Shown one piece after another: positions 1-64,000 of a stretch of 64,000 bases of DNA; within the stretch, counting starts at the first letter, position 1, and the number at the start of each line of letters is the position of its first letter. The notes under the pieces are model-generated. The model made no database searches. It was given only the letters and a program-made list of their open reading frames with translations, and was not told the DNA's origin. Both the position numbers and the translations under genes were made by a program. This DNA is from Glycomyces arizonensis DSM 44726 (GTDB lineage Bacteria; Actinomycetota; Actinomycetes; Mycobacteriales; Micromonosporaceae). The DNA lies in contig NZ_AXWO01000003.1 of assembly GCF_000482705.1 (NCBI RefSeq), forward strand, positions 1 to 64,000, written 5' to 3'.

Positions 1-369
1 CACCCGCTGGCTCGCCCGTCCGGCCAGCTCGCGGGCCACCGCGCCGATCTGGGCGGCCAGTCGCCCCGTGCGCCGCTGGTAGCGTTCGAGCACCCCTGTG
101 ACCTGCTCACGGAAGGTCCGACGCGGGCACTCGGCGTTCTCACACCGCAGACGCCGAACCCGCACCTTCGCGACCACCGGCCGCGCGTCGACCGACACAT
201 CGGCCACTGTCCGCTCGCAGAAAGCGTGGACCCTCTCAGCGGCGGTCCCGCAATCAGGGCAGCTCACTGGCCGATCCACCGTCATCGCCTGGATCAGAAT
301 GTGATCACCCAGGTCAACCACGCGTTTAAGATCCAGATCAGACAGTCCTGAGAAGACGATTCGTCCGAT
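1..369 (-). CDS. ISL3-family transposase, N-terminal part (partial, runs off left edge)
   Basis: The minus strand encodes about 120 residues typical of the ISL3 transposase N-terminus. A short IVFSGLSDLD opening is followed by a zinc-ribbon-like region with Cys pairs (SCPDCGT, then RRLRCENAECPRRTF) and the ERYQRRTGRLAAQIGAVARELAG segment that leads into the HTH. In this family the Cys region binds the IS ends; the DDE domain would lie beyond position 1. No ATG, GTG or TTG precedes IVFSG in frame: the codon where a start is expected (about 369) is ATC, and a TGA stop lies just upstream. The copy may therefore have lost its start codon, or use an unusual one. Family assignment is good; intactness is unknown. 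Confidence 0.7.
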   Translation of the reverse strand, partial: MGRIVFSGLSDLDLKRVVDLGDHILIQAMTVDRPVSCPDCGTAAERVHAFCERTVADVSVDARPVVAKVRVRRLRCENAECPRRTFREQVTGVLERYQRRTGRLAAQIGAVARELAGRASQRV

Positions 370-438
370 TTCACTGCTATTACACCAGATCCATCATTCC
401 AGACCACGCTCAGTTACCACCGGATTTGCGACAGAGCC
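1..438 (-). mobile_element. Right-hand end of an ISL3-family insertion sequence (cut by the window edge)
   Basis: Reading leftwards from 438, the element begins with GGCTCTGTCGCAAATCCG (reverse complement of 421-438), which has the form of an ISL3-family terminal inverted repeat. It continues into the start of an ISL3-type transposase. The other end lies outside the window, so neither the second repeat nor an 8-bp target duplication can be checked. The next element, an IS256-type IS, begins within a few bases of 438, so the two insertions abut or overlap. Confidence 0.75.
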
Positions 439-1838
439 AGTTTATTTGTGGGCCAAGGTGATTGGTTTTGATCGTACTATTACTCGGTTTGGTCAGTGAC
501 GCGGTCGCCGAAGTACACGGCGAACTGCTGGAGGGCGCGTTTCCAGCCGGCGGTCTTGCCGACCACGTTCGGGCGGTTCTTGCGGCGGTCGCGGATGACC
601 AGGTAGAGCACTTTCAACGCGGCCTGGTCGGACGGGAAGTGGCCGCGGCGGCGCACGGCCTGACGGAAGCGGGCGTTCATCGATTCGATCATGTTCGTCG
701 TGTAGATGACCCGGCGAATCTCGGGTGGGAAGGCCAGGAACGGTGTGAACTGTTCCCAGGCGTTCTCCCAGGTCTTGACGATCATGGGGTACCGCTCGCC
801 CCAGTCGGTCTTGAATGCCGCGAACTGGCGTTCGGCGGCATCGACCGTCGGGGTGGTGTAGATCGTCCTGAGCGCCTTCGAGATCGGCCCCCAGTGCTGC
901 TTCGCCGCGTATCGCAACGAGGCCCTGACCAGATGGACCACGCACAGCTGGACGATCGCTTGCGGCCAGATCTCACCGATCGACTCCGGCAGGCCTTTGA
1001 GGCCATCACAGCAGACGACCAGGACGTCTTCGACGCCGCGGTTGCGCAGCTCGGCCAGGACTCCCATCCAGTGCTTGGCGCCCTCGCCGCCGTCGCCGAC
1101 CCACAGGCTCAGCACGTCCCGCTCGCCATCCAGGCTGATGCCCACGGCGACATAGACCGGGCGAGACGCGACAGCGCCATCGCGGATCTTGACGTAGATG
1201 CAGTCGATCATGACCACCGCGTACACCCGGTCGAGTGGCCGGTTGCGCCACTCGTCGAGTTCGGCGGCCACCGCGTCGGTGATCTTGGAGACCGTCTCGC
1301 GCGAGACCTCGGCGCCGTAGATCTCGGCCAGGTGCGCCCGGATCTCGCCGGTGGTCAGTCCTTTGGCGTACAGGCTCACCACGGCCTCGTCGAACCCGCC
1401 GATGCGGCGTGCATGCTTGGGCACGATCTTGGGTTCGAACTCGCCGGCCCGATCGCGGGGAACGTCGAGTTCGACCGGGCCCACGCCGGTCTGCACGGTC
1501 TTCTTCGAGGTGCCATTGCGGTGATTGCCGTCCCCGGCCGCCGCCGCACCGGCACGGTCGCCCTTCGCATAGCCCAAGTGCTCGGTCATCTCGGCCTCGA
1601 GCGCGGCCTGGACGACGTTTCTGGTCACGGCGGCGAGCAGCCCGTCCGGGCCAGTCAGCTCCAAGCCCTCGGCCCGGGCCCTTTCGACCAGCTCCTCGGC
1701 GATCCGAACGTCCAGGCCACCAGCGGCAGTGGTCTCGGACTCGATCATGTTGTCGTTCAAAGTAATCCTCTCCCGGCTGAAGCAGCAGACTACTTCAACC
1801 TGTCTGGATCACCTTGACCCCCAAAGTTTCTGACAGTC
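439..1838 (-). mobile_element. IS256-family insertion sequence, apparently complete
   Basis: A full-length transposase gene (480-1760) is bracketed by imperfect inverted repeats. The left end contains GGGCCAAGGTGAT (450-462). The right end, read on the other strand, contains GGGGTCAAGGTGAT (from 1821 down to 1808). Similarity extends outward to about 439 and about 1838, but exact ends and target duplication cannot be fixed by eye. The right end stops within a few bases of the start (1841) of the tRNA-associated repeat, so this IS has replaced the original chromosomal flank of the island junction. Confidence 0.7.
480..1760 (-). CDS. IS256-family (mutator-type) transposase
   Basis: The protein has 426 residues, the usual length for IS256 transposases. 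The three acidic catalytic residues are visible in context: Asp in VVMIDCIYVKIRDG, Asp in VVCCDGLKGLPE, and Glu in TTNMIESMNARFRQ. The last is followed by the conserved VRRRGHFPSDQAALK block. An N-terminal segment with EMTEHLGYAKGDRAG matches the family's DNA-binding region. No frameshift or internal stop is seen, so the enzyme could be active. It catalyses copy-out/paste-in transposition of its own element. A long reading frame on the opposite strand is a GC-rich shadow of this gene. Confidence 0.93.
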   Translation of the reverse strand: MNDNMIESETTAAGGLDVRIAEELVERARAEGLELTGPDGLLAAVTRNVVQAALEAEMTEHLGYAKGDRAGAAAAGDGNHRNGTSKKTVQTGVGPVELDVPRDRAGEFEPKIVPKHARRIGGFDEAVVSLYAKGLTTGEIRAHLAEIYGAEVSRETVSKITDAVAAELDEWRNRPLDRVYAVVMIDCIYVKIRDGAVASRPVYVAVGISLDGERDVLSLWVGDGGEGAKHWMGVLAELRNRGVEDVLVVCCDGLKGLPESIGEIWPQAIVQLCVVHLVRASLRYAAKQHWGPISKALRTIYTTPTVDAAERQFAAFKTDWGERYPMIVKTWENAWEQFTPFLAFPPEIRRVIYTTNMIESMNARFRQAVRRRGHFPSDQAALKVLYLVIRDRRKNRPNVVGKTAGWKRALQQFAVYFGDRVTDQTE

Positions 1839-1840
1839 CC

Positions 1841-1931
1841 GATCCTGTGATCGGAATCGGGGGTGTTTTTGCAGGTCAGGGGGTGGAGCGGGCGACGAGA
1901 ATCGAACTCGCGTCATTGGTTTGGAAGACCA
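1841..1931. repeat. Left attachment-site repeat (attL): displaced 3' end of tRNA-Gly plus terminator region
   Basis: These 91 nt match 42312-42402 without gaps at 84 positions (counted by hand). The last 46 (1886-1931) are identical to 42357-42402 and comprise the anticodon arm, variable loop, T arm and 3' acceptor strand of tRNA-Gly on the minus strand. The tRNA 5' half (D arm, acceptor 5' strand) is absent, so this is not a functional tRNA. The arrangement is the classic footprint of an element that integrated at a tRNA 3' end and rebuilt the gene at the other border. The match also covers the tRNA terminator hairpin region, so the incoming element carried more than the minimal core. Confidence 0.9.
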
Positions 1932-1935
1932 TGGT

Positions 1936-1952
1936 GGTTACCCTAGACTACC
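1936..1952. repeat. Candidate recombinase arm-type site, left copy
   Basis: GGTTACCCTAGACTACC, lying 5 bp inside the left core repeat, recurs as GGTTACCCTGACTACC at 42280-42295 near the right border. The two differ by one inserted A and have the same orientation. In the excised circle they would flank the attachment core. Short direct repeats flanking attP are the usual form of integrase arm or excisionase sites; that role is inferred. Confidence 0.4.
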
Positions 1953-1963
1953 TGCGAGAACGC

Positions 1964-3390
1964 CTAGTACTCCAGTTGTAAGTTCGGGTTTCATGCAGTC
2001 AGGGTGAGTTGTCGCTGGTAGTGGAGCTGTTTCGCGGTGGCTTGGTGGCGGCGTCGCCACCTCGACCAGCGGAGCCGGTGCCGCCAGTCCAGGTCGGGCG
2101 TGCTCGCGCTGACCAGGAGGTGCCGTATTTCGTTGCAGGTCAACGGGATCATGGCCGGCTCGTGGGGGCCGGTTTCGCGGGCGCGGGCGCGGGTGGGGGC
2201 GAGGAAGGCGTAGGCGAGCATCGCGAGGGTGACCCACCGGTGCCAGGAGGTCCAGGTCCTCACCTGGTGCTCGTCGAGTCCGGCCGGTTCCTTGGCGCCT
2301 TGGAAGGTCTCCTCGATCCTCCAACGCCTCCCGGCGACGGTGACCAGCGTCTGGAGCGGGACCGGCGCGGGGGTCCAGGTCAGGTAGTAGGCGAGCTCGC
2401 CGGTGCGTCGGTTGCGGCGCGCCAGCAGATGCGCGTGCCCCTCGACCTGGTCGACCAGGTCGATCCATGCCCAGTCATAGAGCCGCCTCCCTTTCGCGCC
2501 GTTCCCGGCCGAGCGGGCCTGCCAGGCGATACCGGCCTGCTCGACCGCCCCGGCGGCAGTGGTCCTGCCCGCCTCCACGGTGACCGGGGTGGTGGCCGCG
2601 ACGGCCAGAACATAGGACAGGCCACGGGCCCGGAGTCGTCCTCGCAGCTCAGGGTTGATGCCGTAGACCTCATCGCCGACGGCGAAGTCGGCGGTGACGC
2701 CCGCATCGAGCGCGGCCTCGATCATGTCCCCGGCAAGCTCGGGCTTGGTGGCGAAGACGACCTGCTCGGGCACCCCGGCCGATGCGCAGCGTCCGGGGTC
2801 GTCAGTCCAAGACTTCGGCAGGTAGAGCCGGACATCGACCGCCGCGTGCCCGGCCGCGGTCGCGAAGGCGAGGTACACCGCCACCTGGCAGTTCTCGATC
2901 CGGCCCGCCGTCCCCGAGTACTGCCGCTGCACCCCGACCGTCGCCTCGCCCTTCTTGAGATCGCCGGTCTCGTCCACGGCCAGGATCCGCAGGCCCGATT
3001 CGGCGCTCAGACGCTCGCATGCCCAGGCGCGGATATCGGATCGGACCCGCTCGTCGTCCCAGGCCGCGCGGGCGAGCAGGTGCTGGAACCGCCACGGCCC
3101 GGCCTCGCCGGCGTGTTCGGCCAGCGTCCAGCAGTTGCGCCGTTCCAGATGCGCCATCATCGCCTGCGCCAGGCGTTTCGCGTTCCGTCTGGTCTCGATC
3201 CGCCGGAACGCCGGAGCCAGACGCGTCCACAGCGCGTCCAGATCCGATCGCCAGCGGCCCACCTCTACACTCGTCTCAACGGTCGTCGTGCTCTTCAGTT
3301 GCCTCACAACAACAATGATCACGGCGGCCGTCCCACGTCCAACACCGGCATCCCCGCAGCTCACACCATGAACTCTCACTGGAGTACTAG
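1964..3390 (-). mobile_element. IS701-family insertion sequence, complete, with CTAG target sites
   Basis: The element has perfect inverted ends CTAGTACTCCAGT at 1964-1976 and its complement at 3378-3390, enclosing one transposase gene. The outermost CTAG at each side fits the 4-bp YTAR target duplication known for IS701; because CTAG is a palindrome, the boundary between target and end is ambiguous. Total length is about 1.43 kb, normal for the family. It lies 11 bp beyond the candidate left arm-type site, where the integrase gene of an integrated element is often found. Confidence 0.88.
1991..3307 (-). CDS. IS701-family transposase (DDE)
   Basis: The frame encodes about 438 residues from the GTG at 3307; an alternative GTG is at 3262, and the open frame extends further upstream to 3517, outside the IS end, so I rejected that start. 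Conserved features include WRSDLDALWTRLAPAF at the N-terminus, Asp in ILAVDETGDLKKG, Asp in ADFAVGDEVYG, and Glu in WRIEETFQGAKEPAGLDEHQVR. These are the IS701 DDE signatures. No disruption is visible. The protein moves its own element only. Confidence 0.9.
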   Translation of the reverse strand: MRQLKSTTTVETSVEVGRWRSDLDALWTRLAPAFRRIETRRNAKRLAQAMMAHLERRNCWTLAEHAGEAGPWRFQHLLARAAWDDERVRSDIRAWACERLSAESGLRILAVDETGDLKKGEATVGVQRQYSGTAGRIENCQVAVYLAFATAAGHAAVDVRLYLPKSWTDDPGRCASAGVPEQVVFATKPELAGDMIEAALDAGVTADFAVGDEVYGINPELRGRLRARGLSYVLAVAATTPVTVEAGRTTAAGAVEQAGIAWQARSAGNGAKGRRLYDWAWIDLVDQVEGHAHLLARRNRRTGELAYYLTWTPAPVPLQTLVTVAGRRWRIEETFQGAKEPAGLDEHQVRTWTSWHRWVTLAMLAYAFLAPTRARARETGPHEPAMIPLTCNEIRHLLVSASTPDLDWRHRLRWSRWRRRHQATAKQLHYQRQLTLTA

Positions 3391-4236
3391 AGCGGTCGCG
3401 AACCCGCCTGGTAGCGGTTGGAGAGGCCAAGGTGTCCAATCGTTGGCCCGAGGTCTTCGGCAGCCTTTGTGTGATCACATCAGAAATCGAAGGATCGACG
3501 GGTACAAGGCGATGCATTCACCTTCGAACTGAACGCATTCGAGCTGGGCGACCGAATGTGCCTTGGGTTGCCTGGTCGTCGACAATCGACGCGCTTGCCC
3601 TGCCTGATCTCGGACGTTCACCGAAGTCACATAGAAGCGTATCTACTTTCGTCCCTCCATGTCTCCCGGGTAGAGAATCGGCCAAGTGATTCACCGGTCA
3701 AATCATGGTAAATAGACCAGTATACGCAAATGCCATATATCAACCAGTCTTCTGATATTCCCAGAGACGCAACCTCCTATGGAGATCGATCGTGTCTATT
3801 CCAAGTCTCTGCACCTTCGCTTACCCCAAGGGAACTGAATGAACGACCTCACCCCCCGAGGCCTCTGTCTGACCAACCGAGGCCGAATCAGGTCTACCTC
3901 CAGTCCGACGCTGAAGACAGGCACCTGGCGTGCCTCACGGTGCGTCGCCACCGTCGCGGTGTCGGTTTCCGCTCGACACGATGGCTCCGGCCAGTCCTAC
4001 CGGCTCACTCCTGGCTACCAGACCCGGGCCTACGCTCGTCGAGGCAACGTCGCCGAATCCTCGACCGCTCACCTGTGCGTCACTGCGGACCCACCTGCGA
4101 AGAGGGTGACCGAGTCCAATCTCTGCCTTCGCACCGAAACCAGCCGTAATGGGTCGGCCGCAGCCCCAGCCGTTCCGCAGCGACCAGTCGGCCTCAGTGT
4201 CCGCGTCTTTTCGCCGACCGCTACCGGAGTCGTTCG
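3391..4236. other. Non-coding or decayed stretch between IS701 and the defence block
   Basis: About 850 bp with no recognisable protein. The part at 3690-3780 is markedly A/T-rich for this genome and probably holds the promoter of the downstream methyltransferase operon, although I cannot pick a convincing -35/-10 pair. One open frame (3839-4240) is listed separately with low confidence. No integrase remnant was recognised in any frame. Confidence 0.5.
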
Positions 4237-4240
4237 ATGA
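3839..4240 (+). CDS. Possible small gene coupled to methyltransferase 1 (unrecognised)
   Basis: An open frame of 133 codons begins with ATG seven bases after AAGGGA, a plausible ribosome site, and ends in an ATGA overlap with the methyltransferase start at 4237. That arrangement is what suggests it may be real. Against it, the predicted protein is rich in Arg, Ser and Thr, has no motif or predicted structure I recognise, and third-position G/C bias is weaker than in the neighbouring genes. It may be a short leader gene, a decayed gene or chance. Confidence 0.25.
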   Translation: MNDLTPRGLCLTNRGRIRSTSSPTLKTGTWRASRCVATVAVSVSARHDGSGQSYRLTPGYQTRAYARRGNVAESSTAHLCVTADPPAKRVTESNLCLRTETSRNGSAAAPAVPQRPVGLSVRVFSPTATGVVR

Positions 4241-7200
4241 CGGCCCGCGGTGAACACGCCGCCGTCAGTCTCGAAGGCGACCTGATCTCGCATGAACTGC
4301 TCCGCCGTATCGAGACGGGTCGGGAACTGGACGGCGTGAAACCCGCCGACTACGGCGCGGTCGGTCGCCGGAGCGTCTCCGACGAGGCGGAACGGTCCTG
4401 GGACTACCTCAAGACCGCGTGGACCGACCTCCGGGGAACGATTTCGGCCGCAGACAGGCCGATCGACACGACCGGCGCGGCGCGGCGGTTGTGGATCGAA
4501 CCGCTGTTGGCCGAACTCGGCTTCGGCCGTCCGGCATTGACCGGCGGCGGCATCGACTCCGACGACGGTCAGAAGCGCTTCCGGATCGCTCACCAGTGGA
4601 CGCATGTCCCAATTCACATGGTTGACTGGGGGATCGGGCTGGAGGACCGGCATGCCGGACGGCCGGCGCCGCACTCGGTGCTGCAGGAGTGCCTGAATTC
4701 GACGGATCAGCGCCTGTGGGGGATAGTCACCAACGGCCGCGTGGTTCGTTTGCTCCGCGACTCGACGGCCATCGCCGGGACCGCGTACGTGGAGTTCGAT
4801 CTCGAGACCATCTTCGATCATGAGCTGGTCAACGAGTTCATTCTGCTCTACAGGTTGTTCCACGTCTCCCGGTTCGAGGTCGCCGAGGATGCTCCGCCGT
4901 CGAGCTGTTGGCTTGAGAAGTGGCGGGCCAGCGCCATCCAGATCGGCATTCGAGCGCGCGACCAGATGAGGGATGGCGTCAGGGACGCCATCACCACCCT
5001 CGGCACCGGCTTCCTGAGCCACCCGGCGAACGGCCGCCTGATCGACGATCTCGACGCCGAACGGTTCCACCGGGCCCTGCTGAGGACGATCTACCGGCTG
5101 CTGTTCTGGTTCGTCGCGGAGGACAAGGGTTTGCTGCACCCCCAGGACGCGGCGGCATCGGCCAAGGAGCGTTATCGGAGGTACTACTCGTCGGCCAGGC
5201 TGCGGGCGCATGCAAGGCGACGCCGGGGGACGACCCACGGCGATCTGTACCAGGGGTTGAAGCTCGTGCTCGACGCGCTCGGCAGCGAGGATGGGCAGCC
5301 GAAGCTCGCACTTCCCGGTTTGGGCGGGATCTTCGAGGCCACCGAGGCCGATGAGGTTCTGGACGGCCTCCACCTGGCGAATCAGGACCTACTTCGGGCA
5401 GTGCGAGCGCTGGCGGTCTTGCGGGACAAGAAGACGCAGCGAAACCGGGTGATCGACCACCGTCATCTCGAAGCCGAGGAACTGGGGTCGGTGTACGAGT
5501 CGCTCCTGGAGCTGGTGCCGAAGTACAGCCCAGTGGAGAGGCGGTTCGAGCTGGCCGAGCTGGCCGGTAACCAGCGAAAATCCTCGGGGACCTATTACAC
5601 CCCCGCGAACCTCATCGAGCGCCTGCTCGACATGGCGCTGGACCCGGTCATCGATGCGGCCGTGAAGCGCGGCGAAGCGAGAGTCGAGTCCGATCCGACT
5701 ATCGCTGTCGCGGAGGAGCTGCTGAAGCTGAAGGTCTGTGACCCTGCATGTGGGAGCGCTCACATCCTTGTGGCCGCGGCACGGCGAATCGCCAAGCGGC
5801 TGGCAGCGGTCAGAGAGCGAAACCCTGAGCCGACCCCGAGGGCGCTGAGGTCGGCTCTCCGGGAGGTGATCGGCCGATGCGTCTACGGCGTCGACATCAA
5901 CCCGATGGCCGTCGAGTTGGCGAAGGTCGCGCTGTGGATGGAGTCGCTGGAGCCGGGGAAGGCTCTCGACTTCCTTGACGCGCATATCAAGAGCGGCAAC
6001 TCGCTCATCGGTGCCCGCCCGGTGCTCATGGCCGGGGGCATCCCGGATGCGGCGTGGAACCCGATTGAAGGGGATGACAAGACCGCCGCTCGGGAGTTGA
6101 AGAAGCGGAACAGGAAGGAACGGGAGAGTCGTGAGCGCGGGGCCGAACGCCTCGACGGGCTCTTCGAGCTGGAGTGCGGGACCGCCCGGTCGAATGTGGT
6201 TCTGGGGAGGCGTACTCGCCAGATCCTGGAGGCGCCGTCGGAGAGCGTACGGGACGCGAAGCGAAAGCGGGCCGCTTACCGGCGGCTGCTGACGCTTGGC
6301 GAGTACGAGAAGGAGCGGCTTCTCGCGGATACGTGGTGTGCAGCGTTCTTCTGGAAGAAGGAGCCGGGTTCTGATCTCAGTCTCGCCCCTACGGAAGGAA
6401 CCTACCGGGAGCTTGAGCGGGCCGGATTCGACAACCTGATCGGACAGGCCATCGCGGAGAAGTCGGCGGTGCTGCGGGACGCCAATCGCTTCTTCCACTG
6501 GCACTTGGAGTTTCCCGAGGTCTTTCTTACTGACCAGGGCGAGACCGCCAACGGGCTCACCGGGTGGGCCGGCGGCTTCGACGCCGTTCTCGCCAATCCT
6601 CCTTGGGACAAGCTCGAATTCGAGGACAAAAAGTACTTCAGTGTCGCTGCCCCAGAGATCGCCGAGATCTCAGGACGCGCTCGGAAGCAGAGGATCGCGG
6701 AGTGGGAGCTTCGGAGCCCATCGGGCAGCGCTCAGTATCGCGCGGCGATCCGCAAGGTCAAGGGTACGTTTCAGTTCGCCAGTGCCTCGGGATCATTTCC
6801 GCTGTGCCAGAAAGGGCTCACTGTCCCGGGGGTCAACTCGCTCAACACTGACCAGCTGTTCGCCGAGCTGTTCCGTGATCTCGGATCGAGCGGTTCGTGG
6901 GTGGGATGCATCGTCCCGAGCAACATCGCCACCGGAGCCGGAGCGCAGTATCTCTTCGCGGATCTCACGGGCAGTGGGTCGCTGGTCAGTATCTTCGATT
7001 TTGAGAACGCCCAGAGGAAGTTCTTTCCCGGGGCGGATTCTCGAGTGAAATTCTGCCTCCTGACCGCTACCGGCCGGGGATCACGTGCTGAAGAGACAAG
7101 ATTCGCCTTCTTTCTCAACGAGGTCGACCAGATCGACGACGCCCGGCGCGTTTACAGCCTCACGCCAGAGGAGCTGCACCTGATCAGTCCGAACACCGGA

Positions 7201-8298
7201 ACGCTCCCGATCTTCCGTGATCCGCGGGATGCCCGTATCACAGCCGAGATCTTCAAACGTGTCCCGGTGTTCTGGAACGAGACGGTCGCGGACGGCAACC
7301 CTTGGGGTGTCCGATTCAAGAACCTCTTCAACATGACCGATGACTCGGATCTCTTTCAGGGAAGGGAACGGCTGGAAACTGAAGGCTGGTCACTTCGAGG
7401 CAACGTCTACGAACTCGGTGGTAAAGCGATGCTGCCGCTTTATGAAGCCAAGATGGTCGACTTCTTTGACCACCGAACTGCGGATGTAGTGAAGAGCGAC
7501 ACAGCGCTCAAACGGCAGAATCAGCCGAGGTACCTCTCAGCCGCGGAGAAACGTGATCCGGAAAGAAGCGCACAGCCTTTGAGCTGGATAGCGCAAGAAT
7601 TCGTGGAAGACGAGCTTGATAGAGCCGGTTGGGATAGCGGTTGGATCGCGGGATGGTGCGATGTCACGAGTGCCACGAATGAACGCACGGCGATCCCCTG
7701 CTTGATACCGCGAACCGCCGCCGGACACACGTTCCCTGTGATGCTTCCAAGGAGTTCCGCTCGTGAGACGGGAGCGTTGATTGCAGAGCAGAGCTCGTAT
7801 GTATTCGACTACGTGAGTCGGCAAAAGGTAAGCGATGCGCACATGAAGCTGTTTATCTGGAAGCAGCTTCCTGTGCACCCGCCCGAGATTCTGGCCGGTT
7901 GCGACAGCTTCCTGATGCCTCGCGTATCCGAGCTGGTGTATACGGCCGCTGACATGAGGCCGTTCGCCGAAGATCTTGGCGATCAAGGTGAACCGTTCGT
8001 CTGGGATGCGGAGCGGCGGTCGGTGATGCGAGCGGAATTGGACGCGCTTTTCTTTCACCTCTACGAAGTTGAGCGGGAAGATGTCGACTACATCATGGAG
8101 ACGTTCCCCATTGTCAGGAAGAAGGATATCGCCCAGTTTGGAAGCTTTCGGACCAAGGAGCTGACCCTTGAGGCATACGACCAGATGGCGGCGGCGGGGA
8201 TCTCGGCCGCAAACCCGCCTCTCGACGGTGAGGACTTCGTCTCGCGCTTGGCGCCACCGCCCGGACATGGCCCCCGCCATGCTCCTCGGGTGTGCTGA
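4237..8298 (+). CDS. DrmMI/PglX-like adenine-specific DNA methyltransferase, copy 1
   Basis: A 1353-residue Eco57I-type N6-adenine methyltransferase: an alpha-helical N-terminal half, the YYTPANLIERLLD entry to the methylase core, motif I DPACGSAHIL at residue 502, VDINPMAVELAK, and catalytic motif IV NPPW at 787. A target-recognition region follows (about 800-1240), and the C-terminus ends YDQMAAAGISAANPP. It is closely similar to the gene at 17641 in both ends but diverges in the recognition region, implying a different target. Motif I has Ala508 where copy 2 and most relatives have Gly (DPACGSGH), which may affect SAM binding. It precedes the kinase-helicase gene by 215 bp. The ATG at 4237 aligns with the copy 2 start. 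Confidence 0.88.
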   Translation: MTARGEHAAVSLEGDLISHELLRRIETGRELDGVKPADYGAVGRRSVSDEAERSWDYLKTAWTDLRGTISAADRPIDTTGAARRLWIEPLLAELGFGRPALTGGGIDSDDGQKRFRIAHQWTHVPIHMVDWGIGLEDRHAGRPAPHSVLQECLNSTDQRLWGIVTNGRVVRLLRDSTAIAGTAYVEFDLETIFDHELVNEFILLYRLFHVSRFEVAEDAPPSSCWLEKWRASAIQIGIRARDQMRDGVRDAITTLGTGFLSHPANGRLIDDLDAERFHRALLRTIYRLLFWFVAEDKGLLHPQDAAASAKERYRRYYSSARLRAHARRRRGTTHGDLYQGLKLVLDALGSEDGQPKLALPGLGGIFEATEADEVLDGLHLANQDLLRAVRALAVLRDKKTQRNRVIDHRHLEAEELGSVYESLLELVPKYSPVERRFELAELAGNQRKSSGTYYTPANLIERLLDMALDPVIDAAVKRGEARVESDPTIAVAEELLKLKVCDPACGSAHILVAAARRIAKRLAAVRERNPEPTPRALRSALREVIGRCVYGVDINPMAVELAKVALWMESLEPGKALDFLDAHIKSGNSLIGARPVLMAGGIPDAAWNPIEGDDKTAARELKKRNRKERESRERGAERLDGLFELECGTARSNVVLGRRTRQILEAPSESVRDAKRKRAAYRRLLTLGEYEKERLLADTWCAAFFWKKEPGSDLSLAPTEGTYRELERAGFDNLIGQAIAEKSAVLRDANRFFHWHLEFPEVFLTDQGETANGLTGWAGGFDAVLANPPWDKLEFEDKKYFSVAAPEIAEISGRARKQRIAEWELRSPSGSAQYRAAIRKVKGTFQFASASGSFPLCQKGLTVPGVNSLNTDQLFAELFRDLGSSGSWVGCIVPSNIATGAGAQYLFADLTGSGSLVSIFDFENAQRKFFPGADSRVKFCLLTATGRGSRAEETRFAFFLNEVDQIDDARRVYSLTPEELHLISPNTGTLPIFRDPRDARITAEIFKRVPVFWNETVADGNPWGVRFKNLFNMTDDSDLFQGRERLETEGWSLRGNVYELGGKAMLPLYEAKMVDFFDHRTADVVKSDTALKRQNQPRYLSAAEKRDPERSAQPLSWIAQEFVEDELDRAGWDSGWIAGWCDVTSATNERTAIPCLIPRTAAGHTFPVMLPRSSARETGALIAEQSSYVFDYVSRQKVSDAHMKLFIWKQLPVHPPEILAGCDSFLMPRVSELVYTAADMRPFAEDLGDQGEPFVWDAERRSVMRAELDALFFHLYEVEREDVDYIMETFPIVRKKDIAQFGSFRTKELTLEAYDQMAAAGISAANPPLDGEDFVSRLAPPPGHGPRHAPRVC

Positions 8299-8340
8299 CG
8301 GCCATTTCACCTGGTGTGCCGCCGCCTGCGGTGCGGCGCT

Positions 8341-8359
8341 CGCGAAAAGTTCCTTCGCG
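8341..8359. terminator. Hairpin in the methyltransferase 1 / kinase-helicase gap
   Basis: CGCGAA (8341-8346) pairs with TTCGCG (8354-8359) around a 7-nt loop, 43 bp after the methyltransferase stop. A GC-rich stem (GCCGC near 8322 with GCGGC near 8336) lies just before it. There is no following T-run, so intrinsic termination is uncertain; it could also be an attenuator or mRNA processing site. Confidence 0.3.
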
Positions 8360-8397
8360 CTCGGCTGTGAACCCCATGTCCATCGCCCTGCAATGAA

Positions 8398-8418
8398 GGT
8401 GTGTACTATGTTCACACC
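8398..8418. promoter_or_regulatory. Inverted repeat upstream of the kinase-helicase gene (candidate operator)
   Basis: GGTGTG (8398-8403) and CACACC (8413-8418) form a perfect inverted repeat separated by 9 bp that contain TACTAT, a possible -10 hexamer. It lies about 100 bp before the GTG start at 8514. A repressor bound here would occlude such a promoter. The island's own XRE-type regulator (21904) is one candidate binder; this is inference. Confidence 0.3.
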
Positions 8419-8513
8419 AATACGACGAGAATGGGTCTGACGCCTGCTCACGTGGTGAGATCGTCACTGGCTACAGTGATGCCGTTACGGTTTGCGATGG
8501 ATGTGGAGGACAC

Positions 8514-11500
8514 GTGGCCCGCAACACCCCTGATGTTATCGGCGGCCGATTCGAGCTCCGTCGGCCTCTTGGATCGGGAATGTCCGAGGTCTACGAGGCC
8601 GTCGACCTCGAGGCCGCGCCGGATGCGCCCGACCGCGAGGTGGCACTCAAACTCATCACCCTAGACCACGTGCGGACCACGGCCGCCACGCCGAGATTCA
8701 ACCGGCTCGTCGAGCGGTTCCAGCGCGAGATCGACATCATGAGCCGCATCGACCATCCAGGCGTGCCGCGCTTCATCGGCTCCGGCCACGACGACGCACG
8801 CAACCAGCCGTACCTGGCCATGCAGCTCCTCCACGGACCCACGCTCGCCGAGGTCATCGCCGAGGGCGGGGCACTGCCGGTGCGGGCGGTCGCGGGCATC
8901 GCGGGCCAGATCGCCGATGTCCTCGCCGTCTCCCACGCGGCCGACGTCCTGCACCGCGACCTCAAACCCGCCAACGTGATCCTCGAAGACGACGGCCGCG
9001 CGATGGTCCTCGATTTCGGCGTCGGCCTGCTCATCGGCCCCGACGCCCCCGCGCGTCTCACCTCGACCGGCACGGCTGTGGGGACCCACAAGTACATGTC
9101 GCCCGAGCAGGCGACCGGAGGCGAGCTCACCGTGAGCAGCGACCTCTACAACCTCGGCTGCCTGCTGTACGAGCTCCTGTCGGGCACTCCTCCGTTCCCC
9201 GAGGGGACCGACCATCAGATCCTCCTCGCCCACGTCCAGCGGGAACCGTCCGGCCTGGAACTCATGCGCGGCGACCTGCCGGGGGCGCTGGCCTCCCTCG
9301 TGGACGCTCTCCTCGAAAAGGATCCCAAGGACCGTCCACCGAACGCTCGCTCGGTCGCCGACCGGTTGCGCGCCATCGCGTACGCCGCCCCAGTCGAACC
9401 CCTGCCCGCATCGCTCTGCCACGGCGACCCGGCCGAGGTCCTCGGGCCACCCGAGTCGCCCGGCGAGGCGTCGGCGCGCCTTCCCGAAGCGCACCCATCC
9501 GCAGCGGCCGACGAATCGGAGCAGCCGATGAACGTCTTCGAGATCCACCGGAAGCTGATCGACGAATACCAGCGCTTCACCTCCGGCGGCGTGATCATCG
9601 ACGACCCGAGGATCAAGCAGTTCATCGAGCGGGACATGAGCGACGGCACGCAGTGGCCGCACCCGTTCGTCGCCCTCAACCCCTTCTTCGAACCCGGAGG
9701 CCGGGTCGACGAGCTCGCCGCCGAAGGGCTGCTCCACCCCGAGTGCGCGAACATCTTCCAGACCGGCAAGCCCGAAGGCGCCCCCGCCTGCGACGGTGAC
9801 CCCATCGTCCTGCACCGCCATCAGCGCGACGCCATCGAAGCGGCGAAGCGCGGGGAATCCTACGTGCTCACCACCGGCACCGGCTCGGGCAAGTCCCTGG
9901 CCTACATCGTCCCGATCGTCGACAAGGTCCTGCGCGAGCGCGACGCCGATCCGGGGCGCCGCGGCATCCGCGCCATCGTCGTCTATCCCATGAACGCGCT
10001 CGCCAACAGCCAGAAGCAGGAGCTCGAGAAGTTCCTCAGCCACGGCTACCCCGCCGACGGCGAGCCGGTCACCTTCGCCCGCTACACCGGCCAGGAGTCC
10101 GAAAGCGAACGCGAGAAGATCCGCAAGCACCCGCCCGACATCCTCCTGACCAACTACGTCATGCTGGAGCTCCTCCTCACCCGCCCCGAGGAGCGGCGGA
10201 AGGTCATCGGCGCCGCCGACGGGCTCCAGTTCCTGGTCTTCGACGAGCTCCACACCTACCGGGGCCGCCAAGGCGCGGACGTCGCCTGGCTCATCCGCCG
10301 CGTCCGCAAGGCGTGCGACGCCCCCGACGTCCAGTGCATCGGCACCTCGGCGACCATGGCCACCGAAGGCACCCGCGCCGAGCAGCGCCGCGAGGTCGCC
10401 AAGGTCGCCGCCCAACTGTTCGGCCTCGAACGGGAGCCGACGATCATCGGCGAGACCCTGGTGCGGGCCTGCACCGGCGACCCCGACGCCGTCAGCGCCG
10501 GACGCATCGCCGCGCCCGCCGCCCCGGCCCGATACCAGGACCTCGCCGCCGACCCGCTCGCCTCCTGGATCGAGCAGCGATTCGGCCTGCGCACCGACGA
10601 GACCGGGGACCTGGTGCGCCAGGAGCCGACGACGGTCGAAGACGCCGCCGACGCGCTGGCCGAGCAGACCGGCGTCGACGCCGAAGCCTGCAAATCCGCG
10701 ATCCGCAAGACCCTCCTGGCCGGCTCCGCCGCCCGCCATCCCCAGACCGGTCGACCGCTGTTCGCGTTCCGACTCCACCAGTTCATCTCCAAAGGCGACC
10801 ACGTCTACACGACCGCCGAAGACGAGCTGACCCGCCGGTTCACCCGCAACTACCAGATCGAGCTCCCCGGCACCGCCGACGTCTTCGGCCGCGGCAAACG
10901 CCTGTACCCGCTCGCGTTCTGCCGCGACTGCGGTCAGGAGTACCTGACCGTCATCCGCACCACCGACACCCGCACCGGCCGCGCCGAGTACCGGGCGCGC
11001 ATCGACAACGACCTGGTGGAGGACGACCACGTCCAGACCGGCTACCTCTACATCGACACCGAGCGGCCCTGGAGCGCGGACAAGACCGAGCTCATCGAGC
11101 ACGATCGCCTCCCCGACTCCTGGCTGGAGACCGACGCCTCGGGCAACCGGCTCCTTGCCAAGTCCAAGATGGGCCAGGTGCCGCAAGCCGTCCAGGTGGA
11201 CCCGACCGGCATGGAAGGCTCCGGCGTCGACGCCGCGTTCATCCGCGGCCGGTTCCAGTTCTGCCTCGCCTGCGGCATCACCTACGAAGGCGCCCGCGGC
11301 AAGGACTTCGGCCGCCTCGCCGCGTTCAACCAGGAAGGGCGCTCGTCGGCGACCTCGGTCGTCTCCACCAACATCCTCGAGTCGCTCCGCTCGACGAGCC
11401 TGTCGGACCGGGCGAAGAAGCTGCTGGCGTTCGTCGACAACCGGCAGGACGCGGCGCTCCAGGCCGGGCACCTCAACGACTTCGCCCGCGTCGTCCAACT

Positions 11501-14500
11501 GCGCGGCGCCCTCTACCGGGCCTTGAAGCACACCCCCGACGGTCTCGATGATGAGTCGGTGGCTGCCGCAGTGGTCGCCGAGATGGGCTTGGGCACAGGG
11601 GAATACGCCAAGCCGGGCCTGCGCCCGCAGATGGCCGCCCAGGCCCGCCGCACCTTCGAAGAGGTCGTGAACCTCCACCTCCACGTGGACCTGCGCCGCG
11701 GCTGGCGGGTCACCATGCCGAACCTGGAGCAGACCGGCCAGCTCATCGTCGACTACTTCGACCTCGATGAGATCGCCAAGGACGACTGGGGCTCCTCGCT
11801 GCTGGCGGCCGTCGACACCGCCACGCGCCGCGACCTCCTCAAGACCCTCCTCGACGCGATGCGCCGTTCCCTCGCCATCGACGCCGACTGCCTCGACCTC
11901 GAAGCGTTCGACAGACTCCAACGCGGCAGCCGGAACCGCCTGGCCGAAGCCTGGCAGCTCGACGAGACCGAGGACCAGCCCGAGCAGACCACCGTCTATC
12001 CGATGGCCGAACCCAAAGGAACCGACAAGACCTGCGTGTTCATGTCGGGCCGCAGCAAGATGGGCCGCTACATCGGCAAACGGCTCGGACAGGTCCACGG
12101 CCGCCTGTCCATCGACGACCGCCTCCGAGCCATCGCCGAGATGCTCACGAGACTCGCCGAAGCCGGGCTGCTGACCGAAGTGCCGCCTCCGCCGAAGGGG
12201 CGCAGGCCCGGCCGGGGCCCGCGCCGCCCCGACGCGACCGGCTACCGGGTGAACGCCGCCGCCTTCCTCTGGAAGGCCGGCGACGGCCGCAAAGGCATCG
12301 ACGACCCGCTCAACGTCAGCCGCAAGAGCGGCGAAGGCCCGCCTCCGCACACCTACTTCAGGGACCTCTACGGATCCGAAGAGGCCGCGCTCACCAATCT
12401 CCGGGCCAAGGAGCACACCGCGCAGGTCAGCCCGGCCGAACGGCAGGTCCGCGAGGAGCTGTTCCGCTCTGCCGAGCTGCCGCTGCTGTACTGCTCGCCG
12501 ACCATGGAACTCGGCGTCGACATCGCCGAGCTCAACGCGGTCATGATGCGCAACGTCCCGCCCACGCCCGCCAACTACGCGCAGCGGTCCGGCCGCGCCG
12601 GGCGCAGCGGCCAGCAGGCGCTCGTGGTCACCTACTGCGCCACCGGCAACAGCCACGATCAGTACTACTTCGACCGCCGCGACCAGATGGCCGCGGGCGC
12701 GGTCACGCCTCCGCGCATCGACCTGTGCAACCAGGACCTCATCGCCGCGCACCTCCACGCCATCTGGCTGTCCCAGCTCGACGATCTCCAACTCGGCAAG
12801 GCCGTCGACAAACTGGTGGACACCACTGCGCTCGAAGGCGACCGGCCCGACCTCGACGCCCCGATGCCGCTTTACGACCACGTCAAGGACGCGATCGGCT
12901 CGAAAGGGGCTCAGGGGCGCACGCTCGCCATCGCCGGTGGGCTCCTGGCCGAACTCGAGGACGAGCTCAAGCTGACGACCTGGTGGGACCCGGACTGGGC
13001 GGCCGACACGGTCCGGCGGATTCCCGACGACTTCAACGCCGCATTCGACCGGTGGCGCACTCTCTACCAGGCCGCCAAGACCGAACGAGAAGAGCAGCAC
13101 CGCCGCCAGGACGACACCAGTTTGACCCAACGCGACCGTAAGCACGCCGAACGCCGCCGCTGGGACGCCGAGGCGCAATTGCGACTGCTGCGCAATGACA
13201 CCGGCGACGACTTCAACCTCGGCGCCGACTTCTACCCGCACCGCTACCTCGCCAGCGAGGGTTTCCTGCCCGGATACTCCTTCCCGAGACTCCCGCTGGC
13301 CGCCTACATCCCGAGCCGATCCGGCGCCGGACAGGATGGTGACTATCTCCAGCGCGCCCGCTTCATCGCCGTCCGCGAGTTCGGGCCCGGCGCCCTCATC
13401 TACCACGAAGGACGCCGCTACCAGGTCAAGCGCATCCAGTTGCCGCCCAACAAGGGCGGAGAGCTGCCGCTCACGGTCTCGCGTCGCTGCCCGGACTGCG
13501 GCTGCGGACACGAGGAGGCCGAGAACGCCGACGTGTGCAAGATGTGCGACAGGGGCCTCTCGGACGTCTACGACCGGAAGAACCTGCTGGAGCTGCGAAC
13601 CGTCTACACCCAGCGCCGCCAGCGGATCACCTCAGACGAGGAGGAGCGGCAGCGGGCCGGCTACCTCCTGGAGACCTCGTACCGCTTCAACGAGAAGGGG
13701 ACGCGCGGCGGCCGGAACGAATCGGACATCCGTCTGGGAGACGAGAAGCTCGGCCGGATCACCTACGGGGACGCCGCGACCGTCCGCGTCGCCAACCGCC
13801 GCCGCCGGATCGCCGACAAGGACGATCCGGACGGCTACTTCCTCGATCCCTCGGTCGGCGAATGGATCAGCAAGCGAGACGCCGAGGAAGCGGTCACCGA
13901 CGCCTCCGAACTCGCCGACGGCGACGAGGAGACCCGCCTCAAGGTCCGCGTGGTGCCCTATGTCGAGGACACCCGCAACATCGCCGTCCTCAAGCTCGAC
14001 GACGCCATCGACCCTGACCGGGCGCTGTCGCTGATGTACGCCCTCGAACGCGGCATCGAAGCGGTCTTCCAGCTCGAGGACAGCGAACTGGCCAGCGAAC
14101 TGCCCACCGGCGACGACGCCCCGACCCAGTACCTGCTCTTCGTCGAGTCCGCCGAAGGCGGCGCCGGCGTCCTCCGCCAGGTCCAGAGCGAGCCCGGAAA
14201 CCTGGCCCGCGTGGCCCGTCAGGCCTTGGAGATCTGCCACTTCGACCCGGACACCGGCGAGGACCTGCGCAGCGACGACTGCGCCAAGGGCTGCTACAAG
14301 TGCCTGCTGTCGTACGGCAACCAGATCGTCCACGACCGCATCGACCGCCACAGCGTCAAAGACGACCTGATGCGCCTCGCCCGGGCCGAAGTCCTGTCCG
14401 CGGGCATCGGGAAGTCCCGCACCGACGAGCACCGCCGCCTCGAACAGGGCGCCGACTCCAGCCTCGAACGCGACGTGCTCGCCATGCTCAAGTCCGAGGG

Positions 14501-14792
14501 CTACCGGCTGCCGGACCGGACCCAGGTCCTCATCAGCGAGGCCCACGCCAGGCCTGACTTCGTCTACGACCTGCGTGACGGCACCTATGCCGTCTTCGTC
14601 GACGGACCGGTCCACGACCGCGCCGACGTCGCCCTGCGCGACGCCGAAGCCGAGGAACGCCTGATCGAGGCCGGCTGGATGGTCCTCCGGATCCGCTACG
14701 ACGAGGACTGGCATGATGTGATCGCCCGCCACCGGAACGTCTTCGGACCCGGCCGATCCAAGTCGGCCGACGACCGTGAGGAACGCCAATGA
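8514..14792 (+). CDS. Ser/Thr protein kinase - SF2 helicase - DUF1998 - nuclease-like fusion protein
   Basis: A 2092-residue protein starting at GTG after GGAGGA. Residues 10-290 are a complete Hanks-type kinase: glycine loop LGSGMSEVYEA, VALK with Lys46, HRDLKPAN near 146, DFG at 167 and a GTHKYMSPEQA activation region. Residues 440-1400 are a helicase: GTGSGKS near 456, DELH near 575, TSATM near 611, and MELGVDIAE with QRSGRAGR near 1331-1360. A CxxC-CxxC zinc site (about 1659) and a DUF1998/MZB-like Cys cluster (CAKGCYKC, about 1922) follow. The last 110 residues resemble DUF559/Vsr-type nucleases: Glu in SSLERDV, RPDFVYD at 2014 and VFVDGPVHD near 2027. The stop overlaps the DrmD-like start (ATGA). 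Domain calls are firm for the kinase and helicase, moderate for the nuclease. Likely DNA surveillance with kinase control; inferred. Confidence 0.88.
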   Translation: MARNTPDVIGGRFELRRPLGSGMSEVYEAVDLEAAPDAPDREVALKLITLDHVRTTAATPRFNRLVERFQREIDIMSRIDHPGVPRFIGSGHDDARNQPYLAMQLLHGPTLAEVIAEGGALPVRAVAGIAGQIADVLAVSHAADVLHRDLKPANVILEDDGRAMVLDFGVGLLIGPDAPARLTSTGTAVGTHKYMSPEQATGGELTVSSDLYNLGCLLYELLSGTPPFPEGTDHQILLAHVQREPSGLELMRGDLPGALASLVDALLEKDPKDRPPNARSVADRLRAIAYAAPVEPLPASLCHGDPAEVLGPPESPGEASARLPEAHPSAAADESEQPMNVFEIHRKLIDEYQRFTSGGVIIDDPRIKQFIERDMSDGTQWPHPFVALNPFFEPGGRVDELAAEGLLHPECANIFQTGKPEGAPACDGDPIVLHRHQRDAIEAAKRGESYVLTTGTGSGKSLAYIVPIVDKVLRERDADPGRRGIRAIVVYPMNALANSQKQELEKFLSHGYPADGEPVTFARYTGQESESEREKIRKHPPDILLTNYVMLELLLTRPEERRKVIGAADGLQFLVFDELHTYRGRQGADVAWLIRRVRKACDAPDVQCIGTSATMATEGTRAEQRREVAKVAAQLFGLEREPTIIGETLVRACTGDPDAVSAGRIAAPAAPARYQDLAADPLASWIEQRFGLRTDETGDLVRQEPTTVEDAADALAEQTGVDAEACKSAIRKTLLAGSAARHPQTGRPLFAFRLHQFISKGDHVYTTAEDELTRRFTRNYQIELPGTADVFGRGKRLYPLAFCRDCGQEYLTVIRTTDTRTGRAEYRARIDNDLVEDDHVQTGYLYIDTERPWSADKTELIEHDRLPDSWLETDASGNRLLAKSKMGQVPQAVQVDPTGMEGSGVDAAFIRGRFQFCLACGITYEGARGKDFGRLAAFNQEGRSSATSVVSTNILESLRSTSLSDRAKKLLAFVDNRQDAALQAGHLNDFARVVQLRGALYRALKHTPDGLDDESVAAAVVAEMGLGTGEYAKPGLRPQMAAQARRTFEEVVNLHLHVDLRRGWRVTMPNLEQTGQLIVDYFDLDEIAKDDWGSSLLAAVDTATRRDLLKTLLDAMRRSLAIDADCLDLEAFDRLQRGSRNRLAEAWQLDETEDQPEQTTVYPMAEPKGTDKTCVFMSGRSKMGRYIGKRLGQVHGRLSIDDRLRAIAEMLTRLAEAGLLTEVPPPPKGRRPGRGPRRPDATGYRVNAAAFLWKAGDGRKGIDDPLNVSRKSGEGPPPHTYFRDLYGSEEAALTNLRAKEHTAQVSPAERQVREELFRSAELPLLYCSPTMELGVDIAELNAVMMRNVPPTPANYAQRSGRAGRSGQQALVVTYCATGNSHDQYYFDRRDQMAAGAVTPPRIDLCNQDLIAAHLHAIWLSQLDDLQLGKAVDKLVDTTALEGDRPDLDAPMPLYDHVKDAIGSKGAQGRTLAIAGGLLAELEDELKLTTWWDPDWAADTVRRIPDDFNAAFDRWRTLYQAAKTEREEQHRRQDDTSLTQRDRKHAERRRWDAEAQLRLLRNDTGDDFNLGADFYPHRYLASEGFLPGYSFPRLPLAAYIPSRSGAGQDGDYLQRARFIAVREFGPGALIYHEGRRYQVKRIQLPPNKGGELPLTVSRRCPDCGCGHEEAENADVCKMCDRGLSDVYDRKNLLELRTVYTQRRQRITSDEEERQRAGYLLETSYRFNEKGTRGGRNESDIRLGDEKLGRITYGDAATVRVANRRRRIADKDDPDGYFLDPSVGEWISKRDAEEAVTDASELADGDEETRLKVRVVPYVEDTRNIAVLKLDDAIDPDRALSLMYALERGIEAVFQLEDSELASELPTGDDAPTQYLLFVESAEGGAGVLRQVQSEPGNLARVARQALEICHFDPDTGEDLRSDDCAKGCYKCLLSYGNQIVHDRIDRHSVKDDLMRLARAEVLSAGIGKSRTDEHRRLEQGADSSLERDVLAMLKSEGYRLPDRTQVLISEAHARPDFVYDLRDGTYAVFVDGPVHDRADVALRDAEAEERLIEAGWMVLRIRYDEDWHDVIARHRNVFGPGRSKSADDREERQ

Positions 14793-17641
14793 CCGACATC
14801 GCCCCCGGCAGTCTCGTCACCACCCGCGGCCGCGACTGGGTCGTCCTGCCCGAGTCCGAGACGGACATGCTCGTCCTGCGACCACTCGGCGGCTCCGACG
14901 ACGACATCGCCGCGATCTTCCCCGAACTCGAAGGCGTCGAACCGGCCAGCTTCCCGCCGCCGGACCTCGACGACCTCGGCGACGCCGCCTCGGCCTCCCT
15001 GCTGCGCACCGCCATGCAGGTCGGCTTCCGCTCCTCGGCCGGGCCGTTCCGGTCGCTCGCCCAGATCGCCGTCGAACCGCGCGCCTACCAGCTCGTGCCG
15101 CTGCTCATGGCATTGCGCCAGCAGACGACCCGGCTGCTCATCGGCGACGACGTCGGCATCGGCAAGACCATCGAGGCCGGACTCATCGCCGCCGAACTCC
15201 TCGCCTCCGGCGAAGCCAAGGGCCTGGCCGTGCTCTGCTCGCCCGCCCTGGCCGAGCAGTGGCAGGACGAGCTGCGCCTCAAGTTCGGCATCGATGCCGA
15301 ACTCGTCCTCGCCTCCACAGTCGCCAAACTCGAGCGCGGCCTCGAATCCGGGGAGTCCCTGTTCGACCGCTACCCCAACATCGTCGTCTCCACCGACTTC
15401 ATCAAGTCCCCGCGCCACCGCGACCTGTTCATCCGCCACTGCCCCGACCTGGTCATCGTCGACGAGGCGCACACCTGCGTCGCCACCGACGACCGCACCG
15501 GCAAGGGCCAGCAGCTCCGCTACGAACTGCTGCAACGCCTCGCTGCCGACACCGACCGCCACCTGGTACTGCTCACCGCGACCCCGCACAGCGGCAAGGC
15601 CACCGGCTTCCGCAACCTCCTCGGCCTGCTCGACCCGAGCCTGGAGAACGTCGACCTCAAGACCGACGCCGGACGCCGCCGCCTGGCCCGGTACTTCGTG
15701 CAGCGTCGCCGCGTCGACATCCGCCGCTACCTCGACCAGGACACCTCCTTTCCCTCCGACCGGGAATTCCGCGAGCAGACCTACCAGCTCACCCCCGCCT
15801 ACCGGGCGCTGCTCGACGACGCCCTGGCCTACGCGAGAGGCAGACTCACCGCCTCATCCGGCCTGGAACACCGCAAAGCGTGGTGGTCCGCGCTCGCGAT
15901 GCTGCGCTCGATCGTCTCCTCGCCGCGCGCCGCCGCCCAAACGTGCGCCTCCCGCTCCCGCACCGCCCAGGCCGCGACCATCGACGAGGCCGACGCGCTC
16001 GGCCGACCCATTTCCTACGACTTCACCGACGCCGACCGCATCGAAGGGGTCGACGTCTCTCCCGGTGCGGTCGACGACGACCAGGCCGCCGTGCTCGAAT
16101 CGCTCCGGAAGCAGGCAGAGGCCCTTGAAGGCCCCGAACACGACGCGAAACTCAAAGCCCTCACCAAGCAGCTCAAGTCCCTGCTCAAGGACGGCTACAA
16201 CCCGATCGTGTTCTGCAAGTACATCGGCACCGCCGACTACGTGGCCGAACAGCTCACCGACTCGCTCGGAAAGAAAGTCCACGTCAAATCCGTCACCGGC
16301 ACCATCTCCCCGCAGCAGCGCGTCGACCGCATCGAAGCGTTCGCCGCGCTCGCCGCCGAAGACTCCGACGCCCGCCGGGTCCTGGTCGCCACCGACTGCC
16401 TCTCCGAAGGCGTGAACCTCCAGCACCATTTCGACGCCGTCGTCCACTACGACCTCGCCTGGAACCCGACTCGCCACGACCAGCGGGAAGGCCGCGTCGA
16501 CCGGTTCGGGCAGACGACCGACCGCGTCAAGGTCGTCACCGTCTACGGCAAGGACAACGGCGTTGACGGCAAGGTCTTGGAAGTGCTCATCAAGAAGCAC
16601 CGCCAGATCTACGAGACCCTCGGCTACCGTGTCTCGGTCCCCGACGAGACCTCTTCGGCCGTCACCAACGCCGTCGTCGAATGGGTCCTCATGCGCGGCT
16701 CGGGACCCGGCCAGGAGCAGCCGCTGCTCGACGGCATCCTGGAGATCGAAACCGAAGTCGAGCAGGCATGGCAGTCCGCCGCCGAACGCGAGAAGTCCGC
16801 CAGGACCCGCTACGCGCAGGAACCCATCCGCACCGACGAGGTCGCCAACGAGCTCGCCGCCGTCCGCGACGCGCTCGGCGCGGCCGACGACATCGCCCCG
16901 TTCACCAGACGCGCATTGCACTCCCTCCGCGCCCTGATCACCGAGACGGGTGACGGCTTCCGGGCGGACGTGTCCACCACCCCGGTCGGACTGCGCGACG
17001 CGCTCGCCGCCGCACTCGGCGGCGAAGCCGTCGACGGCGGAAAGCCGATCACGTTCCGCACCCAGCCCGCGGTCGCCCGAGGCGAGGCGGCCCTCGTCCG
17101 CACCGACCCGGCCGTGGCCGCGACCGCCGACTTCATCCTCAACGGCGCCCTCGACGACACCATCGACCCGTCCGATCGCCCGGCCCGCCGACTCGGCGTC
17201 ATGCGCACCGCCGACGTCGCCAAGCGCACCACGCTGCTGCTGGCGCGCTTCCGGTTCCAACTGCGGATGCCAGGACGCCACGGCACCCGCCACCTGGTGG
17301 CCGAAGACGCCAGGCTCCTCGCCTTCGAAGGCTCGCCGACGAACCCGACCTGGCTCGACGACCAGGTGACCGCCGCGCTCCTGAGCGCCGCACCGGCCGC
17401 CAACACCGCCCCCGAGTTCGCCCGCAACGCCGCGAAACTCATCCTCGACGGCCTGCCCGAACTCGACGACCACCTGGACGCCACCGCCGACCGGCTCGCC
17501 GAGCGACTGGCCGAATCCCACCAGCGCGTCCGCGCCGAGACCGGCCGCAGGGAGTCGGCCACGCTGGCGGTCACGCCGCAGCGCCCCGCCGACCTTCTCG
17601 GCGTCTACGTCTACCTGCCCGTTCCCACCGGAGCCGCCTGA
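14789..17641 (+). CDS. drmD: DISARM-type SNF2-like helicase DrmD
   Basis: A 950-residue SNF2/RapA-like ATPase. It shows GDDVGIGKTIEAG (about residue 119), LLTATPHSG, a DEAH box in VIVDEAHTC (about 225), and a second RecA domain with IVFCKYIGTADYVAEQL, LVATDCLSEGVNLQ and NPTRHDQREGRVDRFGQ. The long C-terminal part has no motif I know. DrmD is the class 1 DISARM helicase that acts alongside methylase DrmMI; the next gene here is exactly such a methylase. It overlaps the kinase-helicase stop (ATGA) and the methylase start (TGATG), so the three are translated as a coupled unit. Other RapA-like restriction helicases are possible relatives, but the neighbourhood favours DrmD. Confidence 0.85.
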   Translation: MTDIAPGSLVTTRGRDWVVLPESETDMLVLRPLGGSDDDIAAIFPELEGVEPASFPPPDLDDLGDAASASLLRTAMQVGFRSSAGPFRSLAQIAVEPRAYQLVPLLMALRQQTTRLLIGDDVGIGKTIEAGLIAAELLASGEAKGLAVLCSPALAEQWQDELRLKFGIDAELVLASTVAKLERGLESGESLFDRYPNIVVSTDFIKSPRHRDLFIRHCPDLVIVDEAHTCVATDDRTGKGQQLRYELLQRLAADTDRHLVLLTATPHSGKATGFRNLLGLLDPSLENVDLKTDAGRRRLARYFVQRRRVDIRRYLDQDTSFPSDREFREQTYQLTPAYRALLDDALAYARGRLTASSGLEHRKAWWSALAMLRSIVSSPRAAAQTCASRSRTAQAATIDEADALGRPISYDFTDADRIEGVDVSPGAVDDDQAAVLESLRKQAEALEGPEHDAKLKALTKQLKSLLKDGYNPIVFCKYIGTADYVAEQLTDSLGKKVHVKSVTGTISPQQRVDRIEAFAALAAEDSDARRVLVATDCLSEGVNLQHHFDAVVHYDLAWNPTRHDQREGRVDRFGQTTDRVKVVTVYGKDNGVDGKVLEVLIKKHRQIYETLGYRVSVPDETSSAVTNAVVEWVLMRGSGPGQEQPLLDGILEIETEVEQAWQSAAEREKSARTRYAQEPIRTDEVANELAAVRDALGAADDIAPFTRRALHSLRALITETGDGFRADVSTTPVGLRDALAAALGGEAVDGGKPITFRTQPAVARGEAALVRTDPAVAATADFILNGALDDTIDPSDRPARRLGVMRTADVAKRTTLLLARFRFQLRMPGRHGTRHLVAEDARLLAFEGSPTNPTWLDDQVTAALLSAAPAANTAPEFARNAAKLILDGLPELDDHLDATADRLAERLAESHQRVRAETGRRESATLAVTPQRPADLLGVYVYLPVPTGAA

Positions 17642-20600
17642 TGCCGACCCGCAGCGACTACACTGCCGTCACCCTCGAAGGCGACCTCATCGCCCCCGGG
17701 CTGCTCGACCGCATCGCCACCGGCATCGACCTCGACGGCGCCAAGCCCGCCCACTACGGCGCGGTCGGCCGCCGCAGCGTCGCAGACGAAGCCGAACGCG
17801 CCTGGGACTATCTCAAGACCGCCTGGTTCGATCTGCGCGAGACCATCCCAGCCTCGGACCGGCCCTCCGACCCGACCGGCACGGCGCGGCGCTCGTGGAT
17901 CGAGCCGCTGTTCGCCGAACTGGGATTCGGGCGGCTCGCGACCACCGGCGGCGGCATCGCCTCCGACGACGGCCAGAAGCGCTTCGCGATCAGCCACCAG
18001 TGGACGCACGTGCCGATCCACATCGACGACTGGGGAACCGGCCTCGAAGACCGCCACGCCGGGCGCCCCGCCCCGCACTCGCTGGTGCAGGAATGCCTTA
18101 ACACCACCGACAAGCACCTGTGGGGCATCGTCACCAACGGACGGCAGGTGCGACTGCTGCGCGACTCCACGGCGATCGCCGGGACCGCTTATGTCGAGTT
18201 CGACCTGGAGACGATCTTCGACAACGAGCTGGTGAACGAGTTCATCCTGCTCTACCGGCTCCTGCACGTCTCCCGCTTCGCCGTCGACGACGGCGCCCCG
18301 CCTTCGGCGTGCTGGCTCGAGAAGTGGCGCACCACCGCCATCCAGGCCGGGGTGCGCGCTCTCGACCAGATGAAGACGGGAGTCCGGGATGCCATCACCC
18401 TGCTCGGCACCGGATACCTGAGCCACCCAGCGAACGGACACCTCATCGGCAGCCTCGACTCCGAGCAGTTCCACCGGGCACTGCTGCGCTTGACGTACAG
18501 GCTGCTGTTCCTGTTCGTCGCCGAGGACAAGGAGCTGTTGCACCCGTACGACGCCGATGAGAAGGCCAAGGAGCGCTACCGCAAGTACTACTCATCTGCG
18601 AGGCTGCGGGCTCACGCCAGGCGCAGACGCGGAACGACGCACGGCGACCTGTACCAGGGGCTCAAACTTGTGCTCGATGCCTTGGGAAGCGAAGAGGGGC
18701 AACCGAAACTGGCGCTGCCAGGGCTTGGCGGTATCTTCGACCACACCGAGACTGACGAGATCCTGGACGGCTTGCGTCTCTCGAACGAGTACCTGCTGCG
18801 GGCTGTCCGTGCGCTGTCGGTAGTGCGCGATAGGAAGACCCGGCGGAATCGGGTAATCGACTACCGACACTTGGACGCCGAGGAACTCGGATCGGTGTAT
18901 GAGTCGCTGCTGGAACTGGTGCCGAAGTACAGCGTGGCGGAGCGACGATTCGAGCTGGTGGAACTGGCCGGGAACCAGCGCAAGACCACCGGTTCGTACT
19001 ACACGCCGTCGAACCTCATCGAGCGTTTGCTGGACACCACGATTGACCCCGTGATCGACGCGGCCGTGAAGCGAGGGGAGGAACGAGGCGGAGCCGAACC
19101 GGCGCAGGCCATCGAGAAGGAACTGCTGGGGCTGACCGTCTGCGACCCGGCCTGCGGGTCCGGCCACTTCCTGGTGGCGGCGGCGAGGAGGATCGCCAAG
19201 CGTCTTGCGGCCGTGAGGGAACAGAACCCCGAGCCGACGCCGAAGGCGGTGAAGGCCGCGCTGCGTGAGGTGGTCGGCAAGTGCATCTATGGCGTCGACA
19301 TCAACCCGATGGCGGTTGAATTGGCGAAGGTCGCGCTCTGGATGGAGGCATTGGAGCCGGGCAAGGCGCTCGGCTTCCTCGATGCGCACGTCAAGTGCGG
19401 TAACTCACTAATCGGTGCCTACCCGGCTCTGATGGCTAAAGGCATACCCGACGAAGCATGGGACCCGATCGAGGGCGACGATAAGGCCACGGCACGGAAG
19501 CTGAAGAAACGCAACAAGGACGAGCGGACGAAGCGAGAACACGGTGGGGAGCGCCTTTCAGGGTTTTTCGAGCTGGAGGCGGGGGTGACACACTCGAACG
19601 CCGCCTTGGCAAAGCGAATCAGCGCGATCCTCGCAGCACCGGCAGACGGCCTCGGCGACGTCAGGCGGCAGGCCCGCGAGTATGAGCGATTTCAGGAGTC
19701 GCCGGAGTACCGGAAAGAACGGTCGCTCGCCGACATGTGGTGCGCGGTCTTCTTCTGGCCCAAGGAGGCGGGAGAAAGCCAGGAGCTTGCGCCCACGGAC
19801 GGCACCTATTGGGAGCTGGAAGACGCGGGATTCGATAGTCTGGTTGGTCAGGCGATCGCGCGGCACGCCGCTGAAATCGGGGCCGCGAACCGGTTCTTCC
19901 ATTGGCATCTGGAGTTCCCTGAAGTGTTCCGGACGGGATCCGGAACTAATGCCAACTCATCCGCCGGCTGGGTCGGAGGTTTCGACGCCGTTGTGGGCAA
20001 CCCGCCTTGGGAACGGATCAAGCTTCAGGAGCAGGAGTTCTTCGCTACGCGCGATGCGGCGATCGCTGAAGCACCGAATGCTGCCGCACGGAAGCGATTG
20101 ATCGCGCAACTCGAAGAGCTGAGTCCGCGGTTGTATGCGAGTTTCCAAGCAGCCAAGCGTGAATCATCGGGCAGCGCCCACTTCCTCAAGGTCTCTGGTC
20201 GGTTCCCGTTCACGGCCACCGGCGACATCAACACGTACAGCGTCTTCGCGGAGACCGATCGAACGATCACCGGTCCACGCGGGCGAACCGGAGTGATTGT
20301 CCCGACCGGTATCGCCACAGACGCCACCACGCAGCGGTTCTTCAGAGACTTGGTCGAAACCAGGGCGCTCGCAGCGCTGTACGATTTCGAGAACGCCGCG
20401 CCGGTTTTCGCTGATGTCCATCGCTCCTTCAAGTTCTGCCTGCTGTCGATGGCGGGTTCGGCCGCGAGCGAGGAGGAGGCACGGTTTGGCTTCTTCCTCC
20501 ACGACCCGGCAGAACTCGATGACGCAGGGAAGACCTTCAACCTCAGCCCAGACGAGATCCTGCTGCTCAACCCAAACACGGGCACTTGCCCAGTGTTCCG

Positions 20601-21714
20601 CAGCCGACGAGATGCTGAGATAACTCTTGCTGTATACCGTCGGCTGCCAGTTCTAGTGCGCAATAAAGGTGCGGATCCAAGCACTTGGAAGATTTCTTAC
20701 CACTCAAGGCTTTTTCATATGGCCGAAGACTCTCACTTGTTCAGAACGAGCCGTGAACTTCTCGAGGGCAATTGGGAGGATTGCGATCGCTTCTTCGGGA
20801 AGGATCCCGAACGTATGCTGCCACTATATGAAGGTAAAATGCTGCACCATTTCGACAATCACTGGGCGACGTACGAACCTGGCGGACGAACTCGTGATAT
20901 TTCGATACATGAGAAGGAAGACCCGTCCGTCGTAGTCCGGCCACGGTATTGGGTATCGGAGCAAGCCATCGATACTGGAAATCGTGATAGCCGTGGCAAT
21001 CCGGTCCTCGAGCCCGGCGTATCTGAGCGGCTTCGGGCGAAAGGTTGGCATCGAGAGTGGCTTCTAGGAATGCGGAAGGTGTGCCGCGCAACGGACGAGA
21101 GAACCCTGATTTGCTTTCTCTTTCCGAAGGGAGCGGTAGGGGATTCTACAACGTTGATGTTTCCGCTAATTGATAGTGGGCACGGCGGTCTATATGCGGC
21201 ACTAAGCTCTTTTGTGCTGGATTATATTCTCAGGCAGAAAATCGGGGGTACCAATATCGGACCATACCAGTTGAATCAACTTCCGGTGCCAGATCGCAAG
21301 CAGATGCTTGCGCACGAGAGCTTTCTGTATGGCCGAGTACTGGAGCTTGTGTTCAGCTCGTATGACATGAGGCCATTTGCAGTGGACATGGGGGATGAAG
21401 GAAGAGCCCCATTTGTGTGGGATGAGGAGCGGCGGTTCTTCATGCGCGCGGAACTTGATGCTCTGTTCTTCCATCTCTATGGGATCGAGCGTGACGATGT
21501 TGACTACATCATGGAGACGTTCCCGATCGTCAAGCGCAAGGACATCGCGAAGTTTGGCAGCTACCGAACTAAGGAGTTGATACTTGAGATCTATGACCAG
21601 ATGGCAGCCGCTGGTGTGTCGGCCGAGAATCCGCCTGTCGATGGGGAGAACTTCTTCTCTCGGTTGACCCCGCCTCCAGGCCAAGGGCCGCGCCACCCGG
21701 CTCGTCAGCAGTGA
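17641..21714 (+). CDS. drmMI: DISARM-type adenine methyltransferase DrmMI, copy 2
   Basis: A 1357-residue N6-adenine methyltransferase paralogous to the gene at 4237, with canonical motif I DPACGSGHFL (residue 502) and NPPW (787) at the same residue numbers. In DISARM the methylase marks host DNA as self. The N-terminal ~750 and C-terminal ~120 residues are strongly similar to copy 1, while the middle (about 800-1230) is not. That middle segment, especially 20600-21330, is visibly richer in A/T and uses codons ending in A/T that the flanks avoid, so it probably arrived separately as an exchanged target-recognition segment. Translation is coupled to drmD through TGATG. No terminator is evident after the stop. 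Confidence 0.88.
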   Translation: MPTRSDYTAVTLEGDLIAPGLLDRIATGIDLDGAKPAHYGAVGRRSVADEAERAWDYLKTAWFDLRETIPASDRPSDPTGTARRSWIEPLFAELGFGRLATTGGGIASDDGQKRFAISHQWTHVPIHIDDWGTGLEDRHAGRPAPHSLVQECLNTTDKHLWGIVTNGRQVRLLRDSTAIAGTAYVEFDLETIFDNELVNEFILLYRLLHVSRFAVDDGAPPSACWLEKWRTTAIQAGVRALDQMKTGVRDAITLLGTGYLSHPANGHLIGSLDSEQFHRALLRLTYRLLFLFVAEDKELLHPYDADEKAKERYRKYYSSARLRAHARRRRGTTHGDLYQGLKLVLDALGSEEGQPKLALPGLGGIFDHTETDEILDGLRLSNEYLLRAVRALSVVRDRKTRRNRVIDYRHLDAEELGSVYESLLELVPKYSVAERRFELVELAGNQRKTTGSYYTPSNLIERLLDTTIDPVIDAAVKRGEERGGAEPAQAIEKELLGLTVCDPACGSGHFLVAAARRIAKRLAAVREQNPEPTPKAVKAALREVVGKCIYGVDINPMAVELAKVALWMEALEPGKALGFLDAHVKCGNSLIGAYPALMAKGIPDEAWDPIEGDDKATARKLKKRNKDERTKREHGGERLSGFFELEAGVTHSNAALAKRISAILAAPADGLGDVRRQAREYERFQESPEYRKERSLADMWCAVFFWPKEAGESQELAPTDGTYWELEDAGFDSLVGQAIARHAAEIGAANRFFHWHLEFPEVFRTGSGTNANSSAGWVGGFDAVVGNPPWERIKLQEQEFFATRDAAIAEAPNAAARKRLIAQLEELSPRLYASFQAAKRESSGSAHFLKVSGRFPFTATGDINTYSVFAETDRTITGPRGRTGVIVPTGIATDATTQRFFRDLVETRALAALYDFENAAPVFADVHRSFKFCLLSMAGSAASEEEARFGFFLHDPAELDDAGKTFNLSPDEILLLNPNTGTCPVFRSRRDAEITLAVYRRLPVLVRNKGADPSTWKISYHSRLFHMAEDSHLFRTSRELLEGNWEDCDRFFGKDPERMLPLYEGKMLHHFDNHWATYEPGGRTRDISIHEKEDPSVVVRPRYWVSEQAIDTGNRDSRGNPVLEPGVSERLRAKGWHREWLLGMRKVCRATDERTLICFLFPKGAVGDSTTLMFPLIDSGHGGLYAALSSFVLDYILRQKIGGTNIGPYQLNQLPVPDRKQMLAHESFLYGRVLELVFSSYDMRPFAVDMGDEGRAPFVWDEERRFFMRAELDALFFHLYGIERDDVDYIMETFPIVKRKDIAKFGSYRTKELILEIYDQMAAAGVSAENPPVDGENFFSRLTPPPGQGPRHPARQQ

Positions 21715-21903
21715 CACTGGTTGCGGTGTGTTGGCTCGGCGACTCGGTAGGCGGGTGAACGACTCACCGTGACGTACCGACCGGTCCCGCGAATCGCTGA
21801 TGTCGGATTGGCGACAGAACTGGGGTTACGGTTCGACTTACGAGCGTTCGTTTGTCGGAAACGCCGTCTCAGTGGTTGTGTCGTGTGTAGTGCTTCTGTC
21901 ACC

Positions 21904-22731
21904 ATGCGTGTCATGAGCGTGAACCCGTTCCTCACCAGCATCCAGATCGCCCGTCTGCTCGTGCAGTACCGCAAGCGTGCCAAGTACACCCACAAACGGG
22001 CAGCAGACGAGCTTGGGATGAGCGTTTCCAAGATCCGAGACCTCGAACATGCCCGCGCTCCTCACGTCAAGTGGGTCGACATGCTCGGCTTCGCCCGCAT
22101 CTACGGTCTTAGCCCTGAGGAGCAGGAGAACCTGGTCCGGCTCGCTGAAGCTTCAGACACACCGGACATGTTCCACTCGCTCAAGATTCCCTCGGCGTTC
22201 TACACCTTCCTCCAAATGGAGCTCACCGCATCCAAGATCATGATCTGCGAGTCAGAGCTGGTTACCGGCCTGTTCCAGACCGAGGACTACAACGACGCCA
22301 TCCGAGACGACAACGCCCCCAGCCGTAAGGGACCGGCAGGCGCGGCCGGATTCCGGCAGGATCGACAGCGGCAGTTCATGGATCGGCCATGGTTGCCGGA
22401 GATCGTCTACCTGAGCTCGGAGGCGGCACTGCGCCGACAAGTCGGCGGTCCTGAGGTCATGGCGAAGCAGGTCGAACACCTCAAGCAGCTCGACCGGGAC
22501 TTCTCGCTGTTCAAGTTTTTGGTCGTTCCTTTCGAGGCCGGATCGTACCCTTGTGCGGGGACCGCCTTCCGGATCTTCGAGTTCGAGGGCGGGGAGTTCC
22601 CCAAGACGGTGTACCTAGAATCGTTGGAAGGGGCTCGTTACCTGGAGGTGCCTGAGATGGTGGTTTCCTTCCAGAACGACTTCGAAGAGTCCGTCAAGAA
22701 GGCCATACCGATTAAGGATTTCGATCTGTGA
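21904..22731 (+). CDS. XRE-family regulator with DUF5753 (Scr1/BldB-type partner)
   Basis: A 275-residue protein. The N-terminal HTH spans about residues 15-70 (KYTHKRAADELGMSVSKIRDLEHAR), followed by a DUF5753-like domain with MELTASKIMICESELVTGLFQTEDY and VVPFEAGSYPCAGTAFRIFEFEGG. This architecture is abundant in Streptomyces-like bacteria and always works with a small DUF397 protein; here one overlaps its stop by GTGA. Two ATGs (21904, 21913) precede the conserved start, and neither has a clear ribosome site, so a leaderless mRNA is possible. It sits directly after the methyltransferase operon and is the best candidate for local transcriptional control of the island. Confidence 0.85.
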   Translation: MRVMSVNPFLTSIQIARLLVQYRKRAKYTHKRAADELGMSVSKIRDLEHARAPHVKWVDMLGFARIYGLSPEEQENLVRLAEASDTPDMFHSLKIPSAFYTFLQMELTASKIMICESELVTGLFQTEDYNDAIRDDNAPSRKGPAGAAGFRQDRQRQFMDRPWLPEIVYLSSEAALRRQVGGPEVMAKQVEHLKQLDRDFSLFKFLVVPFEAGSYPCAGTAFRIFEFEGGEFPKTVYLESLEGARYLEVPEMVVSFQNDFEESVKKAIPIKDFDL

Positions 22732-22916
22732 ACACAACAGCGAAGTGGCGCAAGTCCAGCCGGTCCGGCAACGGCGACGCTGGCAGCGACTGCGTTGAGG
22801 CCCGTGCCACCGAGGCCGGGTTCCAGGTTCGCGACTCCAAGCTCTCCGAGGACTCCCCGGTCTTCGGCCTGTCGCAGGACGACTTCGTCGCCCTGCTGGA
22901 GAACGCGAAACGCTGA
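22728..22916 (+). CDS. DUF397 small protein
   Basis: 62 residues from a GTG overlapping the preceding stop. The sequence WRKSSRSGNGDAGSDCVEAR and the later VRDSKL...DFVALL are the DUF397 signature. These proteins pair with DUF5753/HTH regulators and are thought to modulate them, sometimes acting like antitoxin-like partners. The pair is translated from one message. Confident family call; specific target unknown. Confidence 0.9.
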   Translation: MNTTAKWRKSSRSGNGDAGSDCVEARATEAGFQVRDSKLSEDSPVFGLSQDDFVALLENAKR

Positions 22917-23377
22917 ACCGGCGATCGGCCCCCACACCTCCCGGTGCTGACAACCCGAGCGGGTGCCCGAGGGCCGGGTAACACAGGCAACCAACGGCAG
23001 GAGCCGCAAGCGCCAAGTATCCGACAAACCGCATCGATTCAACGGCCGTCGAGACTCGTGAAACACGGGTCCCGCCGGCCGTGGCTTATCCCCGCCACGC
23101 CTCACCCAGTGAGACCGCCTCAGCTCCGGTGCCAATGGTCGACACCTCTCGACGATACTGCTCAAGGCTCTTGCTGAACCTGGCCCCTTTGTGCATAGTG
23201 CTCTGTTGAGCCGGATTAAATACCAGTTCAAAGGCTTGGAATCATCACCTGGCTCCCTTACGGTCAAGAGGTCGGCGCGCGGTGGGGCGCGTCGATTCGG
23301 CGGGAGGGAGCGGCTCGGCGCTGCCGTTGGTGGGGCTCCCTTCCGCCGATCTCGATCGACTCGAACGGAGCCATCTC
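22917..23377. other. Intergenic stretch after the DUF397 gene
   Basis: About 460 bp with open frames on both strands but none with a ribosome site, recognisable domain or consistent third-position bias. It presumably holds the promoter of the three small coupled genes that follow. I see no repeat, RNA gene or clear terminator. Confidence 0.5.
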
Positions 23378-23689
23378 ATGCCGACCACGGAGTCACCGAC
23401 CGACCCGGCGATCATTCGCCTCGGCCAAATCGACATCGAAGGCCGCCGCGCCGCCGTCACCTGGCCCGGCCTGGGCGACGGCGTGGCCATCGACTTCCTC
23501 GACCTACGCTCCCGCTTCGGCGTCGTGGCGGGGCTCGACCGCGACCCGCGGTTGCACCTCGAACCCTGCCACGCCTCCCTGGTCGACCTCGAAGGCCGAA
23601 TGCTCATCCTCGAACAGGTCGCCGCGCTCTGGATCCGGCACGCCCTGGCCTCGACCCCGGCGGCCCTGCGCTCGAAGGCGCGCCGATGA
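23378..23689 (+). CDS. Small hypothetical protein, first of a coupled trio
   Basis: 103 residues from an ATG preceded by AACGGAG at a 7-bp distance; the open frame extends further upstream but without a ribosome site. Strong third-position G/C bias supports coding. The protein is acidic to neutral, has no Cys cluster, signal peptide or membrane segment, and ends RSKARR. I do not recognise the family. Its stop overlaps the next start by ATGA, so it forms a translationally coupled unit with the two genes downstream. Similar trios of short proteins occur on actinobacterial integrative elements; function unknown. Confidence 0.6.
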   Translation: MPTTESPTDPAIIRLGQIDIEGRRAAVTWPGLGDGVAIDFLDLRSRFGVVAGLDRDPRLHLEPCHASLVDLEGRMLILEQVAALWIRHALASTPAALRSKARR

Positions 23690-23988
23690 ACCGCCGCCCG
23701 ACGCCGTCACCGGTCCGCACCGAAGGCCGGCACCGATGGGGGAACACCGTGATCGAAGGCCGCGCCGTCCGCTTCTGGGCCGACCTCCGCAACGGCCGCG
23801 TCGTCGTCCAGCTCGACGTCCCCGAACCCACTGACGTGGGTGTGGTCGTCGCAATCGGACCGGAGCCGTCCAGGCCGCTCCTGCTCGTCAACCCGCAGCA
23901 ACGGCCCTGGGCCGGCACCACCGAGGCCCGAGCCGCCCTGCTGAGCGCGGCCGTCACCTACTACCGCACTGTGGAGGCACGAGCATGA
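23686..23988 (+). CDS. Small hypothetical protein, second of a coupled trio
   Basis: 100 residues, start chosen from the ATGA overlap with the previous stop; a longer upstream open frame is a shadow. It contains VIEGRAVRFWADLRNGRVVVQLDVPEP, a beta-rich pattern faintly resembling IDIEGRRAAVTWPG in the preceding protein, so the two may share a fold. No catalytic motif or membrane segment. The stop overlaps the next start (ATGA). Unrecognised family. Confidence 0.6.
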   Translation: MNRRPTPSPVRTEGRHRWGNTVIEGRAVRFWADLRNGRVVVQLDVPEPTDVGVVVAIGPEPSRPLLLVNPQQRPWAGTTEARAALLSAAVTYYRTVEARA

Positions 23989-24284
23989 GCACCGATCCGA
24001 AGATCCCGCACGAACTCGGCCGGTTCGCCTTCGCGAAGTCGTTGACCTTCACCGTCTTCGGCGACGATCCGCACCACCCGGACCGCGTCACGGTCATGTT
24101 GGACGACGGCGTCCAGGAGCCCTACGAGATCCTGGCCGTAGAGTCCCTCGACAGATTCACCCCACCGCCGGTCGCGACCTGGCGCGACGGCTGGATCGCG
24201 CCGACCGACTCGTGGACGAGGATCGTCTACGGCAACACCATCGGCGTCATCCGCCAGGCTCGCGCCCGCCTCAATCGAACCTGA
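23985..24284 (+). CDS. Small hypothetical protein, third of a coupled trio
   Basis: 99 residues, start in an ATGA overlap with the gene before. The sequence is mixed with aromatic residues (FAFAKSLTFTVFGDD, VATWRDGWIAPTDSWTRIVYG) and lacks a recognised domain. Its 3' end overlaps the 3' end of the convergent ABC-3C ATPase gene by 14 bp, leaving no room for an independent terminator. Function unknown. Confidence 0.6.
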   Translation: MSTDPKIPHELGRFAFAKSLTFTVFGDDPHHPDRVTVMLDDGVQEPYEILAVESLDRFTPPPVATWRDGWIAPTDSWTRIVYGNTIGVIRQARARLNRT

Positions 24285-25995
24285 ACCCGAACAGCCCGCC
24301 GCTCTCGTCGGCGTCGGTCAGTCTTGGCTTGAGCAGGTACGGGTCAGGGTTGAATCCCCACTCGCGGCCCTTGTCGAGCACATCCGAGTTGATCGGCACG
24401 ATGTACTGCAAGCCTTCGGCCTCAGCCACCTCGGCGGCGAGCCGCAGACCGAACGCCACCTGGCGCTGATCGACGCCATCGAAGAGGCGACCGTCATGGA
24501 CCAGGAAGTCCGGCCCGCGTCCGCCACGATGCGCCATGACCGTACACACGAGGTCGAAGCACAGCATCCGCATGTTCCCGATGCCGTTGCTCTCGTCGTT
24601 CTCGATGTGCGGCCGGATCTCCAGATTCTTCGCGCCCTCCTTGATCGTCAGGAAGGCCTCTCGGCTGTCCGAGTAGATCCGGCGGGCGTAGTCGGTGAAC
24701 AAGTGCGACGCCTCGGAGATGTAGGTGTCGCGGGTGCGGAGGTCGTCGTGGGCGCGGCGCTTCAGCTCCAAGAGCTCGCGCTGCACCTCGTCCTGGATGT
24801 TCCGGATACGGTCGAGCAGGTCGGTCTGTTCTCGCAGCGACCTCAGTTGCTCCTCCTTCGAGGCGAGCGAATGCTGGAGCATCTGCAGGCCCTGCAAAGC
24901 GCCGCCTTGGTTGAGCCTCCGCAGGATCACCGAACGCTCCTCGTCGCACTCCTCGCGTCGACGGCGCCGCTGCTCGATCCGTCGGCGGGTCTCCTGGAGC
25001 TCGTCTCGGAGGAACCGCTGACGGTTGTCGGCGATGACCCGGTGGAACTGCTCCACCTCGTCGTAGCGGCGCTGGACCTCACGGGGCAGCGCCACGCCGA
25101 GCTCCTGGAACGCCGTCGGCAGGTAGTCGTCCGAGGGGTGTCGCTCGCGTTCGAGCGAGTCGTGGATGTCGGCTTCGTTGCGCTGGTCGATCTCGTCTTC
25201 GCGGGCCAGGCGCTCAATCTCGGTCGTCAGCTCGTCGGCCTGGTTCTTGAGGCGCTCGAACTCGGGGATGACCTGGAATTGCGCTATCTGACCCTGCAAC
25301 TGCTCGATCTCGTGGCCGAGCAGGCGGGCCCTGCCCTCGATCGTGGCCTGGTCCCCGACGACCTCGCCCAGGTCGAGGCCCTTCAGCGCCTGCTTCAGGG
25401 CCGTCACCGAGCTCTGCTTCTCGGCCAGCGCCCGGTACTGGTCGATGAGCTTCGCGTCGAGTCCAAGCAGATAGGCCAGATGCGTCGAGAAGACGGTCTG
25501 CTTGATCGCCTTGGTGGAGAACTTGAGCGGGTCCTGGAAGCCACCGTCGCGTTCGCGGCGGATCGCATAGCTCAGCAGGTTGCGTACCGACAACCCCTCG
25601 ACATCGAGACTCTGCGGATACAGCTCCCGTTGTAGTGCGGACTTCCAGTCGTCCAGACCCGTTATGCCGTGGAATTCCCGGCCTTCAAGCGGCGGAGCGA
25701 TCTGCACGCGCTTGGCGCCACCACGGCGTCTGACTTCCAGTGCCCCACCGGGTGTGCTCCAGTCCAGTGTCAAGCTGAAGACCATGGAACGGAACACCTC
25801 GCGGGAGCAGAGGTGTTTTGCGGCGTTCGCCCCGAGCAGGAAATGCAGGACTTCGATGAGACTGGTCTTGCCGGTGCCGTTGCGGCTGTCGGTCGACTGC
25901 GATCGCTGAGTTCGCTCGGCGACGATGAGGTTCATGCCGGGCCTGAACTCGAAGTCCTTGAATTCGGGGTAGTCGGCGCTGAGTCTTTGGAGCAT
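24271..25995 (-). CDS. ABC-three-component (ABC-3C) system ATPase, DUF2326 family
   Basis: 574 residues from the ATG at 25995, which overlaps the upstream stop as TGATG; longer frames upstream are shadows. It opens with LSADYPEFKDFEFRPGMNLIVAE and a Walker A variant SRNGTGKTSL (about residues 37-46). A long coiled coil follows (roughly 190-430), then the C-terminal ATPase half with GRGPDFLVHDGRLFDGVDQRQ, the typical DUF2326 Walker B/D-loop region. It is an SMC/RecN-like ATPase that in ABC-3C systems is proposed to sense invading DNA and license the effector. Gene order effector - middle component - ATPase matches the known systems. Confidence 0.88.
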   Translation of the reverse strand: MLQRLSADYPEFKDFEFRPGMNLIVAERTQRSQSTDSRNGTGKTSLIEVLHFLLGANAAKHLCSREVFRSMVFSLTLDWSTPGGALEVRRRGGAKRVQIAPPLEGREFHGITGLDDWKSALQRELYPQSLDVEGLSVRNLLSYAIRRERDGGFQDPLKFSTKAIKQTVFSTHLAYLLGLDAKLIDQYRALAEKQSSVTALKQALKGLDLGEVVGDQATIEGRARLLGHEIEQLQGQIAQFQVIPEFERLKNQADELTTEIERLAREDEIDQRNEADIHDSLERERHPSDDYLPTAFQELGVALPREVQRRYDEVEQFHRVIADNRQRFLRDELQETRRRIEQRRRRREECDEERSVILRRLNQGGALQGLQMLQHSLASKEEQLRSLREQTDLLDRIRNIQDEVQRELLELKRRAHDDLRTRDTYISEASHLFTDYARRIYSDSREAFLTIKEGAKNLEIRPHIENDESNGIGNMRMLCFDLVCTVMAHRGGRGPDFLVHDGRLFDGVDQRQVAFGLRLAAEVAEAEGLQYIVPINSDVLDKGREWGFNPDPYLLKPRLTDADESGGLFGFRFD

Positions 25996-26243
25996 CAGCG
26001 CTTCCCGGTGAGACGCAATGTACGGCCGTCGAAGCCCACAAGCCCGAGCGCGTACAGCATGTCGAGTGCGAGCTGGAACCAGCCGAAGGTGATCGGCTGG
26101 TCGAAGCCGTTGGCCTCGCGCCACTCTCTGAGCCGGGCCCACGTCTCGGAGACCGTCCGTGGGGCATCGAGCTGAAGGCTGATCTGTGCGGCCACCGACA
26201 GCAGGGCTCGCTGCGGGCTGACCGAGCGGTTCGGCAGGAGCAT
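25995..26243 (-). CDS. ABC-3C middle component (MC6-like)
   Basis: 82 residues. Length, a predicted winged-helix pattern (SVAAQISLQLDAPRTVSETWARLRE, then WFQLALDMLYALGLVGFDGRTLRLT) and position between effector and DUF2326 ATPase identify it as the small middle component of an ABC-3C system, probably of the MC6 type. These proteins are thought to bridge ATPase and effector. It begins 4 bp after the effector stop and ends in a TGATG overlap with the ATPase, so all three are co-translated. Confidence 0.8.
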   Translation of the reverse strand: MLLPNRSVSPQRALLSVAAQISLQLDAPRTVSETWARLREWREANGFDQPITFGWFQLALDMLYALGLVGFDGRTLRLTGKR

Positions 26244-26247
26244 GGGG

Positions 26248-27159
26248 TCAGCCTCCCCTCATGGCGAAATCAGCAGGCGGATTCTCGAAGATGTGGCAGC
26301 GTTCAAGGAAGTACGCCAGGACGATATATGAGGCAAGGTGGTGCTCGGCAGAGGTGGCGCTGCCCGTCACGTAGATTCTCAAGTTCTCCACGATCTTGTT
26401 CGGGACCAAGCCGTCAGACCGGAGGCGCCTGTAGCGCGAGCCGAGTGCCTCGGCGGCCAACGGGTCGCGGTGGAGCGCGTAGTAGTCCCGAACCATGCTC
26501 GTGTGCTTCCATGATTTCTGCAACCACCGACGCTCCAAACCCGTGATCTCGTTGAAGTCGAGCTTCTCGGGGTTCGGCAGAGGGAGACTTCCCATGTCGT
26601 CGGGATCGAGCTCGCTGACGGGCTCCGCGAGATTCTCAAGGAGGTCGGCGACCTCGGTGATGCCGACGCGAGAGAGCAGTACCGCGTCCATGTCGCGCCC
26701 GATGACGCGCTCCTGCTGGTGCTGCTCCAGGTCGAGGAAGAGCGTTGTGAGGTGGCCCCGCCCCCAGTTGGTGATCTTGATCGACGGCTGAGCCAGCGCG
26801 GCTTGCGCGATCGCGTGAGTGAGGTCGGGGTGTGAGCCTCCGGCGTCGTTGTGCACGAAGACGAACTCGGAGAACTCGCCTGGGCGCTGACGACACGCGC
26901 TCTCGAAGTCCTTGCGGAACTTGGCGATGGCCTTGTAGGGGTCGGCGGTGGTCGAGCCGTAGCAGGCGTAGAGCTTGCCGCTCCAGTAGTCCAGACCGTC
27001 GGCCCCGTGATCGGCCGACAGACGCACGGGTGCGAAGCCGGGCTCGGCATAGGTCATCAAGCGGCCGAAGAGCACCTCGAACGACGTGTCGGTGGTCGTA
27101 TCCAGCGTGGTGTGGAACAGCCTTTCTGCGAGAAGGTCGTAGTTCGCTTGACCGGCCAT
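26248..27159 (-). CDS. ABC-3C effector with nuclease-like N-terminal domain
   Basis: 303 residues from the ATG at 27159, chosen because GGAG lies about 7 bp upstream; an in-frame ATG at 27225 would add 22 residues without a ribosome site. Residues 15-130 resemble a restriction-endonuclease-like fold: SADHGADGLDYWSGKLYACYG sits where related effectors have an Asp-Gly strand followed by a Q-V-Y-A-type strand. The rest (about 150-300), with a helical LERRWLQKSWKHTSM region, fits the ABC-3C C-terminal domain that contacts the ATPase. The nuclease assignment is inferred from motif shape, and the usual Glu/Gln-x-Lys position reads YACYG. It is first in the operon. Confidence 0.7.
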   Translation of the reverse strand: MAGQANYDLLAERLFHTTLDTTTDTSFEVLFGRLMTYAEPGFAPVRLSADHGADGLDYWSGKLYACYGSTTADPYKAIAKFRKDFESACRQRPGEFSEFVFVHNDAGGSHPDLTHAIAQAALAQPSIKITNWGRGHLTTLFLDLEQHQQERVIGRDMDAVLLSRVGITEVADLLENLAEPVSELDPDDMGSLPLPNPEKLDFNEITGLERRWLQKSWKHTSMVRDYYALHRDPLAAEALGSRYRRLRSDGLVPNKIVENLRIYVTGSATSAEHHLASYIVLAYFLERCHIFENPPADFAMRGG

Positions 27160-27321
27160 GAGAGACTCCAAACGCGCGGGGGTAGCGTGCTCAACCGGAT
27201 GCGGAAAGTAATCCCATTGTGGCATGGGGGTTCTGGGCTGTCCAGCGCAAGAATCGGGGCGCCACGGCTTCAGCCTTGGGTGCGGAACGGGTGAATGCGG
27301 GAGCCATCGGCCCTTGCCCGG

Positions 27322-27504
27322 TCAGTCGCTCTCGCGGATCGAGGCGACCGTGATGTGCGTGGCGGGCCGACCGGATTCATCGACGCCGCGGCCGATGTAG
27401 TGAACTGCGACGTATCCGGGCACGGTGATGACGAGTTCGTCCTGCTTGCCGGGGTTCGCGTTGGGTTTGGCAGTGACGCCTGCGTTCTCGGAGGGATTCG
27501 GCAT
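27322..27504 (-). CDS. Possible small hypothetical protein
   Basis: A 60-codon frame with strong third-position bias. Its C-terminal half, ELVITVPGYVAVHYIGRGVDESG, looks like a genuine beta-rich protein. The ATG at 27504 has GGAGG almost touching it, so the true start may instead be GTG at 27603 (93 codons). The opposite strand also has a 110-codon frame. I recognise no family. It lies divergently from the DUF6907-like gene. Confidence 0.35.
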   Translation of the reverse strand: MPNPSENAGVTAKPNANPGKQDELVITVPGYVAVHYIGRGVDESGRPATHITVASIRESD

Positions 27505-27655
27505 GCCTCCGAGTATCGCCGTGCCGGTGCCATGACTGTCATGAAGGTCGCTGCTTTCCGTCCCCCGTTCGGGCGACTTCTGGACCTCGGCTGTCACCAG
27601 CACCGCGCCGCACGCTCCTTCTGTTGAGCGTGCCGATCAACGCAAGGAGAGTCCA

Positions 27656-28204
27656 ATGGCACCAACCAACACCCCAGCCAAAGCCTCCAAGCCCGAGAAC
27701 CCGACCGAACCCGCCTCGGTCGTCCAATCCCGAATCAGTGAGGAGGCCGATCCCGAGTCGAACGAGACCGAACCGTTCTGTGTGCGGTGCGAGAGGACCG
27801 GCACCGTCCTCGATCGTGATGCCCATGTCGATGGGGCGCTCAGTTGCTCCATCCATGACAGAGATTCGTGGGATTCCTGTCGGCAGATCTTCGGGCCTCA
27901 CTGCCCGCCATGGTGTGCGATCGACCACATTGGAAAGGACGGCAACGCGATCAAGGAAGGGATGTGGTTCCACTGCTCGGAAGGCTTGGACATGGTCGTC
28001 AAGTCAAACGATGGCGCGAGAGCTTCGAACACGGTCCATGTGGACGTATGCGCCTGCGAACACATCGGGGAGGGCATTGAGTCGGTGGACATTTTCCTGG
28101 ACAACACCATCATGACCTCGACACAGGCCGAGCACCTCGCTTCGGTGCTGAACGCCACGGTTCTGCTCGCCTCCATGTCACGGCCCGCTTCCGATAACAA
28201 GTGA
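27656..28204 (+). CDS. DUF6907-like actinobacterial protein
   Basis: 182 residues from an ATG with AAGGAG 8 bp upstream. Cys/His-rich middle part: CVRCERTG, then CPPWCAIDH and later FHCSEG, followed by VDVCACEH and a C-terminal LTSTQAEHLASVLNAT-like helix. The CPPWC...H segment and the trailing Leu-rich helix match the DUF6907 pattern found near regulators and integrative elements in actinomycetes. Biochemical role unknown; a metal site is plausible. It ends at a shared hairpin with the convergent OLD gene. Confidence 0.65.
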   Translation: MAPTNTPAKASKPENPTEPASVVQSRISEEADPESNETEPFCVRCERTGTVLDRDAHVDGALSCSIHDRDSWDSCRQIFGPHCPPWCAIDHIGKDGNAIKEGMWFHCSEGLDMVVKSNDGARASNTVHVDVCACEHIGEGIESVDIFLDNTIMTSTQAEHLASVLNATVLLASMSRPASDNK

Positions 28205-28212
28205 ATAGGCCG

Positions 28213-28259
28213 CAACGGCCGGTCATGACGGCGGCTTCAGCGCCATGACCGGCCGGTTG
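28213..28259. terminator. Bidirectional hairpin between the DUF6907-like and OLD genes
   Basis: CAACGGCCGGTCATG (28213-28227) pairs with CATGACCGGCCGGTTG (28244-28259), one base bulged, around a 16-nt loop. It lies between two convergent genes, 9 bp after one stop and 26 bp before the other. No long T-run, but stem strength and position suit a two-way terminator. Confidence 0.6.
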
Positions 28260-28285
28260 CCGGCAAAGTCCAACCGAGAGGGCCG

Positions 28286-30178
28286 CTAGACCTTGGTGAG
28301 ACTCCGCGCCATGCTGCGGATCTCCAGCAGCGACGCGCACAGCTCGCCTTCACATCTCCTCGTCGCGAGGCGGTACGTCGAGGGCCGCTTCCACTTGCTG
28401 TCGTGGAGCTCCTTCCGTACGCGCTCGAATTCGCGGTCCCATTCGGTCCAGTCGCGAAGCACCTGCTCCAGGTTGTCGTCCCACGCGAAGAGGCGGTCAC
28501 CGAGGCGGCCTGCGGGGAAGTCCTGCCGCGCGGTGACCCGGTGATACCTCTGAAGATTGACGTTCTCCCTCCGCGCCTTGTTCTCTTCGGCGACCGCTTC
28601 CTCCTCTGCTTTGGGTGTTCCCTTCTTTCGGATCCGGTCGGCGTTGCCTCGGTCGGAGTCGAAGACGGTCATGGCCGGAATGCCGAGGTCGTCCAAGATT
28701 GCCTGCGCCAGAATGAGGTTCGACTTCCCATAGGCGTTGATCACGGAGACGCCGAACTTGAAGAGCGGGCCCGCCGTCTCCGTCGACGCCTCCTCGATGA
28801 CCGCCTTGTCGGTCTCTCCCTCCACCAGAACGACGCCTTCGGAGAAGAAGCCCTCGGCGAACTGCTCGGTGAGCAGCGTGTGGAGCTGGACCTCGATCTG
28901 GTCGCGCTCCATGTAGTCGCCGACTCGCTTGAACACCGCGTCAGGGAGCGCCGTCCTGACACGGCTCGCGCAGCTCACGTTCTCGTCCGCGCGCGGTCGG
29001 CAGATGCGACGTACCTCCTCGAACCGCAGCGGATCCACGAAGATCGGGCTGTGCGTCGCGAAGACCACCGTGGAGTCGGAGTCGCCGACCTCGGTCGCCC
29101 GCCGAAGCGACCAGGCGAGCTGGCGGGACTGCACGTTGCTCTGGTGCGTCTCGGGCTCCTCCAACGCCAGCATGACGGACGGCCCGCCGCTTTGCCGCCC
29201 GGCGGACGAGGCGAGCAGCTTCAGGGCGCTGAGCATGACCGTGCGCTGGAAGCCGTGCCCTTGGCGGTCGATGGGGACGTCGATGGTCCCGTCGTCGACC
29301 CGCACCTCGATCTTGATGTCCGGTTCTTGCTGGAGCACTCCGGGACGAAGCTTGATCGCATGGCCGGAGCGGAACTCGGCCATCTCATTGCTCAGTCTGG
29401 TGCTGATCTCCTCCATCTGCGGCCCGAGGTATTTCTCCACGATCGTGCTGGAGCTGCGATGGGCTCCGGTCATCACGCCGAGCACTTTCTCCGTGGCGGG
29501 GGAGCGATCGATCCGCTCGGTCAACCGGCTCAGGATCGTCCTCCTGGTCTCCTTGAGCTGATCGCGGGTGCGGAGGTCGGCGCTGACGAACACGTAGTCG
29601 AACCGCCGCCTGAGCTTCCCCTTCGCGATCAGTTCAGTGGCTCTGACCGGTGTCCTGGTGAGCTCCCCGGGATGAGCCAGCTCCCAGTCCCGCAATGAAC
29701 GGTCCACCTTGGGCGCCGTACCGGCATCGGGGAGACCGAGATCCGGATGCGTCTGCTGAAACTGCTGATACGCCTTCTTCTTTCCGTCCGGAGTCTGCTG
29801 GCCGCGGACGTACTCGAACGGCTCGTACGCCATGGCCATGCAAGTGGTCTCCTCCGCGCTGTGGGACCAGGTGCGCCGGAGCGTGAGCGCCTTGCCGTCG
29901 TCTGACAGGAGGCGTTCGTCGATCGCCTCGCGATCCTGCTCGTCGAGGTCCGCGAACCGGAGCTCCACCGAGATCGCCGGGTCGTCCTCCTTCGTGTATC
30001 GGCAGACGTCCTCGTTGCTCAGATCGCCGGGAGAGCCGTTGAGGCACCAGTCGATCGCTCGCAGCACCGTGGACTTGCCGGCGTCATTGGGACCGATGAG
30101 GACGGTGACCTTGTCGAAGTGGATCTCCAGGTCTTGGATGCAGCGGAAGTTGCGGATGTGGACGGCGCTGAGTCGCAT
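28286..30178 (-). CDS. OLD-family ATP-dependent nuclease (AAA ATPase + TOPRIM)
   Basis: 630 residues from an ATG preceded by GGAGGAG. N-terminal ABC-type ATPase: Walker A GPNDAGKST at residues 29-37, and LALEEPETHQSN as Walker B region. C-terminal TOPRIM nuclease: VVLVEGETDKAVIEE and FDSDRGN supply the acidic metal-binding residues. Overcoming-lysogenization-defect (OLD) nucleases, including the Gabija subunit GajA, cut phage or damaged DNA. No GajB-like UvrD gene adjoins it (the nearest UvrD-type helicase starts at 39709), so it is more likely a stand-alone class 1 OLD or an auxiliary of the divergent sigma/drmAB operon. Active-site residues look intact. Confidence 0.85.
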   Translation of the reverse strand: MRLSAVHIRNFRCIQDLEIHFDKVTVLIGPNDAGKSTVLRAIDWCLNGSPGDLSNEDVCRYTKEDDPAISVELRFADLDEQDREAIDERLLSDDGKALTLRRTWSHSAEETTCMAMAYEPFEYVRGQQTPDGKKKAYQQFQQTHPDLGLPDAGTAPKVDRSLRDWELAHPGELTRTPVRATELIAKGKLRRRFDYVFVSADLRTRDQLKETRRTILSRLTERIDRSPATEKVLGVMTGAHRSSSTIVEKYLGPQMEEISTRLSNEMAEFRSGHAIKLRPGVLQQEPDIKIEVRVDDGTIDVPIDRQGHGFQRTVMLSALKLLASSAGRQSGGPSVMLALEEPETHQSNVQSRQLAWSLRRATEVGDSDSTVVFATHSPIFVDPLRFEEVRRICRPRADENVSCASRVRTALPDAVFKRVGDYMERDQIEVQLHTLLTEQFAEGFFSEGVVLVEGETDKAVIEEASTETAGPLFKFGVSVINAYGKSNLILAQAILDDLGIPAMTVFDSDRGNADRIRKKGTPKAEEEAVAEENKARRENVNLQRYHRVTARQDFPAGRLGDRLFAWDDNLEQVLRDWTEWDREFERVRKELHDSKWKRPSTYRLATRRCEGELCASLLEIRSMARSLTKV

Positions 30179-30312
30179 CGGCGGACTCTCCTCCCGAGAG
30201 GTGGATCAATGCGGGCAAGGTAGCAAGATTTGTGTGTATATAGTGAACCCAGGTTGTGTGATAATGTTTCCCATCACAGGGCGGAATTGCTGCATGCGGG
30301 AGGGCAAAGGCG
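30179..30312 (+). promoter_or_regulatory. Divergent promoter region between OLD and sigma-factor genes
   Basis: A 134-bp A/T-rich gap separates two divergent genes. On the plus strand GATAAT (30260-30265) is a good -10-like hexamer, and TATAGT (30239-30244) is another; no -35 at the right spacing stands out, which would fit use of an alternative or self-encoded sigma factor. This is a suggestion only. Confidence 0.35.
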
Positions 30313-31509
30313 TTGGCGCAGTTCATAGCCGTCGAAGCCCGTCCGGGGCTCGGAGGAGAGGAGCGGTTGGCCGTCGTCACCCGGCTGCTCTCGCGATACG
30401 CGGACGCTGCGGGAGGTGTCACCGAACGCGTCCTGACCGGGGTGGCCGAACTGTGCGGCCTCTCGGGAGCCGAGATCGCGACACTGCGGCGCCGCGTGAC
30501 CGTGGTGCCCGAAGAGGCCGGTCGTTACGAAGCAGCCATCGCGGCGGCCCACCGGGTCATGGACGGAGACCGGCGCCGCAGCCGGCCCGACAGGCGCATC
30601 CTGACCGCCGAGGAAGAGGTCGGCCTCAGCATCCTGCTGCGCGGCGGCTCCGAACAGATCCAGATCGAACCCACCAGTGAGGAGCTGTCGAGCCTGCCGC
30701 CCGGAGATGTCCGTCGGCGGGCCCTGGACTGCCTCGTGCTCCACAACCAGAAGCTCGTCCACGCCATCTTGAAGTCCTATTCGCACGACTACCCGGCGCT
30801 CGGCTACGACGACCTCGCCCAAGAAGGCATGGGCGGCCTCATGAGGGCCGCACGGAAGTTCGACCCCACCCTCGGCAACAAGTTCTCGACCTATGCGACC
30901 TGGTGGATACGCCAGTCGATCGAGCGCGCCGTCCACGACAAGGCGCGAACCATCCGCATCCCCGTCCACGCGGCCGAAGACCTCTCGAAGCTCCGCCGCG
31001 CCGAGCGACGCCTCGGCCGGGACGGCCACGAACCCGACGTGGCCGAACTCGCGGCCGCCTGCGGCTGGACCGTCGCCAAAGCGGAGGAGGTGCGGCGATT
31101 CGACTGGTCGGTGGTCTCGATGGACAAGCCGGTCTCTGACGGCGCCACCCTCGGTGAACTCGTCGGCGAATGGCACACCGACACCGGTGCCGACATCCCG
31201 GCGATCGCCAACGCTGAAGCCGAGCGTATTCGACGACTGCTCAGGCTCTACCCGAAACGCGACGAGGCGATCCTGACCCGGAACCTCGGCCTGTTCGACG
31301 GCCACGAAGAGACCCTCGACCGGCTCGGCCGAGCCTTCGGCGTCACGCGGGAACGCATCCGCCAGATCAAGGGCTCGGCCCTCAAGAAGCTCCGGAAGGC
31401 ATACCAGGAATCGCCTGGGAATCCGCACGCCGCGCTCCAACTCCAGCTCGCCAAATCACGCACCGCGAAACCCCGAAAGACCGACCGGAACCGGAAGGAC
31501 CCCTGTTGA
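30313..31509 (+). CDS. Island-encoded sigma-70 family RNA polymerase sigma factor
   Basis: 398 residues with a TTG start; GGGAGG lies about 10 bp upstream. It has sigma region 2 (LGYDDLAQEGMGGLMRAARKFDP, then NKFSTYATWWIRQSIERAV), region 3 (IRIPVHAAEDLSKL and onward) and region 4 with the HTH TLDRLGRAFGVTRERIRQIKG. The non-conserved ~140-residue N-terminus (AEEEVGLSILLRGG) is unlike housekeeping HrdB and may sense a partner. Its stop overlaps the TTG start of drmA (TTGA), so sigma factor and defence helicase are coupled. The likely role is to drive expression of its own or nearby defence operons; inference. A Lys/Arg-rich tail follows region 4. Confidence 0.88.
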   Translation: MAQFIAVEARPGLGGEERLAVVTRLLSRYADAAGGVTERVLTGVAELCGLSGAEIATLRRRVTVVPEEAGRYEAAIAAAHRVMDGDRRRSRPDRRILTAEEEVGLSILLRGGSEQIQIEPTSEELSSLPPGDVRRRALDCLVLHNQKLVHAILKSYSHDYPALGYDDLAQEGMGGLMRAARKFDPTLGNKFSTYATWWIRQSIERAVHDKARTIRIPVHAAEDLSKLRRAERRLGRDGHEPDVAELAAACGWTVAKAEEVRRFDWSVVSMDKPVSDGATLGELVGEWHTDTGADIPAIANAEAERIRRLLRLYPKRDEAILTRNLGLFDGHEETLDRLGRAFGVTRERIRQIKGSALKKLRKAYQESPGNPHAALQLQLAKSRTAKPRKTDRNRKDPC

Positions 31510-34500
31510 ACCCCAGAGACGAACTCACCGAATACCTGCGGCGGCAACTCATCGGGCCCGCCTACGGCGAGCAGGAGACCATCGAGGGGCCGCCGGACAG
31601 CCGCTACCTCATGGGCACCCTCTACCCGCAGGACGCCGACCTCCACACCCAACTCGACCGGGCCGCCGAGGTGCTCGACGGCCTCGGAGCCGAACCCGGC
31701 CAGGACGACGTCGATCCCGCGACCGACCCCCTCCCCGAATCGAACGTCTGGCTACCCTCGTCCATCGGCATCAGCTTCTACACCGACGCCGAGGATCTCG
31801 AGGTCCGCTGCGGCGCGGCCCGATACCGGATCGAGAAGGGGCGTTCACGGCGCTGGCACCGCGAGTCCCTACCTGAGGAGACTTACAAGATCGGTCCCGG
31901 GACCTCCCTGCTCGACGTGCTCGGACAGCGCGGCGAGCTCCGCATCGTGCGGCGCCCGTGCGGGTCCGGCGAACTGATCACCGTCTCCCTGGTCAACAGC
32001 GCGATCACCGCCGACGGCAAAGACCACTGGGACGACATGCTCTTCCAAGTCACACTCGACGTCGACATCATCGAGGGTCGGCTCCTCGAGTACCCCTCCG
32101 CTCGGCTGGTCAGCACCGACCCCGAGGAACACGAGCTCCGGCTCCAGTACCGGCACGTCCGCACCTACGCCGTCGGCAACGGATGCGCCGTCGAGGAACG
32201 ACCGAACGCCCTCGGCTCCGTCACCGGTCTCTCGGCGACCTTCATGCCCCAGGCGGACGTGCCCGCCGTCCGAGCCGCCGGCGCCGAGAGCCCGGTGCTC
32301 GACATCGCCCACCTCGCCGACCCCGCGGTGCCCCTGACGCAGTTGCGTGCCGAACTCGAAGGCTTCGCCGCGTTCTATCGGGACTGGTACCGATGGCAGC
32401 GGAAAGCCGACATTCCACCATGGGGCAAAGAAGCGGCCGGGCGCATCCTCGACCGCATCGGCCGGGCCGTGGATCGGATCGAGTCCGGCGTCCGGACCCT
32501 CTGCGATCCCTCCAGGCCCGAGGTCCTGCGGGCATTCCGGCTGGCCAACCGCGCCATGGCACTCCAGATGCGGCACAGCAGGGACGACCTCGGCGGAAGC
32601 CTGCGCGACCGCACCGAACCGGTCGAACTCGAACCGGAGATCGACGGCGACGCCGCATGGTACCCGTTCCAGCTCGCATTCGTCCTGCTCGCCCTCGACG
32701 GCACCGTCGACCCCGGCCACCCCGACCGCGGCGTCACCGATCTGATCTGGTTCCCCACCGGCGGCGGCAAGACCGAGGCGTACCTGCTTCTCGCAGCCTT
32801 CACCATGCTGCTGCGGCGAGGCCGACCCGATGGCGGCGGGACCGCCGTCCTCAGCCGCTACACGCTCAGCCTGCTCACCACGCAGCAGTTCCAGCGGACC
32901 GCGGCCACGGTCTGCGCGCTCGAGGCCCTCCGCCGGGACGACCCCGCCGTGCTCGGCGACGACGAGTTCTCCTTGGGGCTGTGGGTCGGCGAGCAGACCA
33001 CCCCGAACACCTACGAACACGCCCGCGAGGCGTTCCACGGCGAACGCAACGCGGTGCAACCCGAGGGACGCTTCATCCTCGACCGCTGCCCGTGGTGCGG
33101 CACCAGGATCATGCCCGCGTACCGCTCCGACGACGACCGCGACTACGGCGTGCGAGCCGGAGCGGACTCGTGCGAGTTCTTCTGCCCGAGGACGGAGTGC
33201 CGCTTCCACGACCGGCTGCCAATCGCCGTCGTCGACCAGGACCTCTACCGAGAGCCGCCGACCTTCCTGCTCGGCACTGTCGACAAGTTCGCCCGCCTCG
33301 CCTGGGAGCACGAGGCCGGGAAGCTGTTCGGGGCCGGAACCGGCAACGCGCCGCCGTCCCTGGTGATCCAGGACGAACTCCACCTGCTGACCGGACCGCT
33401 CGGCACCACCGTGGGCCTGTACGAGGCGGCGGTCATGGGGCTGTGCTCGTCGGGAGGCACGCCGCCGAAAGTCGTCGCCTCCACCGCCACGATCCGGCGC
33501 GCGGGGGACCAGGTCCGGTCGCTGTACGGCTCCGACGTCCAGCTCTTCCCACCCGCCGGCCTCGACGCCCGGGACTCCTACTTCGCGGTCGAGGACACCG
33601 ACACGAAGGCACAGGGCCACAAGCCCGGCCGCCGCTACCTGGGAGTCATGGCGCCCGGCCACACCGCCGGTCGAGCCACCGTCGCGATCGCCGCCGCGAT
33701 GCTCCAAGGCGCCGCCGAGCTCCCTACCGCCCACCGCGACGACTACTGGACCCTCGTCGGCTACCACCAGAGCCTGCGCGAACTCGGACGCACCGTGACC
33801 GCGGCCTCCGACGAGATCCCGGCCGAGCTCCGCGGGCTCGCCGAGCACGGGGCCGGGCGAGAACTGCACGAATCGGCGGTCGAGGAGCTGTCCAGCCGCC
33901 GCGACCGGTACGAGCAGCCGGGCATCCTCGACCGGCTCTCCAAACCGTGGGACGACCCCCGGGCCGTCTCGTTCCTGCCCTGCACCAACATGCTCTCGGT
34001 CGGCGTTGACGTGGGCCGCTTGGCGCTCATGCTCATGCTCGGCCAGCCCAAGACGACCTCGGAGTACATCCAGGCCACCAGCCGCGTCGGCCGCGACCGC
34101 GTGCCCGGCCTGGTCCTGACCTTCCTCAACGCCACGCGGCCGCGCGACCGCTCGCACTATGAGTCCTTCGGCGTCTACCACCGCTCGCTCTACCGGCAGG
34201 TCGAGCCGACCAGCCTCACCCCCTGGTCGGTGCCTTCGCGCCTGCGGGCCCTGCACGCCGCACTGGTGACACTGGTCCGCCACCGGCTCGGCATGACCGA
34301 GGACGAGCAGGCCGGCGAGATCATCGAGCGGATGGACGAGGCGAAGCTGCTCGCGGCCGAGATAGCCGGATGGGCCGCGCAGTCCAGTCCCGACGACGCC
34401 GCCGCCGTCCGGACACATCTCGACGATCTGCTCGCCGCCTGGGCCGCCGAAGCGCACCGGGCCCGCGAGGAGGGCCGGAAACTCTACTACCACAGCAAGA

Positions 34501-34625
34501 CCAAGCAGCACCGGAGGCTGCTCAAAGACTTCGAGCAGCCGCTCGGACTCTGGGAAACGCCGCATTCGATGCGCAATGTGGACCGAGAATGCCGAGTCGA
34601 CGTGATGGAAGGATTCTGGAAATGA
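31506..34625 (+). CDS. drmA: DISARM helicase DrmA
   Basis: 1039 residues, TTG start overlapping the sigma-factor stop. Features in order: an N-terminal domain of about 400 residues; Walker A WFPTGGGKTEAYL (416-423); a zinc-type cluster CPWCG...CEFFCPRTEC; DEAH-type box VIQDELHLLTGPLG (about 622); STATIRRA; and the C-terminal helicase part TNMLSVGVDVGRLALM with QATSRVGRD. Length and motif order match DISARM DrmA, which with DrmB forms the core DNA-engaging complex of all DISARM classes. ATGA overlap with drmB. No defects seen. Confidence 0.92.
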   Translation: MNPRDELTEYLRRQLIGPAYGEQETIEGPPDSRYLMGTLYPQDADLHTQLDRAAEVLDGLGAEPGQDDVDPATDPLPESNVWLPSSIGISFYTDAEDLEVRCGAARYRIEKGRSRRWHRESLPEETYKIGPGTSLLDVLGQRGELRIVRRPCGSGELITVSLVNSAITADGKDHWDDMLFQVTLDVDIIEGRLLEYPSARLVSTDPEEHELRLQYRHVRTYAVGNGCAVEERPNALGSVTGLSATFMPQADVPAVRAAGAESPVLDIAHLADPAVPLTQLRAELEGFAAFYRDWYRWQRKADIPPWGKEAAGRILDRIGRAVDRIESGVRTLCDPSRPEVLRAFRLANRAMALQMRHSRDDLGGSLRDRTEPVELEPEIDGDAAWYPFQLAFVLLALDGTVDPGHPDRGVTDLIWFPTGGGKTEAYLLLAAFTMLLRRGRPDGGGTAVLSRYTLSLLTTQQFQRTAATVCALEALRRDDPAVLGDDEFSLGLWVGEQTTPNTYEHAREAFHGERNAVQPEGRFILDRCPWCGTRIMPAYRSDDDRDYGVRAGADSCEFFCPRTECRFHDRLPIAVVDQDLYREPPTFLLGTVDKFARLAWEHEAGKLFGAGTGNAPPSLVIQDELHLLTGPLGTTVGLYEAAVMGLCSSGGTPPKVVASTATIRRAGDQVRSLYGSDVQLFPPAGLDARDSYFAVEDTDTKAQGHKPGRRYLGVMAPGHTAGRATVAIAAAMLQGAAELPTAHRDDYWTLVGYHQSLRELGRTVTAASDEIPAELRGLAEHGAGRELHESAVEELSSRRDRYEQPGILDRLSKPWDDPRAVSFLPCTNMLSVGVDVGRLALMLMLGQPKTTSEYIQATSRVGRDRVPGLVLTFLNATRPRDRSHYESFGVYHRSLYRQVEPTSLTPWSVPSRLRALHAALVTLVRHRLGMTEDEQAGEIIERMDEAKLLAAEIAGWAAQSSPDDAAAVRTHLDDLLAAWAAEAHRAREEGRKLYYHSKTKQHRRLLKDFEQPLGLWETPHSMRNVDRECRVDVMEGFWK

Positions 34626-36463
34626 CCCGCATGCTGCGAGTGAGGCAGTCCCAGACCGTCGTGCCGTTCGGCGTCGGCGCGGTCATCGACATCAACGGCG
34701 AGTCCTTCGTCGCCGCCGGAACCGAGCACTGGCCGCGGCCCAAGGAGCCCAACGAGGTCCAGGCGCCGCGCCTGGCCCGGCGCCTGGGCGTCGCCCGGTT
34801 CTACGCCGCCCCGCCCACACTCAACGAACGCTTCGATTCCCAGATGACCAAGGGAGCACCCTATGTGCGCTTCCCCGGCTGGCTCTTCTGCCGCGCCTGC
34901 CGCCGCATGGTCCGCTGGAGCATCCGCGACGAGACGCCCGGTGTGGCCCCGCAATGCCGTGAATGCCCGGGGACACCGGTCCTGTCGCCCATGCGGTGGG
35001 TCCAGATCTGCCGCGACGGCCACCTGAGTGACGTCGACTGGCGCTGGTGGGCACACTGGGACACCGCAACCGGCGCGCCCGTTCGATGCCCGAACCCCAA
35101 AGGGCCGCTCAGCTTCACCGTGACCGAAGGCAGGTTCGGTCTCGAAGCGCTCGACATCGCATGCAAGGCGACCGGATGCGGCGCGAAACGGAACCTGCTG
35201 GGCATCCTCGGTCGCAGCGGGATGCGCTGCCTCGGCCGCAACCCCTGGGAATACGACGCCGAACCGTGCGACCAGCGAACCTTCGTCGTGCAGCGAAACG
35301 CCGGCAACCTCTACTACCCGACCGTCCATTCGGCACTCGACATCCCCGAAGCAGCGGGCCGAGACGTGGGTCCGCATCCGCTCGCCGACAAGGTCCGCGG
35401 CCACGACCTGTGGATTCACCTATGCGGCCTGACCAATCCGGGTGGCGTCACCGCACTGCGGGCGACCCTCAGCGCCCAGACCGGCGCCCCCGAGGACCTC
35501 ATCGACGAACTCCTGGTGCAGGAACGGGGAGAGCTGGCGGCCGACCGCACCCCGAAATCGCCGGCGGACGCGCCGCCCGACTTCAGCCGCGAGGAATGGG
35601 CCGCCTTCACCGCAGCCAAGCCCAGGCTCAGCCGCGACTTCGACATCGAGGCCACGGCCTTGGGGCTCGATGCGGCAACAGCACCGATGTGGAGCGAGCT
35701 CGACCGCCGCATCGGCCGGGTGGTGCTGGCGAACCGGCTCCGAGAGGTGCGCGTCCTCTCCGGATTCAGCCGGTTCTCCCCGGAATCCAGGCAGGTGCCG
35801 GTGAACAGCGCCCGCAGAAGCACCTGGCTGCCGGCGGTCGAAGTCTTCGGCGAGGGGGTGTTCCTCTCGCTCGATCCGGGGCTGCTCGCCGACTGGGAGA
35901 CCGATCGGGAGGTGAGGAAGCGGGTCGCGTCGATGAGCGAAGACCTCGAACGCTCCTTCCAGATCACCAGGTTGCAGGCCGCCGCGGGACGCTCCTTGGC
36001 ACCCCGGTTCATCCTGCTGCACACCCTCGCCCACCTCCTGATCCGGACCCTGTCCTTCGAGTCCGGCTATACGACCGCCAGCCTCAGGGAACGGATCTAC
36101 GGCAGGGCCGAGCAGGGGCAGCACGGCCTGCTGATCTACACCGCGGCCGGCGACGCCGAAGGCACCCTCGGCGGGCTCGTCCGCCAGGGCGAACCGCCGC
36201 GTCTGGCCGAGACGCTGCTGCGCACCGTCGAATCCGCCGCCTGGTGCTCGTCCGACCCGCTGTGCCTCGAGCACACCGGGCAAGGCTACGAACGACTCAA
36301 CCGCGCCGCCTGCCATGCCTGCGTGCTCCTGCCCGAGACCAGCTGCGAGACGGGAAACACCCTGCTCGACCGCTCGCTGCTCATCGGCGGCAACGGCGTA
36401 CCCGGATTCTTCGAGGGCTTCGCCGACCTCGCCCGAGACGCAGCCGCGCGAGCCGTGGAGTGA
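34622..36463 (+). CDS. drmB: DISARM protein DrmB (DUF1998)
   Basis: 613 residues starting at the ATG that overlaps the drmA stop; a longer upstream frame is a shadow inside drmA. It opens with RQSQTVVPFGVGAVIDI, has two N-terminal zinc pairs (FCRACRRM, QCREC), and in the C-terminal third carries HTLAHLLIRTLSFESGY, GLLIYTAAGDAEGTLGGLV and the Cys-rich DUF1998 tail (CSSDPLC, ACHACVLLPETSC). DrmB is the DISARM partner of DrmA and contacts DNA with it. Confident by sequence and neighbour. Confidence 0.92.
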   Translation: MTRMLRVRQSQTVVPFGVGAVIDINGESFVAAGTEHWPRPKEPNEVQAPRLARRLGVARFYAAPPTLNERFDSQMTKGAPYVRFPGWLFCRACRRMVRWSIRDETPGVAPQCRECPGTPVLSPMRWVQICRDGHLSDVDWRWWAHWDTATGAPVRCPNPKGPLSFTVTEGRFGLEALDIACKATGCGAKRNLLGILGRSGMRCLGRNPWEYDAEPCDQRTFVVQRNAGNLYYPTVHSALDIPEAAGRDVGPHPLADKVRGHDLWIHLCGLTNPGGVTALRATLSAQTGAPEDLIDELLVQERGELAADRTPKSPADAPPDFSREEWAAFTAAKPRLSRDFDIEATALGLDAATAPMWSELDRRIGRVVLANRLREVRVLSGFSRFSPESRQVPVNSARRSTWLPAVEVFGEGVFLSLDPGLLADWETDREVRKRVASMSEDLERSFQITRLQAAAGRSLAPRFILLHTLAHLLIRTLSFESGYTTASLRERIYGRAEQGQHGLLIYTAAGDAEGTLGGLVRQGEPPRLAETLLRTVESAAWCSSDPLCLEHTGQGYERLNRAACHACVLLPETSCETGNTLLDRSLLIGGNGVPGFFEGFADLARDAAARAVE

Positions 36464-36466
36464 AAC

Positions 36467-37570
36467 ATGATCCCCCGCCACCTCGACCTCACCGAGCAGC
36501 AACGCGGAGTGCTCGACGATCTCAAGTTCGACCGGAACCACCTGGTGACCGGTCCTCCCGGCTGCGGCAAGTCCACGCTCGCGCTGCATTGGACACTCAT
36601 GGTCGCCATGACCGGAGCAGACGTATTGCTGCTGACCCGCTCGCGCCCGCTGGCCAGATACCTCGAGATCCGTCTGCGCCGGCTCTCCGACCGATCCGGC
36701 GTCCGGGCCGCGACGGCACACGAATGGCTCAAGAAGCAGTTCGACTTCGCGTACACCGAAAGCGAGGACGGGTGGCCCGATTGGGACGAGCTCTCCGAGA
36801 AAGCGGAGCGGCGAGCGGCGAGATCACGACCGGCGATGGTGATCGACGAGGGACAGGACCTTCCCCCGGAGTTCTACCGCCTTGCCAGATCCCGCAGCTC
36901 GACGATCACGGTGTTCGCCGACGAATGCCAGCCACTCGGCGCACGCCAGTCGACACTCGGCGAGATCACGGAACGGATCGATGCGGACGAGCCGATCGTG
37001 CTCGGCGGAGGCGAACGGGTCCCGATCGCCTCCGCCGAGTTGCTCGCCTGGCTCGGCATGGTGGAACTGCCCGACAGCGCGCCCGCCGTCGGGGTCCGGC
37101 CGCGGATCCACGCCGTCGGCGACGCCGGTGGGCTGGCCGACCTCATCGTCGACCTCCATCGTCACCGCCGGTCCAAGCGTCTGGGCATCGTGTTCGCGAC
37201 CGCGGCCGGCCAAGAGCAGATGGAGGCCGAACTGCGGCGCCGCGGACGCCATCTCAACCCGCAGAGCTACCGTTCGCAGCCCGGTAGGCCATGCGGGATC
37301 GACACCGCACGCCCGGGCCTGTTCCTGTTCAACCGCCGCAGCGTCAAGGGACTCGAATTCGATGCCGTGGTCATCGCCGACACGCATCTCGACTCCGCGA
37401 AGGACCCGACGGACGCAGGACTGCGCCTGACCTACTCGATGCTCGCCGCCAGGACCCTCGGCGAGCTGCACCTCTGCTACCAGGGAAACCGGGAACCGCC
37501 GCTCCTCGCCCGTATGCCCGAATCGGTCGCCGAGAGGCGGACCAGTGCCGCGAACCGTGCATTGGCCTAG
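36467..37570 (+). CDS. SF1/UvrD-like ATPase, compact
   Basis: 367 residues, 3 bp after drmB. Walker A GPPGCGKSTLA (about residue 27), Walker B with MVIDEGQDLP, and a C-terminal motif V-like RRSVKGLEFDAVVIADTH plus TYSMLAARTL match an SF1 helicase core, but it is only half the usual UvrD length and lacks clear 1B/2B insertions. It therefore may be an ATP-driven switch or a minimal helicase. It occupies the position where drmC (a PLD nuclease) usually follows drmB; no HKD motif is present, so it is not DrmC. Function within the operon is unknown. Confidence 0.75.
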   Translation: MIPRHLDLTEQQRGVLDDLKFDRNHLVTGPPGCGKSTLALHWTLMVAMTGADVLLLTRSRPLARYLEIRLRRLSDRSGVRAATAHEWLKKQFDFAYTESEDGWPDWDELSEKAERRAARSRPAMVIDEGQDLPPEFYRLARSRSSTITVFADECQPLGARQSTLGEITERIDADEPIVLGGGERVPIASAELLAWLGMVELPDSAPAVGVRPRIHAVGDAGGLADLIVDLHRHRRSKRLGIVFATAAGQEQMEAELRRRGRHLNPQSYRSQPGRPCGIDTARPGLFLFNRRSVKGLEFDAVVIADTHLDSAKDPTDAGLRLTYSMLAARTLGELHLCYQGNREPPLLARMPESVAERRTSAANRALA

Positions 37571-37604
37571 GATTCGGACTGCTGACATGGAAAGAGAGGC
37601 CGAC

Positions 37605-39644
37605 ATGGACTCCGTAGAGGTGAGTTCGGCAGACATCGCCAGGCTGGCCGGGGTGCGACCCACCGCCGTCAGCAACTGGCGCCGCCGCCACGACGACTTC
37701 CCCGCCCCGATCGGCGGCACCGAGAAGAGCCCCCGGTTCAGCCTCGACGAGGTGCTCGCGTGGCTCTCCCAGCAGGGAAAGACCGTCGAAGTCGGTTCTC
37801 AGCGCGAGTTCGAGCAGGCGGTCAGCGCCGCCGCGGCGACCACCCCGCTGGCCGAAACCCTGCGCAACGCCCTGTTCGCCTTGCTCGACCACGCAAGCGA
37901 CACGAAGACCGATGAGCGGGGCTGGCGGGAACGGCTGGAGGTCTCCGCCGACCGGCTTGCGGCAAAGCACCCGGGCCTACCCGGTGCGGCTGAGATCGGC
38001 ACCGTCGACGCCGCACAGGCGACGATGCTCAATGCGGCGATCGAGGCCGCTGCGGGCCTGCCGGTCGCCGACTTGGCCGTCGAACTCTACGATCAGATCG
38101 TCGACAGGCGCCTCGGCAAAGGCGACACGGCCACACCGAGCGAACTCGCCAAGCTGATGGTCGCATTGGCCGATCCCGGAGGCGGACCCCTGTGCGATCT
38201 GGCCTGCGGGGCCGGCTCGATCCTCGTCGCCGCTGCCGAGCGCGGCTGCCGCGAGGTGCTCGGCATGGAGATCAACCCGGCGCGGGCGCAACTGGCCGCC
38301 CTGCGGCTGGACTCAGGAGGCCCCGAATCCCCGGTCCGGTCGCAGCTCACCAACGACGGAGCCCTGGGCTCCGACCCGTTCGGCGCCGCGAGCGCGGCCG
38401 CTGTCGCCACCTACCCGCCCTTCAACGACCGCAATTGGGCCCAAGGCATCCCTGAGGACGAACCGTGGTGGCACTACGGGATCCCCTCCGGCAGAGAGTC
38501 CGAACTCGCATGGTTGCAGCGGGCGCTGTTCCAGTTGCGACCGGACGGCACTGCGGTCCTGGTCATGCCCCCGGCCGCCGCCGCACGCCCCTCCGGCCGG
38601 CGGATCAGGCGGCGGCTGCTGAGCGACGGCGTCATCCACGCGGTCTTCGCACTGCCACGAGGCAGCCTCTACGGCACTGCGCTCGCGCCGCATCTGTGGC
38701 TGCTGCGCCCCGTCTCCGGGACGTCCGCGACCCATTCGGCCCTCATGGCGGACTTCAGTGCGCATGTCACCGACAACCAGCGACCGGACTGGGACCGAAT
38801 CGAGGCCGACGCCGTCGCCGCCTGGTCCGCCTACCGCCGTGGCGAAACCGCTTCCCGAGACGACACCACCGTCGTCTCCGCCATGGAACTGCTCGAAGGT
38901 AATGTCGACCTGACCCCCGGCAGGTATCTGCCGCTGCGGTTCGGCGATGCCGATCTTCATGAACCCGAGCGACGCCGTTCCGAGACCACCGCCCTGCTCG
39001 ATCGGCTCGCCGACCGGATCGCCGGTCTGCCCGGCGAGCTTCCCGGCCTCAAGGACTCGGTGCGCTGGGCGACGATCGAGACGCTCGAGCAGAACGACGA
39101 GGTCAGCCTCCATCGCGGTCTGCCGGTGCTCCGCGAGCCGAGACCGGGAGCCGAAGCGATCAGAGTCGTGCGCGCCCACCGCGCGGCCGACGAGGAATTC
39201 GCCGATGTGGAGCCGGGCCAACACGTGCCCCGGGTCCGGGCGGGCGACTTGCTGGCGTCCGTGATCGGCGAACGCGTCTCGGTGCGGCAGACGACAGAGG
39301 ACGACCTCGACGCCGCACCGGCCTGGGGGACGGTCATCATCCGCACCGATCCCCGGCGGATCGACCCGGCGTTCCTGGCCGGGTTCCTGGCGGGGACGCT
39401 AGCTGAGCAGCAGCTCTCACGCGCCTCCTCCTCGCTGGGCGTCAACTCGATACGGGACCTGCGGAGGATTCGCGTCGCATTGCCCGGCATCGACGACCAG
39501 CGCCGCTACGCCGGGCTCTTCACGGCACTCGCCGACATCGCCGCCGACTCGTCCTCATTGGCGAGGCGGGCGGAAGCATTGACGCGAGGATGGAGGGACA
39601 GCGCGTGGGCCGTCATCGCCGCCCGGACGGACCCCGCAGCGTGA
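37605..39644 (+). CDS. HTH - N6-adenine methylase-like - TRD protein with altered catalytic motif
   Basis: 679 residues from ATG 37605, preceded by GAGAGG; earlier in-frame ATGs (37545, 37587) overlap the previous gene or lack a ribosome site. Residues 3-50 are a MerR/HTH-like reader (DIARLAGVRPTAVSNWRRR). The methylase core has motif I DLACGAGSIL (198) and MEINPARAQL, but motif IV, normally NPPF, reads TYPPFND with Tyr270 in place of the catalytic Asn. A C-terminal HsdS-like target-recognition domain follows (about 500-660, with SSSLGVNSIRDLRRIRVALP). It may bind SAM and DNA without methylating, acting as a sensor or specificity factor. HsdM-like relatives usually keep Asn. Confidence 0.8.
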   Translation: MDSVEVSSADIARLAGVRPTAVSNWRRRHDDFPAPIGGTEKSPRFSLDEVLAWLSQQGKTVEVGSQREFEQAVSAAAATTPLAETLRNALFALLDHASDTKTDERGWRERLEVSADRLAAKHPGLPGAAEIGTVDAAQATMLNAAIEAAAGLPVADLAVELYDQIVDRRLGKGDTATPSELAKLMVALADPGGGPLCDLACGAGSILVAAAERGCREVLGMEINPARAQLAALRLDSGGPESPVRSQLTNDGALGSDPFGAASAAAVATYPPFNDRNWAQGIPEDEPWWHYGIPSGRESELAWLQRALFQLRPDGTAVLVMPPAAAARPSGRRIRRRLLSDGVIHAVFALPRGSLYGTALAPHLWLLRPVSGTSATHSALMADFSAHVTDNQRPDWDRIEADAVAAWSAYRRGETASRDDTTVVSAMELLEGNVDLTPGRYLPLRFGDADLHEPERRRSETTALLDRLADRIAGLPGELPGLKDSVRWATIETLEQNDEVSLHRGLPVLREPRPGAEAIRVVRAHRAADEEFADVEPGQHVPRVRAGDLLASVIGERVSVRQTTEDDLDAAPAWGTVIIRTDPRRIDPAFLAGFLAGTLAEQQLSRASSSLGVNSIRDLRRIRVALPGIDDQRRYAGLFTALADIAADSSSLARRAEALTRGWRDSAWAVIAARTDPAA

Positions 39645-39708
39645 CGACGGCACGGCAATGCGCTCACGGATCGGTATGGTGGAGAGCCGACCCTGCCGAA
39701 CTCCTCGC

Positions 39709-41853
39709 GTGAATGGGGTGTCCGTGTCCGACAATGCCGACGTCGCCCTCTATCTTCCCAAGCAGCTCAACCGGCGGCTGCGCAAGCTGCCGCCGGAGAT
39801 TCGGGAGTCGACCACCGGTTTCCTCGCGAAATTCAGCGAGGACTTCCGCCGCAACGCCATCCACCTCGAACCGATCAAGCAGGTCAAGGACCGCAGGCTT
39901 CGCACGGCCCGGCTGAACCAGGCCTGGCGGGCGATTCTGCTGCAGGCCGACGACCACGAGTTCGTGCTGCTCGATGTCGCGCCGCACGACGAAGCCTATC
40001 GGCGGATCAAGGTCATCAGCTGGGGCGTCAACCCGACGTTCGCGAACTTCGAAGTCAGCTACCTGGACGAGCTCGAGCAGTCCCCACTTGCTGATCGCGG
40101 GCCGACGGCGTCCCATGCGCACCCTGGAATCCTGGACCCGTACACCGACGCACAGCTCACTGAACTCGGCATTCGCCCCGAGTTGCTGCCCGCGTTGCGG
40201 CCGTTGAACTCCGAGGACGAGGTGCTGGCACTGGCCGAGGGCCTGGACGACCGGATCGCGCAGATCGTCGTCGACCTCGCCACCGGAGTCGACTACGACA
40301 CCGTCATGGACCAGATCACCCGACCCGGCGCCTCCCGCGACGACATCGACGTCAGCGACATCGCCGCGGCCTTGAAGAACCCCGCATCGCAAGTCACCTC
40401 CACTGATGCGGCCGTCGCCCGGATGCTCGACGCCGGATTCGAGGCATGGCAGCTCTTCCTCCACCCCGAGCAGCAGAAGATCGTCGACCGCATCTACAAC
40501 GGCCCTGCCCGAGTCACCGGGGGGCCGGGAACCGGCAAGACCGTCGTCGCCCTGCACCGGACCGCCCGGCTCGCCCGGAACCTGCCGGTCGGCAGCGAGG
40601 GCCGGATCCTTCTGACCACCTACAACAAGCGTCTGAAGTCAGACCTGGAGCGCCGCCTGGCGAAACTGCTCGATCCCGAAGTGCTCGCCCGCATCGATGT
40701 GGACAACATCGACCGGCTCGCGCTCGAGATCGCCACGGAGCTGACCGGGGAGCGGCGGCGACCCGTCTGGAACGACGAGGAGCTGCGCGAGCTCTGGCAG
40801 CGGGTCCTCGACGAGGCGGGCGAGCCCGACTTCAAGGCCGGGTTCATGCTCGACGAGTGGCGGCAGGTGATCCTGGCCGGGTTCATCACCTCCAAGACCG
40901 TTTACTTGGCCGCCGAGCGGCCCGGACGCGGCACCCGCCTCGGCAAGGCGCAGCGGGCCCGCGTATGGGACCTGGTCGAGCGCTACCAGTCGCGGTTGAC
41001 CGCCGAGGGCATCTGGTCCGGGGAGCAGATCTGCATGGCCGCCGCGCTCGCCGAAGGCGCCCGCGCTTGGACCGGGCGGCGCCGCTACCGCCACATCGTC
41101 GTCGACGAGGCCCAGGACCTGTCCGCGGTACACTGGCGGTTGCTGAGGACACTGTGTCCGGAGACTGCCGACGACCTCTTCATAGCGGGGGACAACTTCC
41201 AGCGGATTTACCGGGCGCCGCTGCCGATGGCTCCGCTGGGCATCGACATCCAAGGCCGGTCCCGCAACCTCACCCTGAGTTACAGAACCACTCGCGAGAT
41301 CCTGGGCAGGGCCATGACGCTCATGTCGGGAGCCGAACCCGATGCCTTTGATGAGCATGCGACCGACCTCGCCGGCTACCGGTCGGTCCTCAGCGGAGCC
41401 GAGCCTCGATTCATCGCCACCCCTGATGAGCGAACCGAGACACGAGCGGTCGTCGACCAGGTCATGGCCTGGGTCGACGATGGAGCGGAGCCGAACTCGA
41501 TCGGGGTGTGCATGCCGAACACCAGGGCCATCCCGGGCTACGTCGCGGCGTTGGAAGCGGCGGGCATCTCCGCTCTGGAAGTGCGGGACGAGCTGCCCTC
41601 CGAGGAAGCCGTCCATGTCACGACCATCAACGGCCTGAAAGGCACTGAGTACCATCGCGTGGCGCTCACCGGAGTCGGGGCTGACCGATTTCCGCGCCGG
41701 TTTGCCACCAAGCTCGCAGGCACCGACTCGGTCGCCTACGCGCAAGCGCTCGAACGGGAGCGGAACCTCCTGTTCGTCGCCCTCACCCGTGCTTGCCGAG
41801 AGCTGACCGTGGTCTGGTCTGGCGAACCGAGTCCTCTGTTGCCCCGGCGATGA
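39709..41853 (+). CDS. UvrD-type helicase with RelE-like N-terminal domain
   Basis: About 714 residues. The start is uncertain among GTGs at 39709, 39718 and 39724; the conserved protein begins DNADVALYLPKQL. Residues 1-105 resemble RelE/ParE-type toxins (RLRKLPPEIRESTTGFLAKF, LRTARLNQAWRAIL, EFVLLDVAPHDEAYRRI). The remainder is an SF1 helicase: GGPGTGKTVVALHRTARL (271), VVDEAQDLSAVHW, LTLSYRTTREIL, TTINGLKGTEYHRVAL and LFVALTRACRELTV. Such toxin-like/UvrD fusions recur in defence islands. It is the last gene of the right-hand block; no terminator was identified after it. Confidence 0.82.
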   Translation: MNGVSVSDNADVALYLPKQLNRRLRKLPPEIRESTTGFLAKFSEDFRRNAIHLEPIKQVKDRRLRTARLNQAWRAILLQADDHEFVLLDVAPHDEAYRRIKVISWGVNPTFANFEVSYLDELEQSPLADRGPTASHAHPGILDPYTDAQLTELGIRPELLPALRPLNSEDEVLALAEGLDDRIAQIVVDLATGVDYDTVMDQITRPGASRDDIDVSDIAAALKNPASQVTSTDAAVARMLDAGFEAWQLFLHPEQQKIVDRIYNGPARVTGGPGTGKTVVALHRTARLARNLPVGSEGRILLTTYNKRLKSDLERRLAKLLDPEVLARIDVDNIDRLALEIATELTGERRRPVWNDEELRELWQRVLDEAGEPDFKAGFMLDEWRQVILAGFITSKTVYLAAERPGRGTRLGKAQRARVWDLVERYQSRLTAEGIWSGEQICMAAALAEGARAWTGRRRYRHIVVDEAQDLSAVHWRLLRTLCPETADDLFIAGDNFQRIYRAPLPMAPLGIDIQGRSRNLTLSYRTTREILGRAMTLMSGAEPDAFDEHATDLAGYRSVLSGAEPRFIATPDERTETRAVVDQVMAWVDDGAEPNSIGVCMPNTRAIPGYVAALEAAGISALEVRDELPSEEAVHVTTINGLKGTEYHRVALTGVGADRFPRRFATKLAGTDSVAYAQALERERNLLFVALTRACRELTVVWSGEPSPLLPRR

Positions 41854-42279
41854 TATGCATGGCCTCTCTGAGGCGAACCTGCAGCTCATCACCAGTCCCA
41901 TCTGCATTCACCAGGAGGCAAAGGGCAGCCTCGGGTGGAAATTGAATCCCGGACGGCAGGCGCTGCTTGCCCTGAGGCTGCCGGTCGACCTGTGGGACGC
42001 TTGCCCGCGCAGGCTGCGGGGGCTGTTGCCCGACTCCACCTGTGCCGAAACCGACCATGTCAACGATCTGTGTCGCCCTGCTTTGGGCTCTCTACCGATG
42101 TGAAAGGCATTGGTTGCTGAGACCAATGGCCCGGGCTCAGGGTCGGCGGGGGGGGGGCTAGAGCGCCGGTTGTGGGGGCGGATTTGCGGTCTGTCCACAT
42201 AGACAGGGTCGAAATTTCCGCCACAAACCAGCCACAGAATTCACTACCGCCCTGGTCACTACTGTCCGATTACCTGGGC
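41854..42279. other. Right-border non-coding stretch with a ten-G run
   Basis: An 82-codon frame starts right after the helicase stop (41855-42103), but it has no ribosome site or recognisable domain, so I do not call it. A run of ten G residues lies at 42148-42157. The remainder is unremarkable island DNA leading to the attachment site. Confidence 0.45.
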
Positions 42280-42295
42280 GGTTACCCTGACTACC
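42280..42295. repeat. Candidate recombinase arm-type site, right copy
   Basis: GGTTACCCTGACTACC matches the 17-bp sequence at 1936-1952 apart from one extra A there, in the same orientation. It lies about 60 bp inside the right attachment core, just before the tRNA terminator. Role as an integrase or excisionase site is inferred from position. Confidence 0.4.
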
Positions 42296-42301
42296 AAAAC
42301 A

Positions 42302-42334
42302 CCCCCGGTTCGATCCTGTGATCGGAACCGGGGG
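42302..42334 (-). terminator. Terminator of tRNA-Gly
   Basis: CCCCCGGTTCGATC pairs with GATCGGAACCGGGGG (one bulged base). On the minus strand it is followed by GTGTTTTGG, so it is an intrinsic terminator 24 nt beyond the tRNA 3' end. A partial, diverged copy of the same hairpin lies in the left repeat at 1838-1865. Confidence 0.75.
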
Positions 42335-42402
42335 TATTCTTGCAGGTCATTGGCTTGAGCGGGCGACGAGAATCGAACTCGCGTCATTGGTTTGGAAGAC
42401 CA
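42312..42402. repeat. Right attachment-site repeat (attR), overlapping the tRNA-Gly 3' half
   Basis: Matches 1841-1931; the core 42357-42402 is identical over 46 bp. Here the repeat is continuous with the tRNA 5' half, so this end kept the functional gene. The island lies to the left, downstream of the tRNA, as expected for tyrosine-recombinase integration at a tRNA 3' end. Confidence 0.9.
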
Positions 42403-42428
42403 AGGCTTTACCATTAAGCTACGCCCGC
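42358..42428 (-). tRNA. tRNA-Gly, anticodon UCC
   Basis: The minus strand folds as a 71-nt tRNA: acceptor GCGGGCG with CGCCCGC, D loop with AATGGTAAA, anticodon loop CTTCCAA giving anticodon UCC, T loop TTCGATT, and discriminator U typical of bacterial tRNA-Gly. CCA is not encoded. It remains intact despite island integration because the element restored its 3' half. Confidence 0.95.
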
Positions 42429-42456
42429 AGTGGTCGCCTGTGGCGGACCGGGAACG

Positions 42457-42486
42457 AGTTTAGCGTGTGGGCGTTTGTGCCTGCAA
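42457..42486 (-). promoter_or_regulatory. Promoter of tRNA-Gly
   Basis: On the minus strand TTGCAG (42486-42481) and TAAACT (42462-42457) are separated by 18 bp, a good housekeeping-type -35/-10 pair. The -10 ends 28 bp before the tRNA 5' end. It lies between the HAD gene stop and the tRNA. Confidence 0.6.
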
Positions 42487-42495
42487 GCAGGTGGG

Positions 42496-43107
42496 TCAGG
42501 TGATGTGGGCCAGGACGCTTCTCAGGGCGTCGGGGCCGGTGAAGGTGTGGACCTGCCAGCCTCGTTCGGCCGCCGCGGCGGTGTTCTCGCGGTTGTCGTC
42601 GATGAAGAGGAGCTGGTGGGGAGCCGCGGCGAGGGCGGTGTGGAGGCGCTCCTCGACTTGTCTGTAGGCGGCGGGGTCCGGTTTGCGGGCCTTCAGGCGG
42701 CAGGCGAAGTAGCGGTGGCGGAACCATTCGGCGGCCTCGGGGAAGCGCTCGTCGAAGTAGTCGGCGAACAGCGGGCCGTTGTTGGAGAAGATCGCGAGAG
42801 GTAGTCCCGCGGCGGACATCGTCTCCAGGGTTTCGTGGGCGAGGGTGAACGCCGAGGTCCATAGGTTGCTGAGTGTTTCGGTGGTGCCTTCGAATCCGGT
42901 CATGTCCGCGACTTGGTCGCGGATCTGGTCGGGGGTGAACTCGCCGGCTTCGCATCTTGTTTCGAAGCCCGAGGTGAACAGGCGTTCCTCCAGTTCACCG
43001 CGCTCCAGACCCGTTTGTTCGGCCAAGAGGTCGAAGCGGTGCTCGGGGTCGAACTCGAACAGGACCGAGCCGATGTCGGTCACGATGACGCGGATGCCGT
43101 CGGCCAA
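42496..43107 (-). CDS. HAD-superfamily hydrolase (subfamily IA)
   Basis: 203 residues from a TTG start with AAGGGGG about 5 bp upstream. HAD motifs: nucleophile Asp in VIVTDIGSVLFEF, Ser/Asn in LAIFSNNG (motif II), Lys in KARKPDPAAY (motif III) and LLFIDDNREN (motif IV). This is the compact YihX-like variant that dephosphorylates small sugar phosphates or nucleotides; the substrate is not deducible. First chromosomal gene right of the island, with the tRNA immediately downstream on the same strand. Confidence 0.85.
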   Translation of the reverse strand: MADGIRVIVTDIGSVLFEFDPEHRFDLLAEQTGLERGELEERLFTSGFETRCEAGEFTPDQIRDQVADMTGFEGTTETLSNLWTSAFTLAHETLETMSAAGLPLAIFSNNGPLFADYFDERFPEAAEWFRHRYFACRLKARKPDPAAYRQVEERLHTALAAAPHQLLFIDDNRENTAAAAERGWQVHTFTGPDALRSVLAHIT

Positions 43108-43155
43108 AGGAGCCCCCTTGCTGGAGATAGGCCCTACAGCATAACCCGGGTCGTC

Positions 43156-43821
43156 TCACTTTTTGGGAAGGACACTTTCCAGTCCGCCGCGGAGGTGACC
43201 CAGGAAGGCGGGGTCGGTGTAGGCCGACTCGTCGTGGCCCAGAGCCGTGTAGAAGCACCGGCCGGTCTCCAGCCTGCGGTGCCACGCGAGGGGGTGGGGA
43301 TCGCCCATCGCCAGGTCAGCGGTGTCGTAGGAGTCCTCGTCGACCTCGAGGAGGACTTCGCTGTCGACGGGGCGCTCGTCGAAGCTGTACCACTCGTCGG
43401 TCCAGTGCCACTCTTTCGGCAGGTGGGCCGTGGAGGGGTGCGCATTGACGACTTTGATGCGACCCGGGGTGCAGCCCGGGGGATGGCCGATGAAGCGGGC
43501 GCCGACCAGTTCGCGGTAATAAGGCCACGAGACCTCGGCGTTGGCGGCGTTGTGGACGCCCATCCAGCCGCCCCCGCCGGTCACGTAGTCGGCCAGCGCC
43601 GCTCGGCCGAGCTCGTCGAGCACGTCGCCCGAGGTCGACAGCCACACGACCGCGTCGAACTCGGCGAGCTGTGAAGGGTTGTAGACGTCGGCGTCCTCGG
43701 TGTGCTCGGCGCGGTACCCCAGGTCGGTGGCGATGGTTTCGAATGCCTCCACGCCGGCGGGGATCGAGGCGTGCCGGAAACCGGTGGTCTTGGTGAACAG
43801 CAGGATCGCAGGGGATGACAT
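43156..43821 (-). CDS. ThuA-domain protein
   Basis: 221 residues matching the ThuA/glutamine-amidotransferase-like fold: ILLFTKTTGFRHASIPAG, VVWLSTSGDVL, GGGWMGVHNAAN, and a C-terminal GRCFYTALGHDESAY. ThuA proteins are linked to trehalose or related sugar utilisation, but many are general. No signal peptide. It lies 48 bp upstream of the HAD gene on the same strand and could be cotranscribed with it; a sugar-phosphate link is possible but unproven. Confidence 0.85.
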   Translation of the reverse strand: MSSPAILLFTKTTGFRHASIPAGVEAFETIATDLGYRAEHTEDADVYNPSQLAEFDAVVWLSTSGDVLDELGRAALADYVTGGGGWMGVHNAANAEVSWPYYRELVGARFIGHPPGCTPGRIKVVNAHPSTAHLPKEWHWTDEWYSFDERPVDSEVLLEVDEDSYDTADLAMGDPHPLAWHRRLETGRCFYTALGHDESAYTDPAFLGHLRGGLESVLPKK

Positions 43822-44091
43822 CGGTGTCGCTCCGGTTCCGGGTCGGTGAAGGGTTCCTGGACAGCGGTTGCTCGGCGTAGTTTACGACGCCGCGTCCCGC
43901 CTTCCCCAGTCTGCACTCACAGTGACCCCCGGCGATATCTGCCACACCCGCCGGGGTGCGCCGCCCGCGACGACCTAGACTCGGTCCGAGCGGGGGTGGA
44001 TGCTGTCCTGTCGTCGGGCTTGAAGCCCGCCGGGACCGGGAACCCCTGCGTTGACGCACCAATGAAGCGAACTTGATCTAGGAGCACGTCT

Positions 44092-45462
44092 GTGAAGAGC
44101 ACTGTCGAGACCCTGAGCCCGACCAGGGTGCGGCTGTCGGTCGAGGTGCCGTTCGAGGAGCTGGCGCCGTACATCAACGAGGCGTACAAGTCGGTCGGGC
44201 AGCAGATCCGCGTCCCCGGTTTCCGTCCCGGCAAGGCGCCCCGCCCGGTCATCGACCAGCGCGTCGGCCGCGAGTCGGTCTACGCCCAGGCCATGGACCC
44301 GGCGGTGCAGGCCAACCTGAACAAGGCCGTCACCGACAACGACGTGAACGCGCTGGGCCGCCCGGAGCTGACCGATGTCAAGCCGATCGAAGAGGGCAAG
44401 CCGTTCGAGTTCGTCGTCGAGACCGACGTGACGCCCGAGTACGAGCTCCCCGACTTCGCGACGCTGAAGGTCACCGTCGAGGCCGACGACGTCTCCGAGG
44501 AGGACATCGACGCGGACCTGGAGTCCCAGCGCCTGCGCTTCTCCTCGCTCAAGACCGTCGAGCGCGCCGCCGCCGAGGGCGACTTCGTCGTGATCGACCT
44601 CAAGGCCACTCAGAACGGTGAAGAGGTCGAGGGCGGCTCGGTCACCGGCATGAGCCACGAGGTCGGCTCGGGCAACCTGCTCGACGGCCTGGACGAGGCC
44701 CTGGTCGGCATGAGCGCCGAGGACGAGAAGACCATCCAGTCGACCCTCTCGGGCGAGCAGGAGGGCGAGACCGCCGACGTGGAGGTCCGCGTCCAGCAGG
44801 TCAAGGAGCGCGAGCTGCCCGAGCTCGACGACGAGTTCGCCGAGATGTCGAGCCCGTACGACACGCTCGAGGAGCTGCGCGACGCCACCCGCGAGCGCCT
44901 GGAGCAGCAGGCCGTGGCCGGCAAGGCCACCGAGGCCCGCTCGAAGACCCTCGACGCGCTCATCGAGGCCGTCGACCTGCCGCTGCCGGAGAAGACCGTC
45001 GAGGAAGAGATCGAGCACACCCGCGGTCACCTCGAGGAGCAGGTCGTGCAGATGGCCGGGAGCTTCGAGGAGTACCTGGCGGCGATCGAGAAGACCGCCG
45101 AGGAGTTCGAGGCGGACCTGCGGGGGGACGTCGAGTCGAACCTGCGCCAGTCGATCATCCTGGGCCGCATCGCCCGCGAGAAGGAGGTCGAGGTCTCCGG
45201 CGAGCTCATGACCTCCGAGGTCGTGCGCCAGGCGCAGCAGCGCGGCGTCCCGCAGGAGCAGTTCCAGCAGTTCGTCGACCAGCTGCGCGAGAACGGCGGC
45301 CTCCAGCAGATCGCCTCGCAGCTGCGCCAGCAGCTGGCGCTCGAGGAGGTCGTCAAGGCCGCGACGATCGTCGACGGCAAGGGCAACGAGCTGACCGAGG
45401 ACGACCTGTTCCCCGGCCGCGCCGAGGCCGAAGCCGCCGAGGAGGAGTCCACCGAGGAGTAG
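44092..45462 (+). CDS. tig: Trigger factor
   Basis: 456 residues, GTG start with AGGAG 6 bp before. Ribosome-binding N-domain with PGFRPGKAPRPVI, FKBP-type peptidyl-prolyl isomerase domain (about 160-245, GDFVVIDLKATQNGEEVEGG, GSGNLLDGLDEALVGM), and a long helical C-domain rich in Glu/Gln that forms the chaperone arms. It receives nascent chains at the ribosome tunnel. Glu-rich tail AEAEAAEEESTEE is typical of actinobacterial forms. A strong terminator follows. Confidence 0.97.
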   Translation: MKSTVETLSPTRVRLSVEVPFEELAPYINEAYKSVGQQIRVPGFRPGKAPRPVIDQRVGRESVYAQAMDPAVQANLNKAVTDNDVNALGRPELTDVKPIEEGKPFEFVVETDVTPEYELPDFATLKVTVEADDVSEEDIDADLESQRLRFSSLKTVERAAAEGDFVVIDLKATQNGEEVEGGSVTGMSHEVGSGNLLDGLDEALVGMSAEDEKTIQSTLSGEQEGETADVEVRVQQVKERELPELDDEFAEMSSPYDTLEELRDATRERLEQQAVAGKATEARSKTLDALIEAVDLPLPEKTVEEEIEHTRGHLEEQVVQMAGSFEEYLAAIEKTAEEFEADLRGDVESNLRQSIILGRIAREKEVEVSGELMTSEVVRQAQQRGVPQEQFQQFVDQLRENGGLQQIASQLRQQLALEEVVKAATIVDGKGNELTEDDLFPGRAEAEAAEEESTEE

Positions 45463-45480
45463 TCTCCGACCGGATTCGTC

Positions 45481-45514
45481 TGGGGCCCATCGCGAAAGCG
45501 GTGGGCCCCATTTC
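45481..45514 (+). terminator. Terminator of tig
   Basis: TGGGGCCCA (45481-45489) pairs perfectly with TGGGCCCCA (45502-45510) around TCGCGAAAGCGG, followed by TTTCG. It lies 19 bp after the tig stop. Confidence 0.8.
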
Positions 45515-45630
45515 GTCGCGCTCCCGAAGGAAATTTTCACTACTGACGGGTAGAGATGCAATTCACCATCATCTATGGTAAGCATCTAAGCTCTTCGATG
45601 AAGTAGACGACCGCACTCGGGAGTGCCCAT

Positions 45631-46854
45631 ATGATCCCCCGTCTCCGTCCCGCGGGTCAGCAGTCTGTTCGCTCAAACGCGCAGCGGTATTGCCTTGCCG
45701 CGGTGCTCGCCATTGCCGCCTTGTCGTGGCCGAGCGGCGCCGCCGCGCAGGACGATGCGGCCGGTGAGGAAATACAGTTCGAATACGGCATCGACGGCGT
45801 CTCCTGGTATTGGAGCCGCCAGATCGACGAGACGCTCGAACTGGGACAGGTGGTGCAGCCCATCGAGCTGCCCAACCCGCAGGCGGCGACGACCATGCCC
45901 GTCGCCGTCGAGTTCGGCGAGGCCTCGAAAGTCGCTGCGCTCCAGTTCAACCTGGCCGAGCGCGGCGTCCCCGAGGGCGCGACCGTCACCGACTTCACCC
46001 TGACCGTCGCCGAGGGCGACGACGCGGGCGACTCGCCCACCTTCAACCCCGCCCAGCACCTCGTCCAGGCCTGCCCGATCACCGAGGCGTGGAGTTCCGG
46101 AGAGGCCGAGATGTGGGACGTCCGGCCCCCCGTAGGCGACGATTGCGTCAAAGGGGAAAGGGCCGAACCCGACCCCGAAGCGGTGGCCGAGGCCGAAGGC
46201 CTCGAAGACTTTCAGGTGCCACTTCCGACATGGACATTCGATCTCTCCGAATCGGCCAAAGACTGGGCCCTCGACCCATTCGCCAATTACGGCGTCATGT
46301 TCATGCCGGTCCTCGACGACGCCACTCCGATCGACCTGTGGCAGGTCAACCTGAAGCTGCCGCTGCGCGACGCCAGCGAGACCCCCACCGACGAGTACGA
46401 GGCCACCGTCGACCGGCTCAGCGCCACCTTCGCCTACGAGCCGCCGACGGCGACCGCCCCGACCGAACCGGCCGGCGGCACCGGCGGCGACCTCTCCGGC
46501 GGCGCGACCGGCGGCTCCTCCGGAGGAGGCGGCGGAGGCGGAGGCGGCGGTTCGACCGGCGCCGACCCCGAACCCGAGGCGGACGAAGCGGCCTCCACCG
46601 AGGCGATCACCCCGGCCGCCTTCGAACCCGTCGAACCCCGCATGCCCTGGTACGTGTGGACCCTGATCCCCGCCGCCCTCGTCGGCGCCTACCTCCTGCA
46701 CACCCTCATGGGCACCACCACCGCGGCGACCACCGGCGGGGGCGCGATCGACCGCATCCGGGCCCACAACCTCGCGCGGCGCGGCTGGGCCCTGCCCGTC
46801 CCCGCCGGGCTCCTCGCGCGACTGACCGGACGCGGCGACCGGGAGGCCGGATGA
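45631..46854 (+). CDS. Secreted, C-terminally membrane-anchored protein coupled to the ABC importer
   Basis: 407 residues. Signal peptide at about 20-40 (YCLAAVLAIAALSWPSGAAAQ), a beta-rich ectodomain (about 45-270) with VAALQFNLAERGVPEGATVTDFTLTVAEGD resembling DNRLRE-type carbohydrate-binding modules, a Gly-rich linker including ten consecutive Gly, one membrane helix (about 340-365, WYVWTLIPAALVGAYLL) and a short basic tail. It is therefore an exported protein displayed on the cell surface. Its stop overlaps the start of the solute-binding lipoprotein (ATGA), so it probably belongs to the same transport operon, perhaps as an accessory receptor or wall anchor. Family not recognised with certainty. 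Confidence 0.65.
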   Translation: MIPRLRPAGQQSVRSNAQRYCLAAVLAIAALSWPSGAAAQDDAAGEEIQFEYGIDGVSWYWSRQIDETLELGQVVQPIELPNPQAATTMPVAVEFGEASKVAALQFNLAERGVPEGATVTDFTLTVAEGDDAGDSPTFNPAQHLVQACPITEAWSSGEAEMWDVRPPVGDDCVKGERAEPDPEAVAEAEGLEDFQVPLPTWTFDLSESAKDWALDPFANYGVMFMPVLDDATPIDLWQVNLKLPLRDASETPTDEYEATVDRLSATFAYEPPTATAPTEPAGGTGGDLSGGATGGSSGGGGGGGGGGSTGADPEPEADEAASTEAITPAAFEPVEPRMPWYVWTLIPAALVGAYLLHTLMGTTTAATTGGGAIDRIRAHNLARRGWALPVPAGLLARLTGRGDREAG

Positions 46855-48239
46855 TGCGTGCTCTCGCGCGGCGCCGCGCGGCCGTCGTCCTGCCGGCCGC
46901 GCTCGTCCTCCTCGTGTCCGCCTGCGGCCAGTACGACGGCGTCCACGACCAGTTCGTCGCCGAAGGCGGCTCCAACCCCGGCGTCGACTCCGGCACCGAT
47001 GACGGCACCGCCGGCACTACCGGCAACGGAGGCACGGACGGCACGACCGGCGACGGCACCGACGGCTCGGGAAGCGGCGGCTCAGGAGACGGCGGCGGCT
47101 CCGGCGCCGACTCGGGCGGCGACGGCACCGTCGGCAACGGCGACACCACCGGCGTCACCGACGACACCATCACCATCGGCATCCACGCGCCCCTGACCGG
47201 CGCGGCCCCGCTCCGGCAGGACTCCTTCGAGACCGGCAAGGACCTGTACTGGCAGTACGGGAACGACGGCGGGCCCGTCGAGATCTACGGCCGCACCGTC
47301 GAGACCGTCTTCGCCGACGACCAGTACCGGCCCTCCACCGCCCGCCAGGTCTGCCAGACCATGGCCGAGGAGCAGGAGGCCTTCGCGCTCATCGGCGCCG
47401 GAGGCACCGACCAGATCCAGGCCTGCGCCCAGTACGCCGCCAGCGAGGGCGTCCCGTACCTGTCGACCGGCGTCACCGAGACCGGCATGGGCTCGCTCGA
47501 CACCTACTTCGCCGCTTCTATGACCTACCGCCAGCAGGCGCCGATGCTGGCCGACTACATCAGGAACGAGCTGGGCGTCACCGACGCCTCCCGCGTCGCC
47601 GCCGTCATCACCAACACCCCGAACTTCGACGACGCCGTCTCGGGCTTCACCGACGCCTTCCCCGGCGTCGAGGTCTTCCGCCCCGACAAGAACGAGCGCG
47701 GCTCGTCATCGGCGGGGAACCTGTGCACCGGCACCGCCAAGAACTACGACGTCGTGTTCGTGCTGACCGCCCCCACCTTCTACCTGGAGATGGCCGCCGC
47801 CGCGGCCTGCCGCCCCACCTACGTGGGCGTCGGGGTCAGCATGGGCCTGGACCAGGTGGCCTCCACCGGGTGCAGCATCGGCGGCGGCACCGAGAACGCC
47901 CGCTTCTTCAACCCCACGCCCGCCTTCGCCGACGCGGGGGACTACGACCCCGAGTTCCTGGCCGCCGCCGACGCCGCGGGAATCGAACCGGACGACGTGG
48001 TCTGGATGATGTGGGGCCAGTCCAAGGTCCTCCACCAGATGCTCGAGAAAGCGGGGGAGCACCTCGACCGCGGCGCCTTCCTCAACGCCGTCTCCGGCTC
48101 GACGTTCAGCACCGGCGTCTTCCCCGATCTCGACTACGGCAACGGCCGCTTCGGCGCCACGCAGGTCAGCGTCCTGCGCAACGTCTGCGACGGCGGCGGC
48201 CACTACGTGACCGACTACGCGTTCGTGAGCAGCTTTTGA
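46851..48239 (+). CDS. Branched-chain amino-acid-type ABC transporter substrate-binding lipoprotein
   Basis: 462 residues; start ATG overlaps the preceding stop (a second ATG follows immediately). Lipoprotein signal LVLLVSACGQ with lipobox Cys, then a ~75-residue Gly/Thr/Asp/Ser linker, then a type I periplasmic-binding fold: TIGIHAPLTGAAPL, FADDQYRPSTARQVCQTM and FALIGAGGTDQIQACAQYA. Such receptors bind Leu/Ile/Val, amides, urea or other small amides; the substrate is not predictable. Delivers ligand to the LivHM permease encoded downstream. Confidence 0.9.
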   Translation: MMRALARRRAAVVLPAALVLLVSACGQYDGVHDQFVAEGGSNPGVDSGTDDGTAGTTGNGGTDGTTGDGTDGSGSGGSGDGGGSGADSGGDGTVGNGDTTGVTDDTITIGIHAPLTGAAPLRQDSFETGKDLYWQYGNDGGPVEIYGRTVETVFADDQYRPSTARQVCQTMAEEQEAFALIGAGGTDQIQACAQYAASEGVPYLSTGVTETGMGSLDTYFAASMTYRQQAPMLADYIRNELGVTDASRVAAVITNTPNFDDAVSGFTDAFPGVEVFRPDKNERGSSSAGNLCTGTAKNYDVVFVLTAPTFYLEMAAAAACRPTYVGVGVSMGLDQVASTGCSIGGGTENARFFNPTPAFADAGDYDPEFLAAADAAGIEPDDVVWMMWGQSKVLHQMLEKAGEHLDRGAFLNAVSGSTFSTGVFPDLDYGNGRFGATQVSVLRNVCDGGGHYVTDYAFVSSF

Positions 48240-48253
48240 AAGGGCACGGCTAA

Positions 48254-49123
48254 GTGGGCGCCTTCTTCGCACTGGGCCTGTTCCAAGGCGCGGTCTACGG
48301 CCTTTTGGCCGTCGGCATCGTCCTGGTCTACAAGGCCAAACGGGTCTTCAACTTCGCCCAAGGCGAGTTCGGCGGCGTCGCCGCGTTCTGCGCCTTCTAC
48401 CTCACCGTCTCCCTCGGCCTGCCCTACTGGATCGGCGTCGTGGGCGGCCTGGCCGCGGCCGTCGCCATGGGCCTCGCGGTCGAGCGGGTCATCGTCCGGC
48501 CCCTGGAGTCCTCGTCGCGGACCATCATGCTCGTCGCGCTCGTCGGCGTCGCCCTGTTCGCCATCGCGGTCACCGTCCTCGTGGCCCGGCCGATCCCGCG
48601 CGTCATGCCGCCGATCGTCGAAGGCGGGACGGTCGACATCCTCGGCGCGGCCATCCTGCCCCAGCAGCTGATCCTCCTCGCCGTCCTCGCGGTCCTGGCC
48701 GCGGCCATGGCCTGGTTCTTCAGGACCGACCTCGGCCTGGCCGTCCTCGCCTCCTCCCAGGACCTGCGGGCGGCCCAGGTGGTGGGCATCGGTCCCACCG
48801 CGGTCTCGCGCCTGGTCTGGGGCATGGCGGCCCTGCTCGGCGGCGTCGCCGGGCTCCTGTACGCGCCGGTCGGGATCTTCACGCCCGGCTTCATGACCTT
48901 CACGATGCTCGTGCCCGCCTTCGCCGCCGCCGTCCTCGGCGGCATGACGAGCCTGCCCGGCGCGTTCATCGGCGGGCTGGCCATCGGCGTGGTCCAGAAC
49001 CTCGGCATCTACCTGCTCGGGCAGCAGCTCGCGGTGCCGGGCGCGGCCGAACTCAGCGTCTTCGCGCTGCTCGTGCTCGTCCTCCTCATCCGCCCGCAGG
49101 GCCTATTCGGGAAGGAAGCCTGA
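48254..49123 (+). CDS. livH: Branched-chain amino-acid-type ABC permease LivH
   Basis: 289 residues, GTG start after AAAGGG. Eight hydrophobic segments and the permease motif GVAGLLYAPVGIF...TFTMLVPAFAAAVLGGMTSLPGAFIGGLAIGVVQNL identify LivH. It forms half of the membrane channel with LivM. Two bases separate its stop from livM. Confidence 0.94.
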   Translation: MGAFFALGLFQGAVYGLLAVGIVLVYKAKRVFNFAQGEFGGVAAFCAFYLTVSLGLPYWIGVVGGLAAAVAMGLAVERVIVRPLESSSRTIMLVALVGVALFAIAVTVLVARPIPRVMPPIVEGGTVDILGAAILPQQLILLAVLAVLAAAMAWFFRTDLGLAVLASSQDLRAAQVVGIGPTAVSRLVWGMAALLGGVAGLLYAPVGIFTPGFMTFTMLVPAFAAAVLGGMTSLPGAFIGGLAIGVVQNLGIYLLGQQLAVPGAAELSVFALLVLVLLIRPQGLFGKEA

Positions 49124-49124
49124 T

Positions 49125-50165
49125 ATGGCGACGGCAACCCTCGTCCTCACCCGGGTCCGCATCCGCGGCCGCATCGGCCTGGTCCTGCGCGTCGCGCTCG
49201 TCCTCGCCGCCCTCGCCCTGGTGGCCTACCCGCTGCTCTACGGCGGCGACGTCTGGGCCCAGCGCATCAGCCGCGCGGCCATCTACGCGATCATCGGCCT
49301 GTCGATCAACACGCTCACCGGCCACGCCGGGCAGATCTCCCTCGGCCACCAGGCGTTCGTCGGCATCGGCGCGTTCTTCGCGGCCTTCACGGCCTCCCGG
49401 CTCGGCGCGCCCCTCGGCTTCGGCCTGGCCGCCGCCGCGCTCGCCGGGACCGTGACGGCCCTGCTCGTCGGCATGGTCGCCCTGCGCGTCACCGGCCTCT
49501 ACCTCGCGCTGGTGACCCTCGCGTTCGGCCTGACCGCCGAGACCACGATCTTCAACTGGCGCGAGTTCACCGGCGGCGGCGCCGGGGCCTTCGCCCCCCG
49601 GCCCGCGCTGGTCGAGACCGACTTCGCCTACGCGGTCCTGTGCCTGGGCGTGCTCGCGCTGGTCCTCTACGCCGACTGGCGCCTGGTCTCGACCAAGGCA
49701 GGCCGCGCCCTGGCCGCGGTCCGCAACGACGAGGACATCGCCGCCACCCTCGGCGTCAACGTCACCGGCTACAAGCTCGGGGCGTTCTGCCTCTCGGGGC
49801 TGATCGCCGGGCTCGCCGGCGGCCTGTTCGCGTACTGGAACCAGGTCGTCCAGGCCCTCGACTTCGAGTTCCAGGTGGCGCTCGTGTGGGTGCTCATGAC
49901 CGTCGTCGGCGGCCTGCGTTCGCGCCTGGGTGTCGTCATCGCCTCCTCGTTCTTCGCGCTGCTGCCGCTGACGCTGCCGAACTTCCTCTCGGGCCTGCCC
50001 TGGCAGCCGCCGTTCCTCAACGAGGCCGTCTACCACGTCCTGCCGCCGTTCATCGTCGTCGTCATGCTCCTGGTCGTCCTCCGGTTCTTCCCCGGCGGCC
50101 TCGGCCAGCTCCTGGCGCCGGTGACCGGACCGGCGACCCGCGGCAGCAAAGGAGCGAGGCGATGA
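49125..50165 (+). CDS. livM: Branched-chain amino-acid-type ABC permease LivM
   Basis: 346 residues with about nine membrane segments. The family hallmark GHAGQISLGHQAFVGIGAFFAAF and the later AVRNDEDIAATLGVNVTGYKLGAFCLSGLIAGLAGGLF loop that contacts the ATPases are present. ATGA overlap with livG. Confidence 0.94.
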   Translation: MATATLVLTRVRIRGRIGLVLRVALVLAALALVAYPLLYGGDVWAQRISRAAIYAIIGLSINTLTGHAGQISLGHQAFVGIGAFFAAFTASRLGAPLGFGLAAAALAGTVTALLVGMVALRVTGLYLALVTLAFGLTAETTIFNWREFTGGGAGAFAPRPALVETDFAYAVLCLGVLALVLYADWRLVSTKAGRALAAVRNDEDIAATLGVNVTGYKLGAFCLSGLIAGLAGGLFAYWNQVVQALDFEFQVALVWVLMTVVGGLRSRLGVVIASSFFALLPLTLPNFLSGLPWQPPFLNEAVYHVLPPFIVVVMLLVVLRFFPGGLGQLLAPVTGPATRGSKGARR

Positions 50166-50936
50166 AGCGCACCGGACGCCAACTGCTCAAGGTCGAGGGC
50201 CTCGGGCTCCGCTTCGGCGGCCTCCAGGTCCTCGACGACCTGTCGCTGACCGTCGGCGAGGGCCGGATCGTCGGCCTCATCGGCCCCAACGGCGCGGGCA
50301 AGACCTCCTGCTTCAACTGCCTGACCGGCGTCTACCGGCCGCAGCAGGGCCGCGTCTTCTTCGACGGCCGCGAGGTCTCGCGCCTGCCGACCCACCGCCG
50401 CGCCCGGCTCGGCATGGCCCGCACCTGGCAGAACCTCGGCGTCATCGAGTCGCTGACCGTCACCGAGAACGTCATGCTCGCCCAGCACCAGCGCACCGGC
50501 TACTCGGCGCTCGCCGGGCTCCTCGGCCTGGCCGGGACGTGGGGCCGCGAGAGGGAACTGCGCCGCGACGCCGATGAGATCATCGACTACTTCGGACTCG
50601 CCGACGTCGCCGACGAACGCGTCGGCGAGCTGCCCTACGGCGTCCGCAAGACCTGCGACATGGCCATGGCCCTGGCCTCGGACCCGAAGCTGCTCCTGCT
50701 CGACGAGCCCGCCTCCGGCCTGAGCCCGGAGGAGGCGCTCGGCCTGGCCGACACGCTGCGCGAGCTGCGCGACCGGCTGCGGCTGACCATCCTCATGATC
50801 GAGCACCACGTGCCGCTGGTGGCCGAGGTGTGCGACCACGTCTACGTCCTCGACTTCGGGCGGCTGCTCACCGAGGGCGGCCCCGAGGAGATCCAGCGCC
50901 ACCCCGAAGTGATCACCGCCTACCTGGGAGGCAGCC

Positions 50937-50950
<14 letters not shown>
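50162..50950 (+). CDS. livG: Branched-chain amino-acid-type ABC ATPase LivG
   Basis: 262 residues. Walker A IGPNGAGKTS, LivG-type PTHRRARLGMARTWQN, signature ELPYGVRKTC and Walker B LLLLDEPASGLS, then the H-loop in MIEHHVPLV. The signature deviates from the common LSGGQ but LPYG is usual for LivG. Start overlaps the livM stop; the stop overlaps livF by 14 bp. Confidence 0.94.
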
Positions 50951-51628
<678 letters not shown>

Positions 51629-51644
<16 letters not shown>

Positions 51645-51955
51645 ACGGCCTCGGCGCGCTCGCGCTCCGCTTCCCCGACCGCCGCCTCGGCCTCTTCGGC
51701 GGCGGCCTTGAACAGCTCGGCGGCGCGCTGGGCGGTGCGCTCGCCCGCGTCGAGGACGGCCGCGGCGAGGACGAGGGTGGAGCCGACGATGATCAGGCCG
51801 AGACCGGCGGCGCCGCCCGAGAGGACGTAGGGCAGCTGGCAGTCGACGCAGGCGACCTCGGCCATGCCCATCCAGCCGAAGGTGATGACCGCTCCTCCGG
51901 CGAGCCAGAAGAGCATGCCGACGAGGCGCAGACGCGTCGTGGGGGAACCGGACAC
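51629..51955 (-). CDS. Small membrane protein, hypothetical
   Basis: 108 residues with two membrane helices (about 10-34 and 42-69) flanking VACVDCQLPYV, then an Ala/Glu-rich amphipathic tail (AAELFKAAAEEAEAAVGEAERERAEA) likely to form a coiled coil in the cytoplasm. The 3' end overlaps the livF stop by 16 bp in convergent orientation. Family unknown; strong coding bias. Confidence 0.65.
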
Positions 51956-52336
51956 AATTCACTCCATTGTGATATGAGAATTATTCTGGTCGCATTGCCG
52001 CGAGGTAACCAAAGCTATCAATATACCGATGCGATGTGACAGGCGCCATAGCCCGTCGGCGCGGCAGCCGACCCCCGGCCCGGCTGATCCCCGCCGGGCC
52101 GAGCGCGTCGGAGGCCGCCCCGCGCGGCCGCGGCCACGCCGACTGCTGCCGTCGTTCCGGACGACGCGTCCGCTCTGCGCCGCCGCGGCGCGGTGCGGCG
52201 AGGAGTGCTTCGGCGGCGGCTGGTTCGTGTCCGCTCCGCGCGGCCGAGCCGCGGCGCAGACCGGCCCGTCGCACACCGAGTGCGAGGCCCGCGCGGGGGT
52301 ACACCAGAGGATGGATCCCGGGCCGCCCGTCCGGCT
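51956..52336. other. Intergenic region upstream of clpP1
   Basis: Between the divergent small membrane gene and clpP1 there are about 500 bp. The first 75 bp are A/T-rich and likely promoter; the rest is very GC-rich with no convincing reading frame. The only site I recognise is the ClgR-like element listed next. Confidence 0.5.
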
Positions 52337-52351
52337 CCGCTGGAAGCGAAC
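52337..52351 (-). promoter_or_regulatory. Candidate ClgR operator upstream of clpP1P2
   Basis: On the minus strand the site reads GTTCGCTTCCAGCGG, which fits the GTTCGC-N5-GCG consensus reported for ClgR in Streptomyces. ClgR activates clpP1P2 in several actinobacteria. It lies about 100 bp before the clpP1 start, a suitable position for an activator. Sequence match is seen; binding is inferred. Confidence 0.5.
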
Positions 52352-52453
52352 ACGGAGCCCAGGCGCGTCCGATCGTCGCCGCGACGGGTTAAGGTCTGGG
52401 AGGTAACCGCAAAGCCCAGTGCATATCGCCGAGACAGAATGAAGGTGCAAGCT

Positions 52454-53104
52454 ATGGAGCATTCGATTCCATTCTCCTCGCAGCTGGAGAGGAACGTCTT
52501 CCTCCCCTCCGCCAGGCGCGGCGGCGGCCAGGGCTCGCCCGGCCTGGACGACATGGTGTTCGACCGCCTGCTCCAGGAGCGGGTGATCTTCCTCGGATCC
52601 GAGGTCAACTCCGAGATCGCCAACCGTCTGTGCGCGCAGCTCATCCTGCTCGAAGCCGAAGACCCCGAGCGCGACATCAAGCTCTACATCAACTCGCCCG
52701 GCGGCTCGGTGTACGACGGCATGGCCATCTACGACACCATGCAGTACATCAAGAACGACGTCGCCACCGTCGCCATGGGCATGGCCGCCTCCATGGGCCA
52801 GCTGCTCCTGTGCGCCGGCACCGCCGGGAAGCGCTACGCCCTGCCCCACGCCCGGATCATGATGCACCAGCCCTCGGGCGGCATCGGCGGCACGGCCTCC
52901 GACGTGGCGATCCTGGCCGAGCAGATGCTCTACACCAAGCAGATGTTCCAGGAGCGCGTCGCCCACCACACCGGGCGCACCGTCGAGGAGATCGAGACCG
53001 ACTCCGACCGCGACCGCTGGTTCACCGCCTCCGAGGCGAAGGACTACGGCTTCATCGACCACGTGGTCCAGCGGGTGACCGAGCTCCCCGCCGAGGCCCA
53101 GTAG
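52454..53104 (+). CDS. clpP1: ATP-dependent Clp protease proteolytic subunit ClpP1
   Basis: 216 residues from ATG 52454, preceded by GAAGG at 8 bp; the ATG five codons earlier is less well placed. Catalytic triad: Ser in GMAASMGQLLL, His in IMMHQPSGG, Asp in the TDSDRDRWFT segment. In actinobacteria ClpP1 and ClpP2 form a mixed two-ring protease fed by ClpX or ClpC1. The short N-terminal extension may be a processed propeptide. ClpP2 follows after 24 bp. Confidence 0.95.
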   Translation: MEHSIPFSSQLERNVFLPSARRGGGQGSPGLDDMVFDRLLQERVIFLGSEVNSEIANRLCAQLILLEAEDPERDIKLYINSPGGSVYDGMAIYDTMQYIKNDVATVAMGMAASMGQLLLCAGTAGKRYALPHARIMMHQPSGGIGGTASDVAILAEQMLYTKQMFQERVAHHTGRTVEEIETDSDRDRWFTASEAKDYGFIDHVVQRVTELPAEAQ

Positions 53105-53128
53105 AGAACGAGGGGAAGCATCACGAAC

Positions 53129-53794
53129 ATGGATTACCGCATGCCGTCCGGCCACGCCCAGCACCAGCCGCAGGCCCGCTACATCGTCCCGTCGTTCACC
53201 GAGAAGACCTCGTACGGGGTCAAGGAGATGAACCCGTACAACAAGATGTTCGAGGACCGGATCATCTTCCTCGGGTCTCCGGTCGACGACACCTCGGCCA
53301 ACGACATCATGAGCCAGCTGATCGTCCTCGAGGGCAACGACCCCGAGCGCGACATCATCATGTACATCAACTCGCCCGGCGGCTCGCTGACGGCGCTCAT
53401 GGCCATCTACGACACGATGCAGTACGTGCGTCCCGACATCCAGACCGTGTGCATGGGCCAGGCCGCTTCGGCCGCCGCCGTGCTCCTGGCCGCCGGGACG
53501 CCCGGGAAGCGCACCGCGCTGCCGAACTCGCGCGTGATCATCCACCAGCCCGCCACCGAGGGCACCTTCGGACAGGCGTCCGACATGGAGATCCAGGCCC
53601 GCGAGATCATGCGCATGCGCGAGCAGCTGGAGAAGGTCCTCGCCCGCCACACCGGCCAGGACCTGACGCAGGTGCGCAAGGACATCGAGCGCGACAAGAT
53701 CTTCACCGCCGAGGAGGCCGTGGCCTACGGCTTGGTCGACAACGTGCTGAACTACCGCAAGAAGAACGCGCTGCCCGCCGAAGCGGCGGCCTGA
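53129..53794 (+). CDS. clpP2: ATP-dependent Clp protease proteolytic subunit ClpP2
   Basis: 221 residues with Ser in [11 protein letters not shown], His in [10 protein letters not shown] and Asp in [12 protein letters not shown]. It carries the ClpP2-type N-terminal [28 protein letters not shown] that docks ClpX. Same operon as clpP1. Confidence 0.95.
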
Positions 53795-54329
53795 GCTCCA
53801 ACTCAATAGAGAAGGAGGCGCGACGCGCCGGCGGACCACCCGCGGAGCCGTCGGTCCGCCGCGCCTCCGCATCACGGCCTGGCCGGCAACCGCGGCTCGC
53901 CAAGCGGGCACGGATTGCAACTCACGGCTCGCGGGCCGGCGGCCGTGCCCGAATCGCGGTTTGCGAGCTCGCAGCCGGGGTAATGCACGGCTCGCAAGCG
54001 TCGCCGCTGAGTTCCGGCACGGCTCGCAAGCTCGCCGTGATGGAACCTCGTCTCTGGACGATCGCTTCACTTTGTCGTCCGCCCGGGGTACCGTGGCGCT
54101 GGCACCGAGAGGACCGCTTGCCACGGCCCCCGCGGCGCCGGAACGCCGAAGCGCCGGACGGCCCGCAGCCGTCGCCGTGGGTGGCGTTCAGGCCACAAAT
54201 ACGAAATAATCGATTGAGACACCGGTTCGTCCAGAATCAACCGAGCGCACAAGACAACCTCATCCCCGCAAGCAGCCTCGGCGGCTTGCAGGCCGTACAT
54301 GGGACTCGCCAAGGAAGGGAGCTACTGCG
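53795..54329 (+). other. clpP2-clpX intergenic region with short repeats
   Basis: A 535-bp gap, unusually long between these genes. CACGGCTCGC occurs three times as direct repeats (53923-53932, 53986-53995, 54018-54027) and a near copy CGCGGCTCGC lies at 53891-53900. The last two copies continue into AAGC. The 3' part from 54190 is A/T-rich and likely contains the clpX promoter. No ClgR-type site was found here. Confidence 0.5.
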
Positions 54330-55634
<1,305 letters not shown>

Positions 55635-55687
55635 CTCCGCTCAGGTGGGAGGCGGCACGCACCCCGCGCCGCCCACCGCCGATGCGG

Positions 55688-55895
55688 CGAAGCGCCACCC
55701 CACGCGCCGACGGCCGTGAACGCTCGGTCGGTTCGGCCGGGAACCCCGCGCCCCGCATGACGTGTCTCGTTGATCTGCCGAAACGCCACCTGACGAGTCG
55801 ACGGCCGGGAGCACTCGACCTTGAGCTCTGCGAGGCGTGCCCGCCGAACCGCGAAACGCCGCCCCACGAGCGGTCCGGTCTCGAGCGCTCGGAAC
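55688..55895. repeat. Three imperfect copies of a ~43-bp sequence downstream of clpX
   Basis: Units begin near 55688 (CGAAGCGCCACCCCACG), 55779 (CGAAACGCCACCTGACG) and 55852 (CGAAACGCCGCCCCACG), each followed at similar distance by a partly conserved CGACGGCCG or equivalent and a CxCTCG element. Spacings are 91 and 73 bp. The 395-bp gap holds no recognisable gene. Alignment is by eye and degenerate, so the unit could be coincidence in GC-rich DNA. Confidence 0.35.
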
Positions 55896-55988
55896 ATCGG
55901 GAGAGGCCAACGCCGCTGCGGCGGCGCTGGCGCAGTGACCATCGCGGCGCGGTGCGATCGGCGGATGCGTTTCAGCGGAGCGCGCACG

Positions 55989-56014
55989 AAAAAGGGCCGG
56001 GCGTCGCCCGGCCC
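55989..56014 (-). terminator. Terminator of the PLDc_N-like gene
   Basis: GGGCCGGGCG (55994-56003) pairs with CGCCCGGCCC (56005-56014). On the minus strand the stem is followed by a run of five T. It lies 15 bp beyond the stop of the minus-strand gene at 56030. Confidence 0.85.
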
Positions 56015-56029
56015 CTCGATGTCGTCTGC

Positions 56030-56362
56030 TCAGTCCTCTTTTCGCTCGTCGTCGCGCAGCTGGCGGTCGAGGTCCCGCAGGAAGTCCGGGTCGTCGTCCG
56101 GTGCGACCGGCCCGCGCGGCCGCCTCGGGCCGCCGCCCGCGCCGCCGTTCGGCCGTCCTCGTCCCTGTTGCCGGCCTTCGGGTCTGGCGCGGCCCGTCAG
56201 GAACCACAGCACCGCGCCGGCGACCGGCAGGAGCACGATGATCAGCACCCACCAGGGGCGCGAGAGCCGCCGGGGCGCCCGCTCGCCGCCGAGGCAATCG
56301 GCCACTGCGGCGATGAGCAGCGCCAAGTGGACGAGGAACAGGAAGACCGCAACCCGGATCAT
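56030..56362 (-). CDS. PLDc_N-type (phospholipase D nuclease N-terminal) small membrane protein
   Basis: 110 residues with two membrane segments (about 3-25 and 38-58); the WWVLIIVLLPVAGAVLWFLTGR block is the usual ending of the PLDc_N domain. The cytoplasmic tail is Gly/Arg-rich then acidic (PDFLRDLDRQLRDDERKED). No PLD catalytic HKD motif is present, so it is a stand-alone helper domain of unknown role, common in actinobacteria. Opposite in direction to etfB. Confidence 0.8.
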   Translation of the reverse strand: MIRVAVFLFLVHLALLIAAVADCLGGERAPRRLSRPWWVLIIVLLPVAGAVLWFLTGRARPEGRQQGRGRPNGGAGGGPRRPRGPVAPDDDPDFLRDLDRQLRDDERKED

Positions 56363-56411
56363 GTCCCAATCATGCCTGTCCGACTCGGCTGGGACAACAA
56401 CGGCTCGGTGA

Positions 56412-56427
56412 GTTACTCGTTAGTAAC
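56412..56427 (+). promoter_or_regulatory. Palindromic candidate operator upstream of etfB
   Basis: GTTACT (56412-56417) and AGTAAC (56422-56427) form a 16-bp inverted repeat with a 4-bp centre, 52 bp before the etfB start and just upstream of A/T-rich TAAGATATAG (56433-56442). The shape fits a TetR-family operator, such as those controlling fatty-acid or branched-chain catabolism with ETF genes. Regulator unknown. Confidence 0.45.
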
Positions 56428-56478
56428 TTCGTAAGATATAGTTCAGGTCAGTACGCACCTACCCTGCGGAGGTTGTCG

Positions 56479-57255
56479 ATGAACATCGTGGTTCTGGTCA
56501 AGCAAGTCCCCGACTCGGGGCTCGTGAGACAGCTGGACGCCCAGTTGCGGGTCGACCGCAACGGCGCCAACAACGTCATGGGGGAGCTCGACGAATACGC
56601 CGTCGAAGCCGCCCTCCAGCTCAAGGAGGCCCACGGCGGCGAGGTCACCGTCCTCACCCTCGGCCCCGACCAGGCGACCGAAACCGTCCGCAAGACGCTC
56701 GCCATGGGCGCCGACAAGGCCGTCCACGTCAGCGACGAGGCCGTAGCCGGCTCCGACGCCCTCGCCACCTCCAAGATCCTGGCCGCCGCGCTCGGCCGCC
56801 TCGAATGGGACCTCGTCATCGCCGGTGCCGAGTCCACCGACTCCGGCATGGGCGTCATGCCCCACCTGCTCGCGGCCCGCACCGGTGCCGCGGCCGCCAC
56901 CGGCGCCCGCAAGATCGAGATCGACGGCGACGCCATCACAGTGGAGCACCAGCGGGACGACGGCTACGACGTCCTCACCGCGGCCCTGCCCGCGATCGTC
57001 TCCGTCTGGGACACCATCAACACGCCGCGCTACCCCTCGCTCAAGGGCATCATGGCCGCCAAGCGCAAGACCGTCGAGACGCTCACCGTGGCCGACCTCG
57101 GCATCGACCCGGGCGAAGTCGGCGCGGGAGCCGCCACCACCGAGGTCCTCACCGCCACCGACCGGCCCGAGCGCACCGCCGGCCAGATCGTCACCGATGA
57201 GGGCGAGGGCGGACGCCGCCTCGCCGAGTTCCTCGCCGCCGAGAAGTTCATCTAG
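56479..57255 (+). CDS. etfB: Electron transfer flavoprotein beta subunit
   Basis: 258 residues from ATG 56479, 6 bp after GGAGG; a TTG two codons upstream is less likely. Conserved MNIVVLVKQVPDSG, RNGANNVMGELDEYAVEAALQLKE, VIAGAESTDSGMGVMPHLLAA and AKRKTVETLTVADLG. Accepts electrons from acyl-CoA dehydrogenases; binds AMP. The etfA gene starts 9 bp downstream. Confidence 0.95.
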   Translation: MNIVVLVKQVPDSGLVRQLDAQLRVDRNGANNVMGELDEYAVEAALQLKEAHGGEVTVLTLGPDQATETVRKTLAMGADKAVHVSDEAVAGSDALATSKILAAALGRLEWDLVIAGAESTDSGMGVMPHLLAARTGAAAATGARKIEIDGDAITVEHQRDDGYDVLTAALPAIVSVWDTINTPRYPSLKGIMAAKRKTVETLTVADLGIDPGEVGAGAATTEVLTATDRPERTAGQIVTDEGEGGRRLAEFLAAEKFI

Positions 57256-57264
57256 GAGACCGCC

Positions 57265-58194
57265 ATGGCTGACATCCTCGTCTACGTCCCCGAGGCCGGC
57301 AAGCACGCCGCCGAGGTCCTCACGCTCGCCCGCTCCCTCGGCGACGTCACCGCGATCGCCTTCGACGACCGGTCCGCCTCGCTGGCAAGCGAATACGGCG
57401 CCGCCAAGGTCTACCGCGCGAGCGCCGAAGGCGCCGACGACCACTTCGTCGACCCGAAGGCGGCCGTCCTGACCGACCTCGCCCGCAAGGCCGAACCGGA
57501 CGCGTTCCTGCTGCCGAGCACCGACGAGGGCAAGGCGCTGGCCGCGCGCCTCGCCGTCGCCCTCGACAACGGCTTCCTGACCGACGTGACCGGCCTGGAC
57601 GCCGAGGGCACCGCCACGCAGGAGATCTTCGCCGGTGCCACCGTCACGACCTCGAAGGTCACCAAGGGCTTCACGCTCGCCACGGTCAAGGCCGGGGCCG
57701 CCGCCGCCGAGCCCGCCCCGAGCGAGCCGGTCGTGGAGACCGTCGAGGCCGAGACCGCCGAGGCCGACAAGCGCGTCCGCGTCGTCGAGCGCGTCGACGA
57801 GCCCGCGGGCGACCGCCCCGGCCTGTCCGAGGCCGACGTGGTCGTCTCCGGCGGCCGCGGCGTCGGCTCGGCGGAGGACTTCGCGCTCATCGAGCGCGTC
57901 GCCGACGCGCTCGGCGGCGCCGTGGGCGCCTCCCGCGCGGCGACCGACGCCGGGTACTACCCGCACAAGTTCCAGGTCGGGCAGACCGGCACCACGGTCA
58001 GCCCGCAGCTGTACGTCGCCGCCGGGATCTCCGGCGCGATCCAGCACCGGGCCGGGATGCAGACCTCCAAGGTCATCGTCGCGGTCAACAAGGACGCCGA
58101 CGCCCCGATCTTCGGCATGGCCGACTTCGGCGTCGTCGGCGACCTGTTCGCGGTGCTCCCGCAGGTCCTCGAAGAGGCCGAGAAGCGCAAGTAA
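57265..58194 (+). CDS. etfA: Electron transfer flavoprotein alpha subunit
   Basis: 309 residues. The FAD-binding C-terminal domain is intact: [56 protein letters not shown] and [22 protein letters not shown]. Forms the heterodimer with EtfB and passes electrons toward ETF:quinone oxidoreductase. A strong hairpin lies 8 bp after the stop. Confidence 0.95.
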
Positions 58195-58202
58195 CCGATG
58201 CC

Positions 58203-58242
58203 GCGGCGGCTCGCGCGCCTGACCAGGCGCGCGAGCCGCCGC
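58203..58242 (+). terminator. Hairpin terminator after etfBA
   Basis: An 18-bp perfectly paired stem, GCGGCGGCTCGCGCGCCT (58203-58220) with its complement at 58225-58242, and loop GACC. No T-run, as often in high-GC actinobacteria, but stability and position immediately after etfA support termination. Confidence 0.75.
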
Positions 58243-58365
58243 TGCCGTGTCCGCGGACGGGACGCGGGCCACACGGCCCGTCATTCGGCCGAGGCGACGG
58301 TGCGTTACGCTTCGAGGCAGCCGCTCGTTATGAGAAACCTACAGATGATGTTGGAGGAATCCGCA

Positions 58366-58980
58366 ATGGCCGCCCCAGCAGCCGCGCTTCCCGCGCCCAG
58401 GGTCCTTGCCGACCTGCTCCCTGCCGCCTCGCGTGCGAGCGCGATCGCCCGCGACGCCGTCCTCGTCCTCGCCGGTGCCGGCCTCGTCGGCGCCTCGGCC
58501 CAGGTCGCGTTCACGATCCCGCAGATCAGCCCGGTGCCGTTCGTCCTGACGACCTTCACCGTGCTGCTCCTCGGCGCCGCCTACGGCCCGCTGCGCGCCG
58601 GGCTCGCCATGGCCGTCTACCTCGCCGCGGGCGTGGCGGGCATGCCGTGGTTCACCGACGGCACCTCCGGCTACGCGATGCCCAGTTTCGGCTACATCCC
58701 CGGCTTCCTCGTCGCGGCCGTCGTGGTCGGCTGGCTCGCCGGTCGCGGCGGCGACCGGACCGTGCCGCGCACGATCGGCCTCATGGTCCTCGGCAACGTC
58801 ATCATGTACGCCTTCGGCGTCCCCTACCTGGCCTTCGCGGCGGACATGGACGCCGTGACCGCCATCGAGAAGGGCGTGCTCCCGTACCTGGCGGGCGACT
58901 TCGTCAAGCTCCTCGCCGCCGCGGCGCTCCTGCCCGGCGCCTGGTGGGCGGTCAACCGCTTCCGCTCCGAAGAGCGCTAG
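58366..58980 (+). CDS. bioY: Biotin transporter BioY
   Basis: 204 residues from ATG 58366, 6 bp after GGAGGAA; a longer upstream frame runs through the terminator and is rejected. Six membrane helices with the BioY hallmarks ISPVPFVLTTFTVLLLGAAYG, YLAAGVAGMPWF, GTSGYAMPSFGYIPGFLVAA, and GVLPYLAGDFVKLLAAAALLP. It is the substrate-binding S component of an ECF transporter for biotin; no bioMN genes are adjacent, so it either works alone or uses a shared energising module. Confidence 0.93.
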   Translation: MAAPAAALPAPRVLADLLPAASRASAIARDAVLVLAGAGLVGASAQVAFTIPQISPVPFVLTTFTVLLLGAAYGPLRAGLAMAVYLAAGVAGMPWFTDGTSGYAMPSFGYIPGFLVAAVVVGWLAGRGGDRTVPRTIGLMVLGNVIMYAFGVPYLAFAADMDAVTAIEKGVLPYLAGDFVKLLAAAALLPGAWWAVNRFRSEER

Positions 58981-58989
58981 CGCGCGGCG

Positions 58990-59024
58990 ACAGGGGCGCC
59001 TCCGGTCTCCGGAGGCGCCCCTGT
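58990..59024. terminator. Bidirectional terminator between bioY and the XRE-type gene
   Basis: ACAGGGGCGCCTCCGG (58990-59005) pairs perfectly with its complement at 59009-59024 around TCT. The two neighbouring genes converge here, 10 bp from each stop. Confidence 0.85.
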
Positions 59025-59033
59025 CCGCGTGTC

Positions 59034-59942
59034 TCAGGCGTCCCAGCCGATGCCCAGCGCGCCCGGCCTCGGCACCGGCTCGGCCAGCGCCACCGTCCGC
59101 CCCGGCCCCAGCTGCAGATCCCCGGTCTCGCGCTTCTCGCGCTGGAGCGAGGACTGCGCGAACCGGTAGACCCGCCTGGGGACCGCGTCGGGGGAGAAGC
59201 GGACCTGGAGCGAGTAGTGGTCCACCGGGTAGCGGAACGCGTTGCCGTGCCCGGTCGAGACCCCGCCGTCGCCCTGCACGACGATCTCGAACAGGTGCGT
59301 CGCCCCGCGCGGCAGCGGCTGGTCGAAGACGATCTCGGCCAGCGCCACCGGCGCGTCGGGGTGGCGCAGCACGTTGGGGACCGTGCAGTCGCGAACCGGC
59401 TTGAACTCGATGTCGTCGATGTCGCAGCCCTTGTCGCCCCGGTAGAGCAGGATGTAGCGGTCGACGTCGTCGCGCCGGGCCCGCACGAGCATCGACAGCT
59501 CGAACACCGACTCCTGGAACCGGGAGTCGACGTGGACGATGACCTGCTGGCTCATGATGTCGAGGGTGTGCTCGCGCGAGGCCGGGACCTGGTCGCACAG
59601 TTCGCGCACCGCATCGCCGCCGAGGACCGCGTCGGGGCGGGGGAGCTGGCCGCGGATCGACCTGGGCCCCCTGGCCCGCTTGGGGCCGAGCAGCGCCCGC
59701 AGCGAACCGGCGGGCAGTTCGAGGAGGTCTTCGAGTGCGGTGACGGCCGCGAGCGACTCGGCGCGCTCGGGACGGGAGCGGCCGGACTGCCAGTAGCTGA
59801 GGCTGGTCGTGGACACGGTGATGCCGCGCGTCGAGAGCCGGTGGCGGATCCGGTCGAGGCCGAGACCGCTGGACTGGATGGCGACACGCAGGGCAGTGTG
59901 GAACGGCCCTGCGCGCAACGCTTCGGCGAGTTCGGGCGACAT
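59034..59942 (-). CDS. XRE-like DNA-binding protein with actinobacterial C-terminal domain
   Basis: 302 residues from ATG 59942, about 7 bp after AAGGAAG (a GTG lies two codons earlier). N-terminal HTH-like segment (about 15-60: LRVAIQSSGLGLDRIRHRLSTRGITVSTTSLSYWQSG), then a C-terminal domain of ~190 residues with VDRYILLYRGDKGCDIDDIEF, a beta-rich region without enzyme motifs. The architecture is widespread in mycelial actinobacteria and uncharacterised; probable transcriptional regulator. A 15-bp palindrome lies 24 bp upstream. Confidence 0.7.
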   Translation of the reverse strand: MSPELAEALRAGPFHTALRVAIQSSGLGLDRIRHRLSTRGITVSTTSLSYWQSGRSRPERAESLAAVTALEDLLELPAGSLRALLGPKRARGPRSIRGQLPRPDAVLGGDAVRELCDQVPASREHTLDIMSQQVIVHVDSRFQESVFELSMLVRARRDDVDRYILLYRGDKGCDIDDIEFKPVRDCTVPNVLRHPDAPVALAEIVFDQPLPRGATHLFEIVVQGDGGVSTGHGNAFRYPVDHYSLQVRFSPDAVPRRVYRFAQSSLQREKRETGDLQLGPGRTVALAEPVPRPGALGIGWDA

Positions 59943-59965
59943 CGGCACACTTCCTTCAAGGGCCC

Positions 59966-59980
59966 GGTCTTTAAAAGACC
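59966..59980. promoter_or_regulatory. Palindrome upstream of the XRE-like gene
   Basis: GGTCTTTAAAAGACC is a perfect 15-bp palindrome 24 bp before the start codon of the XRE-like gene, where an autoregulatory operator is commonly found. Confidence 0.45.
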
Positions 59981-60262
59981 TGGCGTGGGAAAGACCCGGC
60001 CTTCGGGGGTATGGAGACTCCGTGACCGAAAAGGTTACGAAGATTTGTCAGATTCTATCCTGAGCACGCCATGTTCATTTACGGCTCCGCGAGCGTCGCC
60101 GTGGGTGCCCATTTACGGCTCCGCGGCCGGAGCTGTAGGTATGCGCTTGCTGCTCCGCGGGCCTCCCCGTGAAGACGCCTCCACGCCCCCGTGTGCTCCG
60201 GCACTCGCGCGCCGTCTCACTCTGGTCGGACAGCCCGATCCGCGCCGTAGACTGGAGGAGCC
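59981..60262. other. Intergenic region upstream of the cysteine desulfurase, with a 16-bp direct repeat
   Basis: CATTTACGGCTCCGCG occurs at 60076-60091 and 60110-60125. The 60010-60060 part is A/T-rich and probably carries promoters. No gene is seen. Confidence 0.5.
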
Positions 60263-61420
60263 ATGGCCTATCTCGATCACGCCGCGACCACGCCGATGCT
60301 GCCCCGAGCACTCGACGCCTACGTGCGGACCGCACGCGAACTCGGCAACGCCTCCTCCCTCCACGCCTCCGGGCGCGCCGCCCGCCGCACCGTCGAAGAG
60401 GCCCGAGAACGCATCGGCGACGCCCTCGGCGCCAAACCCAGCGAGGTCGTCTTCACCGGCTCGGGCACCGAGGCCGACAACCTCGCCGTCAAGGGCCTCC
60501 ACTGGGCCCGCCGCGCGCCCGGCCGCGACCGCATCGTCACCACCGCCATCGAGCACCACGCCGTCGCCGACGCCGTCGCCTGGCTCGGCGACCACGAGCG
60601 CGCCGACGTCACCGAGCTCCCCGTCGACAAGCTCGGCCGCGTCCGCGTCGACGCCCTCGCCGAACTGCTCGACGAGCACCCCGACGCGATCACCGTCATC
60701 ACCTGCATGTGGGCCAACAACGAGGTGGGCACCCTCCAGCCCGTCGAGGAGATCGTCGCCCTCGCCGCGCCGCACGGCATCCCCGTCCACACCGACGCCG
60801 TCCAGGCCGTCGGCCACACGCCCGTCGACTTCGCCGCCTGCGGCGCCGACGCCCTGACCCTCTCGGGCCACAAGCTCGGCGGCCCCGCCGGCATCGGCGC
60901 GCTCCTGCTGCGCCGCGACACCAAGCTCACGCCGCTGCTCCACGGCGGCGGCCAGGAACGCGAGATCCGCTCCGGCACCCTCGACGTGCCCGGCATCGCC
61001 GCGCTCGCCGAGGCCGTCGCCCACGCCGTCAGCACCGAGGAGGCCGAGTCGCGGCGCCTGGCCGTGCTGCGCGACCAGCTCGTCGCGCGCGTCCGCGAGG
61101 CCGCGCCCGACGCGGTCTACAACGGCGACCCCGAGCACCGCCTGCCCGGCAACGCCCACTTCTCCTTCCCCGGCTGCGAGGGCGACGCTCTGCTCATGCT
61201 CCTCGACGCCGCCGGTGTCGAATGCGCCACAGGTTCGGCCTGCTCGGCCGGGATCGCCCAGCCCTCCCACGTGCTCCTCGCGATGGGCACCGGCGAGGAC
61301 GACGCCCGCTCCTCCCTGCGGTTCACCCTCGGCTGGTCCACCACCGAGGCCGACGTCGAGGCCCTCGCCGCATCACTCCCCGAAGCGGTAGAGCGCGCGC
61401 GAAACGCCGGCTTGGCGTGA
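60263..61420 (+). CDS. Cysteine desulfurase (NifS/IscS type)
   Basis: 385 residues. YLDHAATTPMLPRALDAY start, PLP-site LSGHKLGGPAGIGALL with Lys, CMWANNEVGTLQPVEEI, HTDAVQAVGH, and catalytic loop CATGSACSAG. It removes sulfur from cysteine as enzyme persulfide. Its neighbour mnmA indicates sulfur supply for tRNA s2U34 modification; other sulfur acceptors are possible. Confidence 0.93.
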   Translation: MAYLDHAATTPMLPRALDAYVRTARELGNASSLHASGRAARRTVEEARERIGDALGAKPSEVVFTGSGTEADNLAVKGLHWARRAPGRDRIVTTAIEHHAVADAVAWLGDHERADVTELPVDKLGRVRVDALAELLDEHPDAITVITCMWANNEVGTLQPVEEIVALAAPHGIPVHTDAVQAVGHTPVDFAACGADALTLSGHKLGGPAGIGALLLRRDTKLTPLLHGGGQEREIRSGTLDVPGIAALAEAVAHAVSTEEAESRRLAVLRDQLVARVREAAPDAVYNGDPEHRLPGNAHFSFPGCEGDALLMLLDAAGVECATGSACSAGIAQPSHVLLAMGTGEDDARSSLRFTLGWSTTEADVEALAASLPEAVERARNAGLA

Positions 61421-61480
61421 CGAGGCACGCCAACCACTCTCAAACCCGGAATTGGAAGACTGCCAGCTAAGGTTGGGGGC

Positions 61481-62587
61481 GTGAAACTGCGAGTACTGGC
61501 CGCCATGAGCGGCGGAGTCGACTCGGCGGTCGCCGCCGCGCGGGCCGTCGAGGCCGGGCACGACGTCACCGGCGTCCACCTGGCGCTGTCCAAGAATCCC
61601 CAGACCTACCGGACCGGGGCCCGCGGCTGCTGCACCATCGAGGACTCCCGCGACGCCCGCCGCGCCGCCGACGTCATCGGCATCCCCTTCTACGTGTGGG
61701 ACATGGCCGAGCGCTTCCACGAGGACGTCGTCGAGGACTTCTACGCCGAGTACGCGGCCGGGCGCACCCCGAACCCGTGCCTGCGCTGCAACGAGAAGAT
61801 CAAGTTCGCCGCCGTCCTGGACCGGGCCGTCGCGCTCGGCTTCGACGCCGTCGCCACCGGCCACTACGCCCGCAAGGGCGACGACGGCCTGCTGCGCCGC
61901 GCCGTCGACCCCGGCAAGGACCAGTCCTACGTCCTGGCCGTCCTCACGCCCCAGCAGCTGGCCCACTCGATGTTCCCGCTCGGCGACACGCCCAAGGGCG
62001 AGGTCCGCATCGAGGCCGAGGAGCGCGGCCTGGCCGTGGCCCGCAAGCCCGACAGCCACGACATCTGCTTCATCGCCGACGGCGACACCTCCGGATTCCT
62101 CAAGAACCGGCTCGGCTCGCAGGACGGCGACATCGTCGACGCCGCCACCGGCGAGGTCCTCGGCAACCACGACGGCGCCCACCAGTTCACCGTCGGCCAG
62201 CGCCACGGCCTCGGCCTCAAGCGGCCCGCCGCCGACGGCAGGCCCCGCTACGTCCTGTCGATCACGCCGGTCGACAACCGCGTCGAGGTCGGCCCCCGCG
62301 AGGCGCTGCGCATCGACCGCATCCGCACCGGCGCTCCCGTCTGGCTCGGCCCCGAGCGCACCGACGCGTTCGAGTGCGAGGTGCAGCTGCGCGCCCACGG
62401 CGAGGTCTACCCGGCCACCGTCACCGCCGACGCAGGCGGCCTGACCGCGAAGCTCCACAAGCCCGCCTACGGCGTCGCCGCCGGGCAGGCCCTCGTCGTC
62501 TACGACCCCGACGCCTCGGACGGCGACGCCGTCCTGTGTTCCGGCACCATCGACGCCACCACTGCCGTTGAGGCCGCCGGTGTCTGA
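61481..62587 (+). CDS. mnmA: tRNA-specific 2-thiouridylase MnmA
   Basis: 368 residues, GTG start. PP-loop [11 protein letters not shown], catalytic Cys in [12 protein letters not shown] and in [19 protein letters not shown], and VGQRHGLGL. It adenylates and thiolates U34 of tRNA Glu, Gln and Lys, taking sulfur from the upstream desulfurase, which ends 60 bp before. Its 3' end overlaps the next gene by 8 bp. Confidence 0.95.
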
Positions 62588-63599
62588 CCAGGAGCTCCCC
62601 GCCGGGGTGGCCACCGGCGTCGGCTCGCTGCCGGGCCTCGACATCGACGAGGCCGTCCGCACCGTCTTCGGCGAGTTGCCGGACTGGCCCTACCTGCCCG
62701 AACTGCCCGCGCGCGGCCTCGGCGCCGACATGATCGGGCGCGGCGCGGCCCTCCTCGAAGGGCTCCCGGTGCAGTGGTGGGCCTCGGGCTGGCAGATCGC
62801 CGACCTGCCGGGACGCGACGCCCGCCGCGCCGCCGACTTCCTCGAACGCGACCTCGACGCGCTCCACGCCGTCGCCGACACCACCGATGGGCCCGTGCGG
62901 CTCACCGCCGTCGGCCCCTGGACGCTCGCGGCGAACCTGTGGCGGCGCACCGGCGGGGCGATGATCGCCGACCACGGCGCATCCGCCGATATCGCGGGCG
63001 CCCTCACCGAAGGGCTCCGCAACCTCGCCACCGCCGCGCAGGCGCGCCTGCCGAAGGCGCGACTGTCGATCCAGCTCGACGAGCCCGCGCTCCCGGCCGC
63101 GCTGGCCGGACGCGTCCACACCGAGTCCGGCCTGGACTTCTACCGCCGCGTCCCGCCAGAGGTCGCCCGCGACCGGCTGCGGGAGGTGGTCGACGGCGTC
63201 GGCGTGCCGGTCGTCGTCCACTGCTGCGCCGCCGACGTGCCGCTGCGGCTCCTCGCCGAGGCGGGCGTGCGCGCGGTGTCGCTGGACCTGACGCTGCTCG
63301 ACCTCGACGACGTGCCGGCAGTGGACGCCTTCGGTGAGTACCTGGACGGTGCCTTCTCCAACAGTGGCGGCGAGCTGATCGCGGGCGTCGTGCCCGCCAC
63401 CGGCGCGGCCCGCCCTGACCTCGCCGAGCGGGCCGCGGGTCGGATCACCGGCCTGTGGAACCGGCTCGGGCTCGACCCCGAGCGCCTGCCCGAGCAGGTG
63501 AGCGTCTCCACGACCTGCGGCATGGCCGGGGCGAGCCCGGCCTACGCGCGGGCCGCGATGGAGGCCTGCCGCGAAGCCGCGAGGCGCCTCCACGGCTGA
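62580..63599 (+). CDS. MetE C-terminal-like (cobalamin-independent methionine synthase) protein
   Basis: 339 residues from GTG 62580. [31 protein letters not shown] start, [26 protein letters not shown] and [19 protein letters not shown] give the Zn- and homocysteine-site pattern (His/Cys...Cys) of the MetE C-domain. It is a short form lacking the MetE N-domain, common beside mnmA in actinobacteria. May synthesise methionine from a methyl-corrinoid or be a paralogue of other function. Confidence 0.85.
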
Positions 63600-63605
63600 G
63601 GGCGG

Positions 63606-64000
63606 CTACGGCGTGCCGGTGGCATCCATCCTCTCGCGGGCGCGTGCGTTGAACTCGTCGGTGGAGTTCAGGTGCGGGAAGGGCTCGTCGGGGACGGGCA
63701 GGCCCAGCGCCTCGCACAGCGGGCCCCAGCCCGCCCCGGTGTGGAACTCGACGAGCCGCTCGGCGGGGACGGTCGCGCGGACTCGCTCGTGGTACCGGTC
63801 GTACGCCGCCTCGACGGCCGCCGCGTCGTCCATCGCGGCGTCCCCGAAGACGCGGGCCCACAGGCCGTGGACCATCGCGACCCACCGGTCGCCGCCGGGG
63901 GTGTCCAGGTGGTCGAACCGGTTGAGGATGGTGTTGTTCATGCTGGTCCACCACGTGTCGAAGCTGTCTCTTCTGGACAGCACGACGACGGCGTCCGGGT
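63606..64000 (-). CDS. Sulfotransferase-family protein, C-terminal part (5' end off the window)
   Basis: The reading frame is open through the right edge, so the N-terminal PAPS-binding region is missing from the window. The visible segment, PDAVVVLSRRDSFDTWW at the edge and VRATVPAERLVEFHTGAGWGPLCEALGLPVPDEPFPHLNSTDEF further on, matches the back half of actinobacterial sulfotransferase-like proteins. ATGs inside it are not its true start. Confidence 0.75.
   Translation of the reverse strand, partial: PDAVVVLSRRDSFDTWWTSMNNTILNRFDHLDTPGGDRWVAMVHGLWARVFGDAAMDDAAAVEAAYDRYHERVRATVPAERLVEFHTGAGWGPLCEALGLPVPDEPFPHLNSTDEFNARARERMDATGTP

What the first reader, a model, noticed from the sequence alone, without database searches (positions are those of the whole stretch)
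8514..14792. A 2092-residue protein fusing a full Ser/Thr kinase, an SF2 helicase, DUF1998-like zinc modules and a nuclease-like end
Seen in sequence: complete Hanks kinase (Lys46, HRD, DFG), helicase motifs, two Cys clusters, and a DUF559/Vsr-like tail with RPDFVYD and VFVDGPVHD. Known: kinases and helicases are separate proteins in Pgl/BREX (PglW) and absent from described DISARM. A single chain that can phosphorylate, translocate and perhaps cut suggests phosphorylation-gated restriction. This is the strongest candidate for an undescribed component.
Basis: partly seen in the sequence, partly recalled or inferred. Interest (0 to 1): 0.85.

Follow-up and report, generated by a model that had tools for sequence, protein, structure and literature searches.

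The report
Kinase-fused ARMADA helicase-nuclease defence protein
A bacterial defence machine of a recently described anti-virus kind carries, in one group of actinobacteria, an extra protein-kinase domain built into its DNA-unwinding and DNA-cutting subunit, which suggests that this defence is controlled by phosphorylation.

Summary
In detail: window 8514-14792 (+) is one 2092-residue frame with an intact Ser/Thr kinase (15-276), SF2 helicase motifs, Cys pairs plus an MZB/DUF1998 domain, and a tail whose model matches Vsr endonuclease best. The system, however, is largely known. The gene order (YprA-type helicase-nuclease, BrxHII/DrmD-like SNF2 helicase, PglX-like methyltransferase) is that of ARMADA Type I (Bell et al. 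2025 preprint, PMC12458937), whose main text holds no 'kinase'. The N-terminal kinase is real: in frame in 10 of 104 related loci besides the window, actinobacterial in all 7 named. In the tree the fused helicases are one clade (SH-aLRT 100); eight checked kinase residues are identical in 11 of 11; kinase dN/dS is 0.14-0.39 in four pairs. The window also has a second, paralogous methyltransferase upstream with a divergent target-recognition region. Most likely reading: an ARMADA Type I restriction-like system whose translocase-nuclease carries a built-in phosphorylation switch, comparable to PglW in Pgl. Switch, trigger and substrate are inferred. Verdict: new variant of a known kind.

The parts
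8514..14792 (+). Kinase-YprA helicase-Vsr nuclease single chain, 2092 aa
   Evidence: 10 other loci with the same fusion
8556..9341 (+). PknB-type Ser/Thr kinase domain, residues 15-276 (K46, E72, H147, D149, K151, N154, D167, E198)
   Evidence: Pkinase 2e-36; those residues identical in 11 of 11 fused proteins; PknB is the best kinase match among PDB sequences
9384..9527 (+). Fast-evolving linker, residues 291-338, between kinase and helicase; ATG at residue 339 (old helicase start) without an evident ribosome-binding site
9816..10364 (+). RecA1 / DEAD domain, residues 435-617
   Evidence: K460, D577 and E578 unchanged in 101 of 101
10917..11276 (+). Two CxxC pairs (803/806, 917/920), likely the zinc-binding barrel region, residues 802-921
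   Evidence: Cys in 101 of 101; barrel assignment by analogy with PMC12458937 section 7
11757..12266 (+). MarR/ArsR-like winged helix before RecA2, about residues 1082-1251 (weak structural match)
12396..12611 (+). RecA2 / Helicase_C, residues 1295-1366
14031..14306 (+). MZB (DUF1998) zinc domain, residues 1840-1931
   Evidence: C1923/1927/1930 in 101 of 101
14451..14741 (+). Vsr-like PD-(D/E)xK nuclease tail, residues 1980-2076 (D2015, D2030, H2034)
   Evidence: D-D-H kept in 9 of 10 complete kinase-fused tails after inspection
14789..17641 (+). BrxHII/DrmD-like SNF2 helicase, 950 aa, overlaps the previous gene by 4 bases
   Evidence: PADLOC model PDLC02853 (named DpdE), 1264 bits, full length; DrmD and BrxH models next; NCBIfam DrmD 310 bits, below its cut-off of 610
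17641..21714 (+). PglX/DrmMI-like N6 methyltransferase 2, 1357 aa (DPACGSG, NPPW)
4237..8298 (+). PglX/DrmMI-like methyltransferase 1, 1353 aa, upstream; paralogue with a different target-recognition region; motif I reads DPACGSA
21769..22731 (+). HTH_31-DUF5753 regulator directly downstream; possible but unproven member (a DUF5753 protein also lies 2 kb beyond the operon in L010, on the other strand)

Best explanation
This is an ARMADA Type I restriction-like defence system in which the YprA-type helicase-nuclease has gained an N-terminal PknB-type Ser/Thr kinase, most simply once. Shown here by sequence: the parts, their order, the single clade of fused members among the sampled relatives, and the conservation of the kinase. 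Inferred by homology: the two PglX-like methyltransferases mark host DNA at two different motifs; the SNF2 and YprA motors load on unmarked or infection-associated DNA and translocate; the Vsr-like tail nicks or cuts it. Inferred with less support: the kinase is an on-off switch. It autophosphorylates or phosphorylates its partner motor or methyltransferase on infection, or holds the complex off in uninfected cells, as PglW is thought to act on the other Pgl proteins. My confidence in the family assignment is about 0.9, in a regulatory rather than an effector kinase about 0.55, and in the kinase gating this protein's own nuclease about 0.35.
For: Gene order YprA - SNF2 - methyltransferase on one strand in 69 of 80 fetched genome loci; of the other 11, ten lack one or both partners and one (L017) is divergent. 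The same set and order define ARMADA Type I. The Vsr-like tail matches the published Type I architecture. The kinase is fused in frame in 10 of 104 related loci plus the window. Fused helicases are one clade: SH-aLRT 100, 1 change against a shuffled mean of 9.2. The 11 kinase domains also group, support 84 only, among 24 kinases. Eight checked residues invariant in 11 of 11. Kinase dN/dS 0.14-0.39 in four pairs. The window's two methyltransferases share 66-90% per 50-column block over columns 1-650 but 18-50% over about 801-1250. Precedent, abstract only: kinase activity of PglW is essential for Pgl phage resistance (PMC4365076). ARMADA Type II acts without killing the host and needs its motors and methyltransferase.
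Against: No phosphatase or FHA domain in the 30 of 52 candidate flanking ORFs of six fused loci that I scanned, and no domain-sized kinase-clade-specific insert in the SNF2 or methyltransferase partners compared, so a phospho-relay has no visible second half. Most relatives (94 of 104 loci) have no kinase on this protein. L105 has Arg at the tail His but keeps its kinase. The dN/dS values are rough: high-GC codon bias, and one pair (L103/L010) is high throughout. No named ARMADA Type I reference was in my tree, so the assignment rests on gene order and architecture. The BrxA-like insert that marks the ARMADA/Druantia lineage was not recovered.
Confidence: 0.6

Rival explanations
1. The kinase is an independent second effector, like the abortive-infection kinase Stk2 (recalled): ARMADA is the first line, and if it is inhibited or overwhelmed, the attached kinase phosphorylates host proteins and stops growth.
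For: Kinase is kept in L105, whose nuclease His is changed to Arg. PADLOC's best models for residues 5-291 are of the defence kinase PD-T4-6 (248 bits). A published analysis proposes that the PglW kinases may act as suicidal back-up effectors (PMC12839542 passages).
Against: ARMADA Type II acts without host shutdown. PADLOC holds only defence families, so PD-T4-6 as best model says little; a PknB-type NCBIfam model scores 221 bits.
Confidence: 0.22
2. The kinase keeps the complex off: phosphorylation suppresses DNA attack in uninfected cells, and loss of phosphorylation on infection releases it.
For: The window carries two methyltransferases with different target regions, one with a changed motif I, so unmarked host sites may be a risk. 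In Pgl, PglX is toxic without PglZ (PMC4365076 abstract).
Against: No phosphatase seen in the flanking ORFs scanned; unfused relatives do without the kinase.
Confidence: 0.2
3. The kinase and helicase are made as two proteins from one frame by internal initiation at the old helicase start (residue 339), so the fusion is only apparent.
For: 8 of 11 fused genes keep ATG at the ancestral helicase start.
Against: L011 and L012 have CTG and L104 TTT there, and no ribosome-binding-site-like stretch is evident upstream of it in the window (by eye).
Confidence: 0.08
4. It is a DISARM or Druantia operon with an odd helicase rather than ARMADA.
For: PADLOC gives DruE3 as best model for the helicase and DrmMI, DrmD and DpdE for the neighbours.
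Against: Helicase and MZB domain are one chain, not split as in DrmA/DrmB; no DruH among the PADLOC models listed for the neighbours; gene order and Vsr-like tail are those of ARMADA Type I. The solved 2108-aa helicase 9tu7, which I take to be a DruE, scores 169 bits, against 969-2005 bits for the 80 loci found here (different searches, so only a rough comparison).
Confidence: 0.05

Closest known systems
ARMADA Type I (Bell et al. 2025 preprint, PMC12458937)
   Same: YprA-type helicase with MZB/DUF1998 and C-terminal Vsr-type nuclease, BrxHII-like helicase, PglX-like methyltransferase, in this order; abundant in Actinomycetota.
   Different: N-terminal Ser/Thr kinase on the helicase ('kinase' and 'phosphoryl' have 0 occurrences in the main text; supplements not readable); a second methyltransferase upstream in the window.
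Pgl / BREX Type 2 (PglW kinase with PglX)
   Same: A Ser/Thr kinase in one defence system with a PglX-type methyltransferase and a helicase.
   Different: PglW has NERD nuclease, pseudokinase and kinase, and no helicase among the domains named in the passages seen; PglY and PglZ not among the families listed for the window proteins scanned; here the kinase is on the motor-nuclease itself.
Druantia Type III DruE
   Same: YprA-family helicase with MZB/DUF1998 and a C-terminal nuclease.
   Different: PLD-type tail and DruH partner, two-gene system.
DISARM (DrmA, DrmB, DrmD, DrmMI)
   Same: Shares the SNF2 helicase and PglX-like methyltransferase families.
   Different: DrmA and DrmB are separate genes and the nuclease is typically PLD-type DrmC.
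DndF with N-terminal NERD and kinases (PMC12839542 passages)
   Same: Kinase modules fused to a defence protein of another family.
   Different: Different core domain, no YprA helicase.

Membership tests
ARMADA Type I | YprA-type SF2 helicase with the DUF1998/MZB zinc domain in one chain | tested here: met
   Pfam DEAD, Helicase_C, MZB in one frame; Cys conserved in 101 of 101
ARMADA Type I | C-terminal predicted active Vsr-type nuclease | tested here: met
ARMADA Type I | Gene order YprA, BrxHII-like helicase, PglX-like methyltransferase | tested here: met
ARMADA Type I | No fourth GajB-like helicase with RelE domain following (mark of Type II) | tested here: met
   Next gene is HTH_31-DUF5753. 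A UvrD/GajB-like gene lies 18 kb away, in a cluster with DrmA/DrmB-like genes
ARMADA Type I | BrxA-like helical insert after RecA1 | tested here: inconclusive
   Model of residues 600-1300 has helices there, but no BrxA match was returned
ARMADA Type I | MarR-like domain inserted in RecA2 | tested here: inconclusive
ARMADA Type I | Place in the Type I clade of the YprA tree | not tested
   No named Type I reference sequence was in my tree; it holds only relatives found here
ARMADA Type I | Protects against phage | not testable with these tools
   In the paper shown for one Type II system
DISARM | Separate DrmA helicase and DrmB MZB genes | tested here: not met
   One chain
Druantia Type III | DruH partner gene | tested here: not met
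   Neighbours are methyltransferases, SNF2 helicase and a regulator; no DruH among the best 25 PADLOC models listed for each
Pgl / BREX Type 2 | PglW with NERD and kinase, plus PglX, PglY, PglZ | tested here: not met
   No NERD match on this chain; no PglY or PglZ among the families listed for the window proteins scanned; not every ORF of the window was scanned
Hanks-type Ser/Thr kinase (PknB-like) | Lys in VAxK, HRD, DFG, APE-type Glu | tested here: met
   K46, H147-D149, D167, E198 identical in 11 of 11

The most novel reading that the evidence does not exclude
A single polypeptide that signals, translocates and cuts: a Ser/Thr kinase, a DNA motor and a Vsr-type nuclease in one chain, the first YprA-family defence motor under phosphorylation control. 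It would define a kinase-gated subtype of ARMADA in actinobacteria that works like Pgl and ARMADA combined, and the window's two methyltransferases would give it a double self-mark.
Probability: 0.35. Interest if true: 0.75.

Novelty: new variant of a known kind. Interest (0 to 1): 0.55.

Why it matters
What kinases do in defence systems (PglW, the MADS kinase MAD6, TerY-P modules) is largely open. Here nature gives a matched set: related ARMADA operons with and without a covalently attached kinase, so what the kinase adds can be tested by removing one domain or mutating one residue. It also links the Pgl/BREX and ARMADA/DISARM styles of defence, and it warns that annotation models call these genes DruE, DpdE or DrmMI.

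Tried and rejected
Artefact of assembly or frame: rejected, the fusion recurs in 10 other loci. The antisense 1616-aa ORF at 8661-13511 (-) is probably a shadow of the + gene on high-GC DNA; it was not scanned on its own. Kinase as a separate gene beside unfused helicases: in the 80 loci, whose flanks are sometimes short, further kinase matches (phmmer E up to 1e-5, frames of 100 aa or more) were seen only in L025 and L067, far from the helicase. Phospho-reader inserts in the partners: none of domain size; the longest clade-specific inserts are 11 columns (SNF2) and 17 columns (methyltransferase), from 6 fused and 5 unfused SNF2 and 4 fused and 4 unfused methyltransferases. Conserved extra genes: the all-against-all list was cut in output; of 52 candidate flanking ORFs in six fused loci I scanned 30 with Pfam: no phosphatase, FHA or kinase. 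RNA element in window 1-32000: none at Rfam gathering scores. Model of residues 600-1300: Foldseek gave no significant match and a PDB profile search none. Near relatives: 31 genomes (the window's own, 18 of its genus, 12 of its order); 8 matches at 1e-30, of which the seven others are partial at 31-43% identity. Alignments for the structure jobs used the window plus 33 of 34 suitable tails (L027 left out for its odd length) and the window plus 37 loci. Literature: searches listed no paper that by title or abstract start concerns a kinase-YprA fusion; lists were partial (20 of 32, 20 of 77, 9 of 9, 1 of 1, 15 of 24, 5 of 5, 4 of 4, 12 of 6,584). Supplements could not be read; ARMADA was seen only as a preprint.
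Full report
Observation. Window 8514-14792 (+) is one frame of 2092 residues starting with GTG. Pfam finds a protein kinase (15-276), DEAD (435-617), Helicase_C (1295-1366) and MZB, the DUF1998 zinc domain (1840-1931). Thirteen Cys, among them 803/806, 917/920, 1659/1662/1675/1678 and 1923/1927/1930, and the helicase K460, D577 and E578, are unchanged in 101 of 101 aligned full-length proteins, window included.

What the system is. The gene is followed, with a 4-base overlap, by a BrxHII/DrmD-like SNF2 helicase (14789-17641) and, with a 1-base overlap, by a PglX/DrmMI-like methyltransferase (17641-21714). Bell et al. 2025 (PMC12458937; I saw the abstract, sections 5, 6, 7 and 9, the figure legends and found passages) describe ARMADA Type I with this set and order, a YprA-type helicase and a C-terminal Vsr-type nuclease; [quoted passage not shown] In their test an ARMADA Type II system protected against 13 of 80 phages, without host death, and needed all four genes. 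The words kinase, phosphoryl and PglW do not occur in that main text.

Relatives. A scan of one genome per species for the helicase part returned the best 80 of 163 confirmed loci. Helicase, SNF2 and methyltransferase stand in this order on one strand in 69 of 80. Of the other 11, ten (L015, L016, L018, L021, L062, L069, L072, L078, L081, L083) lack one or both partners, on loci that end soon after the last gene seen, and L017 is divergent. The kinase is in frame in 6 of these 80: Lentzea, a Nocardiopsaceae isolate, two Pseudonocardia MAGs, Amycolatopsis, and a Nocardiopsis MAG cut by the contig end. Over all 104 loci with a strong helicase match, 10 are fused. In a sample of the class, 8 of 148 genomes had a match at 1e-100, 4 of them fused including the window's own; in the phylum sample 16 of 198, 2 of them fused. 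Two of the class matches and one of the phylum's are partial. Larger samples failed.

One clade. In a tree of 46 helicases without the kinase part (the window and the 45 best-scoring of 100 full-length relatives; 10 fused), the fused ones are one clade with SH-aLRT 100 and one change of state against a shuffled mean of 9.2 (quick method, LG+G4, long branches present, the window's among them). The 11 kinase domains also group, with support of only 84, among 24 kinases; the next is a stand-alone kinase frame of the window's own genome (L007). The seven fused loci with named hosts are all actinobacteria.

The kinase is maintained. Eight catalytic or structural residues are identical in 11 of 11. 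Mean pairwise identity is 58% in the kinase and 60% in the helicase start, against 25% in the linker. dN/dS of the kinase is 0.29, 0.19, 0.14 and 0.39 in four pairs, the linker always higher (0.30-0.99). Codon bias makes these rough, and in L011/L012 both dN and dS are higher in the kinase than in the helicase and tail. Internal translation at the old helicase start is not general: two of 11 have CTG and one TTT there.

The nuclease is less constant. By aligned columns D2015-D2030-H2034 is D-D-H in 54 of 101 (8 of 10 fused); 47 of 101 differ, mostly in Pseudomonadota by locus title, in a gappy part of the alignment. On inspection L100 keeps the His at the right spacing and L105 has Arg, so 9 of 10 complete fused tails are intact; L015 is cut before the tail. 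L105 shows that the kinase can persist where the tail nuclease is doubtful.

The second methyltransferase. 4237-8298 is a paralogue of 17641-21714, 60.7% identical over the length: 66-90% per 50-column block in columns 1-650, 18-50% in columns 801-1250 (the target-recognition region by position, my assignment), 72-80% in 1251-1350. In the first 780 residues the two are closer to each other (75%) than to any of nine relatives compared (at most 58%), but in the recognition region MT1 is nearest to L009 (50%) and MT2 to L100 (51%). That fits a duplicated core with exchanged recognition regions, hence two target motifs (inference). MT1 has NPPW but reads DPACGSA where most have DPACGSG; the methyltransferase of L101 also has GSA, so MT1 need not be dead. 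None of the six fused loci with flanks shows this paralogue upstream, though L014 and L012 have short upstream flanks.

Surroundings of fused loci. Of 52 candidate flanking ORFs in six fused loci, 30 were scanned: no phosphatase, FHA or kinase, but defence-type genes such as pPIWI_RE (L009), a RAMP protein (L011), SLATT (L012), a DUF4357-AAA protein (L014) and N6 methyltransferases (L010, L011). So these operons sit in defence islands.

Mechanism. Shown: parts, order, conservation, single clade. Inferred by homology: methylation marks self, motors act on unmarked or infection-type DNA, the tail nicks. DruE, a relative, loads on 3' ssDNA and cleaves long DNA (PMC13192584, passages). Inferred with less support: the kinase regulates the complex. 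PglW kinase activity is essential in Pgl, where the authors propose signalling to other Pgl proteins, probably by phosphorylation (PMC4365076, abstract and outline only). With no phosphatase or reader found, and no domain-sized clade-specific insert in the partners, autophosphorylation or direct partner phosphorylation is more likely than a relay.

Novelty. The system is known (ARMADA Type I); the kinase fusion was not found in print in the searches listed under Tried and rejected, with supplements unread. New variant of a known kind.

Noticed in passing
window 30313-41853 (+): A second defence-like cluster: sigma-70-like protein (PADLOC MzaA), DrmA-like and DrmB-like genes, AAA protein, N6 methyltransferase with a specificity-like end, UvrD/GajB-like helicase. 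Looks like a DISARM-like system led by a sigma factor.
   Followed up: partly
window 24271-27225 (-): Pair matching PADLOC PDC-M68B and PDC-M68A, with ABC-3C CTD10 and DUF2326 domains.
   Followed up: no
window 28286-30178 (-): OLD-like AAA/TOPRIM protein.
   Followed up: no
window 480-3517 (-): Two transposase genes (Mutator family, DDE_5) just upstream of the operon. No full-length helicase match in 18 other genomes of the genus, as expected for acquired DNA.
   Followed up: partly
window 4237-8298 (+): Methyltransferase 1 has DPACGSA at the SAM motif; the methyltransferase of L101 has GSA too.
   Followed up: partly
window 14789-17641 (+): PADLOC model PDLC02853, named DpdE, matches this ARMADA-type SNF2 helicase over its full length (1264 bits), so annotation tools may report Dpd here.
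   Followed up: no
L101 1-25220: Plasmid pNOCA01 of Nocardioides sp. JS614 (typed conjugative): DISARM drmA/drmB, an unfused ARMADA-type operon and an AAA/McrC pair side by side.
   Followed up: no
L010 6788-8881 (-), L011 7167-9020 (+): An N6 methyltransferase of different type directly upstream of the kinase-fused operon in two of the fused loci.
   Followed up: no
L105 tail: Kinase-fused member with VDLPGR in place of VDGPVH: nuclease His position holds Arg, kinase intact.
   Followed up: partly
L011 and L012 kinase domains: Kinase dN and dS are both higher than in the helicase and tail of the same genes, which hints at faster change or recombination of the kinase part.
   Followed up: no
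L009 22960-25218 (-), L011 3377-6133 (-), L012 3448-4479 (+), L014 16498-18501 (+): Neighbours of fused operons include pPIWI_RE, a RAMP protein, a SLATT protein and a DUF4357-AAA protein.
   Followed up: no
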